DNA of 64,000 nucleotides. Origin: Mesobacterium pallidum. Lineage in GTDB: Bacteria; Pseudomonadota; Alphaproteobacteria; Rhodobacterales; Rhodobacteraceae. The notes beneath the pieces were generated by a model, which had not been told where the DNA came from, ran no database searches, and saw only the letters and a list, made by a program, of their open reading frames with translations. Location: the NCBI RefSeq assembly GCF_019966535.1, contig NZ_JAIMID010000001.1, positions 434,001-498,000 of the forward strand. The letters are read 5' to 3'. This document shows, one piece after another, positions 1 to 64,000 of this stretch. How positions within the stretch are numbered: position 1 is the first letter of the stretch; each line of letters begins with the position of its first letter. The translations under genes were made by a program, and so were the position numbers.

Positions 1-2
1 GC

Positions 3-335
3 GACATGGCCGAGGCGATCGACCGCCAGTCCGAGGCGATGGAAGCCCTGCGCGAGGGCATCCGCAACCTCGGCGAGGCGATGGCGCAGGAGCAGCGCAA
101 CCAGGGCCAGCAGGGCGATGCGCAGAACAATGCGCAGGCCGGCCAGCGCCGCGACCCGCTGGGCCGCAACCCCGGCTCGAACGGGCAGGTGGGCACCGAG
201 GAACAGCTGCTGCAGGGCGAGGACGTCTACCGCCGCGCCCGCGACTTGCTGGACGAGATCCGCCGCCGCTCGGGCGAGAGCGACCGGCCGGACGTGGAAC
301 TGGATTACCTCAAGCGCCTGCTGGACAGGTTCTAG
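3..335 (+). CDS. TIGR02302/DUF4175-type protein, C-terminal end (partial)
   Basis: The reading frame is open from the window edge, so this is the last 110 or so residues of a longer gene. What is visible is a charged, Gln/Arg/Glu-rich helical tail: a QEQRNQGQQGD low-complexity stretch, then DPLGRNPGSNGQ and an ending DYLKRLLDRF. This tail is typical of the large alphaproteobacterial TIGR02302 (DUF4175) membrane proteins, whose function is unknown. The Met at position 6 is internal, not the start. Family assignment rests on the tail motif and is from memory. Confidence 0.7.
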   Translation, partial: DMAEAIDRQSEAMEALREGIRNLGEAMAQEQRNQGQQGDAQNNAQAGQRRDPLGRNPGSNGQVGTEEQLLQGEDVYRRARDLLDEIRRRSGESDRPDVELDYLKRLLDRF

Positions 336-349
336 GCGATCGGCCCGCG

Positions 350-513
350 CGCCGCGCCCTTGCGGGCGCAGCGGGGCTCAGCTTGTGCGTGTCGGCATGT
401 GGTCTGCAAGGAATCGCCGCGCCTTTGCGGGCGCGGCGGGGGTCAGCCTGTGCATGTGGGCATGACGTCGGGACGGTGTCGCCGCGCCCTTGCCGGCGCG
501 TCGGGGGTCAGCC
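350..513. repeat. 65-bp imperfect tandem repeat, about 2.5 copies, hairpin-forming
   Basis: Copies begin at 350, 415 and 480, each with CGCCGCGCC followed by (C/T)TTGC(G/C)GGCGC and then a GGGGNTCAGC block. Each copy contains a G+C stem (GCGCCC/GGGCGC type). The array fills the gap between two converging genes, and its last copy runs over the stop codon of the zinc-ribbon gene. It could serve as a two-way terminator. Confidence 0.8.
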
Positions 514-1332
514 GGATAGGCCGGCCACCAGGTCGGCCAGCCAGAGCCGCAGGTCGTTGATCGTCGCGACATAGACCGTAAGCGCCGGGGCCAGCGCGGG
601 CACACTGTCCACGATCCTGGGCGCCAGCACGTAGAGCCCCGCGAGACCCGTGAACAGCAACACCGTCAGCGCAAAGCCACGCCGGAACCCGGTGCGCCGC
701 TGCGCCTCGAGCTCTTCGGGCAGGGCCGGCGTGGCGCCGTCCCCCTGTCCCCCCTCGCGCCGCTCGGAGGCAGAACGCAGGGTCGAGTTGATCTCGTCTA
801 TGTCCGGCAGCAGGTCGCGGCGGGAGGTGTTCAGCCCTTCGGTCACCGTCAAAGCGGTGCTTTCCGGGCGGGGTGTCGCGGGCTCCTTGTCGGGCATGCC
901 GCGCATGCGGGCCATGCGGACGCGGGCCTGCTCGGCGCGCCTGGCCTCTTCGTCCATCGGCTCGTCCAGGCCAAGCTCGGGCTGCGTCTCGAGCGGCGCG
1001 GCCTGGCGCCGGGCCACCTCGCGCTGCGCCTCGTCGCGCAGGATGTCGGCCACGGCGGGGTCGAGCTTGCGCCGCGTCGGCTGCGGCGCAGGGGCGGCCA
1101 CGGGGGGCCGTTCCTCGATCTCTTCGGGGGTGTCGTCCGCCGCGTCCTCGGGCACCCAGTCCTCGTCCGCGACGGGGCGGCCAAGCTCGCTTTCGGCCTC
1201 GGCCTCCTGGTCGCCATGGGACTGGAACCAGGTGTGGCCGCAACTGGAACATTGCACGTCGCGACCGGTCGCCGGAATGACCTCGTCCGGGACCTCGTAT
1301 TGTGCGCCGCAATTCGGGCAGATCAGTCGCAT
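508..1332 (-). CDS. MJ0042-type zinc-ribbon, single-pass membrane protein
   Basis: 274 residues. The N-terminus MRLICPNCGAQYEVPD plus CSSCGHTW is a four-cysteine zinc ribbon of the MJ0042/zf-ribbon type found at the start of many alphaproteobacterial proteins. A long acidic and Pro-rich, probably disordered middle follows. One hydrophobic segment (FALTVLLFTGLAGLYVLA, about residue 220) anchors the C-terminus. The start is set by the ribbon and by a GAGGGGG ribosome site just upstream; a longer frame exists but adds unrelated Arg/Gly-rich sequence. It is divergent from ftsE and 160 bp away, a neighbourhood I recall from other Rhodobacterales. Function unknown. Confidence 0.85.
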   Translation of the reverse strand: MRLICPNCGAQYEVPDEVIPATGRDVQCSSCGHTWFQSHGDQEAEAESELGRPVADEDWVPEDAADDTPEEIEERPPVAAPAPQPTRRKLDPAVADILRDEAQREVARRQAAPLETQPELGLDEPMDEEARRAEQARVRMARMRGMPDKEPATPRPESTALTVTEGLNTSRRDLLPDIDEINSTLRSASERREGGQGDGATPALPEELEAQRRTGFRRGFALTVLLFTGLAGLYVLAPRIVDSVPALAPALTVYVATINDLRLWLADLVAGLSG

Positions 1333-1493
1333 CTTGCCCCCTCTACCTCGGGTGGCCGTTCTCATCGCGGCCCGTTCCATGCCACAATAGGTTGCCGTCC
1401 TGCCGCGGAAAAGTCCAAATCGTCCACCCGGTGCGGATTGCAACCCGACCGTCGCTGCGGCACAACAGGGCACGCAGGCGAAGGGGATCCCGG

Positions 1494-2174
1494 GTGATCG
1501 AATTGGAGAACGTGGCCTATAGCTACGGCTATGGCGGAGGCGCCTTGCTGAGCGAGCTGTCGCTGAAACTCTCGCCCGGTTCGTTCCATTTCCTGACCGG
1601 GCCGTCGGGGGCGGGCAAGACCACCTTTCTCAAGCTGTGCTACGGCGCGCTGCGGCCCACCTCGGGCGAGGTGCAGATCTTTGGCAAGGACCTGCGCGGC
1701 ATGGACCGCGACGACATCGCCATGGCGCGGCGGCGCATCGGGGTGGTGCACCAGGATTGCCAGTTTCTCGATCACCTCAGCGTGGCCGAGAACATCGCCC
1801 TGCCGCTGGCCGTCTCGGGGCAGGAGCACCTGGCCGACGGCAACCTCGACGAGTTGATGGCCTGGGTCGGGCTGACCGAGCGCGCGAATGCCCTGCCGGC
1901 CGAGCTGTCGGGCGGCGAGCGGCAGCGCGCGGCGCTGGCGCGGGCGGTCATCATGTCGCCTGACGTGGTGCTGGCCGACGAGCCCACGGGCAATGTCGAC
2001 TGGGAGATGTCGCAGCGCCTGCTGACCCTGCTGGTGGAACTCAACCGCATGGGCAAGACCATCATGATCGCCACCCATGACCTGTCGCTGATCCGCGCCG
2101 CCAAGGCGCAGGTCCAGGCACGGGTGCTGCGGATTTCCAACAAGCGGCTGCAACTGGCGGGGGCGGACCTGTGA
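1494..2174 (+). CDS. ftsE: cell division ATP-binding protein FtsE
   Basis: 226 residues, the usual FtsE length. It is the ATPase of the FtsEX complex, which couples divisome assembly to peptidoglycan hydrolase activation at the inner membrane. Visible motifs are Walker A GPSGAGKT (36-43), signature LSGGERQ (138-144) and Walker B VVLADEPT (158-165). The GTG start at 1494 is chosen because VIELENVAYSY begins the ABC fold and AAGGGG lies just upstream; the frame extends further 5' without conserved sequence. The stop overlaps the ftsX start by a few bases, implying translational coupling. Confidence 0.95.
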   Translation: MIELENVAYSYGYGGGALLSELSLKLSPGSFHFLTGPSGAGKTTFLKLCYGALRPTSGEVQIFGKDLRGMDRDDIAMARRRIGVVHQDCQFLDHLSVAENIALPLAVSGQEHLADGNLDELMAWVGLTERANALPAELSGGERQRAALARAVIMSPDVVLADEPTGNVDWEMSQRLLTLLVELNRMGKTIMIATHDLSLIRAAKAQVQARVLRISNKRLQLAGADL

Positions 2175-3070
2175 AACTGCCTGCCTTTGCCTCGCTGCTG
2201 GCCGGCGACACCAATGCCGACCGGGTCGTGCCGCCGACGGGCGTCTCGGCCCGGCTCACGCTGCTGGTGTCCGGCGCCATGGCGTTCCTTGCCGTTTTCG
2301 CGCTGGCGCTGTCGCTGGCCTCGGGCCGGCTGGCGACGCGCTGGGGGGACGAGCTGGCGAACGGCGCGACGCTGCGCATCTCGGCCCCGGCGGACCAGGT
2401 CGCGGCGCAGACCCAGGCCGCGCTGCGGGTGCTGGACACCACGCCGGGCGTCGGTGCGGCCCGGGCGCTGAGCCAGGACGAGCAGCGCGCCCTGCTCGAG
2501 CCCTGGTTCGGCCCGGACCTGCCGGTCGAGGACCTGCCGATCCCCCAGTTGATCGAGATCATCGAGAGCGATGGCAGCTTCGATCCCGCCGGCCTGCGCC
2601 TGCGCCTTGCGGCCGAGGTGCCGGGCGCCGTGCTGGACGACCATGCCCGCTGGCGGCGGCCGCTGGTGCAGGCGGCGTCGCGGCTGAAGCTGCTGGGGCT
2701 GGTGTCCATCGGCCTCATCACGCTGGCCACGGCGGCGATGATCACGCTGGCGGCCAACGCGGCCCTGTCGGCCAATGCGCAGGTGATCGCGGTGCTGCGG
2801 CTGGTCGGCGCGACCGACCGCTACATCGCCCGCGCCTTTGTCCGCCGCTTTACCCTGCGTGCCCTGACCGGCGCGGCCGTGGGCACCGCGCTGGCCATGA
2901 TCGCCGTCGCGCTACTGCCGGATGCGGGCGAGACGGCGGGCTTTCTCACCGGGCTGAGCTTTGTCGGGCCGCACTGGATCTGGCCGCTGATGGTGCCGCT
3001 GCTGGCCGCCATCGTGGCCTTCGTCGCGACGCGCACCGCCGCGCTGCGCATGTTGGGAGGGCTCTCATGA
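2171..3070 (+). CDS. ftsX: cell division membrane protein FtsX
   Basis: 299 residues with a GTG start overlapping the ftsE stop. The order is typical of FtsX: a cytoplasmic N-terminus, a first membrane segment (LTLLVSGAMAFLAVFALALSLA), a periplasmic domain of about 120 residues, then three membrane segments in the C-terminal half (SIGLITLATAAMITLAANA onwards). FtsX is the permease-like partner of FtsE that relays ATP hydrolysis to periplasmic murein hydrolases. Sequence conservation in this family is low, so the assignment relies on topology and on following ftsE. The stop overlaps the next start by 4 bp. Confidence 0.92.
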   Translation: MKLPAFASLLAGDTNADRVVPPTGVSARLTLLVSGAMAFLAVFALALSLASGRLATRWGDELANGATLRISAPADQVAAQTQAALRVLDTTPGVGAARALSQDEQRALLEPWFGPDLPVEDLPIPQLIEIIESDGSFDPAGLRLRLAAEVPGAVLDDHARWRRPLVQAASRLKLLGLVSIGLITLATAAMITLAANAALSANAQVIAVLRLVGATDRYIARAFVRRFTLRALTGAAVGTALAMIAVALLPDAGETAGFLTGLSFVGPHWIWPLMVPLLAAIVAFVATRTAALRMLGGLS

Positions 3071-3801
3071 TCGCCGTGCAATGGGTGCTGTCGCTGATCT
3101 TCATCGTCCAGATGTACCTGGCCATGGCCGTGCTGGCCGTCTTCTACACGCCGCTGGCCATCTTCCGCCGCCAGTCGGCCTATGACGCGGTGCATGCCTA
3201 TTGCCGCTGGGTCCGCTTCAGCGCGCGCTGGATCGTCGGCCTGAGGACCGAGGTGCGCGGCCCCATCCCCACGACCGAGCTGCTGATCGCCGCCAAGCAC
3301 CAAAGCTTTCTCGATATCATCCTGATCGTGTCCGAGGTGCCGCGGCCCAAGTTCATCATGAAGGCCGAGCTGCGCTTTGCCCCGATCCTGGGCTGGTACG
3401 CGATGCGCATCGGCTGCGTGCCGGTCAACCGGGGCCGCCGGGCCGAAGCGATCAAGCGCATGGTGGCCGAGGTGACCCATGGCGACGCGCCCGCCGGGCA
3501 GCTGATCATCTACCCGCAGGGCACCCGCGTCGCGCCGGGCGCGCAGCTGCCCTACAAGGTCGGCACCTACGCGCTTTATGAACAGACCGGGCAGGCGGTG
3601 GTGCCGGCGGCGACCAACGTGGGCGTCTTCTGGCCGCGCCACGGCATCCTGCGCAAGCGCGGGCTGGCGGTGGTCGAGTTCCTTGACCCCATGGCGCCGG
3701 GCATGGCCCGCGACACCTTCATGAAGACCCTCGAAGAGGTGGTCGAGACCCGCTCGAACGCGCTGATGAGAGAGGCGGGCTTCGATGGGGTGCCTGGCTG
3801 A
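3067..3801 (+). CDS. plsC: 1-acyl-sn-glycerol-3-phosphate acyltransferase
   Basis: 244 residues. It transfers an acyl chain to lysophosphatidic acid in phospholipid synthesis at the inner membrane. An N-terminal hydrophobic segment (LSLIFIVQMYLAMAVLAVF) precedes the catalytic HX4D box HQSFLD (His78, Asp83). The substrate-binding NRGRR block and YPQGTR (149-154) follow. The ATGA overlap with ftsX makes a three-gene ftsE-ftsX-plsC unit, so lipid synthesis and division genes are co-expressed. Confidence 0.93.
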   Translation: MIAVQWVLSLIFIVQMYLAMAVLAVFYTPLAIFRRQSAYDAVHAYCRWVRFSARWIVGLRTEVRGPIPTTELLIAAKHQSFLDIILIVSEVPRPKFIMKAELRFAPILGWYAMRIGCVPVNRGRRAEAIKRMVAEVTHGDAPAGQLIIYPQGTRVAPGAQLPYKVGTYALYEQTGQAVVPAATNVGVFWPRHGILRKRGLAVVEFLDPMAPGMARDTFMKTLEEVVETRSNALMREAGFDGVPG

Positions 3802-4072
3802 CGTGTCCGGGCTCGACGCGCTTGGCGGCGCCCCCGGTGCGTGGCCGCTGCGCGAGGTGGTGACGCGGATGACGTCGCCAAACCGTCAACGGGTCGTGGC
3901 CGCGCGGGTCTGCGTGCCCGGCAGTCCCGGCGCGGAGGGCTCCGCCGGCTGGCCCGGTGGCGACGACGGCCAGGCGGTGGTCGCGGTGCACCCGGGAACG
4001 CTGGCCATGCCCGACCGGCCCGGCCGCGCGGCACGGGCGATGTGGCGGGCGCCTAACCCTGCAACCCCTTGA
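3785..4072 (+). CDS. possible small hypothetical protein
   Basis: A 95-residue frame that starts inside the end of plsC (17-bp overlap) and runs into the end of the convergent gene at 4053. Third codon positions are strongly G/C, like real genes here. However, the product (MGCLADVSGLDALGGAPG...) has no recognisable domain and no clear ribosome site outside plsC. It may be a genuine short gene or only high-GC open frame filling the 250-bp gap. I cannot decide. Confidence 0.3.
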   Translation: MGCLADVSGLDALGGAPGAWPLREVVTRMTSPNRQRVVAARVCVPGSPGAEGSAGWPGGDDGQAVVAVHPGTLAMPDRPGRAARAMWRAPNPATP

Positions 4073-4547
4073 GCCGCTGATGCGCCCGCGACCGAGCCCG
4101 CCAGCGGCGCGGCAGACGCCACATCAGGAAGGTCAGCGCCCCGATCACCGCCAGGCCCCAGAACCCGGCGATCCGATCGCCCAGCGTCAGTGGCGGCTTG
4201 GCGGGCAGGGCGGCGGGCAACAGGCCGGTGCGCTGCGCCGCCACAAGTTCTTCGGGCGGCAGCGGCAGGTAACGCGCCGCGCGGCACTGCCCCTCGGCCA
4301 GGGCATAGCCGCTGTTGCGCCGCCACACCGGCAACATGAGCACGCGGCCCTGCAAGGCCAGTCGGCACAGCGACAGCTCGACATCCGAATGATTGGTGAT
4401 GCCGGACGGGCCGACATAGGTCAGTACCTCGGACACATCCATGACCAGCGGGCGCGGCTCTGCCGCCACGGCAGGGCGCGGGGCAAGGGCCAGCGTTGCC
4501 CCCAGCGCAAACAACAGGGCGCGGAACGGGTACGGACGGGGTGTCAT
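4053..4547 (-). CDS. hypothetical exported protein with C-terminal membrane anchor
   Basis: 164 residues. It has a clear signal peptide (ALLFALGATLALAPRPAVAA, cleavage near residue 29), a short extracytoplasmic domain containing two cysteines, and a C-terminal membrane segment (FWGLAVIGALTFLMW) followed by a basic tail. The predicted topology is a periplasmic domain tethered to the inner membrane. I do not recognise the family. It lies 63 bp downstream of the PfkB kinase gene on the same strand. Confidence 0.75.
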   Translation of the reverse strand: MTPRPYPFRALLFALGATLALAPRPAVAAEPRPLVMDVSEVLTYVGPSGITNHSDVELSLCRLALQGRVLMLPVWRRNSGYALAEGQCRAARYLPLPPEELVAAQRTGLLPAALPAKPPLTLGDRIAGFWGLAVIGALTFLMWRLPRRWRARSRAHQRLKGLQG

Positions 4548-4610
4548 TCTATGGCCGTTGTCGCATCGCGATGCGGCAAGATCATGGCAACGGCGGCGGA
4601 TTCCGCGCCG

Positions 4611-5570
4611 TCAGAGCGCAATTTCGGTCACCCGGACCAGCGGCGCGATGCGGGCCACGTCCTCGGCCCGGCATAGCTCGGTCGCGGGGGTTTGCACGGC
4701 GGCCGAGGCGGCGGCGACGCCCATGCGCAGGGCCTCGGCGGGGTTGTCGCCCCGGGCCGTGGCAAGGGTGAAGCCGCCGACAAAGCTGTCGCCCGCGCCG
4801 ACCGTGCTGACAATGGTGTTGTAGGGCGCGACGCCGTGCAGCGGCCGGGGCAACTCGCGCCCGGCCATGACCGACCCGTCCTTGCCGAAGGCCAGGATCA
4901 CGGTCTCGGCCACGCCACGGCCCACCATGGCCTGCGCGGCGGCGGCGAGCTTTTCGGCGCTGTCGAGGGTTTCCCCGGTCAGTTCGCCTGCCTCGGCATG
5001 ATCCATCCGCAAGACCCAGGGCGCCGCACCGGCTCGCGGCGCGCGGCCCAGTGTCATCAGCGGCGCGCCCGAGGTGTCGACGATCAACCGCGCCGATCCA
5101 AGCGGCGCGACCATGCGCTGTGGCAGGTCATCCGGCAGGCCGGCCGGCTGGCTGCCGCTCAGCACCACCAGCGCGTCTTGGGGACAATCGGCGGCGATGC
5201 GCGCAATCAGCGTCTCGGGATCAGTGCCCGACCAGTCCGGGCCCGGCAGGACAAAGCGGTACTGCCCGCCGGTGTCGCTGTCGGTGACGGCGAGGCTCAG
5301 CCGGGTTTCGCCCGGCGCGGGCAGGGGGATCAGGTCGATCCCCTCGGCCGCCAGCAGCCCAGCCACGGCCTCGCCATTGGGCCCGCCAAGCGCGGCCAGC
5401 GCGCGCGACGTGCCCCCCATGTGGGCGATGGCGCGGCTGACGTTCAGCCCGCCGCCGCCCGGGTCGCGGGTCGGCGGGGTGCAGCGCAGCTTGGGGCCGG
5501 GCCGGATACCGGGCGCCGCGCTGGCCAGGTCCAGCGCCGGGTTCAGGGTGATGGTCAGGATCGGCCGCAT
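4611..5570 (-). CDS. PfkB-family hexose/phosphohexose kinase (1-phosphofructokinase-like)
   Basis: 319 residues. The PfkB/ribokinase fold is shown by the N-terminal ITLNPALD block, the glycine pair motif GGGGLNVSRAIAHMGG (about 38-53) and the C-terminal anion hole/catalytic motif GAGDSF (258-263, base Asp261). The start TLNPALD is characteristic of 1-phosphofructokinase, LacC tagatose-6-phosphate kinase and PfkB-type 6-phosphofructokinase; which of these cannot be told by eye. It starts 3 bp after the recR stop, so it is the last or next-to-last gene of the dnaX-ybaB-recR unit. That is an odd place for a sugar kinase. Confidence 0.88.
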   Translation of the reverse strand: MRPILTITLNPALDLASAAPGIRPGPKLRCTPPTRDPGGGGLNVSRAIAHMGGTSRALAALGGPNGEAVAGLLAAEGIDLIPLPAPGETRLSLAVTDSDTGGQYRFVLPGPDWSGTDPETLIARIAADCPQDALVVLSGSQPAGLPDDLPQRMVAPLGSARLIVDTSGAPLMTLGRAPRAGAAPWVLRMDHAEAGELTGETLDSAEKLAAAAQAMVGRGVAETVILAFGKDGSVMAGRELPRPLHGVAPYNTIVSTVGAGDSFVGGFTLATARGDNPAEALRMGVAAASAAVQTPATELCRAEDVARIAPLVRVTEIAL

Positions 5571-5573
5571 GGC

Positions 5574-6167
5574 TCAGACCCTCTTGCGTGCGCGCAGGGC
5601 GGCCGTGATCGTGCCATCGTCGAGATAGTCGAGCTCGCCCCCGATCGGTACGCCCTGCGCCAGTGACGAGACGGTGACCCGCCCCTCGAGCTGGTCGGCG
5701 ATGTAATGCGCGGTGGTCTGGCCGTCGACGGTGGCGTTCAGCGCCAGGATCACTTCCGAGATCGCCTCGCTGCTGACCCGGTCCACGAGGCGCGGGATCG
5801 ACAGGTCTTCGGGGCCGATGGAATCGAGCGCCGAGAGCGTGCCCCCCAGCACGTGGTAGCGCCCCTTGAAGACGCCCGAACGCTCCATCGCCCAGAGGTC
5901 GGCCACGTCCTCGACCACGCAAAGCTCGCCATTGGCGCGGCGCGCGTCGTTGCAGATGTCGCAGGTGTCTGCGGTGCCCACGTTGCCGCAGTTGAGGCAT
6001 TCGCGGGCAGTCTGCGCCACCTCGGTCATCACGTCCGCGAGCGGGGTGAGCAGCAGCGCCCGCTTGCGGATCAGGTGCAGCACCGCGCGCCGGGCCGAGC
6101 GCGGGCCAAGGCCCGGAAGCCGGGCCATGAGGTCGATCAGGGCCTCGATGGACTGGGTGCTGCTCAT
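5574..6167 (-). CDS. recR: recombination mediator protein RecR
   Basis: 197 residues, standard length. RecR works with RecF/RecO to load RecA at single-strand gaps. Seen: N-terminal helix-hairpin-helix ([20 protein letters not shown]), a C4 zinc finger (Cys57, Cys60, Cys69, Cys72), and the Toprim domain ([17 protein letters not shown]; later [16 protein letters not shown]). The start [11 protein letters not shown] is the conserved one; the frame is open further upstream but carries no conserved residues. Part of the dnaX-ybaB-recR group. Confidence 0.96.
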
Positions 6168-6237
6168 GGCCGTGCCTTGTTCCCGTTTCGTCCACTTTTG
6201 CGCGGGCGCTGCGGATTGGCAATGCCCGTTGCGGCGC

Positions 6238-6582
6238 TCAGAACGGCAGCTTGAAATCCGCCGGCAGGCCAAGCCCTTCGGTGATCTTCGACATCTCGGC
6301 CTGGGCCCGTTCGGTCGCCTTGGTCTGGGCGTCCTTGATCGCGGCGAGGATCAGGTCCTCGGCGACTTCCTTTTCCGACGGGTTGAAGATCGACGGGTCG
6401 ATGTTCAGCCCCTTGAGCTCGCCCTTGGCCGAGCAGGTGGCGGTCACGAGGCCCGCGCCCGAGCGCCCCTCGACCATGATGGTATGCAGGTCTTCCTGCA
6501 GCTGCTCCATCTTCTGCTTCATCTCGCCGGCGGCCTTCATCATCTTGGCCATGTCGCCCATGTTGCCCAGACCCTTGAACAT
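6238..6582 (-). CDS. ybaB: YbaB/EbfC nucleoid-associated protein
   Basis: 114 residues. A small DNA-binding protein that forms a tweezer-like dimer. Seen: [18 protein letters not shown] start, Met-rich coiled helix ([13 protein letters not shown]), central [19 protein letters not shown] strand block and the C-terminal helix. The start is fixed by a GAAGGAG ribosome site. It sits between dnaX and recR, the most widespread arrangement for this gene, though here a 320-bp spacer with a repeat element separates it from dnaX. Confidence 0.95.
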
Positions 6583-6777
6583 CGCGTCTCTCCTTCGCAT
6601 CCGCTGTTTCTGGCTAGATAGGGGGGAGGGGGCAGGGGACACAAGGGCCGCGGGCGGAAATGCACGCAGATCGCCCGCGCCGCACGGCAGGAACCGCAAG
6701 ATCCGATGGGCCGGGAGGCGTCCTGGTGTTCTTCCCTCTGCTTCTACCCGCGGTCCGCGCCCGTGGCCGTCGTCGGA

Positions 6778-6875
6778 GTGAGGGGCCAGCCCCTCACACT
6801 CCCCGGAGTTTAGGGGCAAGATGAATGAAGGATCGGATCCCCTGCTTCATCTTGCCAATAAACTCCCGCCGGAGG
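6778..6875. repeat. dispersed hairpin element, two inverted ends facing each other
   Basis: Begins with the hairpin GTGAGGGG/CCCCTCAC (6778-6797), then CCCCGGAGTTTA and GGCAAGATGAA. A 20-bp centre follows, then the inverted match TTCATCTTGCC and AATAAACTCC. This is a member of the family also found at 29935, 48456, 55378 and 58343. It lies inside the dnaX-ybaB spacer. The rest of this 320-bp spacer (6583-6902) shows nothing else I can name. Confidence 0.8.
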
Positions 6876-6902
6876 CTCCCGAAGGTGCCGCGCGCGCGAG
6901 GG

Positions 6903-8672
6903 TCAGTCTTCCTCGAACGGGTCCCACTCGTCCTCGACCTCGGGCAGGGCCTCGGCCTGGGCTTCGGCCATGAGGTCCTGGGCCGAGCGGATATTGGCGA
7001 TCTTGGCGCCGGGGAAGGCGGCGAAGACGGCCTGGACCATGGGATGGGCGCGGGCCTCCTCCTCGATCGCGCGTTTCGCGGCGTCGCGCACTTCGGCGAT
7101 GGTTTCGGCCGTGGCGCCGTTGACCACGATCACCGCCCAGCGGTTGCCGGTGAAACGCTGCAACGTGGCGCCGAGGCGCTGCGCGAGGTCGGGGGCGGCA
7201 TCGTCCGTTGGGGTGAACTCGATCCGGCCGGGCTGGTAGGCGGCGAGGCGGACGCAGCCTTCGACCTCGACCAGCAGCTTGACGTCGCGGTTCTGGCGGA
7301 TCAGCTCGATCACATGGTCGAAGCTGGGATAGCGGGCCAGTGCCGCGTCGAGTTGAGTGGCCGGCTGCGCGCCGCCGGAGCGCATGGTGGGCGCATGGAC
7401 CGGGGTGCCCGGGCCGGGGCCCGAGAGCGCGCCTCGGGCGGTCGTGCTGCCGCCGGGGCTTGCCTGACCACCGCCGCCGCCGCCGCCCGGGCCGGGGGCC
7501 GGGGGCGCGCTGTGTTGCAGCTTGCGCACCAGCTCTTCGGGGCTCGGGAGTTCGGCGACGTGGGTGAGGCGAATGACCGCCATCTCTGCCGCCATCATGG
7601 CGTTCGGGGCCTGGGAGACCTCGTCGAGCGCCTTGAGCAGCATCTGCCACATGCGGGTCAGCGCCCGCATCGGCAGCGCCTCGGCCATGGTCAGGCCGCG
7701 GGTGCGCTCGTCCGGGCCGACGGTGGGGTCCTCGGCCGCCTCGGGGGTGATCTTGACCACGGAGATCCAATGCGTCACCTCGGCCATGTCGCGCAGCACG
7801 GCCAGCGGGTCGGCGCCGTCGGCATATTGCGCCGAGAGCTCACCCAGGGCGCCGGCGGCGTCACCGCGCATCACCAGATCGAAGAGGTCGAGCACGCGAC
7901 CGCGATCCGCCAGCCCCAGCATGGCGCGGACCTGGTCGGCGCCCGTCTCGCCCGCGCCGTGGCTGATCGACTGGTCGAGCAGCGAGGTCGCGTCGCGGGC
8001 CGAGCCTTCGGCCGCGCGGGTGATGAGGGCGAGCGCCTCGTCGGTGATCTCCGCCCCTTCGGCGGTGGCGATGCGGCGCAGCATGGCGATCATCACCTCG
8101 GGCTCGATCCGGCGCAGGTCGAACCGCTGGCAGCGCGACAGCACCGTGACCGGGACCTTGCGGATCTCGGTCGTGGCGAAGATGAACTTGACGTGCGCGG
8201 GCGGTTCCTCGAGCGTCTTGAGCAGTGCGTTGAAGGCGCTGTTCGAGAGCATGTGCACCTCGTCGATGATGTAGATCTTGTAGCGCGCGGAGGCCGCCCG
8301 GTAATGCACGCTGTCGATGATCTCGCGGATGTCGTTGACCGAGGTGTTCGAGGCCGCGTCCATCTCGATCACGTCGACATGGCGGCCCTCCATGATGGCA
8401 CGGCAATGCTCGCACTTGCCGCAGGGGTCGGTGGTCGGGCCGCCGCCGCCCTCGGGGCCGATGCAGTTCATGCCCTTGGCGATGATCCGAGCGGTCGTGG
8501 TTTTCCCGGTGCCCCGAATGCCCGTCATGATGAAGGCCTGCGCGATCCGGTCGGCGGCAAAGGCATTGCGGAGCGTGCGCACCATGGCATCCTGGCCGAC
8601 GAGATCGGCAAAGGTCTCGGGACGGTATTTCCGGGCCAGGACCTGGTAGGCGGGCTGCGCGGGATCGGACAT
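6903..8672 (-). CDS. dnaX: DNA polymerase III subunit gamma/tau
   Basis: 589 residues. ATPase of the clamp loader. The N-terminal AAA+ core has VLARKYRPETFADLVGQ, Walker A GIRGTGKTTT (51-60), a cysteine cluster (Cys...CGKCEHC), Walker B YIIDEVHML and the VLSRCQRFDLRR sensor/arginine region. A Gly/Pro-rich linker around residue 390-405 leads to a tau-type C-terminal domain that would bind the polymerase and helicase, ending in an acidic WDPFEED tail. No slippery poly-A stretch for frameshifted gamma is evident. First gene of the dnaX-ybaB-recR set; divergent from the SRAP gene. Confidence 0.96.
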   Translation of the reverse strand: MSDPAQPAYQVLARKYRPETFADLVGQDAMVRTLRNAFAADRIAQAFIMTGIRGTGKTTTARIIAKGMNCIGPEGGGGPTTDPCGKCEHCRAIMEGRHVDVIEMDAASNTSVNDIREIIDSVHYRAASARYKIYIIDEVHMLSNSAFNALLKTLEEPPAHVKFIFATTEIRKVPVTVLSRCQRFDLRRIEPEVMIAMLRRIATAEGAEITDEALALITRAAEGSARDATSLLDQSISHGAGETGADQVRAMLGLADRGRVLDLFDLVMRGDAAGALGELSAQYADGADPLAVLRDMAEVTHWISVVKITPEAAEDPTVGPDERTRGLTMAEALPMRALTRMWQMLLKALDEVSQAPNAMMAAEMAVIRLTHVAELPSPEELVRKLQHSAPPAPGPGGGGGGGQASPGGSTTARGALSGPGPGTPVHAPTMRSGGAQPATQLDAALARYPSFDHVIELIRQNRDVKLLVEVEGCVRLAAYQPGRIEFTPTDDAAPDLAQRLGATLQRFTGNRWAVIVVNGATAETIAEVRDAAKRAIEEEARAHPMVQAVFAAFPGAKIANIRSAQDLMAEAQAEALPEVEDEWDPFEED

Positions 8673-8786
8673 CTGGGCAGGGGTTCCTTGGATTCGGACG
8701 GGCGTGCCCCGAACCTAGGGGGTTGGCGGGGGCAGGACAATGGCCGGGGCTTGCCGCGGGCCGTGGCGCGGCCTACCGTCGGGCGC

Positions 8787-9446
8787 ATGTGTGGACGTTT
8801 CGCCGTGACCCTGCCGCCTGACGCCATGGCGCGCCTCTTCGAGGCGGTGCCGGGGAACGACCTGCCGGATGTGCCGAATTACAACGTCTGCCCGACCACG
8901 CAGGTGCACGTGGTTTTTGGCGATGAAGGGCGGCGGCTGGGCGGGATGCGCTGGGGATTCATTCCGCATTGGTACAAGGCGCCGAACGATGGCCCGCTGC
9001 TGATCAATGCCCGGGCCGAGACGATTGCCGACAAGCCCGCCTTTCGCGCCGCCTGTCGCAGCCGGCGCTGCCTGATCCCGTCGGACGGGTTCTATGAATG
9101 GACCCGCACCAAGGAGGAGAAGCTGCCCTGGTTCATCCGGCGCGCCGACGGCGAGCCGCTGGTCATGGCCGGGATCTGGCAGGACTGGGAGCGGGACGGT
9201 GAGACCCTGCGAACCTGCGCCATCGTCACGACCGAGGCGACCGGGCCGATGGCCGAGATCCACCACCGCGTGCCGGTGATCCTCGATCCCGCGGCCTGGG
9301 CGCTGTGGCTGGGCGAGGAGGGCAAGGGCGCGGCCACGCTGATGCAGCCGCCGGGGGACGAGGTGCTGGCCTTTCACCGGGTGGACAAGGCGGTCAATTC
9401 CAACCGCGCCAGCGGGCCGGAGCTGATCGAGCCGATCGAGGTCTGA
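8787..9446 (+). CDS. SRAP-domain DNA-protein crosslink protein (YedK/HMCES family)
   Basis: 219 residues, normal for the family. SRAP proteins shield abasic sites in single-stranded DNA by forming a thiazolidine link through Cys2, which is present as MCGRF. The other active-site features are also visible: INARAET, the glutamate in PSDGFYEW and the histidine in EIHHRVPVIL. The frame is open for nearly 2 kb upstream over the antisense of dnaX, but Cys2 directly after Met fixes the true start, because the initiator must be removed to expose it. It is divergent from dnaX, 114 bp away. Confidence 0.94.
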   Translation: MCGRFAVTLPPDAMARLFEAVPGNDLPDVPNYNVCPTTQVHVVFGDEGRRLGGMRWGFIPHWYKAPNDGPLLINARAETIADKPAFRAACRSRRCLIPSDGFYEWTRTKEEKLPWFIRRADGEPLVMAGIWQDWERDGETLRTCAIVTTEATGPMAEIHHRVPVILDPAAWALWLGEEGKGAATLMQPPGDEVLAFHRVDKAVNSNRASGPELIEPIEV

Positions 9447-9488
9447 AGGCAGGGCGCCTCACGCCCTTGCGGCCTGCTTCGCCGGCGC

Positions 9489-11387
9489 TCATGGCCCGGG
9501 GGCGGGCGGCACATCGGGGCGCGGGGACGCGGGCGGCAGGTCGCGGGCCATCGCGCGGGCGCAGCGGCGCAGCTCGGCCCGCAGCTTGTCGCGCGCCAGC
9601 GGCTTGGCCAGGAACCCGTTCATCCCCGCCTCGCGGCAACGCGCCACGTCATCGTCGAAGGCGCTGGCGGTAAAGCCGATGATCCAGGTCTCGCCCAGGG
9701 TGCCACCCATGCCGCGGATGCGGCGGGTCGCCTCGAGCCCGTCCATGCCAGGCATGTGGACATCCATCAGAACCGCGTCGAAGAATTCCATCTGCATCCG
9801 GTCGAGCGCGTCCTCGGCATCTTCGGACACCGCCGGAAAATGCCCCATCCGGGACAGGATCGCGCTGGCGATCTTGCGGTTGACCTTGTTGTCATCGACA
9901 ACGAGCACGCGCAGCCCCTCCGGGTCGGTCTCGTTCGGGATCTCGGCGGGCCTGGCCGGCAGCGCCTCCGGATCGCTGGGCGGCATCGGCAGCTCGAAGA
10001 CGAAGGTGCTGCCGATGCCGAGATCGCTTTCGACCCAGATCGCGCCCTCCATCGCCTCGACCAGGGCCTTGCAGATCGGCAGGCCCAGCCCTGTGCCCTG
10101 GAATTCGCGGTTCGAGCGGTTGTCGACCTGTTCGAACCGCTGGAAGACCTTGGGGCGGTCGTCTTCCGAGATGCCGATGCCGGTGTCGCGCACGGAAAAG
10201 CGCAGCATGGGCTTGGGGCTGGCGGGTTCGACGGTGACGTGGATGCCGCCGGAATTGGTGAATTTCAGCGCGTTGCCGACGAGGTTCAGCAGGACCTGGC
10301 GCAGCCGGTCCTCGTCGCCCGTCACCCGCGGAATGACCGAAGGGTCGATCTGCACGGTCAGGGTCAGCCCGCGCTGGTCGGCGGTCACCGCGAACATGGC
10401 GTGCAGCGAGCCGAGCGTGCGCGACAGGTCGAACGGCCGGGGCCGGATCGCCAGCTTGCCCTCGTCGAGCTTGGCGATGTCGAGGATGTCGTCGATGACC
10501 GAGCGCAGCGCATGGCCGCTGTCGACGATGGTGTTGACCAGCTCGCGCTGCGGCTCTTCCAGGTCGGTTTCAAGCAGCAACTGGGCGATCGGGATGATGC
10601 CGTTCAGCGGTGTGCGGATCTCGTGGCTCATTGTGGCCAGGAACCGCGACTTGACCTCGGCATTGTGGCGCGCCTCGTCACGGGCGGCGATCAGACGTTC
10701 CTCGTTCAGGTGGATGCGTTCGCGCATCCGGGCAAAGCCGTAGGTCAGCGTGCCGATCTCGTCCCGGGTCATGCGCGGCAGCTCGGCCTCGTAATCGCCG
10801 CGCGACAGGCGGCGCGCCGCGCTTGACAGCAGCATGATCGGCCGCACCACCACGCGGTCGATGCCGACCAGCGTGAAGGCGACGCCGACGACGCAGGCCA
10901 GCGTCATGAAGCCGAAGATGGTGCGGAACTGGCGCATCGCGGCATGGTAGGTCGGGGCGTAGTCACTGGTGATCTCGATCGTGGCGATCCGGCGGCCGTC
11001 GAACATGATGTCGCGCGAAATCGGCACCATGTGATCGCCGGTGGCAGCGGGCACCGCGGACAGCGGGTAAAGCTGCCGCCCGTCCGGCGCATTCAGCACC
11101 ACGCGCGTCCAGCGCCGGTTGCCGGTCTGCAGGCTGCGCAGGCTGGAATAGACCGCGCTGAAATGCGACTGCAGGATCAGCGGGGTCAGCGCCTCGGAGA
11201 GGATGTCGAGCTCGCTCTCCAGCTTCTGCCGCTCGGTCCGTTCGATGCTGCTGCGCAGCTCGGACACCCAGGCGCCCGCGACCAGCAGCACCGCCAGCAC
11301 GGCGACGGTTGCGAACCGCAGCATGAAGCGTTCGCGCAGGGTGCCGCTGAGGGCAAAGCGGCGCTTGCCGGACCGCAGGCTGGTCAT
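9489..11387 (-). CDS. hybrid sensor histidine kinase with receiver domain
   Basis: 632 residues. Order: membrane segment about 24-41, periplasmic sensor of about 115 residues, membrane segment about 156-176, HAMP, HisKA with phospho-acceptor His255 (MSHEIRTPLNG), HATPase_c (N-box GNALKFTN, D401 of DTGIG, GTGLGL), and a receiver domain from about 493 with phospho-acceptor Asp542 (LMDVHMPGMDG). The start is chosen by an AGGAGAG ribosome site. It lies 16 bp downstream of the PhnD-like binding-protein gene and has no DNA-binding regulator beside it, so its output must go to a phosphotransferase or regulator elsewhere. The periplasmic partner may present the ligand to the sensor. Confidence 0.93.
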   Translation of the reverse strand: MTSLRSGKRRFALSGTLRERFMLRFATVAVLAVLLVAGAWVSELRSSIERTERQKLESELDILSEALTPLILQSHFSAVYSSLRSLQTGNRRWTRVVLNAPDGRQLYPLSAVPAATGDHMVPISRDIMFDGRRIATIEITSDYAPTYHAAMRQFRTIFGFMTLACVVGVAFTLVGIDRVVVRPIMLLSSAARRLSRGDYEAELPRMTRDEIGTLTYGFARMRERIHLNEERLIAARDEARHNAEVKSRFLATMSHEIRTPLNGIIPIAQLLLETDLEEPQRELVNTIVDSGHALRSVIDDILDIAKLDEGKLAIRPRPFDLSRTLGSLHAMFAVTADQRGLTLTVQIDPSVIPRVTGDEDRLRQVLLNLVGNALKFTNSGGIHVTVEPASPKPMLRFSVRDTGIGISEDDRPKVFQRFEQVDNRSNREFQGTGLGLPICKALVEAMEGAIWVESDLGIGSTFVFELPMPPSDPEALPARPAEIPNETDPEGLRVLVVDDNKVNRKIASAILSRMGHFPAVSEDAEDALDRMQMEFFDAVLMDVHMPGMDGLEATRRIRGMGGTLGETWIIGFTASAFDDDVARCREAGMNGFLAKPLARDKLRAELRRCARAMARDLPPASPRPDVPPAPGP

Positions 11388-11403
11388 CGTCGCTCTCCTG
11401 CCC

Positions 11404-12231
11404 TCACTCGACCGCGAACTCCTCGAGGCCAAGCTCGGCGATGGGGGCGTAGTCTGACGCCTCGGCCGGCACGGGCTGCTGGATCGGCACACCGGCCAGC
11501 AGGGCGCGGCCCTCCTCGGTCGATCCCAGAGCGATCAGGGCATCGCGCACCTTTGCCGCCATCGTCTCGGGCACGCGGGGGTGCACGGCAAAGGGATGCG
11601 GCGCCACGCGCGGCGTCTCGAAGATGATCTGCAGCCGGTTGCGCAGTTCCGCCGGCTGGCTGTCGAAGGTGCTTTTCACCCCGCCGGCCGCGGCGGTTTC
11701 ACCAAGGGCCACGTTCAGGTAGGCGGAATCGTGGGTCTGGACATAGCGTTCCTCGAAGCTCAGCCCGTACTGGCGCGCAAGCACGGCGCGCATCAGCAAC
11801 GAGGCCCCGAGCGCATTGGGCGCCGGAAAGGCGATGATGGCCCCTTCGAGCGAGTCCAGCGTGTCGAAACGGCTGTCCCGCGCCGTCACCAGCACGCCGT
11901 ATAGTGCGCGGTTGCCGTCGCGCACCAGTGGCCGGTAGTCGCTGGTGCCAATGGTCTGCACCAGGTGATAGGGGTTCATGAAGGCGAAATCGTAATCCCC
12001 GTTCCGCAATTCGCGTTCGAAATGCGGGATTGTCGGCGCGCCCCTGAGGACAAACTCATGCCCCGTCGCCTCGGACAGGTAGCGGGTAATGGGCAGCCAG
12101 GTGTCGGCGATGCGCCGCGCGTCGAACTGCGGCACCACCCCGATGGTATAGTGGTCCGCCCGTGCCGGGCCAAGCAGGACCAGCACGCCGACCAGCGCCA
12201 GCCAGGCGGCCCGAAAACGTGAACGCGACAT
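11404..12231 (-). CDS. PhnD-like phosphate/phosphonate-type periplasmic binding protein
   Basis: 275 residues. The signal peptide (AWLALVGVLVLLGPARA) ends near residue 26. The mature part begins DHYTIGVVPQFDARRIADTW and contains DYDFAFMNPYHLV and FPAPNALGASLLMRAVLA, all standard for PhnD/SsuA-like (Phosphonate-bd, PF12974) periplasmic proteins. No phnC or phnE transport genes are near; instead the hybrid kinase follows after 16 bp. I infer a sensory rather than transport role. The ligand cannot be read from the sequence. Confidence 0.88.
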   Translation of the reverse strand: MSRSRFRAAWLALVGVLVLLGPARADHYTIGVVPQFDARRIADTWLPITRYLSEATGHEFVLRGAPTIPHFERELRNGDYDFAFMNPYHLVQTIGTSDYRPLVRDGNRALYGVLVTARDSRFDTLDSLEGAIIAFPAPNALGASLLMRAVLARQYGLSFEERYVQTHDSAYLNVALGETAAAGGVKSTFDSQPAELRNRLQIIFETPRVAPHPFAVHPRVPETMAAKVRDALIALGSTEEGRALLAGVPIQQPVPAEASDYAPIAELGLEEFAVE

Positions 12232-12316
12232 GACCCGACCTCCGGCGGTGATTGCGGCTGCGGTTCTCAGGCGATATCGGACAGGTGTTAAGAACTCGAC
12301 AAAGGAGGCCGGGGCG

Positions 12317-13000
12317 ATGGCGCGGACCGGGCTGGTAATCTTCGATTGCGACGGGGTCGTGATCGACAGCGAGGCGATCAGCGCGCGCATGCTGGTGGCC
12401 GAACTGGCCGGCCACGGGGTCGAGATCGACATGGCCTACGTGGCGCGGCATTTCCTGGGGCGCAGCTACAAGGTGGTGCTGGACCAGGTCCGACGTGCGT
12501 TCGGCGTGGTCCTGCCCGAGGGGTTCGAGGCCGAGTACCGCGCCCGGCTGATCGGGGCCTTTCGACGTGATCTCAAGGTCATGCCGGGCGTAGCTGACGT
12601 ATTGCACGAACTTTCCGTGCCCTATTGCCTGGCCACCAGCTCCTCGCCCGAGCGGGTGCGTCAATCGCTTGACCTGGTGGGGCTGGCAGGCGCCTTTGCC
12701 GGGCGGGTCAACACCGCCTCCGAGGTGGCGAACGGCAAGCCGGCGCCCGATCTGTTCCTGCTGGCGGCCGAGCGGATGGGCGTGCCACCGGCCGAGTGCC
12801 TGGTGATCGAGGACAGCCGCGCGGGGATCGAGGCGGGGCTTGCCGCGGGCATGCAAGTCTGGCGATTCACCGGCGGAACGCATCTTGCCGGGCTCGACCT
12901 CGGGGCCGAACCGGGGCCGCAGCCGCACGCGACGTTTGCAAGCTTTGCGGATTTCTTCCACATTGCCCCGCATCTTTCACGAAAGGAGACAGGCCCATGA
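12317..13000 (+). CDS. HAD-superfamily hydrolase (beta-phosphoglucomutase-like)
   Basis: 227 residues. Motif I FDCDGVVIDSE, motif II TSS in CLATSSSPERV, motif III Lys in NGKPAPD and motif IV VIEDSRAG place it in HAD subclass IA (phosphatases and phosphoglucomutases). A cap domain lies between motifs I and II. The start is set by AAAGGAGG 9 bp upstream. Its stop overlaps the start of the SorC-type regulator (ATGA), and the polyol operon follows, so it probably removes phosphate from a sugar or polyol phosphate. The substrate is not evident. Confidence 0.9.
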   Translation: MARTGLVIFDCDGVVIDSEAISARMLVAELAGHGVEIDMAYVARHFLGRSYKVVLDQVRRAFGVVLPEGFEAEYRARLIGAFRRDLKVMPGVADVLHELSVPYCLATSSSPERVRQSLDLVGLAGAFAGRVNTASEVANGKPAPDLFLLAAERMGVPPAECLVIEDSRAGIEAGLAAGMQVWRFTGGTHLAGLDLGAEPGPQPHATFASFADFFHIAPHLSRKETGP

Positions 13001-13956
13001 ACCGCGTGGCAGCCGACGACACCGGCGCCGGACGGCGCGATCTCGCGGCGCGGGCGGCCTGGCTGTACTACGTCGCCGGGATGACCCAGGACCAGGTCGC
13101 GCGCGAGCTGGGCATTTCGCGCCAGCGGGCGCAACGGCTGGTGGCGCTGGCCGTGTCCGAGAACCTGATCCGGGTGCGCATCGACCACCCGATCGCCGAA
13201 TGTCTCGAACTGGAACGCGACCTGCGCGGCCATTACGCGCTTGACTGGGTGCGCGTCGCCCCGGCGCTGGCGGCGGGGGACGAGGCGCTGACCGCGCTCG
13301 CCCCCTTTGCCGCGCCCTCGATCGAAAGCGTCTTTGCCGACGGTGCGCCGCGGCTCGTGGCGCTGGGCACCGGGCGGACGCTGCGCGCGGTGATCGAGCA
13401 GATGCAGACCATGGACGGCAAGCACCACAAGGTGGTGTCGCTGATCGGCAACGTCTCGCCCGACGGCTCGGCCTCGTTCTACGAGGTCATCATGCGCGTT
13501 GCCGACAAGACCGGCGCGGCGCATTACCCGATGTCGGCCCCGGTGATGGCCCGCAGCCTTGAAGAGCTGGCGACCTTCCGCGACCTTCCGCACGTGAAAA
13601 GCACCATGGCACTGGCGCGTTCGGCCGACCTGACCATCGTCGGGATCGGCCAGATGGATGACAGCGCGCCGCTGCTCAAGGACGGGTTCATCACCGCCGA
13701 GCAACTGGCCAGCCTGCGTGCGGCCGGGGCGGTGGGCGAGATCTGCAGCCATATCTTCGACGCCGAGGGGCGGTATCTCGACCACCCGGTGAACGACCTG
13801 ATGGTGGGCCAGCGGCTGATGTCGGGCAGCGCCCGGCGGCTCTGCATCGGCGGCGGGCGCGAGAAGCAGGCCGCCCTGAGGGCGGCGCTGAAGGGCCGCC
13901 TGATCACCGATCTCATCACCGACGAAAACACCGCCCGGGCCCTGCTGGCCGGTTGA
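12997..13956 (+). CDS. SorC/DeoR-type sugar-binding transcriptional regulator
   Basis: 319 residues. The N-terminal helix-turn-helix (WLYYVAGMTQDQVARELGISRQRAQRLVA) is followed by the SorC sugar-phosphate-binding domain (ALGTGRTLRAVIEQM, VVSLIGNVSPDGSAS, DLTIVGIGQMD, GEICSHIFDAEG). Proteins of this type sense phosphorylated sugars and control polyol and pentose operons. It overlaps the HAD gene by 4 bp and precedes smoE, which it most likely controls through the palindromic site at 14073. Confidence 0.93.
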   Translation: MNRVAADDTGAGRRDLAARAAWLYYVAGMTQDQVARELGISRQRAQRLVALAVSENLIRVRIDHPIAECLELERDLRGHYALDWVRVAPALAAGDEALTALAPFAAPSIESVFADGAPRLVALGTGRTLRAVIEQMQTMDGKHHKVVSLIGNVSPDGSASFYEVIMRVADKTGAAHYPMSAPVMARSLEELATFRDLPHVKSTMALARSADLTIVGIGQMDDSAPLLKDGFITAEQLASLRAAGAVGEICSHIFDAEGRYLDHPVNDLMVGQRLMSGSARRLCIGGGREKQAALRAALKGRLITDLITDENTARALLAG

Positions 13957-13981
13957 CCACATCCTGATCCCGACGCGCCTG

Positions 13982-14014
13982 ACCGCCCGTGGCCCCGCCG
14001 GCCGCGGGCGGTTT
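13982..14014 (+). terminator. Rho-independent terminator after the regulator gene
   Basis: A 13-bp stem (ACCGCCCGTGGCC against GGCCGCGGGCGGT, one G-U pair) with a 5-base loop, followed by TTTCGTCGT. It separates the HAD-regulator pair from the polyol operon. Confidence 0.8.
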
Positions 14015-14072
14015 CGTCGTGTAACTCCTTAAAAACAGCCCGTCCTGCCTGAAAACAAGTCACTCGGAAAAT

Positions 14073-14106
14073 CTTGGTTGACACGAATCAAGCCTTGAGT
14101 GAGTAA
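14073..14106 (+). promoter_or_regulatory. candidate promoter and operator of the polyol operon
   Basis: TTGACA at 14078-14083 is a perfect -35 box; the -10 is not obvious (GAGTAA at 14101 gives 17-bp spacing). Overlapping it is the imperfect inverted repeat CTTGGTT-GACACG-AATCAAG (14073-14092), a plausible SorC-family operator. A second palindrome, GCATATGC, lies at 14122-14129. Confidence 0.45.
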
Positions 14107-14186
14107 TTGTGCACGTGATGGGCATATGCTCAGTTTGACACTCGAACTGGCCTGGCCCGGAAAAGAACACGATTGGGAGGACAATC

Positions 14187-15491
14187 ATGAACACGCACGT
14201 TCGCGCCCTGATGGGTGCGTGCGCCCTGGGCGCATTGGCAACCGCAAGCATGGGCGAGACCCTGACCATCGCCACCGTCAACAACGGTGACATGATCCGC
14301 ATGCAGGGCCTGACCGACGATTTCTCGGAAAAGACCGGCCACGAGGTCGAGTGGGTGACGCTCGAGGAAAACGTGCTGCGCCAGCGCGTCACCACCGACA
14401 TCTCGACCAAGGGCGGTGCCTTCGACATCATGACCATCGGCATGTACGAGACCCCGATCTGGGGTGCGAACGGCTGGCTGGTCCCGCTGGACGATCTCAG
14501 CGAAGAATACGACGTGGGCGACATCCTGCCCGCAATGGCCGGCGGCCTGAGCCATGACGGCACGCTTTACGCGGCGCCGTTCTACGGCGAAAGCTCGATG
14601 ATCATGTACCGCACCGACCTGATGGAAAAGGCGGGCCTCGAGATGCCCGACGCCCCGACTTGGGACTTCATCCGCGAAGCGGCCGCGGCGATGACCGACC
14701 GCGACGCCGACATCAACGGCATCTGCCTGCGCGGCAAGGCCGGCTGGGGTGAGGGCGGCGCCTTCATCACCGCGATGTCCAACTCGTTCGGCGCACGCTG
14801 GTTCGACATGGACTGGAACGCCCAGTTCGACACCCAGCCCTGGAAGGACACGCTGGAATTCTTCGTCGGCATGATGAACGAATCCGGCCCGGCGGGCTAT
14901 GCCACGAACGGCTTCAACGAGAACCTGTCGCTGTTCCAGCAGGGCAAGTGCGGCATGTGGATCGACGCCACCGTGGCCGCGTCCTTCGTGACCAACCCGA
15001 ACGAATCCGAAGTCGCCGACAGCGTGGGCTTTGCCCTGGCGCCCGACAACGGCCTTGGCAAGCGGTCGAACTGGCTTTGGGCCTGGGCCCTGGCGATCCC
15101 CGCCGGCACCCAGAAGGAAGCCGCGGCCAAGGAATTCATCGAATGGGCCACCTCGAAGGACTACATTGCGCTGGTTGCCGAGAACGAAGGCTGGGCCAAC
15201 GTCCCCCCGGGCGCGCGCACCTCGCTCTACGAGAACCCGAACTACATGGAAGTGCCCTTCGCCAAGATGACGCTGGACTCGATCCTCACGGCTGACCCGA
15301 ACAACTCGACGGTCGAGCCGTCGCCCTATGTCGGCGTGCAGTTCGCGGCCATCCCCGAGTTCGCGGGCATCGCCACCGAGGTGAGCCAGGAGTTCTCGGC
15401 CGTCTATGCCGGTCAGCAGACCGTGGATGAAGCCCTCGCCAAGGCGCAGGACATCACCAACGAGGCGATGGAAGCCGCAGGCTACCGCTAA
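14187..15491 (+). CDS. smoE: polyol (sorbitol/mannitol) ABC transporter substrate-binding protein
   Basis: 434 residues. A type 1 extracellular solute-binding protein with a signal peptide (LMGACALGALATASMG). The mature chain starts ETLTIATVNNGDMIRMQGL and carries the family signature GAFDIMTIGMYETPIWG. Strong similarity in pattern to SmoE of Rhodobacter sphaeroides and to MtlE-type proteins. GGGAGG lies 8 bp upstream of the start. It is the first gene of smoEFGK-smoS-mtlK; the hairpin after it likely keeps its level above that of the permeases. Confidence 0.93.
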   Translation: MNTHVRALMGACALGALATASMGETLTIATVNNGDMIRMQGLTDDFSEKTGHEVEWVTLEENVLRQRVTTDISTKGGAFDIMTIGMYETPIWGANGWLVPLDDLSEEYDVGDILPAMAGGLSHDGTLYAAPFYGESSMIMYRTDLMEKAGLEMPDAPTWDFIREAAAAMTDRDADINGICLRGKAGWGEGGAFITAMSNSFGARWFDMDWNAQFDTQPWKDTLEFFVGMMNESGPAGYATNGFNENLSLFQQGKCGMWIDATVAASFVTNPNESEVADSVGFALAPDNGLGKRSNWLWAWALAIPAGTQKEAAAKEFIEWATSKDYIALVAENEGWANVPPGARTSLYENPNYMEVPFAKMTLDSILTADPNNSTVEPSPYVGVQFAAIPEFAGIATEVSQEFSAVYAGQQTVDEALAKAQDITNEAMEAAGYR

Positions 15492-15505
15492 GGTCTCCTC
15501 CCGGT

Positions 15506-15539
15506 GCCGGGGGGTGGCAGCCGATCGCTGCCCCCCGGC
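15506..15539 (+). promoter_or_regulatory. intercistronic hairpin between smoE and smoF
   Basis: GCCGGGG and GGCAGC pair with GCTGCC and CCCCGGC around a CGATC loop, with a 3-base bulge. The following sequence is T-rich but not a clean T run. Such hairpins after binding-protein genes commonly stabilise or partly terminate the transcript. Confidence 0.6.
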
Positions 15540-15624
15540 CGTTCCATTCGTTTGTTCCTTTATTCGACCCCGATCGCCGCCCGAAGGGCGGTGCCCGACC
15601 CGCTGTCCATGGGAGGATGACGTC

Positions 15625-16491
15625 ATGGCGACACAGCAGTCGCGGTCAGCAGCCAGGTTGATGATGGCCCCCGCGGTCATCCTCCTCCTGGGATGGATGC
15701 TGGTGCCGCTCACGATGACGCTTTACTTTTCGTTCAAGACCTACCTGCCGCTGCGCGGCGGGGACCTGGGATGGGCGGGGTTCGAGAATTACACCCGCTT
15801 CGTCAGCTCCAGCTCATTCTGGCCGGCGGTGCAGACCACGCTGGTGATCGTGGTCGGTGTGCTGATCATCACCGTCTGCCTCGGCATCCTGCTGGCGATC
15901 CTGCTGGACCAGCCGATGTGGGGGCAGGGGATCGTGCGCATCCTGGTGATCGCGCCCTTCTTCGTCATGCCCACGGTGTCGGCGCTGGTCTGGAAGAACA
16001 TGTTCATGGACCCGACCAACGGCCTGCTGGCGCATCTGTGGCGCTTTTTCGGGGCCGAGCCGGTGCAATGGCTGAGCCAGGCGTCGATGCCGTCGCTCAT
16101 CATGATCGTCAGCTGGCAATGGCTGCCCTTCGCCACGCTGATCCTGCTGACCGCGATCCAGTCGCTGGACAGCGAGCAGCTGGAAGCGGCCGAGATGGAC
16201 GGCGCGCCGGTCATCAAGCGGTTCTGGTACATCATCCTGCCGCACCTCGGCCGGGCGATCACCATCGTGATCCTGATCCAGACGATCTTCCTGCTGGCCA
16301 TCTTCGCCGAGATCTTCGTGACCACCGGCGGCGCCTTCGGCACCCGCACCCTGTCGTATCTGATCTTCCAGCGCGTGCTGGAAAGCCAGAACGTGGGCCT
16401 CGGCAGCGCCGGCGGTGTCTACGCCATCATCCTTGCCAATATCGTTGCCGCATTCCTGATGCGCATCGTCGGCAAGAACCTCGACGCGTGA
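15625..16491 (+). CDS. smoF: polyol ABC transporter permease (first)
   Basis: 288 residues. MalF/UgpA-like permease with six predicted membrane segments starting at LMMAPAVILLLGWMLVPLTMTLYF. The EAA loop that contacts the ATPase is seen as EAAEMDGAPVIKRFWYIILP. The start at MATQQSRSAA is chosen because of GGGAGG 8 bp upstream; the open frame reaches back into smoE but without conserved sequence. It pairs with SmoG to form the membrane channel. Confidence 0.94.
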   Translation: MATQQSRSAARLMMAPAVILLLGWMLVPLTMTLYFSFKTYLPLRGGDLGWAGFENYTRFVSSSSFWPAVQTTLVIVVGVLIITVCLGILLAILLDQPMWGQGIVRILVIAPFFVMPTVSALVWKNMFMDPTNGLLAHLWRFFGAEPVQWLSQASMPSLIMIVSWQWLPFATLILLTAIQSLDSEQLEAAEMDGAPVIKRFWYIILPHLGRAITIVILIQTIFLLAIFAEIFVTTGGAFGTRTLSYLIFQRVLESQNVGLGSAGGVYAIILANIVAAFLMRIVGKNLDA

Positions 16492-16504
16492 GGAGGACCT
16501 GACC

Positions 16505-17335
16505 ATGGCACGATCCGTCACGAACCAACGCAAGACGATCAACACCATCGCGGCCTGGGCCGTGGGCCTGTTGATCTTCTTCCCGATCCTCTGGACCATC
16601 CTCACAAGCTTCAAGACCGAAGGGCAGGCCATCGCCGATCCGCCCGTCTGGTTCTTCTTCGACTGGACGCTCGAGAACTACGCGGTCGTTCAGGAACGCT
16701 CGGACTACATGCGGTACCTGTGGAACTCGATCATCATCGCGGGCGGGTCCACCGTTCTGGGCGTGATCATCGCGATCCCCGCCGCCTGGTCCATGGCCTT
16801 TGTCCCATCCAAGCGGACCAAGGACATCCTGCTGTGGATGCTCTCGACCAAGATGCTGCCGGCGGTGGGGGTGCTTTACCCGATCTACCTGCTGTTCATC
16901 AAGCTGGGGCTGCTGGACAGCCGGTTCGGCCTGGTGATCGTGCTGATGCTGATCAACCTGCCGATCATCGTCTGGATGCTGTACACCTACTTCCGCGAAA
17001 TCCCGGGCGAGATCCTGGAAGCCGCGCGGATGGACGGTGCCACGCTGAAGGAAGAGATCCTCTACGTGCTGACGCCGATGGCGGTGCCGGGCATTGCCTC
17101 GACCCTGCTCTTGAACGTCATCCTGGCCTGGAACGAGGCGTTCTGGACGCTGAACCTGACCGCGGCCAACGCGGCTCCGCTCACGGCCTTCATCGCCAGC
17201 TATTCCTCGCCCGAGGGGCTGTTCTACGCGAAACTCTCGGCGGCGTCCGTCATGGCCATCGCCCCGATCCTCATCCTTGGCTGGTTCAGCCAGAAGCAAC
17301 TCGTCCGCGGCCTGACCTTCGGCGCCGTGAAGTAA
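16505..17335 (+). CDS. smoG: polyol ABC transporter permease (second)
   Basis: 276 residues. MalG/UgpE-like permease with six membrane segments beginning IAAWAVGLLIFFPILWTILTSF. The EAA loop is EAARMDGATLKEEILYVLTP. It begins 13 bp after smoF with an AGGAGG ribosome site, so translation is likely coupled. Partner of SmoF. Confidence 0.94.
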   Translation: MARSVTNQRKTINTIAAWAVGLLIFFPILWTILTSFKTEGQAIADPPVWFFFDWTLENYAVVQERSDYMRYLWNSIIIAGGSTVLGVIIAIPAAWSMAFVPSKRTKDILLWMLSTKMLPAVGVLYPIYLLFIKLGLLDSRFGLVIVLMLINLPIIVWMLYTYFREIPGEILEAARMDGATLKEEILYVLTPMAVPGIASTLLLNVILAWNEAFWTLNLTAANAAPLTAFIASYSSPEGLFYAKLSAASVMAIAPILILGWFSQKQLVRGLTFGAVK

Positions 17336-17382
17336 CGCCCGCGCGTCGCGACCGGGCTGAAGGTTAAAGGGAGAAAAGAACT

Positions 17383-18383
<1,001 letters not shown>

Positions 18384-18387
<4 letters not shown>

Positions 18388-19157
18388 CACGGCTGGCTGG
18401 AAAACGCGCGCTGATCACCGGCGCCGCCCGCGGCATCGGGCGGGCCATTGCCGAAGCCTACATGGCCGAGGGGGCAGAGGTCGCGATTGCCGACATCAAC
18501 CTGGCCGCCGCCCGGGACACGGCGGCGGCGCTGGGGGCGGGCTGCCACGCGGTCGAGATGAACGTGACCGACCAGTCCAGCATCGACGCGGGCGTGGCGG
18601 CGGCCGTCTCGGCCATGGGCGGACTCGATATCCTTGTGAACAACGCCGCATTGTTCACTGCCGCGCCCATCACCGAGATCACGCGCGAGGATTTCGACCG
18701 GCTCTTCGCCGTCAACGTCTCGGGCACGCTGTTCACCATGCAGGCGGTTGCCAGGCAGATGATCGCGCAGGGGCAGGGGGGCAAGATCATCAACATGGCC
18801 AGCCAGGCGGGGCGGCGCGGGGAAGCCCTTGTCGCCGTCTACTGCGCCACCAAGGCCGCCGTGATCAGCCTGACCCAATCGGCCGGGCTGAACCTGATCG
18901 CCCACGGGATCAACGTCAACGCCATCGCCCCCGGCGTGGTGGATGGCGAACACTGGGACGGCGTCGATGCCTTCTTTGCCAAGTACGAGAACAAGCCGCT
19001 GGGCCAGAAGAAGGCCGAGGTCGGCGCCGCCGTCCCCTTCGGCCGGATGGGCACGGCCGCGGACCTCACCGGCATGGCGATCTTTCTTGCCACGCCCGAG
19101 GCCGATTACATCGTCGCCCAGACGTACAACGTCGACGGCGGCAACTGGATGAGCTGA
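18384..19157 (+). CDS. smoS: sorbitol (L-iditol) 2-dehydrogenase, SDR family
   Basis: 257 residues. Classical short-chain dehydrogenase: cofactor loop TGAARGIG (12-19), NNAAL, catalytic Ser140, Tyr153 and Lys157 (YCATK). Matches the R. sphaeroides SmoS type, which oxidises D-sorbitol to D-fructose (and galactitol to tagatose) with NAD. Position between smoK and mtlK supports this. The ATGA overlap with smoK couples uptake and oxidation. Confidence 0.92.
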
Positions 19158-19167
19158 GGAGACACAG

Positions 19168-20637
19168 ATGACCTCGCACCTTTCCACTGCCACGCTGGAC
19201 GCGCTGCCGGATGCGGTGGCGCGGCCGGGCTATGACCGGTCCGCGCTGACGCCCGGCATCCTGCACGTGGGCCTTGGCAACTTTCACCGGGCCCACCAGG
19301 CGGTCTATCTCGACGACCTCTTTGCCTTGGGCGAAGATCATGACTGGGCGCTGGTCGGCGCCGGGGTCCGCGCGCCGGATGCGAAGATGCGCGATGCGCT
19401 CAAGGCGCAGGATTGCCTGTCGACGGTGATCGAGATGTCGGCGGCGGGCGAGGCGCCCCGCATCATCGGCGCCATGATCGACTTTGTCGAGGTGGCCGAG
19501 GGCAACGGCCCGCTGATCGCCGCGATGACCGACCCGGCCATCCGCATCGTGTCGCTGACCGTGACCGAGGGCGGCTATTTCGTCAGCGCCGAAACCGGCA
19601 CCTTCGACCCCAATCACCCCGACATCCGCGCCGATGCCACGCGGCCCGACGCGCCCGCGACGGTCTTCGGCGCCATCGTCGCCGCCCTGCGCGCCCGCCG
19701 CGCGGCCGGGGTGGACCCGTTCACCGTCATGTCCTGCGATAACCTGCCGGGCAATGGCGATGTGACCCGCGACGCGGTCGTCGGTTTCGCCCAGCTCGTG
19801 GACCTCGAGCTGGCGGACTGGATCGAGGGGCAGGTGGCCTTTCCCAACGCCATGGTCGACCGCATCACCCCCGCCACCGGCGACCGCGAGCGCGCGATTG
19901 CCGCCAAGCACGGGATCGACGACCCGGTCCCCGTGACCTGCGAGCCCTTCCGCCAATGGGTGGTCGAGGACAAGTTCCCCACCGGGCGCCCGGCGCTGGA
20001 AAAGGTCGGCGTGACCTTCACCGACGACGTGCACACCTACGAGCGGATGAAGATCCGCATCCTCAACGGCGGTCACGCGATCATCGCCTACCCGGCGGCG
20101 CTCATGGGGATCGAGTTCGTGCACGAGGCGATGGCCGATCCGCTGGTCTCGGGCTTTCTGCGCAAGGTCGAAGAGACCGAGGTGCTGCCGCATGTCCACC
20201 CGGTGCCGGAATTCACCCCCGCCGCCTATCTCGAGCTGATCGTCGAGCGGTTCTCGAACCCGGCCGTGCTGGACACCACGCGGCGGCTTTGCCTCGACGG
20301 GTCGAACCGGCAACCCAAGTTCATCGTGCCCGCGGTGGCGGATGCGCTGGCGAGCGGCGCGTCCATCGAAGGGCTGGCGCTGGAAAGCGCGCTCTGGTGC
20401 CGGTACTGCGCCGGCACGCTGGACGACGGGACCGAGATCGCGCCGAACGATCCCAGCTGGGACAAGCTGGTGCCGCGCGCACTGGCCGCCAGGGACGATC
20501 CGTCAACCTGGCTGGCGCAGGCCGACATCTACGGCGCGACCGGCAAGGATGCGGGCTTTGCCGAGGCCTTCGGCCGCTGGCTGACCATGCTCTGGCAGGA
20601 CGGCACCGCCGCGACGCTGCGCGCCTACCTCGCCTGA
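19168..20637 (+). CDS. mtlK: mannitol 2-dehydrogenase (polyol long-chain dehydrogenase)
   Basis: 489 residues, the usual length for the family. The N-terminal Rossmann part has ILHVGLGNFHRAHQAVYLDDL, and the C-terminal catalytic domain carries the lysine motif KIRILNGGHAIIAY. It oxidises D-mannitol (also D-arabinitol and sorbitol in relatives) to the ketose with NAD. Last gene of the polyol operon. No fructokinase or xylulokinase gene follows, unlike some Rhodobacter clusters, so ketose phosphorylation must come from elsewhere. Confidence 0.94.
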   Translation: MTSHLSTATLDALPDAVARPGYDRSALTPGILHVGLGNFHRAHQAVYLDDLFALGEDHDWALVGAGVRAPDAKMRDALKAQDCLSTVIEMSAAGEAPRIIGAMIDFVEVAEGNGPLIAAMTDPAIRIVSLTVTEGGYFVSAETGTFDPNHPDIRADATRPDAPATVFGAIVAALRARRAAGVDPFTVMSCDNLPGNGDVTRDAVVGFAQLVDLELADWIEGQVAFPNAMVDRITPATGDRERAIAAKHGIDDPVPVTCEPFRQWVVEDKFPTGRPALEKVGVTFTDDVHTYERMKIRILNGGHAIIAYPAALMGIEFVHEAMADPLVSGFLRKVEETEVLPHVHPVPEFTPAAYLELIVERFSNPAVLDTTRRLCLDGSNRQPKFIVPAVADALASGASIEGLALESALWCRYCAGTLDDGTEIAPNDPSWDKLVPRALAARDDPSTWLAQADIYGATGKDAGFAEAFGRWLTMLWQDGTAATLRAYLA

Positions 20638-20645
20638 CCCAACCC

Positions 20646-20669
20646 GCCCGCCCAGCAAGAAGGGCGGGC
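20646..20669 (+). terminator. first hairpin after the polyol operon
   Basis: GCCCGCCC-AGCAAGAA-GGGCGGGC, a perfect 8-bp stem, 9 bp after the mtlK stop. It has no T run and probably protects or helps end the transcript together with the terminator at 20701. Confidence 0.55.
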
Positions 20670-20700
20670 CGACCGGCAGGACAGGCCCTGCCGCCCCCTT

Positions 20701-20734
20701 GGCGCCCCGGCCGTGACTGTTCGGGGCGCCTTTT
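20701..20734 (+). terminator. Rho-independent terminator of the polyol operon
   Basis: GGCGCCCCG and CGGGGCGCC form a perfect 9-bp stem with a 12-base loop, followed directly by TTTTC. Confidence 0.85.
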
Positions 20735-20873
20735 CGCCCGGCACGGCCCGCAAACCGGGTGTCCGGGCCCGACGTTGCGCCACATGCCCGGCCATGTCAT
20801 TGATTTCACGGTGCGGTCATGGCCCCATGGCACAAGGGGCCGGAGTGCACGGCGTGGCAGACGGGAATTGGGC

Positions 20874-22262
20874 ATGATCATCGAGAACCGCACCTTCGAC
20901 GAAATCAAGGTGGGCGACCGCGAAGAGCTTCGTCGGCTCTGCACGCAGGACGACCTTCTGGTCTTTGCCAATGTCTCGGGCAATCACAACCCGATGCACC
21001 TGTACGACCAGGATGGCGACGGCGATGGCCAGCCCGAGGCGATCGTGCCGGGCATGTTCGTCGGGGCGCTGATCTCGGCCGTGCTGGGCAACGTGATGCC
21101 GGGGGCGGGAACGCTCTACCGCGCGCAAAGCTTCGTCTTTCACAACCGCGCCCATGCGGGGGACGACCTGCTCGCCGCCGTGACCGTGACCGGCAAGAAC
21201 GACCGCGATGCCACGGTGACGCTGGCGACCGAGGTGACGCGGCCCGCCGATGGCGCGCTGATCCTGTCCGGCGTGGCCGAGGTCGAGGCGCCGCGCCGCA
21301 AGATCGTGCTGAACAGCCATGACCTGCCCGGCTTGATCGTCCAGCGCCACCGCCATTTCGAAAAGATCCTGAAACAGGCCGCCCCGCTGCCCGCGCTGGT
21401 GACCGCCGTGGTCTGCCCCGAGGAACCCAATTCGCTGGGCGGGGCGCTGAAGGCCCGCGAACACACGATCATCGAGCCGATCCTGGTGGGCGACCCGGCC
21501 AGGATCGCGGCGGCGGCGGCCGAGCTGGGAGTCAACCTCGACGGTATCGAGATCGTGGAGGAGATGGACCACCACGCCGCCGCCCGCCGCGCGGTCGCGC
21601 TGGTGACCGAGGGGCGCGCGCAGGCCCTGATGAAGGGGCACCTGCACACAGACATGCTGCTGCGTCCCGCGCTCGACAAGGAAACGGGGCTGCGGATGGG
21701 GCGGCGCTTTACCCATGTCTTCGTGATGGATGTGCCGGGAGTGATGCACCCGATCCTCGTCACCGACGCGGCGATCAACATCGCGCCGGACCTCAAGACC
21801 AAGGTGGACATCACCCAGAACGCCATCGACCTGGCGCTGAGCATCGGCATCGCCGAGCCCAAGGTGGGGGTGCTGTCGGCCACCGAGACGGTGAACCCGG
21901 ACATCCCCAGCTCCATCGACGCGGCGCTTTTGTCCAAGATGGCGGAACGGGGGCAGATCACCGGCGGGCTGGTCGACGGGCCGCTGGCGATGGACAACGC
22001 GGTGGATCTTGCCGCCGCGCGGACCAAGGGGATCGTGTCGCCCGTGGCGGGGCGGGCCGAGATCCTCGTGGTGCCGAACCTCGACGCGGGGAACATGCTG
22101 GCGAAACAGCTGGCCTATATCTCCCACGCCGAGGCGGCGGGGCTGGTGCTGGGGGCAAAGGTGCCGATCATCCTCAATTCGCGGTCCGATGACGAGATGT
22201 CGCGCCTCGCCTCCTGCGCCGTCGCGGCGCTGCACCACGCGCGCCTCACGGGGGCCGCATGA
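20874..22262 (+). CDS. bifunctional enoyl-CoA hydratase (MaoC) / phosphate acetyl- or butyryltransferase
   Basis: 462 residues in two parts. Residues 1 to about 150 are a MaoC hot-dog domain (CTQDDLLVFANVSGNHNPMHLYD with the Asp/His pair, then IVPGMFVGALISAVLGNVMPG). Residues about 165-462 are a Pta/Ptb domain (ALMKGHLHTDMLL, FVMDVPGVMHPILVTDAAINIAPDL, GPLAMDNAV). The fusion is an annotated family in proteobacteria. With acetate kinase overlapping its end it should interconvert acyl-CoA and acyl-phosphate and then make ATP. The ribosome site is weak. The 136 bp upstream show no clear promoter. Confidence 0.92.
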   Translation: MIIENRTFDEIKVGDREELRRLCTQDDLLVFANVSGNHNPMHLYDQDGDGDGQPEAIVPGMFVGALISAVLGNVMPGAGTLYRAQSFVFHNRAHAGDDLLAAVTVTGKNDRDATVTLATEVTRPADGALILSGVAEVEAPRRKIVLNSHDLPGLIVQRHRHFEKILKQAAPLPALVTAVVCPEEPNSLGGALKAREHTIIEPILVGDPARIAAAAAELGVNLDGIEIVEEMDHHAAARRAVALVTEGRAQALMKGHLHTDMLLRPALDKETGLRMGRRFTHVFVMDVPGVMHPILVTDAAINIAPDLKTKVDITQNAIDLALSIGIAEPKVGVLSATETVNPDIPSSIDAALLSKMAERGQITGGLVDGPLAMDNAVDLAAARTKGIVSPVAGRAEILVVPNLDAGNMLAKQLAYISHAEAAGLVLGAKVPIILNSRSDDEMSRLASCAVAALHHARLTGAA

Positions 22263-23428
22263 GCCATGTGCTGACGCTGAACGCCGGGAGCTCGTCGCTG
22301 AAGTTCGGGCTGTTCCGGGTTGGCACGGGCGACCCGGAGGCGGAGCTGACGGGGCTGGTCGAGCGCATCGGCGGCGCGGCGGCGATGAAGCTGGAGCAGG
22401 GCGGAGAGACCGTCCGCATCGACCTGTCCGAAACGGATGCGCCCAGCCACGCGGGCGCCCTGAGCGCCGCGCTGGCCCAGATCGAGGCGCGCTGCCCCGA
22501 GGCGCGGATCGGCGCGGTCGGGCATCGGATCGTGCATGGCGGCATGACCTTTGGCGACCCGGCCGAGCTGACACCCGAGGTGATCGCTCATCTCGAACGG
22601 CTGATCCCGTTCGCCCCCCTGCACCAGCCGCATAACCTTGCGGGCGTGCAGGCGGCGCTGGCGGCGTTCCCGAAGGCGCGGCAGGTCGGGTGTTTCGACA
22701 CGGCGTTCCACCGGGGCCAGCCCTTCGTCAACGACACCTACGGTCTGCCGAAGGCGTTCTACAACAAGGGCGTGCGACGCTACGGGTTCCACGGGCTCAG
22801 CTATGATTACATCGCCGGGAAACTGGCCGAGGACGCGCCGGACCTGGCGCAGGGTCGTGTGATCGTCGCGCATCTTGGCAATGGCGCGTCGATGTGTGCG
22901 ATGAAGGGCGGCACATCCGTCGCCTCGACCATGGGGTTCACGGCACTGGACGGTTTGCCGATGGGCACGCGGGTCGGGCAGATCGACCCCGGGGTGCTGC
23001 TGTATCTCATGCAGCAGGAAGGGATGAGCGCCGACCAGATCTCGGACCTGCTTTACAGCAAGTCCGGCCTTCTGGGCCTGTCGGGCGTCAGCCGGGACAT
23101 GCGGACGCTGCTGGAGGACGGCAGCGCGCCGGCTAGCGCGGCGGTCGACTACTTCTGCCACCGGATCATCCGCGAGACCGGCAGCCTCGCGGCGGCGCTT
23201 GGCGGCCTCGACGCGCTGGTGTTTACCGGCGGGATCGGGGAGAACGCCGCCCCGATCCGGGCGCAGGTTTGCGCGGGCCTCGGCTGGCTGGGGCTCGACT
23301 TCGACGCCGCCGCCAACGCGGCGGGGCGGGGGCGGATCAGCACCGAGACGAGCGCCGTGACAGCGCTGGTCATCCCCACGAACGAAGAGCTGGTGATCGC
23401 CCGCGCGGCCGCCGCCGTCACATGCTGA
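22259..23428 (+). CDS. ackA: acetate kinase
   Basis: 389 residues. Acetyl phosphate + ADP to acetate + ATP. ASKHA fold: LTLNAGSSSLKFGLF at the N-terminus, GHRIVHGG, FDTAFH, RRYGFHGLSY, HLGNGASMCA and FTGGIGENA. The start overlaps the preceding stop (ATGA). A butyrate or propionate kinase role is possible given the MaoC partner. The 3' end overlaps the RTX gene on the other strand by 11 bp, with no terminator between. Confidence 0.93.
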   Translation: MSHVLTLNAGSSSLKFGLFRVGTGDPEAELTGLVERIGGAAAMKLEQGGETVRIDLSETDAPSHAGALSAALAQIEARCPEARIGAVGHRIVHGGMTFGDPAELTPEVIAHLERLIPFAPLHQPHNLAGVQAALAAFPKARQVGCFDTAFHRGQPFVNDTYGLPKAFYNKGVRRYGFHGLSYDYIAGKLAEDAPDLAQGRVIVAHLGNGASMCAMKGGTSVASTMGFTALDGLPMGTRVGQIDPGVLLYLMQQEGMSADQISDLLYSKSGLLGLSGVSRDMRTLLEDGSAPASAAVDYFCHRIIRETGSLAAALGGLDALVFTGGIGENAAPIRAQVCAGLGWLGLDFDAAANAAGRGRISTETSAVTALVIPTNEELVIARAAAAVTC

Positions 23429-26400
23429 TGAAATTGTCGAAGTAGACATCCCCCGCGTCCAGCACAGTCCCCGCGACCCCCTCGAGCAGGATGATGTGGT
23501 CACCGAGGAAAGTGACCTGCAGATCGCCCCCTACATCCGCCTGTGCCACGTCGGCAAATGTCGGCATCGCGGGCAGGTCGTAGGTGAACAGGCCAAGCGC
23601 CTCGCCATCGCCGAGGTCGAAATCGGTGATGACGTTGAATGTCTCGGGCTCGGTCCCCGTGAAATAGAACCGGAAGGTGTCGTGATCCGCGCCGCCGGTG
23701 ATCGTGTCCTGCCCGGCGCGGATGTGGAACAGGTCCAGCCCCGCGCCGCCCTCCATCACGTCGTCGCCGCCCCAGTCGGTCAACTCGTCGTCGTTGTCGC
23801 CGCCCAGCAGCGTGTCGTCGCCCGCGCCGCCCGACAGCGTGTCGTTGCCGATCCCGCCGTCCAGCAGGTTCGACGCGCCCTGGTCCGACCCGGACGAGAT
23901 CAGGTCGTCCCCGCCCTGGCCGTAGAAGCTGTCGGCGCCGTAGGTGCCCGATTGCCCGTCGTCGTAGATCGAATCGTTGCCCGTGCCGCCGTAGACGATG
24001 TCGATCCCGCCCTCGGAATAGATCGTGTCGGCCCCGTCACCGCCGTAGATCGTGTCGCCCTGTGCGCCGCCATGGATCAGGTCGTCATGCAGCCCGCCCT
24101 CGATCAGGTCGTTGCCGTCGCCGCCCCGGATCGTGTCGTTCTGCTGGTTGCCGCGCAGCGTGTCGTTGCCGGTGCCGCCCTCGAGGCTGTCGTCCTCGGA
24201 CCCGCCCTCGACCAGGTCGTCGCCGCCATCGCCAAGGATCGTGTCCGCGCCCGCGTCGCCGTAAAAGCTGTCGTTGCCGTCCGGGCCGTCCTGCACCGCG
24301 TCGCGGATCAGGTCGTCGCCTTCCCCGCCTTCGATATGGTCGGCGCCGTATTGCCCGTCGAGCGTGTCGTGGCCGTCCCCGCCGTAAAGCCAGTCTTCCC
24401 CGGTGCCGCCCAGCAGGCTGTCGTCGCCATCGCCCCCTTCGAGCGTGTCCGACCCGTCGCCGCCGTCCAGCGTGTCGGCCTGGTATTCGCCCTGCAACAG
24501 GTCGTCGTGATCGCCGCCGATCAGGCTGTCGGCGCCGTAGCCGCCCACCAGCGTGTCGTTCCCGCTGCCGCCATCCAGGGTGTCGAACTGCGCGCCGCCT
24601 TCCAGCAGGTCGGCACCGTAGCCGCCCGTCAGGCTGTCGCTGCCCGCGCGGCCCTTGAGCGTGTCGTTGCCGCCCGAGCCCTCCATCAGGTCGGCCCCGT
24701 CCGAGCCGGTGAAGAGGTTGGCGCTGGCCGTCCCGATCAGCTCGACCCAGCTCTCGTCGCCCCAGCCATCGAATTGCAGCGCCGAAACGTCGATGTCCTG
24801 GTCCGCGCTGCCCGCGTCGAGCTCCAGCGCGAAGGTGTCGGGCGCGCCGCCCTCGTAAAGCCCGGTCAGCACCAGGTCGGTGGCGAGCGACCCCAGCCGG
24901 TACTGGTCGGCGTCGAAGAGCGCCCGGATGCCGCGGTTCGACAGGGTCAGCGTGCCGCGATGCTCCAGCGCCTCGATGCCCGAAATGTCCGCGCTGCGCA
25001 TGTCGAAGGTGTTGCCCGTGCTGCCGGTGATCAGCACCAGCGTATCGGTCCCGCTGCCGCCATCGATCGTGTCGGCGCCAAAACCGAAGGTGTCGCCTGA
25101 GCTGCCCGAGCGTTCCAGCACAAGCTCGTCATCGCCCCAGTCGCCCGAGATGTAGATCGCGTTGCCTTCGTCGCTGGGATTGCGGTCGGTCGAGCCCCAG
25201 ACCGTATCGTCGCCGCCGCCGCCCTCGAGGTGAACGCCGTTCAGCAGCAGGTCGTTGCCCTGCCGGCCCCGGATCGTGTCCTGACCGCTCCAGCCGTCGA
25301 TGGAGTCGCCCACGTCCGAACCGTCAAGCTCGGTGTCGGCCGAGGTCAGCGTCAGCTCGAACAGGAAATCGCCCGCATTCACGTCGACCAGCACGATGTC
25401 GCGCAGGTCGGCAGGCAGGGCGGTCGCCGACAGCTGCCAGCCCGACAGGGTCAGGTCGGCCAGATCGGCCGTGCCGCGAATCTCGGTCAGCGCGTCGAAC
25501 CGCAGGGTGGCGATGCGGAACTGGTCCTGCGGCGCGGCGCCGGGGGCCAGCGCGACCTCGATCACCTCGACGGTTTGGAAGAAGGCATTGCCATAGGTGA
25601 AGGCGGACTCGGTCAGCGTGTCGTCGAGCAGAAAGCGCACGGTGTCGGTGCCGGCCTCGCCCCACAGGGTGTCCGGGCCGGTCATCCCGGCCTCGGCCAG
25701 CTCGATCACGAAAAGGTCGTCATCCTCGCCGCCGTACAGCTTGTTGTCCTGCCCGCCCACGAGGATCGTGTCGTTGCCCCATTGGCCGTTGACGGTGGTG
25801 TCGCCGCCGCCCGCGACCAGGAAATCCGTCCCCGATCCGCCCGAGATCGAATTGTCGCCGTCGCCGCCGATCACCGTGTCGTTGCCGGTGTTGCTGACGA
25901 TGGTCGTCGCGTCGTCCGTGGTGACGATGTAGTCGTCGAAATACGAGCCCCAGATCTCTTCGACATTCGACAGGAACACGTAGGACCCGTTGCCGCCGAT
26001 ATCGGCGGCGTAGCCAAGGTCGAGGAATATCTGCCAGGCGCTGTCGGCCAGGTCGAAATAGACGGTGTCGTGGTCCTCGCCGCCGTCGATCGTGTCCTGG
26101 TAGCCGTCGTTATGGACGTAGAAGCTGTCGTTGCCCAGGAGGCCCAGCAGGCTGTCGTTGCCATAGCCGCCGGTCAACACGTCGTCGCCCGAGCCGCCGC
26201 GCAGCGTGTCGTTGCCGGCATTGCCGTAAAGCCAGTCGTTGTCCGCGCCGCCCTTGAGCAGGTCGTTGCTGCCCTGGCCGTAAAGAAAGTCGATCCCGAG
26301 CCCGCCGATCAGCGTGTCGCGCCCCAGCCCGCCCTCGATCGTGTCGTTGTCGTCGCCGCCGTCGAGGCTGTCGTTGCCGTTCTCGCCCCTGAGGGAATCG

Positions 26401-26483
26401 TCACCTTCGAACCCCTCGATGGTGTCGGCAGAGTTGGTGCCCAGCAGCGTCTCGCCGCTCGATGTCCCCGGAATGTAGGCCAT
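23418..26483 (-). CDS. large RTX calcium-binding repeat protein, probably type I secreted
   Basis: 1021 residues, very rich in Asp and Gly. Nonapeptide repeats GGxGxDxLx begin at residue 20 (GDDSLRGENGNDSLDGG), occupy about 10-130 and 190-260, and return as a dense block from about 595 to 930. A less repetitive, beta-rich middle lies between. The protein has no Sec signal peptide and ends in a hydrophobic, aspartate-containing tail (ILLEGVAGTVLDAGDVYFDNFI), consistent with an uncleaved C-terminal type I secretion signal. No enzymatic domain is recognisable, so it may be an adhesin, surface layer or matrix protein. No ABC exporter, membrane fusion or TolC gene is nearby. Confidence 0.9.
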   Translation of the reverse strand: MAYIPGTSSGETLLGTNSADTIEGFEGDDSLRGENGNDSLDGGDDNDTIEGGLGRDTLIGGLGIDFLYGQGSNDLLKGGADNDWLYGNAGNDTLRGGSGDDVLTGGYGNDSLLGLLGNDSFYVHNDGYQDTIDGGEDHDTVYFDLADSAWQIFLDLGYAADIGGNGSYVFLSNVEEIWGSYFDDYIVTTDDATTIVSNTGNDTVIGGDGDNSISGGSGTDFLVAGGGDTTVNGQWGNDTILVGGQDNKLYGGEDDDLFVIELAEAGMTGPDTLWGEAGTDTVRFLLDDTLTESAFTYGNAFFQTVEVIEVALAPGAAPQDQFRIATLRFDALTEIRGTADLADLTLSGWQLSATALPADLRDIVLVDVNAGDFLFELTLTSADTELDGSDVGDSIDGWSGQDTIRGRQGNDLLLNGVHLEGGGGDDTVWGSTDRNPSDEGNAIYISGDWGDDELVLERSGSSGDTFGFGADTIDGGSGTDTLVLITGSTGNTFDMRSADISGIEALEHRGTLTLSNRGIRALFDADQYRLGSLATDLVLTGLYEGGAPDTFALELDAGSADQDIDVSALQFDGWGDESWVELIGTASANLFTGSDGADLMEGSGGNDTLKGRAGSDSLTGGYGADLLEGGAQFDTLDGGSGNDTLVGGYGADSLIGGDHDDLLQGEYQADTLDGGDGSDTLEGGDGDDSLLGGTGEDWLYGGDGHDTLDGQYGADHIEGGEGDDLIRDAVQDGPDGNDSFYGDAGADTILGDGGDDLVEGGSEDDSLEGGTGNDTLRGNQQNDTIRGGDGNDLIEGGLHDDLIHGGAQGDTIYGGDGADTIYSEGGIDIVYGGTGNDSIYDDGQSGTYGADSFYGQGGDDLISSGSDQGASNLLDGGIGNDTLSGGAGDDTLLGGDNDDELTDWGGDDVMEGGAGLDLFHIRAGQDTITGGADHDTFRFYFTGTEPETFNVITDFDLGDGEALGLFTYDLPAMPTFADVAQADVGGDLQVTFLGDHIILLEGVAGTVLDAGDVYFDNFISM

Positions 26484-26595
26484 GCGACCACCCCCTTCAC
26501 AATGCGCGCGGACGCGACGGCCCGCGTTGAAATGCGGTCAGTCTACGCCGGTCCGGCGCGATCCCAAAGGGATTCGAACGGGGAATGCGCGGGGC

Positions 26596-26895
26596 TCAGA
26601 ACCCCTCGACCACCACCTCGGTGTGGTAGACGTTCGGCGGGGCGGCAAAGAACGGCCCGGCCAGCGCGCGCCAGTCGGCAAAGCCCTGGCTGTCGCGAAA
26701 ATCCACCGTATGCGCCTCGAGCGTGTCCCACAGGACCATCAGCCGGTAGGTATCGGGGCGTTCCAGCACCTTTTCCAGCTTCATCGACTGGCAGCCCTTG
26801 GCCGATTGGAAATGCGGCACCGCTTGCGCGACGGCCGCCTGAAAAGCGGCATCGCTGCCGGGCTTGATGGTCAGTTCTGCGATCTCGCGGATCAT
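26596..26895 (-). CDS. antibiotic biosynthesis monooxygenase (ABM) domain protein
   Basis: 99 residues: a single dimeric ferredoxin-like ABM domain ([56 protein letters not shown]). Proteins of this size are mostly of unknown physiological role; some are quinol monooxygenases. The start is given by GGAGGAG upstream; the frame is open further 5'. Divergent from tex, sharing a 115-bp promoter region. Confidence 0.88.
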
Positions 26896-27010
26896 GGTCC
26901 TACTCCTCCACTCCGTACCCTGTCTTGCCATGATCCGCCGCAGCCCGCCATCCCCTCTTGCGCGGAGGCGCGCGGGGCGGCTACACCGGCGGCCCGGACA
27001 GGAGGATCTC

Positions 27011-29380
27011 ATGGACACAGCCGCCCGCATCGCCCGCACCATCGCCACCGAGATCGGCGCCAGCGCAACCCAGGTCCAGGCCGCGGTCGGCCTGCTGGAC
27101 GGGGGCGCGACCGTGCCCTTCGTCGCGCGGTACCGCAAAGAGGTCACGGGCGGGCTGGACGACACACAGCTGCGCACCCTGGCCGACCGGATGGTCTACC
27201 TGCGTGAGCTCGAGGCGCGGCGCAGCTCGATTGCGGACGAGATCACCAAGCAGGGCAAGATGACGCCCGAGCTGGCGAAATCCATTGCCGGGGCCGAGAC
27301 CAAGGCGACGCTCGAGGACATCTACCTGCCCTACAAGCCCAAGCGGCGCACCAAGGCGATGATCGCCCGCGAGAACGGGCTGGAGCCGCTTTTGACCGCG
27401 ATCCGCGACGACCGCAGGGCCAGCCCCGAGGCACTGGCGGCAGGCTATGTGTCCGAGAACGTGGCCGATGTGAAAGCCGCCCTGACCGGCGCCCGCGACA
27501 TCCTGGCCGAAGAGCTGTCCGAGAACGCCGACCTCCTGGGCCGATTGCGCGCGTTCATGCGCGCCGAGGCGGTGATCGCCGCCAAGGTGCAGCCGGGCAA
27601 GGAACAGGCGGGCGCCAAGTTCTCCGACTACTTCGACCACCGCGAGCAGTGGAAGGACATCCCCTCGCACCGTGCGCTGGCGATCCTGCGCGCGTCGAAG
27701 GAAGAGATCGTAAGCATCGAGATCGCCCCCGACCCCGAACTGCACAAGGGCCGGGCCGAGGGGATCGTGGCCGCCACCATCGGCGTTGCGGGCGACGGGC
27801 CCGGCGATGCCTGGCTGCGTGACGCCGCCGGCTGGACCTGGCGCGTCAAGCTGAGCCTGTCCATGTACATGGACCTTCTAGGAGAGCTGCGGGCGCGGGC
27901 GCATGAAGAGGCCATCGACGTCTTTGCCCGCAACCTCAAGGACTTGCTGCTGGCCGCCCCTGCGGGGGCCAAGGCGACGCTGGGCCTTGATCCCGGCATT
28001 CGCACGGGGGTGAAATGCGCCGTGGTCGATGCCACGGGCAAGCTGGTCGACACGGCCACGATCTACCCGTTCCAGCCCAAACGCGATGTGCGCGGGGCCG
28101 AGGCCACGCTGCTGGGACTGATCGCCAGGCACAAGGTGGACCTGATCGCCATCGGCAACGGCACCGCCAGCCGCGAGACCGACGCGTTGGTGGCCGATGT
28201 GCTGAAACTGCTCCCCGCAGGTGCGCCCAAGCCCACCAAGGTGGTGGTGAGCGAGGCGGGCGCCTCGGTCTATTCCGCCTCGGAAACGGCGGCGCGGGAA
28301 TTCCCGGACCTCGACGTCTCGCTTCGCGGCGCGGTGTCGATTGCCCGCCGCCTGCAGGATCCGCTGGCCGAACTGGTGAAGATCGAACCGCAAAGCATCG
28401 GTGTCGGCCAGTACCAGCACGACGTGGACCAGCGGCGGCTGGCCAAGGCGCTGGAAGGCGTGGTCGAGGACGCGGTGAACGCCGTGGGCGTGGACCTCAA
28501 CACCGCCTCCGCGCCGCTGCTGGCGCATGTGGCGGGCCTTGGCCCGTCGCTGGCGCAGGCGATTGTCTTTCACCGTGATGCAAGCGGAGCCTTCCCCAGC
28601 CGCAAGGCGCTGCTCAAGGTGCCGGGGCTGGGGCCGAAGGCCTATGAGCAGGCCGCCGGCTTCCTGCGCATCCGCGATGGCGACGAGCCGCTGGATGCCT
28701 CGGCCGTCCACCCCGAGGCCTACGGCGTGGCACGCCGCATCGTGCAGGCCTGCGGGCGCGACCTGCGCGCGCTGATGGGCGACGGTGCGGCGCTCAAGCG
28801 CCTGAACGCGCAGGATTTCGTGGACGAGAGCTTTGGCCTGCCGACCGTGCGCGACATCCTGTCGGAACTCGAAAAACCCGGCCGCGACCCGCGCCCCAGC
28901 TTCAAGACCGCCAGCTTCACCGACGGGGTCGAAGAGATCGGCGACCTGAAACCCGGGATGCGGCTTGAAGGGACGGTGACCAACGTCGCGGCCTTCGGTG
29001 CCTTTGTCGACGTGGGCGTGCACCAGGATGGGCTGGTGCACATCAGCCAGCTGGCCGACCGCTTCGTCAAGGACCCACACGAGGTGGTCAAGGCGGGCGA
29101 CGTGGTGCAGGTCACGGTGATGGAGGTCGACATTCCGCGCAAGCGGATCGGCCTGTCGATGCGCAAGGACGCAGGGACCCAGCCCAAGGGCGAGGCGCGC
29201 GGCGGCCAGCGCGAGGATCGTGCCGCAGCGCCGAAGGGCGGGCCGGGTCGAGGCCGGGGACAGGATGAGCGGCAGGACCAGAGGCGGGGGGCTAAATCCT
29301 CGGGATTGCAGGAGAAATCCGGGCCAGGCACGGGGGCGCTCGGCGCTGCGCTGCTCGATGCCATGCGCAAGAAGGACTAA
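27011..29380 (+). CDS. tex: Tex family S1 RNA-binding transcription accessory protein
   Basis: 789 residues. Domains in order: Tex N-terminal helices ([17 protein letters not shown]), a YqgF/RNase H-like fold ([22 protein letters not shown]), helix-hairpin-helix pair ([20 protein letters not shown], then [19 protein letters not shown]), and S1 domain ([30 protein letters not shown]). A basic, low-complexity tail of about 65 residues follows. Cytoplasmic nucleic-acid-binding protein linked to transcription and stress survival in other bacteria. AGGAGG lies 7 bp before the start. Confidence 0.95.
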
Positions 29381-29494
29381 GGTCCGATGCCGCGACGCAG
29401 CGTCGGTGTCTTGCGCGCAGGCATTGCCTGTCGTTCAAGGGCCGCGAAACTGTTAAGATTTCATTACATCGCGTGAGTCGTAGGGGATGCGCCA

Positions 29495-29707
29495 ATGAAG
29501 CCGATGCTGATTGCAGAGACCGATGAGACCGGCCGCGTGCGCGCGGTCTGGACCCGCGCCGCCGACGCCCGCGCGGCGCATCCGGTGCGGGACCCACGCG
29601 ACGTGCTGGGCCTGATGGACCGGGCCGAGATCCATGGCGCCGACCGCGCCGGGCTGCGCGCCTGGGCCGAGTCCTTCGTGCCCGCGCCCTTCGAGCGGCT
29701 GGCCTGA
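29495..29707 (+). CDS. small hypothetical protein
   Basis: 70 residues (MKPMLIAETDETGRVRAVW...). Start preceded by TAGGGGATG. Third positions are G/C-rich as in neighbouring genes. Charged, no membrane segment, no recognisable domain. A TAAGAT box at 29455 could be its -10. Confidence 0.55.
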   Translation: MKPMLIAETDETGRVRAVWTRAADARAAHPVRDPRDVLGLMDRAEIHGADRAGLRAWAESFVPAPFERLA

Positions 29708-29711
29708 TCCC

Positions 29712-29754
29712 GTGACGGTTCGGTGACGGCGCCGCGCTGTCACGCGGCTGACGT
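29712..29754. promoter_or_regulatory. Pho-box-like direct repeats
   Basis: On the minus strand CCGTCAC-CGAA-CCGTCAC (29712-29729) is a 7-4-7 direct repeat close to the classic PhoB half-site CTGTCAC. On the plus strand CTGTCAC-GCGG-CTGACGT (29737-29754) is a second, weaker one. Both lie just upstream of the very small ORF at 29815. Pattern match only. Confidence 0.35.
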
Positions 29755-29814
29755 ATGGGGCCTGTATGCGGATCCCGCATCCACCGGGATGCGTCGTGAT
29801 CGGGGGACAGGGCC

Positions 29815-29922
29815 ATGACCGAACTCAATGCCGTGCATTTCGTGCTGGATTGCCTCTTCGTGCCGCGGCGCGACGGGGTGACGATGCGGCTGTGGCGCTA
29901 TCTCCGGCAGCGGCTGGACTGA
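29815..29922 (+). CDS. very small protein of 35 residues
   Basis: Encodes MTELNAVHFVLDCLFVPRRD followed by GVTMRLWRYLRQRLD. GGGGGACAGG lies at good distance before the ATG. A hydrophobic first half and a basic second half suggest a membrane-associated small protein. No family recognised. The Pho-box-like repeats stand 60-100 bp upstream. Confidence 0.4.
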   Translation: MTELNAVHFVLDCLFVPRRDGVTMRLWRYLRQRLD

Positions 29923-29934
29923 CGGCGGCCGCGC

Positions 29935-29997
29935 AAGGGGGCGCTGCCCCCGTCCGCCCCTTGGGCGGACTCCCCCGGAGTTTATGGGCACAATGAA
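29935..29997. repeat. dispersed hairpin element, reverse orientation, hairpin plus one end
   Basis: Hairpins GGGGGC-GCT-GCCCCC (29937-29951) and GTCCGCCC-CTT-GGGCGGAC (29952-29970) are followed by CCCCCGGAGTTTATGGGCA and CAATGAA, the family end sequence. It stops 8 bp before the stop codon of the convergent gene at 30005. The hairpin sequence differs from other copies while the pairing is kept. Confidence 0.7.
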
Positions 29998-30004
29998 GAG
30001 CGGA

Positions 30005-31075
30005 TCAGCGCGGGGCCAGCAGGCTGGCCGCCACCATGTCGGCGGCCGAGGGGCTGAGCGCCATGGGCGTGTCGTGCAGCATGGCAAGCCGGGTGAGCGC
30101 CTGGGTGTCCGCATCGCCGCCATGGGGCAGCAGAGGGTCGGCAAAGAAGATCACGGCGTCAAGCTCTCCGGTCGCGATCAACGCGCCCAGCTGCTGGTCG
30201 CCGCCCCGCGCGCCGCGTTGCAACCGGCGGATGGTGAGGTCCGGATGATCGGCGGCGATCATGCGCCCCGTGCCGCCGGTGCAGAAGAGCTGATGCCCGT
30301 GCAGGGCGCCGGCATGGCGCGAGATCCAGGCGCGCAGCTGCGCCTTGCGGCTGTCATGCGCCGCCAGCGCCACGCGGCGCGGCGCGGTCGAGAGGCGCCG
30401 GGCCTGGGTGGTGATCGCGAGGATCGACCGGACCTGTTCGGCGAACCCCGGCCCTGCCGCCGGGAAGGCCCCGGCCAGTGCCGCCGTGCCCACGGTGAAG
30501 CCCGCCGCGCCGGAACGGGCCGTCGCCTCGACCCGCGCCGCGCTGTCGATGCTGCCGGCCATGATGACCGGCTTGTCCACGGCCGTGCAGACCTGGGTCA
30601 TGAGGGATTCGACGTCGCCGTCGAAGCGATAGGCCAGCAGGTCAAGCCCGTGGACATGTTCCAGTTCTGTCAGGCGTTTGGCCGAGGCGACAATGTCCGA
30701 GGCCGGCCCTTCCAGCACCGAGGGATGCCCGGTGATCCGGCCGGGGAAGGGGTAGTAGCGCAGCGGGTGCCAGCGGGTGAGTTGCGTCACCTCCTCGGCC
30801 CGCGTCCCGCCCAGCAGCACGTCGACCTCGAGCGTGATGGCGGCGCGGGCGGAGGCAAGCTCGCTTTCCGCGTCGAGGCTGACCACCTCGAGATAGGAGC
30901 GCCCGCCCGCCGCGCGGATCTCGTCCGCGAGGCCCTTGAGGTCGGCAAGCGGCAGGCCGACATCCTTGAAGCCGATGTGGCGCACGCCGCCTTCCAGCGC
31001 CTCGGCCAGCCGGGCGCGGGCGTCGGGGATGGTGCGGTCATCCGCCGTGAGCATCAGGATGAAATCGAAGGCCAT
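30005..31075 (-). CDS. fusion of a TIM-barrel-like domain with methylglyoxal synthase
   Basis: 356 residues. The C-terminal part (233-356) is a full methylglyoxal synthase domain: AHDSRK (His, Asp and Lys of the phosphate pocket), CTGGTGRM, GARGGDQQLGAL with the catalytic Asp (Asp71 of the E. coli enzyme), FFADPL and the later PH...D. It should convert dihydroxyacetone phosphate to methylglyoxal and phosphate. The N-terminal part (1 to about 225) looks like a phosphate-binding beta/alpha barrel: HIGFKDVGLP, YRFDGDVESL, and VIMAGSIDSAARVEA...GFTVGTAAL near its end resembles a HisA/TrpC-type phosphate loop. I cannot name that domain. The ribosome site is weak. It lies 61 bp after an SDR gene on the same strand and may belong to that operon. 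Confidence 0.85.
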   Translation of the reverse strand: MAFDFILMLTADDRTIPDARARLAEALEGGVRHIGFKDVGLPLADLKGLADEIRAAGGRSYLEVVSLDAESELASARAAITLEVDVLLGGTRAEEVTQLTRWHPLRYYPFPGRITGHPSVLEGPASDIVASAKRLTELEHVHGLDLLAYRFDGDVESLMTQVCTAVDKPVIMAGSIDSAARVEATARSGAAGFTVGTAALAGAFPAAGPGFAEQVRSILAITTQARRLSTAPRRVALAAHDSRKAQLRAWISRHAGALHGHQLFCTGGTGRMIAADHPDLTIRRLQRGARGGDQQLGALIATGELDAVIFFADPLLPHGGDADTQALTRLAMLHDTPMALSPSAADMVAASLLAPR

Positions 31076-31136
31076 GGCGCGTTCCCGTCTGGTTGCGCCT
31101 AGTGTGGCGCGCCGGGGCGGGGGCTGCAAGCCAAGG

Positions 31137-31961
31137 CTAGCCGCGCGGTTTGCGGCCTGAATGGGTCCAGTCGGGTGTGACGGCTTCGCGCGGGGCGGTC
31201 AGCGCCTCTTCGGACAGGTATTTCGTCGAGGTCCAGCCGCCGTCCACCGCCAGCACCTGCCCGTTGATCCAGCCCGAGGCGGGGGACGACAGGAACCAGA
31301 TCGCCTCGGCCACGTCGCCGGGCGTGCCCCAGCGCGCGGCGGGGGTCATGTCGTGGTTCATGCGGCGGAAGGCTTCGACCTCGAGCCGGTGTTCGGTCAT
31401 CGGGGTCGGGATGACGCCGGGCGCCACGGCGTTCGACCGGATGCCCGCGGCGCCGTATTGCGCGGCCATGTGCAGGGTCAGCCCGTTGAGGCCGGCCTTG
31501 GCGGCGGAATAGGCGCCGCCGCGCAGCCCGCCGAGGATCGCGTAGGTCGAGGAGATGTTGACGATGGTCGCCTCGTCTTTGAACGCGGTCAGGGCGGCGC
31601 GGGCGAGGCGGAAGGGGGCGCGCAGCATGATGTCGAGGAACAGGTCGAGCGTGGCGTCGTCGGTGTCATGCACCGGCGCGGGGCTGCCGATTCCGGCGTT
31701 GTTGACGAGGTGGTCGAGGCGGCCGAAGCGGGCCATGGCATGGGCGACCGCGTCGTCCGGCGCCGTGTCTGCGGTGATGTCGGCGGCGAAGGGTTCGAAC
31801 GGGGCGGGCAGGCCCGCGAGGCTTTCGGCGGCGGCGTGCAGCTTGGCCGGGTCGCGAGCGACGCCGACCACGGCCACGCCGCGTTCCAGGAAGAGGCGGG
31901 CGGTGGCAAGGCCAATGCCGCTCGAGGCGCCGGTGATGAGGGCAACGCGTTGGTCGGTCAT
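31137..31961 (-). CDS. SDR-family oxidoreductase
   Basis: 274 residues. Short-chain dehydrogenase: TGASSGIG (10-17), NNAGI, the Ser/Tyr/Lys catalytic set (NISSTYAILGG, YSAAKAG), and a C-terminal PASGWINGQVLAVDGGW. It overlaps the preceding acyl-CoA dehydrogenase gene by 4 bp, so it should act on the same pathway, plausibly as a 3-hydroxyacyl-CoA or alcohol dehydrogenase. Substrate unknown. Confidence 0.9.
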   Translation of the reverse strand: MTDQRVALITGASSGIGLATARLFLERGVAVVGVARDPAKLHAAAESLAGLPAPFEPFAADITADTAPDDAVAHAMARFGRLDHLVNNAGIGSPAPVHDTDDATLDLFLDIMLRAPFRLARAALTAFKDEATIVNISSTYAILGGLRGGAYSAAKAGLNGLTLHMAAQYGAAGIRSNAVAPGVIPTPMTEHRLEVEAFRRMNHDMTPAARWGTPGDVAEAIWFLSSPASGWINGQVLAVDGGWTSTKYLSEEALTAPREAVTPDWTHSGRKPRG

Positions 31962-32935
31962 GACGGGGCCTTTCCGGTCGGGGCCATGGGGGCGTCAAAG
32001 CTCAGCATATCATGTGGCCCGAGCAGCGCCCGCAAGAGATGTGCCTGTTTGAGATAGAGCTGCGCGTCGGCCTCGGCCGAGAAGCCGATGCCGCCATGGA
32101 CCTGGATACCAAGCCGCGCGTTTTCCAGCGCGATACGCGGCGCGAGGCGCGCCAGCGCGGCCACTTGGAACCCGGCATCGGGCGCGCGGGCATCAAGCGT
32201 CAGCGCCGCCATGTCGAGCTGGGCCGAGAGCATTTCCGCCCCGAGCGCCATGTTGGCGCCGTGGTGCTTGATGGCCTGGAAGGCGCCGATGGGCCGGCCG
32301 AATTGCTCGCGTGTCCTGGCGTAGTCCACGGCAAGGTCGCGCGCGGCCTCGGCCACGCCCAGCAGTTGGGCGGAGACGAGGAGGTCATGCAGCAGGGCGA
32401 CCTCAGGCAGCGCTTCGGGTCCGGCGGGCAGGGCGCTGGTGACGCGCGCCAGCGCGCGGCCGTGGCCCATCATCGGCGCGTCCTCGGTGGCGAGGCCGGC
32501 GAGCGGGACGAGGCTGAGCGTTGCGCCGTCGCGAAGCACCGCATGGGCCGCGCCGCCCGCGTCGATCAGCAGGGGACCGTCCGGCGTGGTCACGCCCGCG
32601 CAGACCGCGACCTCTCCGCCCGCGATGGCGAGCGCGAGGTCCACGTCCTCGGCGCCAAGCGCGATGCGGGCGGCGATGCTGACTGCAACGGCCGAGGGAG
32701 AGACCAAGTGGCGGCCGAGCAGGCTGTGCAGCTGCGCTTCTTCGACCCGGCCGAGGCCGGCGCCGCCCGCATCCTCGGGAAAGCCCAGCAGGAAGGTGCC
32801 GAATTCAGCCAGCGGGGCCATGGGGTCGGCGGCGCCCTCGCGCAGCCGCGAGACGGGGTAATGCGTGTCCAGCATCTGCTGGGCGGCGTCCAGCACCTGC
32901 CGCAGCTCTTCGGTCAACGTCAGATCAAGCGTCAT
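31958..32935 (-). CDS. acyl-CoA dehydrogenase, small (FAD-poor) subunit type
   Basis: 325 residues. The C-terminal half has the conserved helices (VDYARTREQFGRPIGAFQAIKHHGANM, IQVHGGIGFSAEADAQLYLKQAH), while the N-terminal and middle domains are shortened. It lacks the usual YEGT or GGTxEIQ block at the end. This pattern fits the partner subunit of alpha2-beta2 heteromeric dehydrogenases described for steroid-degrading FadE pairs. It overlaps the larger subunit gene by 4 bp. Confidence 0.87.
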   Translation of the reverse strand: MTLDLTLTEELRQVLDAAQQMLDTHYPVSRLREGAADPMAPLAEFGTFLLGFPEDAGGAGLGRVEEAQLHSLLGRHLVSPSAVAVSIAARIALGAEDVDLALAIAGGEVAVCAGVTTPDGPLLIDAGGAAHAVLRDGATLSLVPLAGLATEDAPMMGHGRALARVTSALPAGPEALPEVALLHDLLVSAQLLGVAEAARDLAVDYARTREQFGRPIGAFQAIKHHGANMALGAEMLSAQLDMAALTLDARAPDAGFQVAALARLAPRIALENARLGIQVHGGIGFSAEADAQLYLKQAHLLRALLGPHDMLSFDAPMAPTGKAPS

Positions 32936-34062
32936 GGCCGCGCCTCCCGCGGCAGGCCCAGGATCCGCTCGCCGATGATGTTGCGCTGGATCTCGGCCGT
33001 ACCGCCGGCGATCGTCTCGGAATAGCTTTCAAGGTAGTCGGCCACGCGCCCCGAATGGACCAGCGCCGCAGGCCCGAGGATGTCCATGGCGGCGCGGCGG
33101 ATGCGTTGTTCGAGCTCGGCAAAGGACAGCCGCACGAGCGAGCCGTCAAAGGGCGTCGCGGGCTCGCGCAGGGCCACGCGGTAGGTCATCGCGCGGATCG
33201 CCGCCGCCTCGGCCCGCAGGTCCGACAGCCGCTCGGCCATGGCGGACCCCGGCGTGGGGCGGGCGAGGTCGATCAGGTCCTCGACCTGCACCGACAGGTC
33301 CAGCTGCAGCGCCATGGCGGCGGTGCGCCGCTCGAAGCCCAACGTGGTCATGGCGGTCGTCCAGCCGTCATGCAGCCCGCCGACGACCTGTGTCAGGGGG
33401 ATGCGCACGTCATCATAGAACACTTCCGCGAAATGCGTCGCCCCGGCCATGTTGCGGATCGGGCGGATGGTGATGCCGGGCAGGGACATGTCGCAGATGA
33501 CCCAGCTGAGGCCCTTGTGGCGTTTCGATCCCGGCTCGGTGCGGATCAGCAGCTCCTGGAAATCGGCGATGTCGGCATAGCTCGACCAGATCTTCTGGCC
33601 GTTGACGATCAGCATGTCGCCCTCGACACGGCCGGTGGTGCGCAAGCTGGCAAGGTCCGATCCGGCGCCGGGCTCGGAAAAACCCTGGCACCAGATCGAC
33701 TGCCCTTTCAGGATGCGGGGCAGGTGCGTGGCCTTCTGCGCCTCGGTCCCGCAGGCGATCAGCGTCGGGCCGGCGTGGTTGAGGGCGACAAAGCTGCAAT
33801 CCAGCGTCGAGGGCGCGCGGGCGCGCACGTATTCCTCGTACCAGAGCAGAAGGCGCGCCGGGGGCAGCCCCTGGCCGCCGTAGTCCTTCGGCCAGGCAAG
33901 GCCGCCCCAGCCGCCGTCGTAGAGCTTTGCCAGCCAGTCCAGCGCAAAGGCGCGGGACTCGGACCCGTCTTCGGGCGCACGGGTGGCGGGCTTGTTGTCC
34001 AGCAGCCAGGCGCGGGCCGCGTCGCGAAAGGCGATATCCTCGGGCGAGAGCTGGAGTCTCAT
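32932..34062 (-). CDS. acyl-CoA dehydrogenase, large subunit type
   Basis: 376 residues. Full ACAD fold: N-terminal helices, WCQGFSEPGAGSDLASL FAD/substrate block, VNGQKIWSSYA, and a C-terminal GGTAEIQRNIIGERILGLPR. The catalytic glutamate of the YEGT motif is absent (IAGGT), as in FadE types that use a glutamate elsewhere in the chain. The ATG at 34062 is chosen over a TTG 13 codons upstream. First gene of the leftward operon; operator-like site at 34084-34099. Confidence 0.9.
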   Translation of the reverse strand: MRLQLSPEDIAFRDAARAWLLDNKPATRAPEDGSESRAFALDWLAKLYDGGWGGLAWPKDYGGQGLPPARLLLWYEEYVRARAPSTLDCSFVALNHAGPTLIACGTEAQKATHLPRILKGQSIWCQGFSEPGAGSDLASLRTTGRVEGDMLIVNGQKIWSSYADIADFQELLIRTEPGSKRHKGLSWVICDMSLPGITIRPIRNMAGATHFAEVFYDDVRIPLTQVVGGLHDGWTTAMTTLGFERRTAAMALQLDLSVQVEDLIDLARPTPGSAMAERLSDLRAEAAAIRAMTYRVALREPATPFDGSLVRLSFAELEQRIRRAAMDILGPAALVHSGRVADYLESYSETIAGGTAEIQRNIIGERILGLPREARP

Positions 34063-34083
34063 GCGGGGTCGGTACCCAAAAAA

Positions 34084-34099
34084 GTCCACATTGTGGAAC
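34084..34099 (-). promoter_or_regulatory. operator-like palindrome before the leftward dehydrogenase operon
   Basis: GTCCACATTGTGGAAC, with a perfect TCCACA-T-TGTGGA core, 22 bp upstream of the start at 34062. It is a 16-bp variant of the 17-bp GTCCC-N7-GGGAC site found at 34251, 38725, 38756, 44841, 45017 and 45042. Confidence 0.5.
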
Positions 34100-34250
34100 A
34101 ATAGTCCGATCTCATGTCTCGCCCTCCCCTGGGCCGGATCGGCCCGCTTGTGCGGACTTTATAAGCAGATAGCGCCATGGGTCAAGAATGGCGGAGTTGA
34201 CAGCCCCTCCCGCGGCGGTCATGTTCGGCCCATGCTTGAGGGAGGCATGA

Positions 34251-34267
34251 GTCCCATCATGTGGGAG
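34251..34267 (+). promoter_or_regulatory. operator-like palindrome before the rightward dehydrogenase operon
   Basis: GTCCCATCATGTGGGAG, arms GTCCC and GGGAG around 7 bp, ending 9 bp before the ATG at 34277. A protein bound here would block initiation. Same 17-bp form as the sites near the IclR gene and dctP. Confidence 0.6.
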
Positions 34268-34276
34268 AAGGCGTAG

Positions 34277-35428
34277 ATGGATTTCGACTGGACCGAAGAG
34301 GATGCGGCCTACCGGGCGCGCATCCGCGACTTCCTTGCGCGCACGCTTCCCGCCAATTGGGACGAGATCGCGCGCCACGGTCCTGGCTCGCCCGAGCAGA
34401 CGGAGTTCAGCCTTACGTTCTGCCCCAAACTGGCCGACGAAGGCCTGCTGGTCCCGCATTGGCCCGCAGACTGGGGCGGCGCGGATCGACCGCCGTGGGA
34501 GCATTTCATCCTTGGCGAAGAGATGTGGCGCGCCGGCGAGCCGCGCGGCGCGCAATACATGAACGTCAACTGGATCGGCCCGGTGCTGATGCGCTACGGG
34601 TCCGACGCGCAAAAGGCGCAGTATATCCCGCCCATGGCCGAGGGGCGCGCGATCTGGTGCCAGGGGTTTTCCGAACCGAACGCCGGGTCAGACCTTGCCA
34701 GCCTGCGCACCCGCGCGATCCGCGACGGGGCTGATTACGTCATCAACGGGCAGAAGATCTGGACCTCCTATGCCGGGCTCGCCTCGACCTGTTTCCTGCT
34801 GGCGCAGACCGGCGGGGCCGACGGCGGGCGCGCCGGGATCGCCATCTTCCTGGTGCCGATGGACACGCCCGGGATCGAGGTGCGCGCGATCCCCAGCCTG
34901 ATCGGCCATGGCGACATCCACGAGGTCTTTTTCACCGACGTGCGCGTGCCCGCCACGGCGCGGCTGGGGGCGGAGGGCGAGGGCTGGACGATCATTTCCT
35001 ACGCCCTGGCCAATGAACGGGTCGGCATCCCGCGCTACGAGATGGGGGCGGCGACGCTTGACACCATGGTGGCCGAATTGCAGGCGCGGGGGCAGTTTTC
35101 GGACAGCATCGTCCGGTCCCGCGCGGCCCAAGCGGCTGCGGCCTGCGAGGCGGCGCGGCTGCAGGTCTACCGCGTGGTCGACGGCCGGTCGCGCGGCCAG
35201 GCGCCGGGGACGGAATCGAACCTCGCCCGCGTCGCGGTGGTCGGGGCCGAACGCGCGGTGGCCGATTTCGGGATGGATTTCTTGCCCGATGCCTTCTCGG
35301 GCTCGGGCCATGATGCCCTGCTGTCGCATCACGAGCGGGCCATCGTCACCGGCATCGCGGCCGGCGCGACCGAGATCCAGTTGAACCTGGTCGCACGGCA
35401 GCACCTGAACCTGCCGAAAGGGGCCTGA
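34277..35428 (+). CDS. acyl-CoA dehydrogenase, large subunit type
   Basis: 383 residues. ACAD family: IWCQGFSEPNAGSDLASLRT, VINGQKIWTSYA, NERVGIPRYEMGAATL and a C-terminal AAGATEIQLNLVARQHLNLP. As in the leftward partner, the YEGT glutamate is missing (IAAGAT). The overall pattern is that of FadE proteins acting on bulky or branched acyl-CoAs. First gene of a five-gene rightward run; the next gene starts 1 bp after its stop. Confidence 0.9.
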   Translation: MDFDWTEEDAAYRARIRDFLARTLPANWDEIARHGPGSPEQTEFSLTFCPKLADEGLLVPHWPADWGGADRPPWEHFILGEEMWRAGEPRGAQYMNVNWIGPVLMRYGSDAQKAQYIPPMAEGRAIWCQGFSEPNAGSDLASLRTRAIRDGADYVINGQKIWTSYAGLASTCFLLAQTGGADGGRAGIAIFLVPMDTPGIEVRAIPSLIGHGDIHEVFFTDVRVPATARLGAEGEGWTIISYALANERVGIPRYEMGAATLDTMVAELQARGQFSDSIVRSRAAQAAAACEAARLQVYRVVDGRSRGQAPGTESNLARVAVVGAERAVADFGMDFLPDAFSGSGHDALLSHHERAIVTGIAAGATEIQLNLVARQHLNLPKGA

Positions 35429-35429
35429 G

Positions 35430-36344
35430 ATGCGGTTCGACCTGAACGTGGACCAGCAGACTTTTGCCACCGTGCTGGGCCAGATGCTGCAAGGCGCGGC
35501 TTTCGCGCCGGTCGAGGGGTGGGGCCGCTACGACCTCGGCACCGCGCTCGAGGCGCAGTTCGACGCAGGCGGCTTCTTCGATGCCGCCGCCGAGCCCGAT
35601 CTGGGCCCCGTGGCGGCGGCGCTGATGGTGCATGACGTGGCCGGCGTACCCGTCTGTTTCGAGCTCGCGGCCTCGGCGCTCATCCGGCCTTTCCTTGGCC
35701 GCGACGTGCCGCGCCCGCTGGCCGTTCGCGTGGACGGCCAGCCCGGCGCGCTGCGCTACCTGCCGCAGGCCCGGGGCATCGTCGAGATTGGCGAGACCGT
35801 GCGCTATGCCGACCTGCCCGACGGCGCTGCGCAACCCGTCGACAGCCTTTATGCCTACCCGATGGGGGAATTGACCGACCCCGAGGCGCTGGACTGGCAG
35901 ACCCTCGACGCCGACCCCGCGAAACTGCGTGCCCTCTGGCAGGTGGCCACGGCGGCCGAGCTGACCGGCGTGCTGCGCGCGGGCCTCGACGCGGTGCTGG
36001 CCCATGTCCGCGACCGGCGGCAATTCGGCCAACCGCTCGGCGCCTTTCAGGGCGTCCAGCACCGCCTGGCCAATGCGGCGGTCGAGATCGAAGGCGCCCG
36101 GCTCATGATGCTCCGCGCCGCGCAGCGGCAGGCGCCCGGGGATGCCGCCCTCGCGCTGGGCCGCGCGCAGGAGATCACCAACGCGATCACCTATGACCTG
36201 CACCAATTCATGGGCGCCATGGGCCTGACGCTGGAACATCCGTTGCACCGCTGGACCTATCGCGCCAAGCTGCTCAAGGCCGAGATGGGCGGCATGGGCG
36301 CGGCCTACCTCTCCTACGCCACCGACCGCTGGGGGGCGCCATGA
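35430..36344 (+). CDS. acyl-CoA dehydrogenase, small subunit type
   Basis: 304 residues. Only the C-terminal ACAD helices are well kept (DAVLAHVRDRRQFGQPLGAFQGVQHRLANAAVE, HQFMGAMGLTLEHPLHRWTYRAKLL). The N-terminal half is diverged and no terminal catalytic block is present. It probably forms a heteromer with the preceding gene product. The stop overlaps the crotonase gene by 4 bp. Confidence 0.85.
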   Translation: MRFDLNVDQQTFATVLGQMLQGAAFAPVEGWGRYDLGTALEAQFDAGGFFDAAAEPDLGPVAAALMVHDVAGVPVCFELAASALIRPFLGRDVPRPLAVRVDGQPGALRYLPQARGIVEIGETVRYADLPDGAAQPVDSLYAYPMGELTDPEALDWQTLDADPAKLRALWQVATAAELTGVLRAGLDAVLAHVRDRRQFGQPLGAFQGVQHRLANAAVEIEGARLMMLRAAQRQAPGDAALALGRAQEITNAITYDLHQFMGAMGLTLEHPLHRWTYRAKLLKAEMGGMGAAYLSYATDRWGAP

Positions 36345-37126
36345 GCGATCTGCCGACATACGAGACGCTGCTGCTGACCCGCGCCGGGCGGCGGCTGACG
36401 ATCACCTTCAACCAGCCCGAGGTGCTGAACGCTTTCGGCGCGGCCATGCACCGCGAGATCACCGAGGCGCTGGTGTTCGCCGCCGCCGATCCCGGGTCCG
36501 ACGTGATCGTGCTGACCGGGGCGGGGCGGGCGTTTTCGGCGGGCGGCGACATCGCCCGGATGCAGCATTTCGTCGACCACCCGGACGATTTCGCCGCCGA
36601 GGCCGAGGGCGCCAAGCGGCTGATCTATGCCCTCTTGGAGATCGACAAGCCCCTGGTCGCCCGCATCAACGGCCCCGCCGTGGGGCTGGGGGCCACCATC
36701 GCGCTCTTCTGCGACGTGACCTTTGCCAGCGAAACGGCGAAGATCGGCGATCCCCACGTGGCTATCGGCCTTGTCGCCGGGGACGGCGGGGCGGTGATCT
36801 GGCCGCAGCTGGTGGGGATGCACCGCGCCAAGGAATTCCTGCTGACCGGCGAGCTGCTGACCGCCGCCCGCGCCGCCGAAATCGGCCTCATCAACCATGT
36901 CCTGCCTGATGACGCGCTGGACACCGCCGTCGATGCCTTCTGCGCCAAGCTGCTGGCGGGGTCGCAGCCGGCGATCCGCTGGACCAAGGTGACCATGAAC
37001 CTCGAACTCAAGCGGCTGGCCCATGCGTTGATGGACCCCGGCATGGCCTACGAATCCCTCTCGGTTCGCACCGAAGAGCATCGCGCCCGCGTCCAAGCCT
37101 TCGCCGCAAAGGCGCGCAAGCCATGA
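36341..37126 (+). CDS. enoyl-CoA hydratase/isomerase family protein
   Basis: 261 residues. Crotonase fold with oxyanion-hole segments GAGRAFSAGGDIARM and INGPAVGLGATIAL. At the position where hydratases usually have a catalytic Glu (PE) this protein reads GDPHVAIGLVAGDGGAV, so it may be a specialised hydratase, isomerase or hydrolase. It overlaps its neighbours on both sides by 4 bp, so it is firmly in the operon. Confidence 0.9.
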   Translation: MSDLPTYETLLLTRAGRRLTITFNQPEVLNAFGAAMHREITEALVFAAADPGSDVIVLTGAGRAFSAGGDIARMQHFVDHPDDFAAEAEGAKRLIYALLEIDKPLVARINGPAVGLGATIALFCDVTFASETAKIGDPHVAIGLVAGDGGAVIWPQLVGMHRAKEFLLTGELLTAARAAEIGLINHVLPDDALDTAVDAFCAKLLAGSQPAIRWTKVTMNLELKRLAHALMDPGMAYESLSVRTEEHRARVQAFAAKARKP

Positions 37127-38715
37127 CCGACCCGCTTGGCCCCCGCCTTGCTGACCTCGCGGCCGGCGGTCGTCACCGCGCGCCCGAGCGCCCCGGCCTT
37201 GGCGACCTGGCCCTGGCGCTCGCGGCCGAGGACCCGGACCGCGTCGTGGTCAGCCAGGGCGGCCGGGATGTCACCCGCGGGCAGATGCTGGACATGGCCC
37301 TGCGCCTTGGCGGCGCGCTGATCGCGCGGGGGCTCCAGCCCGGCGCCAGCGTCGCCTTCCAGCTGCCGAACTGGTGGGAGGCGACGGTCATCAACCTCGC
37401 CTGTGCGCTCTTCGGCTGGCGCATCGTGCCGCTCCTGCCGATCTACCGCGCGGCCGAGCTGCGCGCGATCCTGCCCGCCTGCGCGGTGCAGGCGATCTTT
37501 CTGCCGCCCGCCACCCCGGGCCGCGACTACCGCGCCACGGTCGAGGGGCTCGACAGCCCGCCGCCGCATATCTTCACCCTGAGGGGCGATGCGCCGGGCG
37601 GGTTCGACGATCTCTTGCGCCATGCGCCGGCCGAGCCTGCGCTGCCGCCCTGCACCGATGCCAAGTTGATCATCTTCACCTCGGGCAGCACCGGGCGGCC
37701 CAAGGGGGTGCTGCACACCCATGCCTCGCTCGACGCCGTGGTGCGGCAGACCGCCGATACCTGGGACACGGGCGAAGGCGACGTGCTCTACGTCCCGTCG
37801 CCCGTCGGCCATATCGGCGGGTCGATCTACGCCTTCGAGTTTCCCTGGATCACCGGCTGCCGCACGATCCTGGACGACCAGTGGGACCCGGCCCGCGCGG
37901 TGCGGGCCATAGACGACCACGGCGCCACCTTCATGGCGGGCGCGACGCCCTTCCTGGCGGGGCTGCTCGCGGCGGCCGAGGCGGCGGGCAGCGCCCTGCC
38001 GGGGCTCAGACGCTTTGTCTGCGGCGGGGCCAGCGTGCCGCCCGAGCTGGTGCGCCGGGGCCTCGCGGCCTTTCCCAATGCGGTGGTCAGCCGCGCCTAT
38101 GGCTCCTCCGAGGTGCCGCTGGCCTTTCCGGGCATCCAGACCCGCGCGGGGGCCGAGGCCCATGCCGACACGGACGGCGAGGCGGCGGTCGAGGTGCGCC
38201 TGCTGGACAGCGTCGGCGCCGAAGTGCAGCCGGGGGCGGAGGGCGAGATCGCCCTGCGCGGGCCGCAGATGTTCATCGGCTACCTCGACCCTGCCGACGA
38301 TATCGGAAGCTTTACCGAGGACGGGTTCTTTGTCATGGGCGACCTCGGCCGGTTGACCGAGGGGCGCTATATCACCATCACCGGCCGCACCAAGGACATC
38401 ATCATCCGCAAGGGCGAAAACATTGCCCCGCTCGAGATCGAGAACGCGCTGCTGACCCATCCGGACGTCTTGGCCGTGTCCATCGTCGGCGCGCCGGATG
38501 CCGAGCGGGGCGAAATCGCCGTCGCCTTCGTCGTGGCACGCCCCGGCTTCGACATGGTTGCGATGCGCGACCACCTCGAAGACGCGGGGCTGGCGCGACA
38601 GAAGTTCCCCGAGCGGCTGGAACTGGTCGAGGCGCTGCCGATGAACGCCGTCGGCAAGGTGCAGAAGCCCGAGCTGCGCCGCATCGCGGCCAGGCTGGTC
38701 CGGCAGGACGCCTGA
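37123..38715 (+). CDS. AMP-dependent acyl-CoA synthetase/ligase
   Basis: 530 residues. ANL superfamily: P-loop-like A3 motif IIFTSGSTGRPKGV near residue 180, RAYGSSEVP, GDLGRLTEGRYITITGRTKDII (A7-A8 hinge) and catalytic lysine near the end in PMNAVGKVQKPELR. It activates a carboxylic acid to its CoA thioester and is the likely entry enzyme for the pathway encoded around it. Chain preference cannot be inferred. Confidence 0.92.
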   Translation: MTDPLGPRLADLAAGGRHRAPERPGLGDLALALAAEDPDRVVVSQGGRDVTRGQMLDMALRLGGALIARGLQPGASVAFQLPNWWEATVINLACALFGWRIVPLLPIYRAAELRAILPACAVQAIFLPPATPGRDYRATVEGLDSPPPHIFTLRGDAPGGFDDLLRHAPAEPALPPCTDAKLIIFTSGSTGRPKGVLHTHASLDAVVRQTADTWDTGEGDVLYVPSPVGHIGGSIYAFEFPWITGCRTILDDQWDPARAVRAIDDHGATFMAGATPFLAGLLAAAEAAGSALPGLRRFVCGGASVPPELVRRGLAAFPNAVVSRAYGSSEVPLAFPGIQTRAGAEAHADTDGEAAVEVRLLDSVGAEVQPGAEGEIALRGPQMFIGYLDPADDIGSFTEDGFFVMGDLGRLTEGRYITITGRTKDIIIRKGENIAPLEIENALLTHPDVLAVSIVGAPDAERGEIAVAFVVARPGFDMVAMRDHLEDAGLARQKFPERLELVEALPMNAVGKVQKPELRRIAARLVRQDA

Positions 38716-38724
38716 TCGCCTGGG

Positions 38725-38741
38725 GTCCCGTGATGCGGGAT
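38725..38741 (+). promoter_or_regulatory. operator-like palindrome upstream of the IclR gene, site 1
   Basis: GTCCCGTGATGCGGGAT, arms GTCCC and GGGAT. It lies 31 bp, three helical turns, before the second site at 38756. Confidence 0.6.
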
Positions 38742-38755
38742 GGTGTCGGTCACAT

Positions 38756-38772
38756 GTCCCGCTATACTGGAC
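38756..38772 (+). promoter_or_regulatory. operator-like palindrome overlapping a -10 box, site 2
   Basis: GTCCCGCTATACTGGAC contains TATACT (38763-38768), a good -10 hexamer 26 bp before the IclR start. Binding here would repress the IclR gene, as expected for autoregulation. Confidence 0.6.
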
Positions 38773-38794
38773 GCAACCGAGGCAAGGGGCAGGC

Positions 38795-39568
38795 ATGACC
38801 AAACAGGACGGCACCCAGGCGATCCGGCGCGCGGCCGCGATCCTGCAACAGATCGCGCATGTGTCGGACGGGCAACCGCCAACGCTGCGCAGCCTCAGCC
38901 AGGCGGTGGACCTGCCGCGTTCGACCACGCACCGGATCCTGAAATGCCTGACCGAAGAGGGGCTTGTCGCCTACGACGAAGCCTCGCGCCGCTACGAGAT
39001 CGGGATGCTCAGCTACGAGCTGGGGCTGGCCGTGACCGACCGGGTGCTGCAACTGGCGCCCTGGGCCTCGGCTGCCGACCGGGTGGCGCAGCGGGCCAAT
39101 GTCACGACCTATCTCATGCGGCGCTCGGGGATGGAGGCGGTCTGCGTCCACAAGGCCGAGGGGCGCAATGTGATCCGGGTAATCCCGGTCGAGGTCGGCC
39201 AGCGCCGCTACCTTGGCGTCGGGGCCGGGGCCACGGCGCTGCTGGCCGGGCTGCCGGATTCGGGTGTCGACCAGATCATCACGGCCATCGCGCCCGAACT
39301 GGCGGCCTTTGCCGACCTCAGCCCCGAGCGTATCCGCGAGGCGGTGGCCGAGGCGCGCCGCACCGGGTTCGCGGAAAGCCAGGGGCGCGCCTACCGGTCG
39401 ATCTACGGCCTCGGGATGGGTGTCGCGGCCCATGCGGCCGAACCCGACATCGCCATCTCGATCGCCGCCCATGCGCCCGAGGTGGACGATGCCCGCATCG
39501 CCGAGTGGAAGGCGATCATCCGCGAGGAAATCGCCGCCACGCAAAAGGCGCTGCCGGCGCGCGCCTAG
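38795..39568 (+). CDS. IclR-family transcriptional regulator
   Basis: 257 residues. N-terminal winged helix ([43 protein letters not shown]) and the C-terminal IclR effector domain ([40 protein letters not shown]). This class commonly controls aromatic and carboxylic acid catabolism. It follows the CoA ligase by 79 bp, with two palindromes in that gap. It is my first candidate for the protein binding the GTCCC-N7-GGGAC sites. The 3' end overlaps the convergent dehydrogenase gene by 4 bp. Confidence 0.92.
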
Positions 39569-40698
39569 CCCGCCAGCGCGCGGGCGATCACCAGGCGCTG
39601 GATGTCGCTGGTGCCCTCGTAGATCTGGCAGACGCGGACGTCGCGGTAGATCTTTTCCACCGGAAAATCGCGGGTATAGCCGTAGCCGCCGAAGGTCTGG
39701 ATCGCGCCGGAACAGACCTCCTCGGCGATCTCCGACGCGAAGAGCTTGGCCATCGACGCCTCCTTGAGGGCAGGGCGGCCCGCGTCGCGCAGGGTGGCGG
39801 CATGCAGCACCATCTGGTGCGCCACCTCGACCTTGGTGGCCATGTCCGCAAGGCGGAAGGCGACGGCCTGGTGGCCCATCAGCTTGGCCCCCATGCTCTC
39901 GCGTTCGTTGGCATAGGCCACGGCGTGATCCAGCGCCGCGCGGGCCATGCCGACCGATTGCGCGGCGATGCCGATGCGCCCGCCCTCGAGGTTCGACAGG
40001 GCGATGCGGTAGCCCTGGCCTTCCTCGCCCAGGAGGTTCTCGGCCGGGATCTCGAGGTCCTCGAACGCGATCTGCGCCGTGTCCGACAGCGTTTGCCCCA
40101 GCTTTTTCTCAAGCGAGGCGACGCGGTAGCCGGGCGTATCCGTGGGCACGATGAAGGCGGAAATTCCCTTCTTCCCCGCCTCGGGGTCGGTCACGGCAAA
40201 GACGATGGCGACATCGGCGTTCTGCCCCGAGGTGATGAACTGCTTGACCCCGTTCAGCTTGTACCCCGCGTTGGTGCGCACCGCCCGCGTCTTCAGCGCC
40301 GCGGCGTCCGATCCCGCGTGCGGCTCGGTCAGGCAGAAGGCGCCCAGCTTTTCGCCGCGGGCCATGGGGCGCAGGAACTGCTCTTTCTGCGCGTCGGTGC
40401 CGAACTTCAGGATCGGCACGCAGCCGACGGAATTGTGCACCGACATAATGGTGGACACCGCGCCATCCCCGCCCGCGATCTCTTCCAGCGCGAGGGCATA
40501 GGCCACGTGGTCGGTCATGGCGCCGTCCCAGTCCTCGGGCACCAGCATGCCCATGAGGCCAAGCGCGCCCATCTCGGCCAGCTCGGCCCTGGGGAAGGCG
40601 CCGCTGCGGTCCCATTCGGCGGCCTGGGGCGCCAGCCGCTCGGCCGCGAAGCGGCGGGCCATGTCGCGGACCATTTCCTGGGTGTCGTCGAGGATCAT
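39565..40698 (-). CDS. acyl-CoA dehydrogenase (short/branched-chain type)
   Basis: 377 residues, canonical full-length ACAD. Seen: [83 protein letters not shown] with the catalytic glutamate in YEGT. Unlike the four other dehydrogenases here it has the standard active site, resembling butyryl- or 2-methylacyl-CoA dehydrogenases. Possibly co-transcribed downstream of the TetR gene. Confidence 0.93.
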
Positions 40699-40753
40699 GT
40701 CGGGGCCTTTCGGTGGGGGCGCGGCCCGCCACCCGGCGGGACAAGCGGCGGGG

Positions 40754-41428
40754 TCAGTCGGGGATCTTCCCGGTCACGCGGGCCAGGAACATGTCGGCGA
40801 TATAGTCGGCATCGCGGCCCAGACGGTCGGTCGTGCCGTCCACGATGGCCTGGATGCAGATGCCGGAAATCGTGCCCGAGACGGCGCGCACGGACTGGTC
40901 GATATCGACGCCCTCGCGCAGCTCTCCCATCGACTGCGCCTCTTGCATGTAGCCGCGCAGGTTGTCGCGATAGGCGCGCTGCAGGGCCTGGACGCGCGGC
41001 TTCAGCTCGGGGACCGAGCCGCTTGAATCCACGATCAACTGGTAGAGCGCCACGGCGCTGTCGGGCATGTCGCGCACCGCCTCCATCTGGAAGCGGATGC
41101 GCTCGGCCAGCGCCGCGCAGCCGCGCCTGTCGCCGACCCGCTCGGCTACCTGGCGCAGGAACCGCTCTTCAATCGCGTCCAGCACCGCCTCGAGCAGCGC
41201 CAGCTTGGTGCCGAAGCGCTGCACCGGCAGCCCGCGCGAATAGCCCGCGTCCAGCCCGATCTGCGCCAGGTTGGCCCCGGCCGTGCCCTTGCGCCCGATC
41301 AGCGCGATGGCCGCGCGCAGCATCTTGCGGTCCGACTCGGCCCGGCGCTGGTGCTTGGGGCCGAGGACGGGGCTGGCATCGGGTGTCGCGGTCAAGGGCG
41401 GGTCTCCTGCGGGCGTTGCGGCGATCAT
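40754..41428 (-). CDS. TetR/AcrR-family transcriptional regulator
   Basis: 224 residues. N-terminal helix-turn-helix region [36 protein letters not shown], then a helical ligand domain. The first 30 residues are low in conservation, so the true start may be slightly further in. It sits between the ACAD gene (55 bp downstream) and the TRAP permease genes. TetR proteins of this kind often sense acyl-CoAs, so it is a second candidate regulator of the island. Confidence 0.88.
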
Positions 41429-41459
41429 AGCGGCTGGGCGCGCCGTGGCCAGACGGGGC

Positions 41460-42911
41460 CTAACGCGCCACGCTGCCCTCGGGCAGCCAGGTCACGATGC
41501 CGGGAAAGGAGATCAGGATCAGCACCACCACCAGCGCCGTCAGCGCGAAGGGCAGCACGCCCAGAAAGACGGTGCCCAGGCTGATCTCGCGCCCCAGGTT
41601 CGCCTCGGGGTCCGAGGCGATGCGATGGACGATGAAGGTCAGGATGCCAAGCGGCGGCGTCAGCAGCCCGACCTCGGCCATGACCACGAGGAAGACTCCG
41701 AACCACAGCGGGTCCACGCCGACCGATTCCAGCGGCTTCATCAGCACCGGGATAGTCAACAGCATCATCGCCAGCGTGTCCATGAACATGCCAAGGATCA
41801 GGTAGGCGATGATCAGGATCAGCAGCAGCTCGACCCGGCCCAGCCCCAGCGCGGCCACTTCTGACGCGATGAAGTTCGGTACCTGGCTCAGCGCCATGGC
41901 GCGGGTCAGCACCGCCACGCCGATGATCAGCAGGAAGACCGAGGCGGTGCCGGTCAGCGTGCCGATCAGCGATTCGCGCAGCATGACGCCGATCTCGCGC
42001 AGGGCGTTGCCTTGGCCAAGCTGGTGCGCCACGCCAAAGATCAGCGCCGCGATCATGCCGAAGACCCCGGCCTCGGTCGCGGTGAAGATGCCGGCGAACA
42101 GCCCGCCGATCACGATCAGGATGACCACGGCAATCGGCATGACCCCCGCCAGAGAGCGCCAGCGCATGGCCCAGGTGATCCCGCTCATGTCCACGCGCGG
42201 GGCGAGCGAGGGGCGCAGCATCGCCTGCGCGACGATCATCGCAGCAAAGGCAAAGGCCAGCATCAGGCCGGGAATGACGCCGGCCAGCAGCTGCTGGCCC
42301 ACGGGCAGCGAAGCGGCGCCGGCATAGACGACCAGCAGCAGGCTGGGCGGGATGATCTGCCCCAGCGTCCCGGCGGCCGCGACCGATCCGACGGCCAGCT
42401 GCGGATGGTAGCCCGATTTCAGCATCTCGGGGATCGACACCCGCCCCAGCGCGTAGGTGATGCCGATGGTGCTGCCGCTTGAGGCCGCCAGCGCCGCGCC
42501 GGCGAAATTCGTGGCGACCGCCAGCCCGCCGGGCATCCAGCCCAGCCAGCGGCGCGCGGCCTCGAAGGCGGAGGTGGTCAGCCCCGTCTTCCACATGATC
42601 ATGCCCATGAGGATGAACATCGGGATCACGCTGAGCGACCAGGACGCGGCGGCGTCATAGGCCACCCCCTCCATCGTCGATTTGACCACCCGCAGCCCGC
42701 TGAGCGCGTAGAGCCCCAAGAGCGCCGCGCCGAACATGGCGACCCCGACGGGGATGCCCATGAGCAGCAGCACGATGGACAGGACCACGATCAGGATGCC
42801 GATGACCTGTTTCGGAAGGTCCGCGTAGAGCATCGCGCCGGAGGCGGCGATGGCGATGACGAGGCCAAGGATGAAGACCGCGATGCCAAGGCGCTGGGCG
42901 CGGGGGGTCAT
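41460..42911 (-). CDS. dctM: TRAP transporter large permease
   Basis: 483 residues, about 12 membrane segments. DctM features: LLLMGIPVGVAMFGAALLGLYAL, FILMGMIMWKTGLT, AASSGSTIGITYALGRVSIPEMLKSGY, and GQIIPPSLLLVVYAG. It is longer than many DctM because of extra N-terminal hydrophobic sequence, typical of the subgroup that carries fatty or aromatic acids and mannitol-like substrates. The ATGA overlap with dctQ sets the start, although the frame is open far upstream. Confidence 0.94.
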   Translation of the reverse strand: MTPRAQRLGIAVFILGLVIAIAASGAMLYADLPKQVIGILIVVLSIVLLLMGIPVGVAMFGAALLGLYALSGLRVVKSTMEGVAYDAAASWSLSVIPMFILMGMIMWKTGLTTSAFEAARRWLGWMPGGLAVATNFAGAALAASSGSTIGITYALGRVSIPEMLKSGYHPQLAVGSVAAAGTLGQIIPPSLLLVVYAGAASLPVGQQLLAGVIPGLMLAFAFAAMIVAQAMLRPSLAPRVDMSGITWAMRWRSLAGVMPIAVVILIVIGGLFAGIFTATEAGVFGMIAALIFGVAHQLGQGNALREIGVMLRESLIGTLTGTASVFLLIIGVAVLTRAMALSQVPNFIASEVAALGLGRVELLLILIIAYLILGMFMDTLAMMLLTIPVLMKPLESVGVDPLWFGVFLVVMAEVGLLTPPLGILTFIVHRIASDPEANLGREISLGTVFLGVLPFALTALVVVLILISFPGIVTWLPEGSVAR

Positions 42912-43474
42912 GCGGCCTCCCCTTCGCCTTGAGTGTCGGCCGCGCCGCCGGGCAACCGGCCGGTGAAATGGCGGAAACTGGTCGCGGCGGTCTGCAGGGC
43001 CAACGCGGCGACGCCGATCACGGCGACGAACTTGACCGGCCAGATGGCGACCGGGGGCAGGGAGGAGGTCGTCTCGCGGTAGCCGAAACTGTCCATCGCC
43101 TCGTGCCAGGCGTGCCAGGCGAGGCCCACCAGCAGGGCGGTGGCGATCAGGCCGAAACACCCCTCGACCCAGGCCCGCATCCGCGCGGGCAGGGTGTCAA
43201 GAAGGATGGTCACCTTGATGTGGTCCTGGCGCCGTTCGGTATAGGCAAAGGCCAGCAGGGTAAGCGCGGGCATCCACCATTGCGCGGTCATCTCGAGCGT
43301 GCCGCGCAGGGGCGTCTTGAAAAAGGCGCGCCCGATCACGTCGACAAAGACGTTGAGCGCCAAGAGGCACAGCGCGAGGCCGGCGACCAGCGCAAGGCCA
43401 AGGGCCAGCCGGTCGATCCAGGCCAGCAGGGCCGGATCGGGGCGCGCGGGGGGCGTCCGGGGGGTGTCCGTCAT
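42908..43474 (-). CDS. dctQ: TRAP transporter small permease
   Basis: 188 residues with four membrane segments (LALGLALVAGLALCLLALNVFVDVIGR first). The FKTPLRGTLEMTAQWW and AYTERRQDHIKVTI blocks are typical of DctQ. It forms the membrane complex with DctM and overlaps it by 4 bp. Confidence 0.92.
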   Translation of the reverse strand: MTDTPRTPPARPDPALLAWIDRLALGLALVAGLALCLLALNVFVDVIGRAFFKTPLRGTLEMTAQWWMPALTLLAFAYTERRQDHIKVTILLDTLPARMRAWVEGCFGLIATALLVGLAWHAWHEAMDSFGYRETTSSLPPVAIWPVKFVAVIGVAALALQTAATSFRHFTGRLPGGAADTQGEGEAA

Positions 43475-43512
43475 GGGGTGACCTGTATCACGATCCGCCA
43501 GATGGCGGTACG

Positions 43513-43538
43513 GGGCCCGCCGCGTTGGACGGGCCCCC
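43513..43538 (-). promoter_or_regulatory. intercistronic hairpin between dctP and dctQ
   Basis: GGGGCCCG and CGGGCCCC form a perfect 8-bp stem with a 10-base loop, 15 bp after the dctP stop. No T run. Likely stabilises the abundant binding-protein message or partly terminates. Confidence 0.6.
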
Positions 43539-43553
43539 TTGACTGCGCGTTGG

Positions 43554-44768
43554 TTACTTCATCAGGCCGGGGGCGACCTCGGCCTTGAAGCTGTCGGCGA
43601 AGGACGTGAGATCCACGTCCGACAGGCCCGCGAAAGCCTGCATGATCGCCTCGGGCGTGCGTTCGGCGACGGCATAGCCCTCGGCCTCAAGCTTGTCGGT
43701 CCAGTAGGCGATACGGGCTTGGTAATCGGCCACGAACCCGGCAGCATCGGTCACCGCGGCGGGGGCGGTGCCCGGCAGCGCCTTGACGAATTCCGCCCGC
43801 TGCGCGGCGGCGACGGGTTCCAACGCCGCGATGTCGTTGGTGTGGATCACCTCGCCACCCGCGATCAGGTCGCCGGCCTTGGCCTCGATCTCCATGTAGC
43901 CCTGCCAGATGTCGGCGGCGGCCTTCAGGTTCGCCTCGGTGATGAAGTTCTGCAATTCGACCGGGAAGCCGTCCCAGATGTCCTTGTTCATCACCCAGGT
44001 CGAGGCCTGCAGCTGCGCCATGGTCACCGGCACGTATTCCGGCGCCACGTCCTTGAGCGTCAGCCCGTCCGCGTATTGGTTCGGGTTGATGACCATGCAG
44101 TCGAAGACGCCGCGCTGCAGCCCCTCGTAGGCCTCTCCCCAGGAGATGCTTACCGGCGTCATGCCAAGCGCCTCGGCCGTGGTCGACCAGACGGCGCCGA
44201 TGGCGCGGGCGCGGATGCCCTTGGCATCGTCGAGCGAGGCGATGGGCTTGTTGCACAAGAGGTTATAGGCGGGTGTGGCGGTGGCCTGCAGCACGACGAC
44301 ATTGTGCGATGCGTATTCCTGCGTCACCGGCTCGTAGGTCAGCAGGGTTTCCAGCGCGGTGGCGCCGCCGGCGGCCACGTCATGCACGGTCGAGCCCGAA
44401 AGCGCGGCGCCCATGCCGAACATCCAGGAGGCGACGGGCAGTTTCTGCGGCATGTAGGACGGGATGATCAGGCCGATGTCGGCCACCCCGTCGCCCACCC
44501 CTTCGAGCGTGTCGAGCGCGCCCAGCAGGGACGAGGACCAGTAGTTTTCAAAGGTGATCTTGCCCTGCGTGAACTCGGTGATCGATTCTTCCCAGGCCAC
44601 CATGGCCTTGCCGAAATTGGCGTTCTGGTCGCCCGAGAAATCGGCGAGCTTCAGCGTCATCGGCTCGAGGGTGTCGAGCCAGGCGTCCTGGGCCAGCGCG
44701 GCGCTGCCAAGGCTCGCCGTCACGAGGGTCGCGGCCGAGATGCGCGCCCATGTTGCGTATGCGGTCAT
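43554..44768 (-). CDS. dctP: TRAP transporter substrate-binding protein
   Basis: 404 residues. Signal peptide (ARISAATLVTASLGSAALA), mature start QDAWLDTLEPMTLKLADFSG. The DctP signature region is seen as LLCNKPIASLDDAKGIRARAIGAVW, with the conserved arginine that usually binds the substrate carboxylate. Two adjacent ATG codons (44771 and 44768) follow GGGAGGAA; the second has better spacing. It is first in dctPQM. Three operator-like palindromes lie upstream at 44841, 45017 and 45042. Confidence 0.93.
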   Translation of the reverse strand: MTAYATWARISAATLVTASLGSAALAQDAWLDTLEPMTLKLADFSGDQNANFGKAMVAWEESITEFTQGKITFENYWSSSLLGALDTLEGVGDGVADIGLIIPSYMPQKLPVASWMFGMGAALSGSTVHDVAAGGATALETLLTYEPVTQEYASHNVVVLQATATPAYNLLCNKPIASLDDAKGIRARAIGAVWSTTAEALGMTPVSISWGEAYEGLQRGVFDCMVINPNQYADGLTLKDVAPEYVPVTMAQLQASTWVMNKDIWDGFPVELQNFITEANLKAAADIWQGYMEIEAKAGDLIAGGEVIHTNDIAALEPVAAAQRAEFVKALPGTAPAAVTDAAGFVADYQARIAYWTDKLEAEGYAVAERTPEAIMQAFAGLSDVDLTSFADSFKAEVAPGLMK

Positions 44769-44840
44769 CATTTCCTCCCTTTGCCATTGCGGCAATCCGT
44801 TCGGGCGTCCCTTCGCCCGTCCTGGGGTGGACGCTAGCAT

Positions 44841-44857
44841 CTCCTACTTTGTGGGAC
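44841..44857 (-). promoter_or_regulatory. operator-like palindrome before dctP, proximal
   Basis: Read on the minus strand: GTCCCACAAAGTAGGAG, 73 bp upstream of the dctP start. Arms GTCC and GGAG with the same 17-bp spacing as the sites near the dehydrogenase and IclR genes. Confidence 0.45.
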
Positions 44858-45016
44858 AATCCTTTCTGCGACATTCCGTGCGCCTTGGGGCGTGGTTCCT
44901 CGTGAACCTGGGTGAAAACCTGTCGTTATGCGCGATTTTCACGAGAAAAGGTGGAAAAGGCAATGTGCGCCGTGGCTGTTGACCCGTCTCATCTCGAGCC
45001 CCTGTTTTTCTTGGTT

Positions 45017-45033
45017 GTCCCGTATAATGGGAC
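45017..45033. promoter_or_regulatory. operator-like palindrome before dctP, distal
   Basis: GTCCCGTATAATGGGAC, perfect 5-bp arms around 7 bp, enclosing TATAAT. About 250 bp upstream of dctP and just beyond the 3' end of the ThDP enzyme gene. Confidence 0.6.
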
Positions 45034-45041
45034 GTTTGGGT

Positions 45042-45058
45042 GTCCCGGAATGTGGATC
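45042..45058. promoter_or_regulatory. degenerate operator-like site
   Basis: GTCCCGGAATGTGGATC, 25 bp from the preceding site and touching the stop codon of the ThDP enzyme gene. The left arm is intact, the right arm reads GGATC. Confidence 0.35.
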
Positions 45059-46676
45059 ACCACGTCGTCACCTGGTCCGGGTCCAGTTTCACGTCGACCA
45101 GGAACGGCCGGTCGTGGCGGCGCGCGTCGAGCGCGGCAGGCAGGGCCTCGAGCTCGGCGAGGCTGGCCACGACATGCCCGTCGCCGCCAAGCGCCCGCGC
45201 CACGGTCACGAAATCCGGCCAGTCGAAGAGCGTGATGGCGGGGTCGATCTGACGGTCCCGGAACTGGATATGCTCGGCCCCGTAGCTGCCATCGTTGAAG
45301 ATCACGCAAATGATGCCGAGCCCTTCGCGCGTGGCGGTGTTGAGCTCGGCCAGGTTGCCCAGCATGAAGCCGCCGTCGCCGCAGAACAGCACCGTGGGCC
45401 GCTCGGGCCGCGTCGCCGCCGCGCCGATCGCCGCCGCCATGCCCAGCCCAATCGAGCCGAAGCTGGCCGTGGTCACATGATCGAGCGGGCCGGGCGCGGT
45501 CAGCCGGCCATAGCTGCGCACCATCCAGCGGCCAGCATCTGTGACAAGGCTGCGGTCCGCCGGCAGGATCGCGTCGAGCCGGTCGAGCGCCGTCAGGAAA
45601 TCGACGCAGCCGTCGCGCACGGGCTTGGGCTGACCCATGTCGGGCGTGTCCAGCCCGTGCGGGGCGAGATCGCGGGTAAAGCCCGAGGCGGGGATCTCGG
45701 CCTCGTCCAGCCAGTAAAGGAAGGTCTCGGCCACGTCGCTCGGGTTTCCAAGGATGCCGACATCGGGCACCGCGTTGGCGCCGATATCCTGCGCCCGGTC
45801 CATTACCTGGATCACCCGTTTGCCCTTGAGAAACGACCCCTGCGCCGTGGTGTGGAAGTTCAGCGAGGCGCCGAAGGCAATGAGGCAATCGGCCCGCATC
45901 AGGGCGTCGCTTGCGCCGGGCGCGCTGACGGTGCCGTGCACGCCCAGCACGTGGTCTTCGCCCGCGAACAGGTGGCGCGCACGCATTGTGGTGGCCAACG
46001 GTGCCTCGATCCTTTGCGCAAGGCGGGTCAGCGCGTCGCGGCTGGCACCGTCCACCGCGCCGCGCCCGGCCAGCACCACCGGCGCGCGGGCGGCGGCGAT
46101 GATGCCGATGGCGTCGTCGAGCCCCGCGCCTTCGATCCGGGGCGAGACCAGCGGCGGCACATCCCACGAGACGGGCGTGCCGTCCGCCTCCTCCCACTGC
46201 ATTTCGGCCGGCATGTTGAAGGCGATGGGCCGTCGTTCGGCCCGCGCCCGCCGCACGGCGCGGGCCAGGTCGGCAACGGCCGTGGCCGGCGAGCGCATCT
46301 GTTCAAGGCCAGTGCCGGTGGACCGGATCACCGCGTGCTGGTCGACGTTCTGCAGGTTCTCGCGGTCGGTCGCCGGAGTGTCGCCGCAGAGCAGGACGAG
46401 GGGCGTGTTCGACTTCACTGCCTCGACCAGCGCGGTCACGCAATTGGTCAGCGCGGGGCCGTGGGTGACGGTGGCAAAGCCCGTCCCGCCGCTCAGTTGC
46501 GCCGCGCCAAGAGCCGCCAGTACAGCGCCGGATTCGTTGGCCATCGCGACATAACGCCCGCCCATTTGCCGCGCGTAGGCGTCGACCATGTAGGCATTCG
46601 CGTCGCCGACCACGCCAAAGAGCGGATGCGCGCCGCCATCGCGCAGGGCCTTGGCCAGAGCTTCGTGGGTCTTCAC
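45057..46676 (-). CDS. thiamine diphosphate-dependent enzyme, acetolactate synthase-like
   Basis: 539 residues. N-terminal pyrimidine-binding domain (GVVGDANAYMVDAYAR, MANESGAVLAALGAA with the ThDP-activating Glu), a central FAD/NAD-like domain (RAPVVLAGRGAVDGA), and the C-terminal GDGGFMLGNLAEL...FNDGSYG ThDP motif. The family includes acetolactate synthase, benzoylformate decarboxylase and sulfoacetaldehyde or oxalyl-CoA enzymes. No small regulatory subunit gene is adjacent, so a catabolic carboligase or decarboxylase is more likely than branched-chain amino acid synthesis. It lies upstream of dctPQM on the same strand. Confidence 0.88.
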   Translation of the reverse strand: MKTHEALAKALRDGGAHPLFGVVGDANAYMVDAYARQMGGRYVAMANESGAVLAALGAAQLSGGTGFATVTHGPALTNCVTALVEAVKSNTPLVLLCGDTPATDRENLQNVDQHAVIRSTGTGLEQMRSPATAVADLARAVRRARAERRPIAFNMPAEMQWEEADGTPVSWDVPPLVSPRIEGAGLDDAIGIIAAARAPVVLAGRGAVDGASRDALTRLAQRIEAPLATTMRARHLFAGEDHVLGVHGTVSAPGASDALMRADCLIAFGASLNFHTTAQGSFLKGKRVIQVMDRAQDIGANAVPDVGILGNPSDVAETFLYWLDEAEIPASGFTRDLAPHGLDTPDMGQPKPVRDGCVDFLTALDRLDAILPADRSLVTDAGRWMVRSYGRLTAPGPLDHVTTASFGSIGLGMAAAIGAAATRPERPTVLFCGDGGFMLGNLAELNTATREGLGIICVIFNDGSYGAEHIQFRDRQIDPAITLFDWPDFVTVARALGGDGHVVASLAELEALPAALDARRHDRPFLVDVKLDPDQVTTW

Positions 46677-46743
46677 GGGCGTCTCCTCCAGTCGCTTGCT
46701 CCATGGTTAGCCATTGGCGCAGCACATCGCAACAGGAACGCAA

Positions 46744-46765
46744 AAGGCCCCGCGCTGGGGGCCTT
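46744..46765 (-). terminator. terminator of the tRNA-Met gene
   Basis: On the minus strand AAGGCCCC-CAGCGC-GGGGCCTT followed by TT; an 8-bp stem 28 bp past the tRNA 3' end. Confidence 0.8.
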
Positions 46766-46792
46766 GTGGATCCATCATGTGAAGGAGGGGTT

Positions 46793-46869
46793 TGGTAGCG
46801 GAGGAGGGACTTGAACCCCCGACACGCGGATTATGATTCCGCTGCTCTAACCAGCTGAGCTACTCCGCC
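46793..46869 (-). tRNA. tRNA-Met (CAT anticodon, elongator type)
   Basis: 77 nt including encoded CCA. Acceptor GGCGGAG pairs with CTCCGCT, D arm AGCTCAGCTGGTTAGAGC, anticodon stem GCGGA/TCCGC with loop ATCATAA (anticodon CAT), T arm ending GGTTCAAGTCC. The first base pair is G-U, not the mismatch of an initiator, so this is an elongator. Ile-CAT is possible but the body fits the alphaproteobacterial elongator Met. Confidence 0.95.
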
Positions 46870-47020
46870 AAACCGTGCGGGGGAATTAGGCAAAGCCCGG
46901 CCGGGGGTCAAGCGGGAAATTCGGCGCGCGGGCATTTTTTCGCGGGTGTTTGTCGCCTTGGCGGCTTGACCTCGCGGCGCGCTGCGGATGCACTCGGGCG
47001 ATGTCGCCGGGAGGGATGCG

Positions 47021-48457
47021 ATGACCGATCATGATAGCCTCGATCCGCAGGATTGGGAGGCGTTCCGCCGCGCCGCGCATGACCTGCTCGACGCCTGCGT
47101 GGACCAGTTGGCCGATGCGCGGGCGCGGCCCTGGCACCCGGTGCCCGAACGGCTGGAGGCGGCTTATGCGCTGGACACCCCGCCGCTGGCGGACGAGGCC
47201 GCGCTGGGCGCCGCGCTGGCCGCGGATGTGCTGTCCCATGGGACCGGCAACACCCATCCGACCTTCTTCGGCTGGGTGCATGGCACGGGGCTTGCCTCGG
47301 GCCTGATGTCCGAGATGGTCGCGGCCACGGTCAATGCCAACCTCGGCGGGCGCGACCACGCGGCGATGCGGATGGAGCGGGCGGTGATCGACTGGACGCG
47401 CCGCGTGATGGGCTTCCCGGAGGGCGCCAGCGGCGTGCTGGTCGCCGGCACCTCGCAGGCGACGGTGATCGCGCTGGCGGCGGCCCGGGTGCGGGCGCTG
47501 GGCGACGTGCGTGCGGCGGGGCAGGGCGACCGGTGCTTGCGCGTCTACGCGGGACGCGCCGCGCACAACGCCCTGCGCAAGGCGGTCGAGCTGCTGGGCA
47601 TCGGCCACGACAACCTGGTGCTTTTTGACGACGGCCCGCGCGGACCGGACCCGGATACGATCCGCGCCGCCATCGCCGCCGACCGGGCGGCGGGCCGGGT
47701 GCCGCTTGCGGTGGTCGCCACTGCCGGCTCTGTCGACCTCGGCCGCTTCGACGACCTGCCCGCGCTGGCGGATCTCGCGCTGTACGAAGGCCTCTGGTTC
47801 CACGTCGACGGCGCCTTCGGTGCCTGGATCCGCCTCGCCGATGCGCCCTGGCGCGATCTTGGCCGGGGGATCGAGCGCGCCGACAGCCTCGCCTGCGACT
47901 TCCACAAGTGGATGTACGTGCCCTACGATTGCGGCCTCGTGCTGATCCGGGACGAGGCCGCCCACCGCGCCGCCTTCGCCGCGCGCCCTTCCTACCTCGC
48001 CGGCCAGGCGCGCGGGCTCGCTGGCGGCGAGCCCTGGTTCTGCGACTACGGGATCGACCTGTCGCGGGGCAATCGCGCGCTCAAGGTCTGGTCGGCGATC
48101 CGCCTCTACGGCCCTGAACGGTTCGGTGCCGCGATAACGGAGAACTGCCGCCTCGCTGCCCGCATGGGCGCGCGCGTGACGGCGACGCCGCACATGGCGC
48201 TGGCCGCTCCGGTGGTGTCGAACCTCTGCGTCTTCACCGCCGACGACCGGCTGCCACCGGACGCGCAATCCGCGCTCAACACCCGCATCGCCGCCGACCT
48301 CCAGCTCTCGGGGCAGGGCGTCTTCTCGACCACGCAGGTCGGCGGCGTCACCTGCCTGCGCGCCGCCATCACCAACCACCGCACGCGGCCGGAGGATGTC
48401 GATGCCGTCACTTCCGCCGTTGCGGGTGCTCGGGATGCAGAGGGCGCGTCCGTTTGA
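47021..48457 (+). CDS. group II pyridoxal-phosphate decarboxylase (aromatic amino acid type)
   Basis: 478 residues. GTGNTHPTFFGWVHGTGLASG (substrate loop), VLVAGTSQATVIALAAAR, VVATAGSVDLGRFDDL, WFHVDGAFGAWIRL and the PLP lysine in ACDFHKWMYVPYDCG. Matches the AADC/tryptophan-tyrosine decarboxylase family (PF00282). Substrate unknown. GAGGGATGCG precedes the ATG. The stop codon already lies in the repeat element that follows. Confidence 0.92.
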   Translation: MTDHDSLDPQDWEAFRRAAHDLLDACVDQLADARARPWHPVPERLEAAYALDTPPLADEAALGAALAADVLSHGTGNTHPTFFGWVHGTGLASGLMSEMVAATVNANLGGRDHAAMRMERAVIDWTRRVMGFPEGASGVLVAGTSQATVIALAAARVRALGDVRAAGQGDRCLRVYAGRAAHNALRKAVELLGIGHDNLVLFDDGPRGPDPDTIRAAIAADRAAGRVPLAVVATAGSVDLGRFDDLPALADLALYEGLWFHVDGAFGAWIRLADAPWRDLGRGIERADSLACDFHKWMYVPYDCGLVLIRDEAAHRAAFAARPSYLAGQARGLAGGEPWFCDYGIDLSRGNRALKVWSAIRLYGPERFGAAITENCRLAARMGARVTATPHMALAAPVVSNLCVFTADDRLPPDAQSALNTRIAADLQLSGQGVFSTTQVGGVTCLRAAITNHRTRPEDVDAVTSAVAGARDAEGASV

Positions 48458-48684
48458 GTATTTGAGGAATAGTGAAAGCAGGGGCGCCACTCCCCTGTTC
48501 ACCTTTGCATGAATATCCCGGGGAGTGTGAGGGGCAGCGCCCCTCGGTCCGATATCATCGCCCTGGTGACGCGGCGGGATCGCCTCCGGCGGGCATATTT
48601 TCAGAAGGATGAAAGCCCAATAGCAACGTTCCCCCCTTCACCTTGCCAATAAACTCCGGGGAGCGCGAGGGGCTGGCCCCTCGC
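48456..48684. repeat. double copy of the dispersed hairpin element (229 bp)
   Basis: Collinear with the 228-bp copy at 55378. Module 1 opens GAGTATTTGAGGAATAGTGAA and closes with AATATCCCGGGG plus hairpin GAGGGGC-AGC-GCCCCTC. Module 2 opens GGGCATATTTTCAGAAGGATG and closes with CTTGCCAATAAACTCCGGGG plus GCGAGGGGCTGGCCCCTCGC. It overlaps the stop codon of the decarboxylase gene. Remaining sequence to ectC (48685-48817) shows nothing recognisable. Confidence 0.85.
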
Positions 48685-48817
48685 TCCGACGGCATCCACC
48701 AGACGGGCGTGGGATTGGCTTTGGCCCCTCACGACGCGCAGACGGGGCCGCGCGTCGGCGCGGCCCCGGCCGGTCGGATCGCGCAGCGATCCGAAACTCC
48801 CTGTGGACCCCGGCGGA

Positions 48818-49207
48818 TCAGTCGGCGGGGGCGTAGCTGCCGTCCGCCTGGTGCACTTCGGTCCCCGTCACAGGCGGGTTGAAGCAGCAGGCCATGACCA
48901 GCTCTTCCTCGGCCCGCAGCACGTGGCGGTCGTGCTGGTCCAGCGCATACATGGTGCCCGGCTTGATCGCGTGGGTCTCGCCCGTGGCAAGGTCCGTGAT
49001 CGACCCCTTGCCCTGCATGCAGTAGACGCTCTCGAAGTGGTTCTTGTACTCGAACGTGTGCTCCGAGCCGGCCTCGAGAAAGGTGATGTGGAACGAAAAG
49101 CCCATGTTGTCGTCGGCCAGCAGCATCCTCACGGACGTCCAGTTGGCATCCGACACGACGCGGTCGCGGTCGTTCCTGGTGATCTCGTCGAAATCTCGCA
49201 CGATCAT
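48818..49207 (-). CDS. ectC: L-ectoine synthase
   Basis: 129 residues, typical. Cupin-fold cyclase closing N-gamma-acetyl-diaminobutyrate to ectoine. Seen: MIVRDFDEI start, [60 protein letters not shown]. Last gene of ectABC, 4 bp after ectB. No ectD hydroxylase or dedicated aspartokinase gene follows. Confidence 0.97.
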
Positions 49208-49211
49208 GGTG

Positions 49212-50507
49212 TCACTCCGCTGCGATCTTCATCGGTTCGGCCATGGTCACTTCGCGCGCGGCCTCGAGCAGGATGTCGAACCCCTTGTTCAGCATCTCTT
49301 GCGAGGTCGTCAGCGGCGCCAGCACCTTGACCACCTGGTCGTCGGACCCCGAGGTCTCGATCACGAGGCCCTTTTCGAAGGCGCGGGCGCAGATGGCACC
49401 GGCCAGTTCGCCTGTGCCGACATCAACGCCGCGCATCATGCCGCGGCCCTTGAGGAAGGCGCCGGGGACAAGGCAGGCCAGCTCGCCCAGACGTTCCTCG
49501 AGCAGGTCCGATTTCTCGGCAATCTCGGCCTGGAACGCACCGTCAGACCAGAATTTCTCGATCGCGACGCGGGCCGTGACGAAGGCATGGGTGTTGCCGC
49601 GGAACGTGCCGTTGTGCTCGGCGGGCCCGAAGATGTCATGCTCGGGGCGCACCAGCATCAGCGCCATCGGCAGACCGTAGCCCGAGACCGACTTGGCCAT
49701 GGTCACGATATCCGGGGTCACGCCCATCTCTTCGAAGGAAAAGAACGTGCCGGTCCGGCCGCAGCCGGCCTGGATGTCGTCGATGATCAGCAGCGCGCCG
49801 TGACGCTTGGCCAGATCGGCGATGCGCTGGACCCACTCGGCCGAGGCGACGTTCAGCCCGCCTTCGCCCTGCACGGTCTCGAGCAGGATCGCGGCCGGGG
49901 CGTCGATGCCCGAAGAACCGTCTTCCAGCATCGCCTCGAGCAGGTCGCCGGTGTCCATGTTGCCGCCCATGTAGCGGTCGAAGGGCATCCGCGTCACGCC
50001 GTTCAGCGTGGTGCCGGCGCCGCCGCGGTGATAGCCGTTGGCGGTCGCGGCCAGCGCGCCCAGGGTCACGCCGTGAAAGCCGTTGGTAAAGGCGATCACG
50101 TTGGTGCGGCCGGTCTTTTTGCGCGCGATCTTCAGCGCGGCCTCGACCGCATTGGCACCGGTCGGTCCGGTGAACATCACCTTGTGGTCAAGGTCGCGCG
50201 GGGTCAGGATGTGCTCTTCGAAGGCGCGCAGGAAGTCGCCTTTCACGTCGGTGTGCAGGTCCAGCATATGGGCCGGACCGTCGCCGGCGATGTGGTCCAT
50301 CAGCGCGGCCTTCATGTCCGGGTCGTTGTGCCCGTAGTTCAGCGACGAGCAGCCGGCCAGGAAGTCGATGTAGCGGCGCCCCTCTGCGTCGATCATTTCC
50401 GAGCCACGGGCTTCGGTGAACACCGTGTCGAGGCCACGGCAGTAGCTGCGGGCTTCCGATTCACGGCGGGTAAAGATGGTCTTGTCGGCTGACATGTCAG
50501 TCGGCAT
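49212..50507 (-). CDS. ectB: diaminobutyrate-2-oxoglutarate transaminase
   Basis: 431 residues. Class III aminotransferase making L-2,4-diaminobutyrate from aspartate semialdehyde: [66 protein letters not shown] and the PLP lysine in [11 protein letters not shown]. The ATG at 50507 has AGAGAGG upstream; a second ATG four codons later is possible. Confidence 0.97.
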
Positions 50508-50561
50508 GGGGAGATCCTCTCTGGGGTCTTCTGGGAATGGGGAAAGCGGCGGGGCGGCGGG

Positions 50562-51065
50562 TCAGGCCACGGCCCTGAGCTGTGCGGGGAAGGACAGCGT
50601 CACCATGTGTTCGCAGTCGTGTTCGCCGTTGAAGTGGTCTTCCTTGGCGAAGTGACGTTCGCTCGTCACCTCCGCGCCGCGGCTGCGCGCGAACTTGCGG
50701 AACAGCGCCCAGCTGGCGTCGTTGTCGGCGGTGATGGTGGTCTGCAGGTGGTTGACGTGCTCGTGCCCGTCGCGGTCAAGCAGGGCGCCCAGCATCCGTG
50801 TGCCAAGGCCGAGGCCACGCGCCTTTGCGCCAACAGCCACTTGCCAGACGAAGAACGTGTCGTCCGCATCGGGCAGGATGTAGCCCGAGATCCAGCCCAC
50901 GATCTCGCCGTCCACCTCTGCCAGGATGCAGCGGTCGGCGAAATGATCGCACTGGATCAGGTTGCAATACATGGAGTTCTCGTCAAGCGGCTTGCAGCTT
51001 TTGACAAGCTCGTAGACCGCCGCGCCGTCCTCTTTCGTGGGCTTGCGCAACGTGACGTCAGTCAT
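50562..51065 (-). CDS. ectA: L-2,4-diaminobutyrate acetyltransferase
   Basis: 167 residues. GNAT fold enzyme acetylating diaminobutyrate in ectoine synthesis. Seen: LRKPTKEDGAAVYELVKSCKPLDENSMYCNL, the acetyl-CoA loop VAVGAKARGLGLGTRMLGALLDR, and TTITADNDASWALF. A GTG nine codons upstream is an alternative start, but MTDVTLRKPT fits the family. First gene of ectABC, divergent from the MarR gene. Confidence 0.96.
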   Translation of the reverse strand: MTDVTLRKPTKEDGAAVYELVKSCKPLDENSMYCNLIQCDHFADRCILAEVDGEIVGWISGYILPDADDTFFVWQVAVGAKARGLGLGTRMLGALLDRDGHEHVNHLQTTITADNDASWALFRKFARSRGAEVTSERHFAKEDHFNGEHDCEHMVTLSFPAQLRAVA

Positions 51066-51119
51066 GGGTTTTGCATCCTTTCGGGTGGGCACTGTCCAGA
51101 TCCTCCAAATTTGCTTCGT

Positions 51120-51137
51120 GTTACTAAGTAGTGTAAC
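51120..51137. promoter_or_regulatory. palindrome in the ectA-marR gap, site 1
   Basis: GTTACTAAGTAGTGTAAC: outer arms GTTAC/GTAAC and inner ACTA-AG-TAGT. Located 55 bp upstream of ectA. Size and symmetry suit a MarR-type dimer. Confidence 0.5.
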
Positions 51138-51185
51138 GTCGCTGACGGATCAAGGGTTCCGTTTGTCACGTCATGAAATGATTGA

Positions 51186-51206
51186 ATATGCGCCATGAGC
51201 GCATAT
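51186..51206. promoter_or_regulatory. palindrome in the ectA-marR gap, site 2
   Basis: ATATGCGC-CATGA-GCGCATAT, perfect 8-bp arms with a 5-bp spacer, midway between the two divergent genes. Confidence 0.55.
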
Positions 51207-51233
51207 GTGGCCCGTTTGAGTCTTATTTTATTC

Positions 51234-51245
51234 GCTTAGCTAAGC
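51234..51245. promoter_or_regulatory. palindrome in the ectA-marR gap, site 3
   Basis: GCTTAGCTAAGC, a perfect 12-bp palindrome 58 bp upstream of the marR start; the TTAGCTAA core resembles MarR-family sites. Confidence 0.5.
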
Positions 51246-51302
51246 AAAGGTGTCGGGTCGTGTTGCGAAAGCCCCGGCGCTTGCGCAGAATAGGAGGAGA
51301 AC

Positions 51303-51851
51303 GTGTTCGAAGGTTTCTTGATGGATCGCACCGATACCAGCCTCATCGCCCTGCGCCGCATCCTGCGCGCGACCGAGCTGCACGGGAAGGAGCTGGCCCA
51401 GGCGGCCGGGCTCACGGCCGTGCAGTTCCGCGCGCTCCAGATCGTGGCCGAGACGGGCAGCGCGACGGCCAAGGCGATCGCCACCCGCATGGGCGTGACC
51501 CAGGCGACGGTGACGGCGCTGATCGACCGGCTGGTGCGGCAGGGGATGGTGGAACGCCAGCCCTCGCAGACCGACCGGCGGCAGGTCAACATCGTGCCGA
51601 CGGCGGCCGGCCAGAGAACGGTGGAGGAAGCGCCCGACGCGCTGCAGCAGCGCTACGTGCGCAAGTTCGAGGCGCTGGCCGACTGGGAGCAGGCGCAGAT
51701 CGTCGCCACGCTGGAACGGGTCGCCGCCATGCTGGACGCAGAGGAGCTGGACGCGTCCCCAGTGCTTGCGACGGGCCATATCCATGGCCCGGACGATGGC
51801 GTGGCCGGGCATCCGGCCCAGCGGCCCGGCCCCAAGCCCGTGGCCGGGTGA
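51303..51851 (+). CDS. MarR-family transcriptional regulator, probable ectoine regulator
   Basis: 182 residues. Winged helix: LAQAAGLTAVQFRALQIVAETGSATAKAIATRMGVTQATVTALIDRLVRQGMVERQPSQTDRRQVNIVPT. The C-terminal 30 residues are Gly/Pro-rich and unusual for MarR. GTG at 51303 follows AGGAGGA at ideal spacing; ATG at 51321 is an alternative. Divergent from ectABC, like the EctR1 repressors described in halotolerant methylotrophs, so I infer that it controls ectABC. Confidence 0.9.
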   Translation: MFEGFLMDRTDTSLIALRRILRATELHGKELAQAAGLTAVQFRALQIVAETGSATAKAIATRMGVTQATVTALIDRLVRQGMVERQPSQTDRRQVNIVPTAAGQRTVEEAPDALQQRYVRKFEALADWEQAQIVATLERVAAMLDAEELDASPVLATGHIHGPDDGVAGHPAQRPGPKPVAG

Positions 51852-51863
51852 CCGGCGCCCAAG

Positions 51864-52277
51864 TCAGGCCGCGGCGCGTTGCGCGCCTTTCATGACGCCG
51901 GCCAGAAGGGCATAGGTCTCGGCCCAGGCATCCTCGACCTCGGGGGTGAAATCGGGCCCGAGCGCCTCGCGCAGCGTTTCCAGCAGGGCGGCCCCGACGA
52001 AATCGTAATGCTGCGGCTGCACCTTGTAGTGCTGGTGGCGCGCGCCCAGGTCGGTCAGCGCGGGCAGGATACTGTCCATGTCGCGCAGGCCGGTGACCGC
52101 GGCCGACAGCATCTGCATCAGCATCGTCTTCTGGCTGCGCATGTCTTCGGGAAACAGCGGTCGCAGCTGCGGCGCGATCTCGAACAATCTTGCATAGAAC
52201 ATGTCGGCGGCGACGTCCTGAAGCGGCGCAATCCGGCGGAATGTCGACTGGACAAGATCGATCTGGCGGGGGGTCAT
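51864..52277 (-). CDS. single-domain globin
   Basis: 137 residues. Globin fold: IDLVQSTFRRIAPLQDVAADMFYARLFEIAPQLRPLFP at the N-terminus and the F-helix region LGARHQHYKVQPQHYDFVGAALLETL with the proximal histidine. No reductase domain, so a Vgb-like oxygen or nitric oxide binding protein. GAAGGAACC precedes the start. Convergent with the marR gene (12-bp gap). Confidence 0.9.
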   Translation of the reverse strand: MTPRQIDLVQSTFRRIAPLQDVAADMFYARLFEIAPQLRPLFPEDMRSQKTMLMQMLSAAVTGLRDMDSILPALTDLGARHQHYKVQPQHYDFVGAALLETLREALGPDFTPEVEDAWAETYALLAGVMKGAQRAAA

Positions 52278-52501
52278 GGCCTTTGGTTCCTTCTGCTCTT
52301 GCACCTTTGCTCCGCCACAGGGCGGTCGCGGTTTCCGGCAAAGAGCTTGAGGCCAGACCTGGCCGCGCCTCTCCGACGGTCGGTCCCGACCGGCGCTCGG
52401 AGGGCAGGGGCAGCGGCACGGCGGGTCACGCGGCCCCGGGCCTGCAACCGCCCGGGGTCCGATGCGACCCGGCGGTGGCATCAGCGTGACTCACGTTTTC
52501 T

Positions 52502-52541
52502 GCGCATGCAACATTATTTTTGCTGCGGGTGCAAAATGCGC
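52502..52541. promoter_or_regulatory. nested inverted repeat between globin and next gene
   Basis: GCGCAT...ATGCGC outer arms enclose TTTTGC-TGCGGGT-GCAAAA (52518-52536), a perfect 6-bp inverted repeat. It lies 44 bp upstream of the gene at 52585 in an AT-richer patch. No known regulator box is matched. The rest of the 307-bp gap shows no feature. Confidence 0.45.
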
Positions 52542-52584
52542 CCGGCAGTTGCGGCCTGGTGCGGGGCCGGTCTATCGTCGCGCC

Positions 52585-53151
52585 ATGAAAGACGCCGTGT
52601 TCGAGATCAAGCCGGCCCTGCTGCGCGGCCCGGTGACCTACCGGGTCGATGCCACGGGCGTGTCCGCCGAAAAGGGCGGCACCCCCCAGTGGCAGCTGCC
52701 GTTTTCGCAGGTCGAGGGGCTGCGCATCGTCGAGCTCGTGATCGATGGGCACCGGTTGGCGCGGATCGACCTGGCGCTGCCCGGCGGGCGCGTCCAGGCG
52801 ATCAGCCAGACGCTGGACGCCCGCGTGACGGCCGAGGACCCGGCCCGCCAGGGCTGGACCGCGCTGACCGCCAGCTTGTTGGACGGCGTGGCCCAGGTGC
52901 GGCCCGAGACCCCCGTGTACCTCGGCGAGACCCCGCGCAACCGCGGCATCATGTTCGGCATCGGTGCGCTGTCGCTGCTGTTTGCGGGCGGCATGGCCAT
53001 CGCCGCGGCCGGCAATGGCCGGCTGGAAGAGGCGGGGCTGCCGCTGGCCGTGATGTCCTTGTTCGGCGGCTGGATCGCCTGGCATTTCCATCCCTGGCGG
53101 CCCGAGATCACCTTTCCCGTCCGCCAGTTGGCCCCGCAGCCCGAAGCCTGA
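52585..53151 (+). CDS. hypothetical membrane protein
   Basis: 188 residues. The N-terminal 110 residues look like a small beta-rich PH-like domain (FEIKPALLRGPVTYRVDATGVSAEKGG). Two membrane segments follow (IMFGIGALSLLFAGGMAIAAA and LPLAVMSLFGGWIAWHF). I do not recognise a named family; similar proteins seem common in Rhodobacterales. The frame is open upstream, but the ATG at 52585 begins the ordered sequence. Confidence 0.8.
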   Translation: MKDAVFEIKPALLRGPVTYRVDATGVSAEKGGTPQWQLPFSQVEGLRIVELVIDGHRLARIDLALPGGRVQAISQTLDARVTAEDPARQGWTALTASLLDGVAQVRPETPVYLGETPRNRGIMFGIGALSLLFAGGMAIAAAGNGRLEEAGLPLAVMSLFGGWIAWHFHPWRPEITFPVRQLAPQPEA

Positions 53152-53161
53152 GGGGCAAAAG

Positions 53162-53187
53162 AAAAGGGCCGCCCCGAAGGACGGCCC
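53162..53187 (-). terminator. terminator of the Bax inhibitor-1 gene
   Basis: On the minus strand GGGCCGTCC-TTCG-GGGCGGCCC followed by TTTTC: a 9-bp stem with a UUCG tetraloop. It is between two converging genes and may serve both. Confidence 0.85.
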
Positions 53188-53212
53188 CGATCTTTGTGTC
53201 ATGCGCCGCGCG

Positions 53213-53950
53213 TCATTCGCGGTTGCCGAAGAGCTGCAGCAGGAACATGAACATGTTGATGAAGTCGAGGTAGAGCGACAGCGCGCCCATGATCGCCGAT
53301 TTGGCCAGCCACTCGCTGTCGCCGTGGTGGGCGTGGGCGAGGTACTCGATCTTGATCTTCTGCGTGTCATAGGCGGTCAGGCCGGCAAAGATCAGCACGC
53401 CCAGGATCGACACGGCGAAGGCAATCGCCGGGCTGCCCAGGAAGATGTTGATGATCGAAGCCACGATCAGGCCGATCACGCCCATGATCAGGAACGACCC
53501 CCAGGCCGAGATGTCCCGCTTGGTGGTGTAGCCATACAGCGACAGGCCCGCGAAGGCGATAGAGGTCACCAGGAACACCTGCGCGATCGACATGCCGGTG
53601 AAGGCGACGAAGATCCACGACATCGACAGGCCCATGACGGCCGCGAAGGCGAAGAAGAACAGCTGCGCGCCCGCCGCCGACAGCCGGTTGATGGCCGCGC
53701 CGAAGGCGAAGACCATGATCAGCGGGGCGAACATGACGATCCAGCCCAGGATGTTGGGCGACAGGGTGATCGGGTCACGGAAGATCGACAGAAGCTGGGG
53801 GCTCGACCCGACGGCCCAGGCCACCAGGAAGGTCAAAAGCGTGCCGACGGACATGGTCCCGTAGACCTTGTTCATGTGAGCGCGCAAGCCCTCGTCAATC
53901 TGGGCAGCACGCGCGCCGACGCCCGTCCGGATTGTATTGAAATCTGCCAT
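53213..53950 (-). CDS. Bax inhibitor-1/YccA family membrane protein
   Basis: 245 residues, seven predicted membrane segments. Seen: MADFNTIRTGVGARAAQIDEGLRAHMNKVYGTM, VGTLLTFLVAWAVG, FFAFAAVMGLSMSWIFVAFTGMSI, and AYDTQKIKIEY near the C-terminus (the conserved Asp region of BI-1). Family members are pH-sensitive calcium leak channels or membrane stress proteins. Probable promoter at 54012-54040. Confidence 0.93.
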   Translation of the reverse strand: MADFNTIRTGVGARAAQIDEGLRAHMNKVYGTMSVGTLLTFLVAWAVGSSPQLLSIFRDPITLSPNILGWIVMFAPLIMVFAFGAAINRLSAAGAQLFFFAFAAVMGLSMSWIFVAFTGMSIAQVFLVTSIAFAGLSLYGYTTKRDISAWGSFLIMGVIGLIVASIINIFLGSPAIAFAVSILGVLIFAGLTAYDTQKIKIEYLAHAHHGDSEWLAKSAIMGALSLYLDFINMFMFLLQLFGNRE

Positions 53951-54011
53951 TTGGTCCTCCGATAAGGGTCAGATGCAGGCGGGGTCCCTCCCGCCAAGGT
54001 CTTTGGGACCA

Positions 54012-54040
54012 GATATTGGCAGACCTGTCCCGCATTTCAA
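54012..54040 (-). promoter_or_regulatory. candidate promoter of the Bax inhibitor-1 gene
   Basis: On the minus strand TTGAAA (54040-54035), 17-bp spacer, AATATC (54017-54012), about 60 bp before the start codon. Confidence 0.35.
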
Positions 54041-54054
54041 GTGCCTGAGATGCA

Positions 54055-54090
54055 CAAAAAATCCCCGGGAAACGGTGCGTTTCCCGGGGA
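54055..54090 (-). terminator. strong terminator after the DUF1127 gene
   Basis: On the minus strand TCCCCGGGAAACG-CAC-CGTTTCCCGGGGA, a perfect 13-bp stem with a 3-base loop, then TTTTTT. One of the clearest terminators in the window. Confidence 0.9.
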
Positions 54091-54126
54091 AAGACCGGCG
54101 GGGAGAGCCGGGGGAGGCGCGGGCGC

Positions 54127-54330
54127 TCAGCCGCGCCAATGGGCGGGGGCATCCCAGGGGGCGCGAGTCGCCTCGGCCTTCGCGGCTTCCCGGCTGACGC
54201 CGATGTCGCGCAGGGCGGCCGCGTCGAGCTTTGCCAGCTGGCGGCGCTGCCGGTGCAGGGCCAGCATGGCGATCAGGCCCATGCGGCGGGGGGCGCGGGC
54301 GGGGGCAAGGAGGGCGAGGGAGCGGGACAT
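54127..54330 (-). CDS. DUF1127 small protein
   Basis: 67 residues. The DUF1127 motif is QRRQLAKLDAAALRDIGVSREAAKAEA, an Arg-rich helix pair ending in GVSREAA. DUF1127 proteins are small, highly expressed, stress- or phosphate-responsive in alphaproteobacteria, and in some species bind RNA. Divergent from a LysR gene that may control it. Confidence 0.9.
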   Translation of the reverse strand: MSRSLALLAPARAPRRMGLIAMLALHRQRRQLAKLDAAALRDIGVSREAAKAEATRAPWDAPAHWRG

Positions 54331-54440
54331 GTGATGTACCTTTCGTGTCGGATCGTGATATGTCGGCGTTGTCTTATTTCGATGCTTGATGTTATGGTCC
54401 ATTCGGGCGCATGATGAAAACGAATGTTTGTCATGCAAAA

Positions 54441-54457
54441 CATCACGAGAGGTGATG
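54441..54457 (+). promoter_or_regulatory. hairpin over the ribosome site of the LysR gene
   Basis: CATCAC-GAGAG-GTGATG, 6-bp arms with the GAGAGG Shine-Dalgarno in the loop, 2 bp before the ATG at 54460. It could be an operator or modulate translation. Confidence 0.45.
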
Positions 54458-54459
54458 AA

Positions 54460-55338
54460 ATGAGAAATCTCGACATCACGACCCTGCGCAGCTTTGTCGC
54501 CGTGGCGCAGAATGGCGGCGTCACCCGGGCGGCCGGGTACCTGAACCTGACGCAATCGGCGGTCTCGATGCAGGTCAAGCGGCTCGAAGACCTGTTGGGC
54601 CTCGACCTGCTCGACCGTTCGGCGCGCCGCGTGTCGCTGACGCCCGCGGGCGAGCAGTTCCTCGGTTACGCCCGCCGGATGGTCGAGCTGAACGACGAGG
54701 TCTTCGCCCGCCTGACCGAGCCCTCCCACGAGGGCGAGATCGTGCTGGGCGTGCCGCATGACATCGTCTACCCGGTGATCCCCAAGGTGCTGCAGCGCTT
54801 CAACGCCGAATATCCGCGGGTCAAGGTGAACCTCATCGCCTCCTACACGGCCGACCTGAAGGTGCAGTTCGAACAGGGCGAGTGCGACATCATCCTGACC
54901 ACGGAATATGGTCTCGACGAAGGTGGCGTCCGCCTCGCCGAGATGCCGCTGCGCTGGATCGCGGCGCCGGACGGGCAGGCCTGGCGCAGCCGGCCGCTGC
55001 GCGTGGCCTTCGGCCGCCGCTGCCGCTTCCGCCCCATCGCGCTGCGCGAACTCGAGGTGGCGGGTATCCCGTGGGAGATGGCGGTCGAATCCGAATCCGA
55101 CCGCACAATCGAGGCGACGGTCAGCGCCGACCTCGCCGTGGGCGCGATGCTGGAAGGGACCGAGCCGCCGCACCTGATCCGCCTGGGCGCGCAAAGCGGG
55201 CTGCCCGATCTGGGCCTGCAGCTGATCAACCTCTATGTCTCGCATGCCGATGCCGGCGGTCTTGCGCCCAAGCTGGCCGACATGATCCGGCAGGCCTACC
55301 TTGCCAGCTACGACCGGCCGGCCGAGGCGGCCGAGTAG
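54460..55338 (+). CDS. LysR-family transcriptional regulator
   Basis: 292 residues. N-terminal LysR winged helix (LDITTLRSFVAVAQNGGVTRAAGYLNLTQSAVSMQVKRLEDLLGLDLLDRSARRVSLT) and a periplasmic-binding-like effector domain (LGVPHDIVYPVIPKVLQRFNAEYPRVKVNL). The start uses GAGAGG inside a small hairpin. Likely regulates the divergent DUF1127 gene or itself. No metabolic neighbour suggests an inducer. Confidence 0.93.
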   Translation: MRNLDITTLRSFVAVAQNGGVTRAAGYLNLTQSAVSMQVKRLEDLLGLDLLDRSARRVSLTPAGEQFLGYARRMVELNDEVFARLTEPSHEGEIVLGVPHDIVYPVIPKVLQRFNAEYPRVKVNLIASYTADLKVQFEQGECDIILTTEYGLDEGGVRLAEMPLRWIAAPDGQAWRSRPLRVAFGRRCRFRPIALRELEVAGIPWEMAVESESDRTIEATVSADLAVGAMLEGTEPPHLIRLGAQSGLPDLGLQLINLYVSHADAGGLAPKLADMIRQAYLASYDRPAEAAE

Positions 55339-55377
55339 GGCCGCGACCCGCGCCTGCAGCGCGGATGCCTTGGGCGA

Positions 55378-55605
55378 GAGTATTTATGGAATAATGAAAG
55401 CAGGGGCGCCAATTCCCCGTTCATCTTGCCAGAAATATCCCGGGGCGTTTGAGGGGCAGCGCCCCTCATTTCGATATCTGACGCCGTGTCCGCCAGAGCG
55501 CCTGTTCCCGGCGGGCATATTGGGAGAATGAAGAAAGGACGCGGACCCGGATCCCTCTTCATCTTGCCCATAAACTCCGGGGAGCGCGAGGGGCTGGCCC
55601 CTCGC
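55378..55605. repeat. double copy of the dispersed hairpin element (228 bp)
   Basis: Collinear with 48456-48684. Module 1: GAGTATTTATGGAATAATGA to hairpin GAGGGGC-AGC-GCCCCTC. Module 2: GGGCATATTGGGAGAATGAA to CTTGCCCATAAACTCCGGGG and GCGAGGGGCTGGCCCCTCGC. Left and right ends of each module are inverted copies (TATTTnTGGnAAnATGAA against TTCATCTTGCCnnAAATA). Confidence 0.85.
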
Positions 55606-55693
55606 ATGGCCGGGTGCCGCGCCTTCGGCGCGAGGGGCTGGCCCCTCGCTTGGCTGGGTGCCGCGCCTTCGGCGCGAGGGGCTGGCCCCTCGC
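55586..55693. repeat. 44-bp tandem repeat, three hairpin copies
   Basis: The 20-bp hairpin GCGAGGGGCTGGCCCCTCGC occurs at 55586, 55630 and 55674, spaced exactly 44 bp, with TGGCNGGGTGCCGCGCCTTC between copies. The array grows out of the last hairpin of the preceding element and ends 11 bp before the stop codon of the convergent oxidoreductase gene. Confidence 0.85.
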
Positions 55694-55704
55694 ATCCCGT
55701 CCTC

Positions 55705-56670
55705 TCAACCCGGAACGCGGATCACGACCTTGCCGGTCGAGGCGCGGCTGCGCAGCAGCTCCAGCCCCTCGGCGGCCTGCGACAGCGGCAGCACGTGGCT
55801 GACGTGGGGCTTGATCCGGCCGTCCACGTACCAGCGGAACAGCTGCGCCAGGCTGTCGGTCACGACCTTCGGGCGGAACGCCAGGTAGCCGCCCCAGTAA
55901 AGACCCAGGACGGAAATGTTCTTGACCAGCAGGTGGTTGGCCTTGATCTGCGGCACCTCCCCGCTGGCGAAACCGATGGCGAGGATCCGCGCCTCGGGGC
56001 GGCAGGCGCGGAAGGCGTCGGTGAACTGCTGCCCGCCGACCGCGTCATAGACCACGTCGGCGCCGCCAAGCGCCTTGATCTCGGCGCGCAGGTCGATCTC
56101 GGTCGCGTCCAGCAGGTGATCGGCGCCGGCGGCCTTGGCGACGGCGAGCTTGTCGGCGCCGCGGGCCACGGCGATCACCTCGGCGCCCATCAGCTTGCCC
56201 AGCTCGACCGCCGTGAGGCCGACGCCACCCGCGGCGCCCAGCACGACGAGCCGTTCACCCGGCTGCAGCCGGGCGCGGTGGTCCAGCGCCACGTGGCTGG
56301 TGCCATAGGCGACCTGGAACGCGGCGGCGTGCTCGAAGCTCATGGCAGCGGGCAGGGGCACCGCGCGCTCGGCCGGAAAGCAGCCGTACTCGGCCAGCCC
56401 GCCATGGCCGCCGAAGACCGCGACCCGGTCACCGACGGCGATCCCGCTCACCCCGTCGCCCAGGGCGTCGACCACGCCCGCGACCTCCATCCCGAGAGAG
56501 AACGGCACCGCCGGCATGTCCTGGTAGGTGCCCCTGGTCATCAGCAGGTCGGCGAAATTCAACCCGCAGGCGGCGATCTTCAGCCGCAGCTCGCCCGGGG
56601 CCGGGGCGGGAACGGGGATGTCGACAAGAGCCGGCGCCGCGCCCGACTCGGTGATCTGAAAAGCCTGCAC
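55705..56670 (-). CDS. zinc-free quinone oxidoreductase (MDR superfamily)
   Basis: 321 residues. NADPH:quinone reductase type: N-terminal GroES-like domain (ACGLNFADLLMTRGTYQ), AAAFQVAYGTSHVALDHRA, then cofactor loop LVVLGAAGGVGLTAVELGKLMGAEVIAVA. Catalytic zinc ligands of alcohol dehydrogenases are absent. Monocistronic as far as visible. Confidence 0.92.
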   Translation of the reverse strand: MQAFQITESGAAPALVDIPVPAPAPGELRLKIAACGLNFADLLMTRGTYQDMPAVPFSLGMEVAGVVDALGDGVSGIAVGDRVAVFGGHGGLAEYGCFPAERAVPLPAAMSFEHAAAFQVAYGTSHVALDHRARLQPGERLVVLGAAGGVGLTAVELGKLMGAEVIAVARGADKLAVAKAAGADHLLDATEIDLRAEIKALGGADVVYDAVGGQQFTDAFRACRPEARILAIGFASGEVPQIKANHLLVKNISVLGLYWGGYLAFRPKVVTDSLAQLFRWYVDGRIKPHVSHVLPLSQAAEGLELLRSRASTGKVVIRVPG

Positions 56671-56826
56671 AAATGTCTCCTTCGCGTCTGCCCGGGCCTG
56701 GACCTGTCAAGAATGACAGGGCGTGTCAATTGCACCAAGGACGGGTGATTCTCGTCATGCGGAAGTCCCGCCCCATCCTGTTGTGGTACGCGATCATCTT
56801 GATGGCACACCTAGTTTTTGACCATC

Positions 56827-56844
56827 CGGGAAAATAATTTCCCG
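56827..56844. promoter_or_regulatory. AT-rich hairpin in the 380-bp gap before the XRE gene
   Basis: CGGGAAA-ATAA-TTTCCCG in the middle of an AT-richer stretch (56810-56910), unusual for this genome. The gap 56671-57051 has no ORF I can support. A -35/-10-like pair TTGCGG (56918) and TATTCT (56940) could drive the XRE gene with a leader of about 100 nt. Confidence 0.4.
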
Positions 56845-57051
56845 TTGCAACAAGGAGTTGAAACTCGCATAGATTGAATTGTGCCGTCGCGTTCATCCAT
56901 AAATTTTGTGACGGCCCTTGCGGGGCATCGCATTTGCGGTATTCTGCCCTCGCGCTGAAGGGATGCGCAGCGCATCATGAGCCGTGCCGCGAGGCACTTC
57001 AGAGCTATGCCCGGACGGGATGAGCCGGGCCAAATACAAAGGAACGCGACA

Positions 57052-57423
57052 ATGACGCACCCTGTAGACGTGCACGTGGGCAAGCGGATTCGGCATCGAC
57101 GCTGGCTGGTCGGCATGACTCAGCAGCAGCTTGCCGAACAGGTCGGTATCAAGTTTCAGCAGATCCAGAAATACGAGACCGGCGCGAACCGCGTCAGTGC
57201 GTCGCGCCTGTGGGATATCGCCTACGCGCTCGAAGTCCCGGTCAGCTTTTTCTTCGAGAACCTCGAGACCGCACAGGACGAGCATCCGGTCAACGAGTCG
57301 GTGCCCGCCGACATCATGGGCGACAAGGAAGCGCTGGACCTCGTCCGGTCGTATTACGCGATCCCGGAAAACCAGCGCCGCCGCCTGTTCGAACTGGCCC
57401 GCGTCCTGAGCGACGTGGCCTGA
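57052..57423 (+). CDS. XRE-family helix-turn-helix regulator
   Basis: 123 residues. HTH at residues about 9-63 (VGKRIRHRRWLVGMTQQQLAEQVGIKFQQIQKYETGANRVSASRLWDIAYALEVPVSFFFENL), followed by a short C-terminal helix region. This type, with FQQIQKYE, is conserved across alphaproteobacteria as a chromosomal regulator, not a phage repressor. AAAGGAA precedes the ATG. Followed after 59 bp by the HisN-type gene. Confidence 0.92.
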   Translation: MTHPVDVHVGKRIRHRRWLVGMTQQQLAEQVGIKFQQIQKYETGANRVSASRLWDIAYALEVPVSFFFENLETAQDEHPVNESVPADIMGDKEALDLVRSYYAIPENQRRRLFELARVLSDVA

Positions 57424-57482
57424 CGACTGTCGCATCGGGCCCTGCGATTGACCTTGCCCTCTGCCGGTGGCAAGGGAAGGTC

Positions 57483-58289
57483 ATGACAGGGCTCGATCCG
57501 CACCTCCGCTCCGATCTGATCGACACCGCCCATGCGCTGGCCGACGCGGCCCGCGCGGCGGTGTTGCCGTATTTCCGACAGGCCGGTCTCAAGGCCGAGA
57601 ACAAGCTGGCCTCCGGGTTCGACCCGGTGACCGAGGCCGATCGCGCGGCCGAGGCGGCGATGCGTGACATCCTCGCGATCCGCCGCCCGGCGGACGCCAT
57701 CCTCGGCGAAGAGATGGGGCGCAGCGCGGGAACCAGCGGGCTGACCTGGGTGCTTGACCCGATCGACGGCACCCGCGCCTTCATCAGCGGCGCTCCGACC
57801 TGGGGCGTGTTGATCGCGGTGTCCAATGCAGCCGGACCGCTGCTGGGCATCGTCGACCAGCCCTATATCGGCGAACGTTTCATCGGCGGGCTTGGCCTGG
57901 CCGAGACCACCGGCCCGGCCGGGCGCCGCGCGCTGCGTAGCCGCGACTGCGCTGACCTCGCAAGCGCCACCCTCTTCACCACATTTCCCGAGGTCGGCAC
58001 CCCGGCCGAGCGCGCCGGGTTCGAGGCCGTGGCCGCGCGCGTCCGGCTCGTGCGCTATGGCATGGATTGCTACGCCTACGCGCTGATCGCCGCCGGCCAG
58101 GCCGACCTGGTGATCGAGGCGGGGCTGAACGCCTATGACATCCAGGGGCCCATCGGCGTGATCGAGGCCGCCGGCGGCGTGGTCACCGACTGGCAGGGTG
58201 GACCGGCGCATCACGGCGGGCGGGCCCTCGCGGCGGGCGATCCGGCGGTTCATGCCGCCGCGCTCGAGATCCTGTCGCAGGTTCCGTGA
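57483..58289 (+). CDS. hisN: inositol monophosphatase-family phosphatase, probable histidinol-phosphatase
   Basis: 268 residues. Metal-dependent phosphatase motifs: DPVTEADRAAE, GEEMG, LDPIDGTRAFISGAPTWGVLIA and a C-terminal NAYDIQGPIGVIEAAGG. RAFISGAPTWG and the length fit the HisN subgroup (last phosphatase step of histidine synthesis in actinobacteria and alphaproteobacteria), but inositol or fructose-1,6-bisphosphate activity is not excluded. GGGAAGG precedes the ATG at 57483. Confidence 0.87.
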   Translation: MTGLDPHLRSDLIDTAHALADAARAAVLPYFRQAGLKAENKLASGFDPVTEADRAAEAAMRDILAIRRPADAILGEEMGRSAGTSGLTWVLDPIDGTRAFISGAPTWGVLIAVSNAAGPLLGIVDQPYIGERFIGGLGLAETTGPAGRRALRSRDCADLASATLFTTFPEVGTPAERAGFEAVAARVRLVRYGMDCYAYALIAAGQADLVIEAGLNAYDIQGPIGVIEAAGGVVTDWQGGPAHHGGRALAAGDPAVHAAALEILSQVP

Positions 58290-58342
58290 GGCGGCTGCCT
58301 CAATCAGCCGAAGGCGGTAGGCCAGCAGGCCTGCCTCCGGCG

Positions 58343-58373
58343 GGAGTATTTTGGGAATAATGAAAGCGGGGGC
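58343..58373. repeat. single end of the dispersed hairpin element
   Basis: GGGAGTATTTTGGGAATAATG followed by AAAGCGGGGG, the left end of module 1 seen at 48456 and 55378, here ending 6 bp before a start codon. No right end is present. Confidence 0.7.
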
Positions 58374-58379
58374 GCGCTG

Positions 58380-59714
58380 ATGACCGAAGTGCTGATCCAG
58401 GGGGCCGAACGGGTCCTGACCATGGATGACGAACGGCGCGAGCTTGCGGGCGCCGACGTGTTGATGCGCGATGGCGTGATCGTCGCCGTGGGGCAGGGGC
58501 TGGAGACCACCGGGGAGGTCGTGCGGGCGACGGGCTGCGTGGTCACGCCGGGGCTGGTGAACACCCATCACCACCTTTACCAGACGCTGACCCGCGCCGT
58601 GCCGGGCGGGCAGGATGCGCTGCTGTTCGGCTGGCTCAAGACGCTCTACCCGATCTGGGCGCGTTTCGGCCCGGAGGAAATGCGCGTCTCGGCCATGGTC
58701 GGGCTGGCCGAGCTGGCGCTGTCGGGCTGCACGCTGAGTTCCGATCACCTGTACCTCTACCCGAACGGCGCGCGGCTTGACGACACGATCGAGGCGGCGC
58801 GCGCGGTCGGGCTGCGGTTTCATCCCACGCGTGGGGCGATGAGCATTGGCGAAAGCGCCGGGGGCCTGCCGCCGGATGCCCTGGTCGAACGCGAGGCGGC
58901 GATCCTCGACGATTGTATCCGGGTGATCGACGCCTTTCATGATGCCTCCGAAGGGGCGATGGTGCGGGTGGGCGTGGCGCCCTGTTCGCCGTTTTCCGTC
59001 AGCCGCGAGCTGATGCGCGACGCGGCGCTGCTGGCGCGGCACAAGGGCGTGATGCTGCACACGCACCTGGCCGAAAACGACGAGGACATCGCTTATTCGC
59101 AGGCGCAGTTCGGCTGCCGCCCCGGGCAATATGCCGAGGAACTGGGCTGGACCGGGGCCGATGTCTGGCACGCCCATTGCGTCAAGCTCGACGGGCAGGA
59201 GATTGATCTCTTTGCCAAAAGCGGCACCGGCGTGGCGCATTGCCCCTGTTCGAACTGCCGGCTGGGGTCGGGCATCGCGCCGGTGCGCGCGATGCGCGAT
59301 GCGGGCGTCAAGGTGGCGCTGGGGGTGGACGGATCGGCCAGCAACGATGCCGGCAACCTCGTGCTCGAGGCGCGGCAGGCGATGCTGCTGCAACGGGTGG
59401 CGCGAGGCGCGGATGCCATGAGCGCGCGCGAGGCGCTCGAGATTGCAACGCGGGGCGGGGCGGATGTGCTGGGCCGGCCCGATTGCGGGCGCATCGCGGT
59501 GGGCAAACGGGCGGATATCGCGATCTGGGACGTCTCGGGCGTGGAAAGCGCGGGCAGCTGGGACCCGGCGGCGCTGCTGCTGGCCGGGCCGACCCGGGTG
59601 CGGGACCTCTTCGTCGAGGGGCGGCAGGTGGTGCGGGATGGCCATGTCACGACCATCGACCTCGGCGCCGTGGTGGCGCGGCAGAACCAGCTCGCGCGGG
59701 CGCTGGCGGGCTAG
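58380..59714 (+). CDS. 8-oxoguanine deaminase-type amidohydrolase
   Basis: 444 residues. TrzN/AtzA-ATZ branch of the amidohydrolase superfamily: metal site NTHHHLYQ, THLAENDEDIAYSQ, HAHCVKL, and GVDGSASNDAGNLVLEAR; C-terminal composite domain RIAVGKRADIAIWDVSG. The CPCSNCRLGSG and SASND blocks match enzymes annotated as 8-oxoguanine deaminase. A guanine deaminase lies 1.2 kb away on the other strand, which supports a purine role. The ribosome site is supplied by the repeat end (AAAGCGGGGG). The stop overlaps the convergent gene by 4 bp. Confidence 0.87.
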   Translation: MTEVLIQGAERVLTMDDERRELAGADVLMRDGVIVAVGQGLETTGEVVRATGCVVTPGLVNTHHHLYQTLTRAVPGGQDALLFGWLKTLYPIWARFGPEEMRVSAMVGLAELALSGCTLSSDHLYLYPNGARLDDTIEAARAVGLRFHPTRGAMSIGESAGGLPPDALVEREAAILDDCIRVIDAFHDASEGAMVRVGVAPCSPFSVSRELMRDAALLARHKGVMLHTHLAENDEDIAYSQAQFGCRPGQYAEELGWTGADVWHAHCVKLDGQEIDLFAKSGTGVAHCPCSNCRLGSGIAPVRAMRDAGVKVALGVDGSASNDAGNLVLEARQAMLLQRVARGADAMSAREALEIATRGGADVLGRPDCGRIAVGKRADIAIWDVSGVESAGSWDPAALLLAGPTRVRDLFVEGRQVVRDGHVTTIDLGAVVARQNQLARALAG

Positions 59715-60922
59715 ACCCGAGCGGCCTTGCGCGCGAGGCTCCGGGCGCGCGTCTCGACCGTCTCGAGGCGGCTTTCCAGCTTGGGCGGCAGTGCCTGCGG
59801 AAACTGTGACAGCAGCGGCAGGACCTGCCGGCTCCTGTCGGCATAGGTCACGGCCCAGTCGGGATTGGCGCGGGCGATGGCACGCTCGGCCTCGGCCAGC
59901 GCTTGCTGGGCCTGGGCCAGAAGCGTCTCGCCCAGCAGGGACCAGGCCGCCCCCGCCATCACCAGCGCCGCGTCGTCGTCGGTGTCGAGGGCGCCGAGGT
60001 TCCCCTCGACGGCATAGCGGGTCGGGTCGATCTCGAGATCGGCGGCGACGAGCCCCGGGACCCTGGCGACCAGCGCCGCGTTGTCCGTCGCGAACCGCTG
60101 CTGGATCTCTTCGGCCCGCGCGCGGCCGGGCTCGAGCCGGGTGCGGACCTCCATGCTGTTGAGCATCCGGTTCACCGGGCGGCGCAGCGCCGGGTCCAGC
60201 GGGCCGTGCAGCGCATGCAGCGCGTTGCGCAGCCGGAAGGCGGCGAGGTCCAGCGCCGAATTGGACCGGGGCGGCAGCGCAAGGCCCGCCAGCTCGAACC
60301 CGCCAAGCGCGGCCACGCGGTCAAAGAGGTTCGGACCACGCCGGTAGGGCATGATCTCGACAGTCTCGACGCCGAACACAGCGGTCCAGCGGTCGTAGAG
60401 CGCAAGGTAGTCGAAATAGGGCGTGCCGGGCCGGATGCCGTCCAGGTAGCCCGACCGGACAGGCGGCGCGTAGCGCAGCAGGGTCGACATGTGCGACAGG
60501 CCCATCTCGAACTGCGGGCGCAGGCAGCAGAGCACGGTGATCCGGTCGAAGAGCGGCGCCAGCAGGTCGCGCAGCCGGGCCACCTGCTCGGCCGTGGTCA
60601 GCCGCGACTGGCAATGCTCGTTCGACAGCACGAAGGTGTGGCAGCCATCGGCGCGGGCCTGGGCCACCTCGGCGGCGAGCCGGGCGGGGGCGGTGGCCAG
60701 GTCGGCCGCCAGAGCCTCGGGCGTGCGGGCGAACATGCCCTGTACCTCGTCCGGCGCAGGTTTGGCCCCGGCCATGGGGAACAGGATCATGTGGTTGTTC
60801 CAACCCATCTCTCGGCTGTAGCAGACGCCAAGCGCGCGCAGCGCCTCGCGGTTCAGCGCGCCCCAGTCCTGGAACGCGGTGCTGCCGGTCTTTTCCGTGC
60901 CGATATGGAGAATGAGCTGCAT
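59711..60922 (-). CDS. sulfotransferase-like P-loop protein
   Basis: 403 residues. It begins MQLILHIGTEKTGSTAFQDW, the 5'-PSB/P-loop signature of sulfotransferases (GxxKxGSTxLQ). The segment LSNEHCQSRL and the following strand RITVLCCLRPQFEMGLS resemble the 3'-phosphate-binding region. A long helical C-terminal part (PDWAVTYADRSRQVLPLLSQ) is not part of the usual domain. No PAPS synthesis or carbohydrate genes are near; its start codon shares a base with the guaD stop (TGATG), so the two are co-translated. Confidence 0.8.
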   Translation of the reverse strand: MQLILHIGTEKTGSTAFQDWGALNREALRALGVCYSREMGWNNHMILFPMAGAKPAPDEVQGMFARTPEALAADLATAPARLAAEVAQARADGCHTFVLSNEHCQSRLTTAEQVARLRDLLAPLFDRITVLCCLRPQFEMGLSHMSTLLRYAPPVRSGYLDGIRPGTPYFDYLALYDRWTAVFGVETVEIMPYRRGPNLFDRVAALGGFELAGLALPPRSNSALDLAAFRLRNALHALHGPLDPALRRPVNRMLNSMEVRTRLEPGRARAEEIQQRFATDNAALVARVPGLVAADLEIDPTRYAVEGNLGALDTDDDAALVMAGAAWSLLGETLLAQAQQALAEAERAIARANPDWAVTYADRSRQVLPLLSQFPQALPPKLESRLETVETRARSLARKAARV

Positions 60923-62208
60923 CAGGCCGGCCTCCCGTTGATCCATGTAGCCCGGATTGCCCGATCGTCGCCCATCATGATAGTGGGAAAGATCGCCTCC
61001 CAGACCCCCTCGGCCCGCGCCGCGCGTTGCGCGATGGCGGGGGTCGAGGCGAGGTCGAGCACGACGAGGTCGGCCTCCATCCCCACGGCGACATTGCCGA
61101 TCTGGTGATCCATGTGCAGCGCCCGGGCCGAGCCCTGTGTGGCCAGCCACATCAGCTGCGCCGGATGCAGCGGGGTGCCGCGCAGCTGGCCGATCTCGTA
61201 GGCGGCGGCCATGGTGCGCAGCATCGAAAACGACGACCCGCCGCCGGTGTCGGTGGCAAGGCCGATGCGCTGCCCTTCGGCCATCAGCCCGGCCATGTCG
61301 AAGAGTCCCGAGCCGATGAAGGTGTTGGACGTCGGGCAATGGATCAGCGACGCGCCCACCTCGGCCAGCCGCGCCCGTTCGCGCGGCTCGAGGTGGATGG
61401 CGTGGCCGTAAAGCCCGCGCGGGCCCAGCAGGCCATGCGCCTCGTAGGTGTCGAGGTAATCGCGCGCTTGCGGGTAAAGCGACCGGACCCAGGCGATTTC
61501 GTCCAACTGCTCGGAAAGGTGGGTCTGCATCAGGCAGTCCGGATGCTCGGCCCAGAGCGCGCCCAGCGCCGCCAGCTGCTCCGGCGTCGAGGTCGGAGAA
61601 AACCGCGGCGTGATGGCATAGGACAGCCGGTCCACCCCGTGCCATTTCTCCAGCAGCCGCTTGCTGTCGTTATAGGCCGATTGCGCGGTATCCTGCAGCG
61701 CCTCGGGCGCGTTGCGGTCCATGCAGGTCTTGCCGGCGACGATGCGCTGCCCGCGCCCCTGCGCCTCGGCCATGATCGCATCCACGCTGGCGGGATGGAT
61801 CGTGCAATAGCTGACAAAGGTGGTGGTGCCGTTCGCCGCCGTCAGGTCGCAGTAGCGCAGGGCGATCTCGGCCGCGTGGTCCGGATCGACAAAGCTGATC
61901 TCTTCGGGGAAGGTATAGCTGTTCAGCCAGTCGATCAGCCGCTTGCCCCAGCTCGCGATGATCGCGGTCTGGGGATAGTGCACATGAGCATCGACGAAGC
62001 CCGCGCAGATCAGATCCTGGCCGTAATCGGTCACTTCGGCCTCGGGGTGCGCCGCGCGCAGGGCGGCGGCGGGGCCGGTGGCCGCGATGCGCCCGCCCTC
62101 GACCAGCACGGCGCCGGCCGTGTCGACCTGCACCGCCTCGTCCAGCGGGGCATGGAACGGGTCGGCGGCAAAGCTCAGCACCTGCCCGGTCAGCAATCTC
62201 TTGGTCAT
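60922..62208 (-). CDS. guaD: guanine deaminase
   Basis: 428 residues. Guanine + water to xanthine + ammonia. Metal-binding DAHVHYPQ, PEEISFVDPDHA, QTHLSEQLDEI, GHAIHL, HCPTSNTFIGSGLFDM and ATDTGGGSSFSML, all typical. The start is fixed by AAGGACGGAG. It is the first gene of a two-gene unit with the sulfotransferase-like gene; divergent from mgtE. Confidence 0.94.
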   Translation of the reverse strand: MTKRLLTGQVLSFAADPFHAPLDEAVQVDTAGAVLVEGGRIAATGPAAALRAAHPEAEVTDYGQDLICAGFVDAHVHYPQTAIIASWGKRLIDWLNSYTFPEEISFVDPDHAAEIALRYCDLTAANGTTTFVSYCTIHPASVDAIMAEAQGRGQRIVAGKTCMDRNAPEALQDTAQSAYNDSKRLLEKWHGVDRLSYAITPRFSPTSTPEQLAALGALWAEHPDCLMQTHLSEQLDEIAWVRSLYPQARDYLDTYEAHGLLGPRGLYGHAIHLEPRERARLAEVGASLIHCPTSNTFIGSGLFDMAGLMAEGQRIGLATDTGGGSSFSMLRTMAAAYEIGQLRGTPLHPAQLMWLATQGSARALHMDHQIGNVAVGMEADLVVLDLASTPAIAQRAARAEGVWEAIFPTIMMGDDRAIRATWINGRPA

Positions 62209-62423
62209 CTGCGCTCCGTCCTTGGGCCCCGGATCACGATAGAGACGCCGGGCAGGGGCCACAACGCCCTCTCTTGCGTCCGGCCCCGGGGTCTTGCCCG
62301 ACAACCGGGCAGGTGCACCGCCGTATGCCGCAAAAAAAGGCGTCTGCGCCGCCTCGGGGCCTTGCCCTTCGGCCCATGCACCTTATGAGTCACCCCCGAA
62401 TGGCGCGAAACGGGGGCCCAGCG

Positions 62424-63821
62424 ATGAGCGAGACCGACGACCTGGTTGAAGAAACCACGGCCCCCGACGAGGCCGAGGACGCCTATGCGCTCGACCGCAA
62501 GACGCTGGCGGCGATTCTCTATGCCGTCGAGGTGCAGGACCGCGAGAAGCTGATCGAGCTGATGGAGCCGCTGCACGCGGCCGACATCGCCGACATGCTG
62601 GAACAGGTGAACGCCTATGACCGGCGCCGGCTGATCGAGCTCTACGGCACCGAGTTCGACGGCGAGATCCTGTCCGAGGTGGACGAATCGATCCGCGAGG
62701 AAGTCATCGCCGTGCTGCACCCCGAAGTGCTGGCCGAGGCGGTGCGCGAGCTCGATTCGGACGACGTGGTCGACCTGCTCGAAGACCTCGAGGATTCGCA
62801 GCAGGAGGCGATCCTCGGCGCGCTCGAGGAAACCGACCGGGTCGCGGTCGAGCAATCGCTGACCTACCCGGAATATTCCGCCGGCCGCCTGATGCAGCGC
62901 GAGGTGGTCTGGGCGCCCGAGCACTGGACCGTGGGCGAGGCCATCGACTACCTGCGCGCGACCGAGGAACTGCCGGACCAGTTCTACCATATCGTGCTGG
63001 TCGACCCGCGCCACCGGCCCGTCGGCAACGTGACACTGGGCAAGCTGATGGGCGCCCGGCGCGAGGTGCCGCTGAAAGAGCTGACCGAGGATCTCTTTCG
63101 CACCATCCCCGCGACGCAATACGAGGGCGACGTGGCCTATGCCTTCAACCAGTATCACCTGATCTCGGCGCCCGTGGTCGATGACCAGGACCGGCTGGTC
63201 GGCGTCATCACCATCGACGACGCGATGATCGTTCTGGACGAGGAACACGAGGAAGACATCCTGCGCCTCGCCGGCGTGGGCGAGGGGTCGCTGTCGGACA
63301 AGGTCAGCGACACGGTGCGCCAGCGCCTGCCCTGGCTGGCGGTGAACCTGGGCACGGCGGTGCTGGCCTCGCTGGTGATCTCGATCTTCGAAGAGACCAT
63401 CGCGGGCTTCGTGGCGCTGGCGGTGCTGATGCCCATCGTCGCCTCGATGGGCGGCAACGCCGGGACGCAATCGCTGACCGTGGCGGTGCGGGCCATCGCC
63501 ACGCGCGACCTCACGGGCGCCAACGTCTGGCGGGTGATCCGGCGCGAGGTGGCCGTGGGTCTGATCAACGGGCTGGTCTTCGCGCTGGTCATGGGGATCG
63601 TGGGGCTGATCTGGTTCGGCTCGCTCACCCTGGGCTACGTGATCGCGGTGGCCATGGTGGTCAACCTGGTGGTCGCGGGGCTGGCCGGGACGATCATCCC
63701 GGTGCTGCTCGAGAAATTCGGCATCGACCCGGCGCTGGCCTCGGGCACTTTCGTCACAACGGTGACCGACGTGGTCGGGTTCTTCGCCTTCCTCGGCCTG
63801 GCGGCGATAGTGCTGATATGA
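62424..63821 (+). CDS. mgtE: magnesium transporter MgtE
   Basis: 465 residues. N-terminal MgtE superhelical domain (PLHAADIADMLEQVNAYDRRRLIELY, SDDVVDLLEDLEDSQQEAIL), two CBS domains (YPEYSAGRLMQREVVWAPEHWTVGEAI; HLISAPVVDDQDRLVGVITIDD), then five membrane segments (SLVISIFEETIAGFVALAVLMPIVASMGGNAGTQSLTVAVRAIA). The N and CBS domains sense cytoplasmic Mg2+ and gate the pore. MSETDD at 62424 is chosen; an in-frame ATG at 62400 is an alternative. The stop overlaps the next start by 4 bp. Confidence 0.95.
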   Translation: MSETDDLVEETTAPDEAEDAYALDRKTLAAILYAVEVQDREKLIELMEPLHAADIADMLEQVNAYDRRRLIELYGTEFDGEILSEVDESIREEVIAVLHPEVLAEAVRELDSDDVVDLLEDLEDSQQEAILGALEETDRVAVEQSLTYPEYSAGRLMQREVVWAPEHWTVGEAIDYLRATEELPDQFYHIVLVDPRHRPVGNVTLGKLMGARREVPLKELTEDLFRTIPATQYEGDVAYAFNQYHLISAPVVDDQDRLVGVITIDDAMIVLDEEHEEDILRLAGVGEGSLSDKVSDTVRQRLPWLAVNLGTAVLASLVISIFEETIAGFVALAVLMPIVASMGGNAGTQSLTVAVRAIATRDLTGANVWRVIRREVAVGLINGLVFALVMGIVGLIWFGSLTLGYVIAVAMVVNLVVAGLAGTIIPVLLEKFGIDPALASGTFVTTVTDVVGFFAFLGLAAIVLI

Positions 63822-64000
63822 CGCTCGAAGAGGACAAGGCCGCCGCCCGCAAGGCCGCGCTGGCCCGCCGCAAGGGCGCGCACGAGGCGGGCGGAACGGG
63901 CCGCGCCAGCCACCTGAGCGAGATCCTCGCCGGCTACCGCGGCGTGCCGCTGGCCGGCTACCTGCCGATGCGGACAGAGATCTCTCCGCTGCCGGCTATG
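63818..64000 (+). CDS. 5-formyltetrahydrofolate cyclo-ligase, N-terminal part (cut by window end)
   Basis: 61 residues visible: MTLEEDKAAARKAALARRKGA, then AGYLPMRTEISPLPAM. An Arg/Lys-rich start followed by Y-x-P-x-R-x-E-I-x-P is the pattern of 5-FCL (YgfA) proteins, which convert 5-formyl-THF to methenyl-THF. Overlaps mgtE by ATGA. The ATP and folate sites lie outside the window. Confidence 0.82.
   Translation, partial: MTLEEDKAAARKAALARRKGAHEAGGTGRASHLSEILAGYRGVPLAGYLPMRTEISPLPAM

Follow-up and report, generated by a model that had tools for sequence, protein, structure and literature searches.

Organization of the locus

The window, by which we mean the whole 64,000-base stretch of DNA that was analysed, is part of a 5.98-Mb genome. 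On the minus strand, the left arm of the gene cluster contains genes for an SDR dehydrogenase (31137..31961), an acyl-CoA dehydrogenase partner (acdB1, 31958..32935) and an acyl-CoA dehydrogenase (acdA1, 32932..34062). Divergent from acdA1, the plus strand carries a second acyl-CoA dehydrogenase gene and its partner (acdA2, 34277..35428; acdB2, 35430..36344), followed by genes for an enoyl-CoA hydratase (36341..37126), an acyl-CoA ligase (37123..38715) and an IclR-family regulator (iclR, 38795..39568). The right arm, again on the minus strand, is made up of the acyl-CoA dehydrogenase gene acd3 (39565..40698), a TetR-family regulator gene (tetR, 40754..41428) that lies within the dctP operon, the TRAP transporter genes dctM (large subunit, 41460..42911), dctQ (small subunit, 42908..43474) and dctP (solute-binding protein, 43554..44771), and a gene for a TPP-dependent enzyme.

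The acyl-CoA dehydrogenases and their partners, the SDR dehydrogenase, the hydratase, the ligase, DctP and TetR were assigned by family-profile matches, and the domain calls of the enzymes are clear. DctM matches PF06808 at 262.4 bits, with an inferred start in the longest open reading frame, which runs from 43160, and dctQ is named from its place and conservation. The IclR protein matches PF09339 (helix-turn-helix) at 44.7 bits against a cut-off of 22 and PF01614 (C-terminal effector domain) at 43.2 bits against a cut-off of 24; those of its relatives that carry names are alphaproteobacterial. Among the NCBIfam matches listed for the enzymes (at most 25 per protein), none reaches the cut-off at which a substrate could be named. 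DctP has a top sequence match of E 1.7e-21 to solved DctP proteins, and its predicted fold model is poor (mean pLDDT 50.9).

Predicted operators in the window

A preliminary description of this region reported seven copies of a palindrome, GTCCC-N7-GGGAC, in the gaps of the cluster, and inspection of the window sequence places each of the seven strings where it was reported. They are designated O1 to O7 here. The predicted acdA1 operator O1 (34083..34099, minus strand; 16.4 bits with the matrix described below) was previously taken for a 16-bp variant at 34084 and is really an in-register 17-mer, AGTCCACATTGTGGAAC. The predicted acdA2 operator O2 (34251..34267, plus strand; 18.5 bits) does not abut the start codon, as had been stated, although it is close, ending 9 bp 5' of the acdA2 start. 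Upstream of iclR are the predicted operator O3 (38725..38741, plus strand; 15.3 bits) and a second putative site, O4 (38756..38772, plus strand; 11.6 bits), which are spaced 31 bp apart, as described earlier, with a TATACT box (38763-38768) inside O4. The predicted proximal dctP operator O5 (44841..44857, minus strand; 18.8 bits) lies inside the predicted dctP promoter, and the predicted distal operator O6 (45017..45033, plus strand; 21.1 bits), a perfect palindrome, is followed at 25 bp by a weak putative distal site, O7 (45042..45058, plus strand; 11.5 bits). The seven bases between the arms had been treated as a free middle; in relatives they mostly read R-Y-W-W-W-R-Y.

Scores are from a symmetric matrix whose seed consensus was chosen after the gaps had been read, and which was trained on the loci of seven relatives with the window excluded. 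It finds five matches of at least 15 bits in the window, all inside three gaps that cover 578 of the 64,000 bases. The earlier statement that the palindromes occur only before these operons is thus borne out for the strong sites; O4 and O7 are both outscored by an in-register match at 34347 inside acdA2 (14.1 bits) and a match at 59515 (12.2 bits). The 34347 match overlaps codons of a conserved LPxxW stretch and reappears with at least 11 bits in 3 of the 11 genomes, and is therefore probably a coding by-product; we do not count it as an operator.

Across 15 pieces of sequence (330,732 bases) there are 51 matches of at least 15 bits, whereas 200 column-permuted matrices average 1.2 and never exceed 34. 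Of the 28 such matches in the training pieces, 27 fall in the gaps, the exception (L005, 6384) being inside the ligase gene. Eight untrained pieces, two of which (L034 and L039) share genomes with training pieces, have 20 of their 23 matches in the named gaps; together with the five out of five in the window, this confirms that the orthologous gaps are where the relative-trained matrix finds most of its strong matches. The three outside comprise one at 5318 in L031 and two in L007 that precede an FMN-oxidoreductase-like gene and a hydratase gene, which are plausibly a further target of the regulon. Eight additional pieces (L029, L032, L033, L035-L038 and L040) were scanned at 11 bits and are outside the count of 51: L038 has a 15.3-bit match at 3996 outside the named gaps, L036 overlaps L005, and the other six (L029, L032, L033, L035, L037, L040) contain no match of at least 15 bits.

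Genome-wide searches were made with patterns, and matrix scans covered the window and the pieces fetched from relatives. We rejected the bare GTCCC-N7-GGGAC as a criterion for sites because it is enriched neither in the window (51 places with up to two mismatches versus 67.5 on average over 100 shuffles) nor in the genome (184 places with up to one mismatch versus 330 for a reversed control). The narrower pattern TCCCRNNWNNYGGGA occurs at nine places in the genome (reversed control, seven), a count that is partly circular since the pattern was picked after the sites had been seen. Four of the nine are in the 11-kb cluster, including the intragenic 34347; open frames 331 to 1004 codons long extend across the remaining five. 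Nine relatives have 2 to 21 places each, so that in them the pattern is by no means confined to the cluster.

Conservation of the sites

We compared 11 genomes: nine with an IclR protein 66-82% identical to that of the window, G228 with two IclR copies, and the window's own. A site starts 24-27 bp 5' of the acdA2 start codon in all 11, and its right arm is GGGAG in nine. The divergent acdA1-acdA2 gap is present in ten genomes and has two sites in each, one toward each gene; in L012, acdA1 was not found in the stretches read, and two sites are still present before acdA2. Eight dctP gaps are readable, seven of which have a near-invariant GTCCCACAAAGTAGGAG-type proximal site between the predicted -35 and -10; in the eighth (L034) the left half of this site has decayed and the right part is kept. 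Distal dctP sites are present in all eight, and no close dctP was found in the stretches read of L007, L009 and L012.

The iclR gap is more variable, with a site of at least 14.8 bits in five of the 11 genomes and none above 4.4 bits in the other six. Equivalents of O4 at +31 are partial in L005 (5.6 bits) and L006 (5.0 bits) and missing from L010 and L012. In L008, L011, L013 and G228, iclR is closely downstream of the ligase gene and may share a common transcript with it. Conservation in orthologous gaps, which the preliminary description had put forward as a check, thus holds for acdA2 (11/11), the acdA1-acdA2 gap (10/10) and dctP (7/8). It is this conservation that shows the predicted sites to be real, the bare palindrome not being enriched.

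Assignment of the regulator

The main type of IclR operator, derived from 181 regulator groups, is GKTYCRYW3-4RYGRAMC (PMC8222616). Against the group-1 consensus given there, the seven window sites agree at 13-16 of 17 positions, and 38 of 42 sites in relatives agree at 13 or more. A score of 13 is reached by 66 17-mers in the window, the top two being O1 (16) and O6 (15). At the middle seven bases all seven sites fit the IclR family at six or seven positions. The T/A at operator positions 10/22 that is common to the four subgroups of PMC8222616 is not kept here, T being present in 13 and C in 66 of 84 half-sites.

Helix residues 27, 30 and 32 have been linked to position 10/22, with a weak preference of His32 for C(10); Arg28 prefers G/C at 8/24, and Arg33 accompanies sites of odd length (PMC8222616). 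Alignment to TtgV (LPRSTVQR versus LPRSTTHR) equates Arg42, His46 and Arg47 of the window IclR protein with residues 28, 32 and 33, and all three are invariant in the 12 sequences compared. We treat the match of His32 with C as supporting evidence only, because the published preference is weak. Tandem sites 18-22 bp apart are frequent but not universal in IclR group-1 (PMC8222616). The tandem dctP sites are 20, 20, 20 and 22 bp apart in L005, L006, L039 and L034, respectively, and 25 bp apart in the window; paired sites in L008, L011 and L028 are separated by 29-67 bp.

The suggestion that one regulator, most simply IclR, acts at all of these sites draws support from the published operator consensus and the weak helix-base preference, and further from co-occurrence. 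Proteins of the TetR family also bind palindromes, and tetR is located in the cluster, within the dctP operon of the window; the TetR protein (40754-41428) could accordingly be the one that binds the sites and controls the cluster, with IclR controlling something else. A close IclR orthologue is present in all ten other genomes, and a TetR match at 1e-30 in seven of them. The three without such a match (G299, a metagenome assembly, and the strains G302 and G303) all keep the sites. Samples of a single family have acdA2 in 2 of 290 genomes and IclR in 2 of 295, the same two. Of 385 genomes sampled from the class, the window's own and G560 have acdA2, and only the window's own has IclR. G560 carries, besides acdA2, acdB2, a 68% identical TetR and a TRAP operon of a second type; its top IclR-family match shares 36% identity, and 19.5 kb of its sequence contain no site of at least 9 bits. 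The motif thus follows IclR rather than TetR, being kept without a TetR match in G299, G302 and G303 and missing from the 19.5 kb of G560, which has TetR and no close IclR, a contrast that comes from a single genome with a different operon layout. Sites do not track tetR across genomes, contrary to what a TetR-controlled regulon would predict. Moreover, TetR lies beside another TRAP operon in L005, L006, L007 and L010, and no match of at least 8 bits is present upstream of that operon. Since the sites also agree with the IclR consensus, we consider control by TetR highly improbable and TetR an unlikely binder of the sites. Counting against the IclR reading, the 20-kb stretch around the IclR paralogue of G228 contains no site of at least 11 bits; the six genomes with no iclR site, the departure from T/A at 10/22, the low scores of O4 and O7 and the few strong matches elsewhere than in the named gaps also weigh on this side.

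Predicted promoters and mode of control

Three promoters are predicted from conserved boxes. For acdA2 we propose TTGACA-N17-CATGTT (34197..34225, plus strand), with TTGACA aligned in all ten gaps, and for acdA1 TTGACC-N16-TATAAA (34158..34185, minus strand), with GTCAA aligned in all ten. The predicted dctP promoter is TTGTCC-N17-TAGCGT (44831..44859, minus strand), with TG before the -10. The predicted acdA2 operator starts 26 bp past the end of the predicted -10.

The palindromes are very likely operators of the IclR protein (38795-39568), the predicted repressor of a local regulon for the uptake, CoA activation and oxidation of one carboxylic acid. The acid would be taken up by the TRAP transporter DctPQM, activated by the acyl-CoA ligase and oxidized by the two AcdA-AcdB pairs, the hydratase and the SDR dehydrogenase. 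IclR would sit on the 17-bp sites as dimers or tetramers. At dctP the proximal operator would occupy the -35/-10 spacer and exclude RNA polymerase, whereas at acdA2 and acdA1 the operators, 3' of the predicted promoters, would act as roadblocks. In some genomes only, a site over the TATACT box of iclR would give autorepression. Pairs of distal sites 5' of dctP would favour cooperative binding of tetramers, and IclR would leave the sites in response to the acid or its CoA ester. The right arm of O2, GGGAG, may double as the ribosome-binding site of acdA2. The acdA1 and acdA2 operators are 132-168 bp apart and looping between them is possible; the helical phasing of this pair gives an approximate Rayleigh p of 0.04 to 0.09 with four assumed periods.

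Repression is inferred from where the operators lie relative to the predicted promoters. IclR-family regulators with dual roles have been described (PMC11323563), and the distal sites, which precede the proximal dctP site by 75-209 bp, would suit a bound IclR that activates, or that both activates and represses; the proximal operators, within or 3' of the predicted promoters, favour repression, and we regard activation, alone or combined with repression, as unlikely. It is more improbable still, and indeed hard to sustain, that the palindromes function as RNA hairpins masking ribosome-binding sites, as the acdA2 site might suggest from its place in the leader and its overlap with GGGAG. The dctP site is 5' of the predicted -10 and the iclR site covers one, so that neither would be transcribed from the predicted promoters; in addition, the arms provide no more than four or five pairs, and in 9 of the 11 acdA2 sites the outermost pair is lost to a G at position 17. 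The bare pattern is unenriched in window and genome, as it would be if GC-rich palindromes had been spotted by eye, but the recurrence of the sites at fixed positions across 11 genomes and the failure of all 200 permuted matrices to equal the real count leave chance with a negligible probability.

We conclude that control by IclR of a local regulon is a well-supported prediction from sequence comparison, such as comparative genomics has frequently yielded, and that the preliminary description was right in substance. It yields a predicted regulator-operator pair together with a gene set for an alphaproteobacterial catabolic pathway, and because the regulon boundary groups the importer, the ligase and the dehydrogenases, it helps to narrow down the acid. 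It also offers a candidate case of base reading by an IclR protein, pairing histidine 32 of the helix with C at operator position 10. Among the titles and abstracts listed in literature searches on the regulon and on IclR operators, none describes it, and the regulator may be among the 181 groups of PMC8222616. Only tentatively would we go further and propose a new IclR regulator with an operator type of its own, GTC-11-GAC, whose C is read by the helix histidine, governing a compact regulon common to Rhodobacterales and Rhizobiales that degrades an acid via paired acyl-CoA dehydrogenases, with tetramers drawing the acdA1/acdA2 and the distal/proximal dctP operators into repression loops and with an acdA2 operator that doubles as a ribosome-binding site.

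Comparison with known systems

Like those of the pimeloyl-CoA dehydrogenase PimC/PimD, the acyl-CoA dehydrogenase genes here come as large-small pairs. AcdA1 and AcdA2 score 206.1 and 187 bits against PimC (TIGR03204, cut-off 623.85), and AcdB1 and AcdB2 score 53.7 and 35 bits against PimD (TIGR03203, cut-off 652.7). The scores fall short of the cut-offs and therefore name no substrate.

Among the NCBIfam matches listed for the window IclR protein, the best is NF045644 (BhcR), at 69.3 bits; this is far under the cut-off of 350, and the protein is not identified as BhcR. The host of BhcR, Paracoccus denitrificans, belongs to the same order as the window's organism. Like the IclR protein here, BhcR is of the IclR family and regulates a catabolic cluster locally, although it serves a glyoxylate pathway (PMC11323563). 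PheR of Sphingobium is similarly an IclR-family repressor whose gene is beside the catabolic cluster that it controls, and is linked to uptake as well as catabolism; it differs in having a 44-bp footprint with a GCAACG core in place of the present palindrome, and in serving an aromatic hydrocarbon pathway (PMC13273656). In operator architecture we note a likeness to the GTT-11-AAC subgroup of IclR group-1 (PMC8222616). The sites of the window depart from this subgroup in having C/G rather than T/A at 10/22 and in pair spacings of 25 and 31 bp, but share with it the length of 17 bp, the odd-length form with an RYWWWRY centre, the presence of several sites per regulon, the nearness of sites to start codons and, in L005, L006, L034 and L039, tandems of 20-22 bp.

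Predicted operators at and beyond the acyl-CoA cluster

The predicted operator of the acyl-CoA dehydrogenase gene acdA2 (34251–34267) has the right arm GGGAG (34263–34267) in nine of the 11 genomes with an IclR orthologue, rather than the symmetric GGGAC. Judged by its sequence, this arm looks as if the predicted operator doubles as a ribosome-binding site.

The matrix scan also found strong matches elsewhere in the relatives. A Pararhizobium stretch (L007) contains two strong sites at 976–1109, scoring 17.6 and 19.1 bits, and downstream of these lie genes for an FMN-oxidoreductase-like protein and for an enoyl-CoA hydratase; these genes are likely a further predicted target of the regulator of the acyl-CoA cluster. 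Two more matches, at position 5318 of L031 (16.2 bits) and position 3996 of L038 (15.3 bits), are not in the acdA1–acdA2, iclR or dctP upstream gaps. The second IclR copy of genome G228 is 74% identical to that of the window and lies away from the acyl-CoA cluster; no operator of at least 11 bits was found around it in 20 kb (L029).

Gene content

In another relative (L010, 7013–9915), the acyl-CoA ligase gene is separated from iclR by genes for a further hydratase and for a protein that resembles CoA ligases and carries Succ_CoA_lig and ATP-grasp domains. In the window, a 374-residue minus-strand frame (30005–31129) matches methylglyoxal synthase (PRK05234) in its C-terminal part, residues 250–371, at 126.7 bits, above the cut-off of 84. 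The preceding ∼240 residues have no Pfam match above cut-off, and the frame is either an unusual fusion or has its start called too far upstream.
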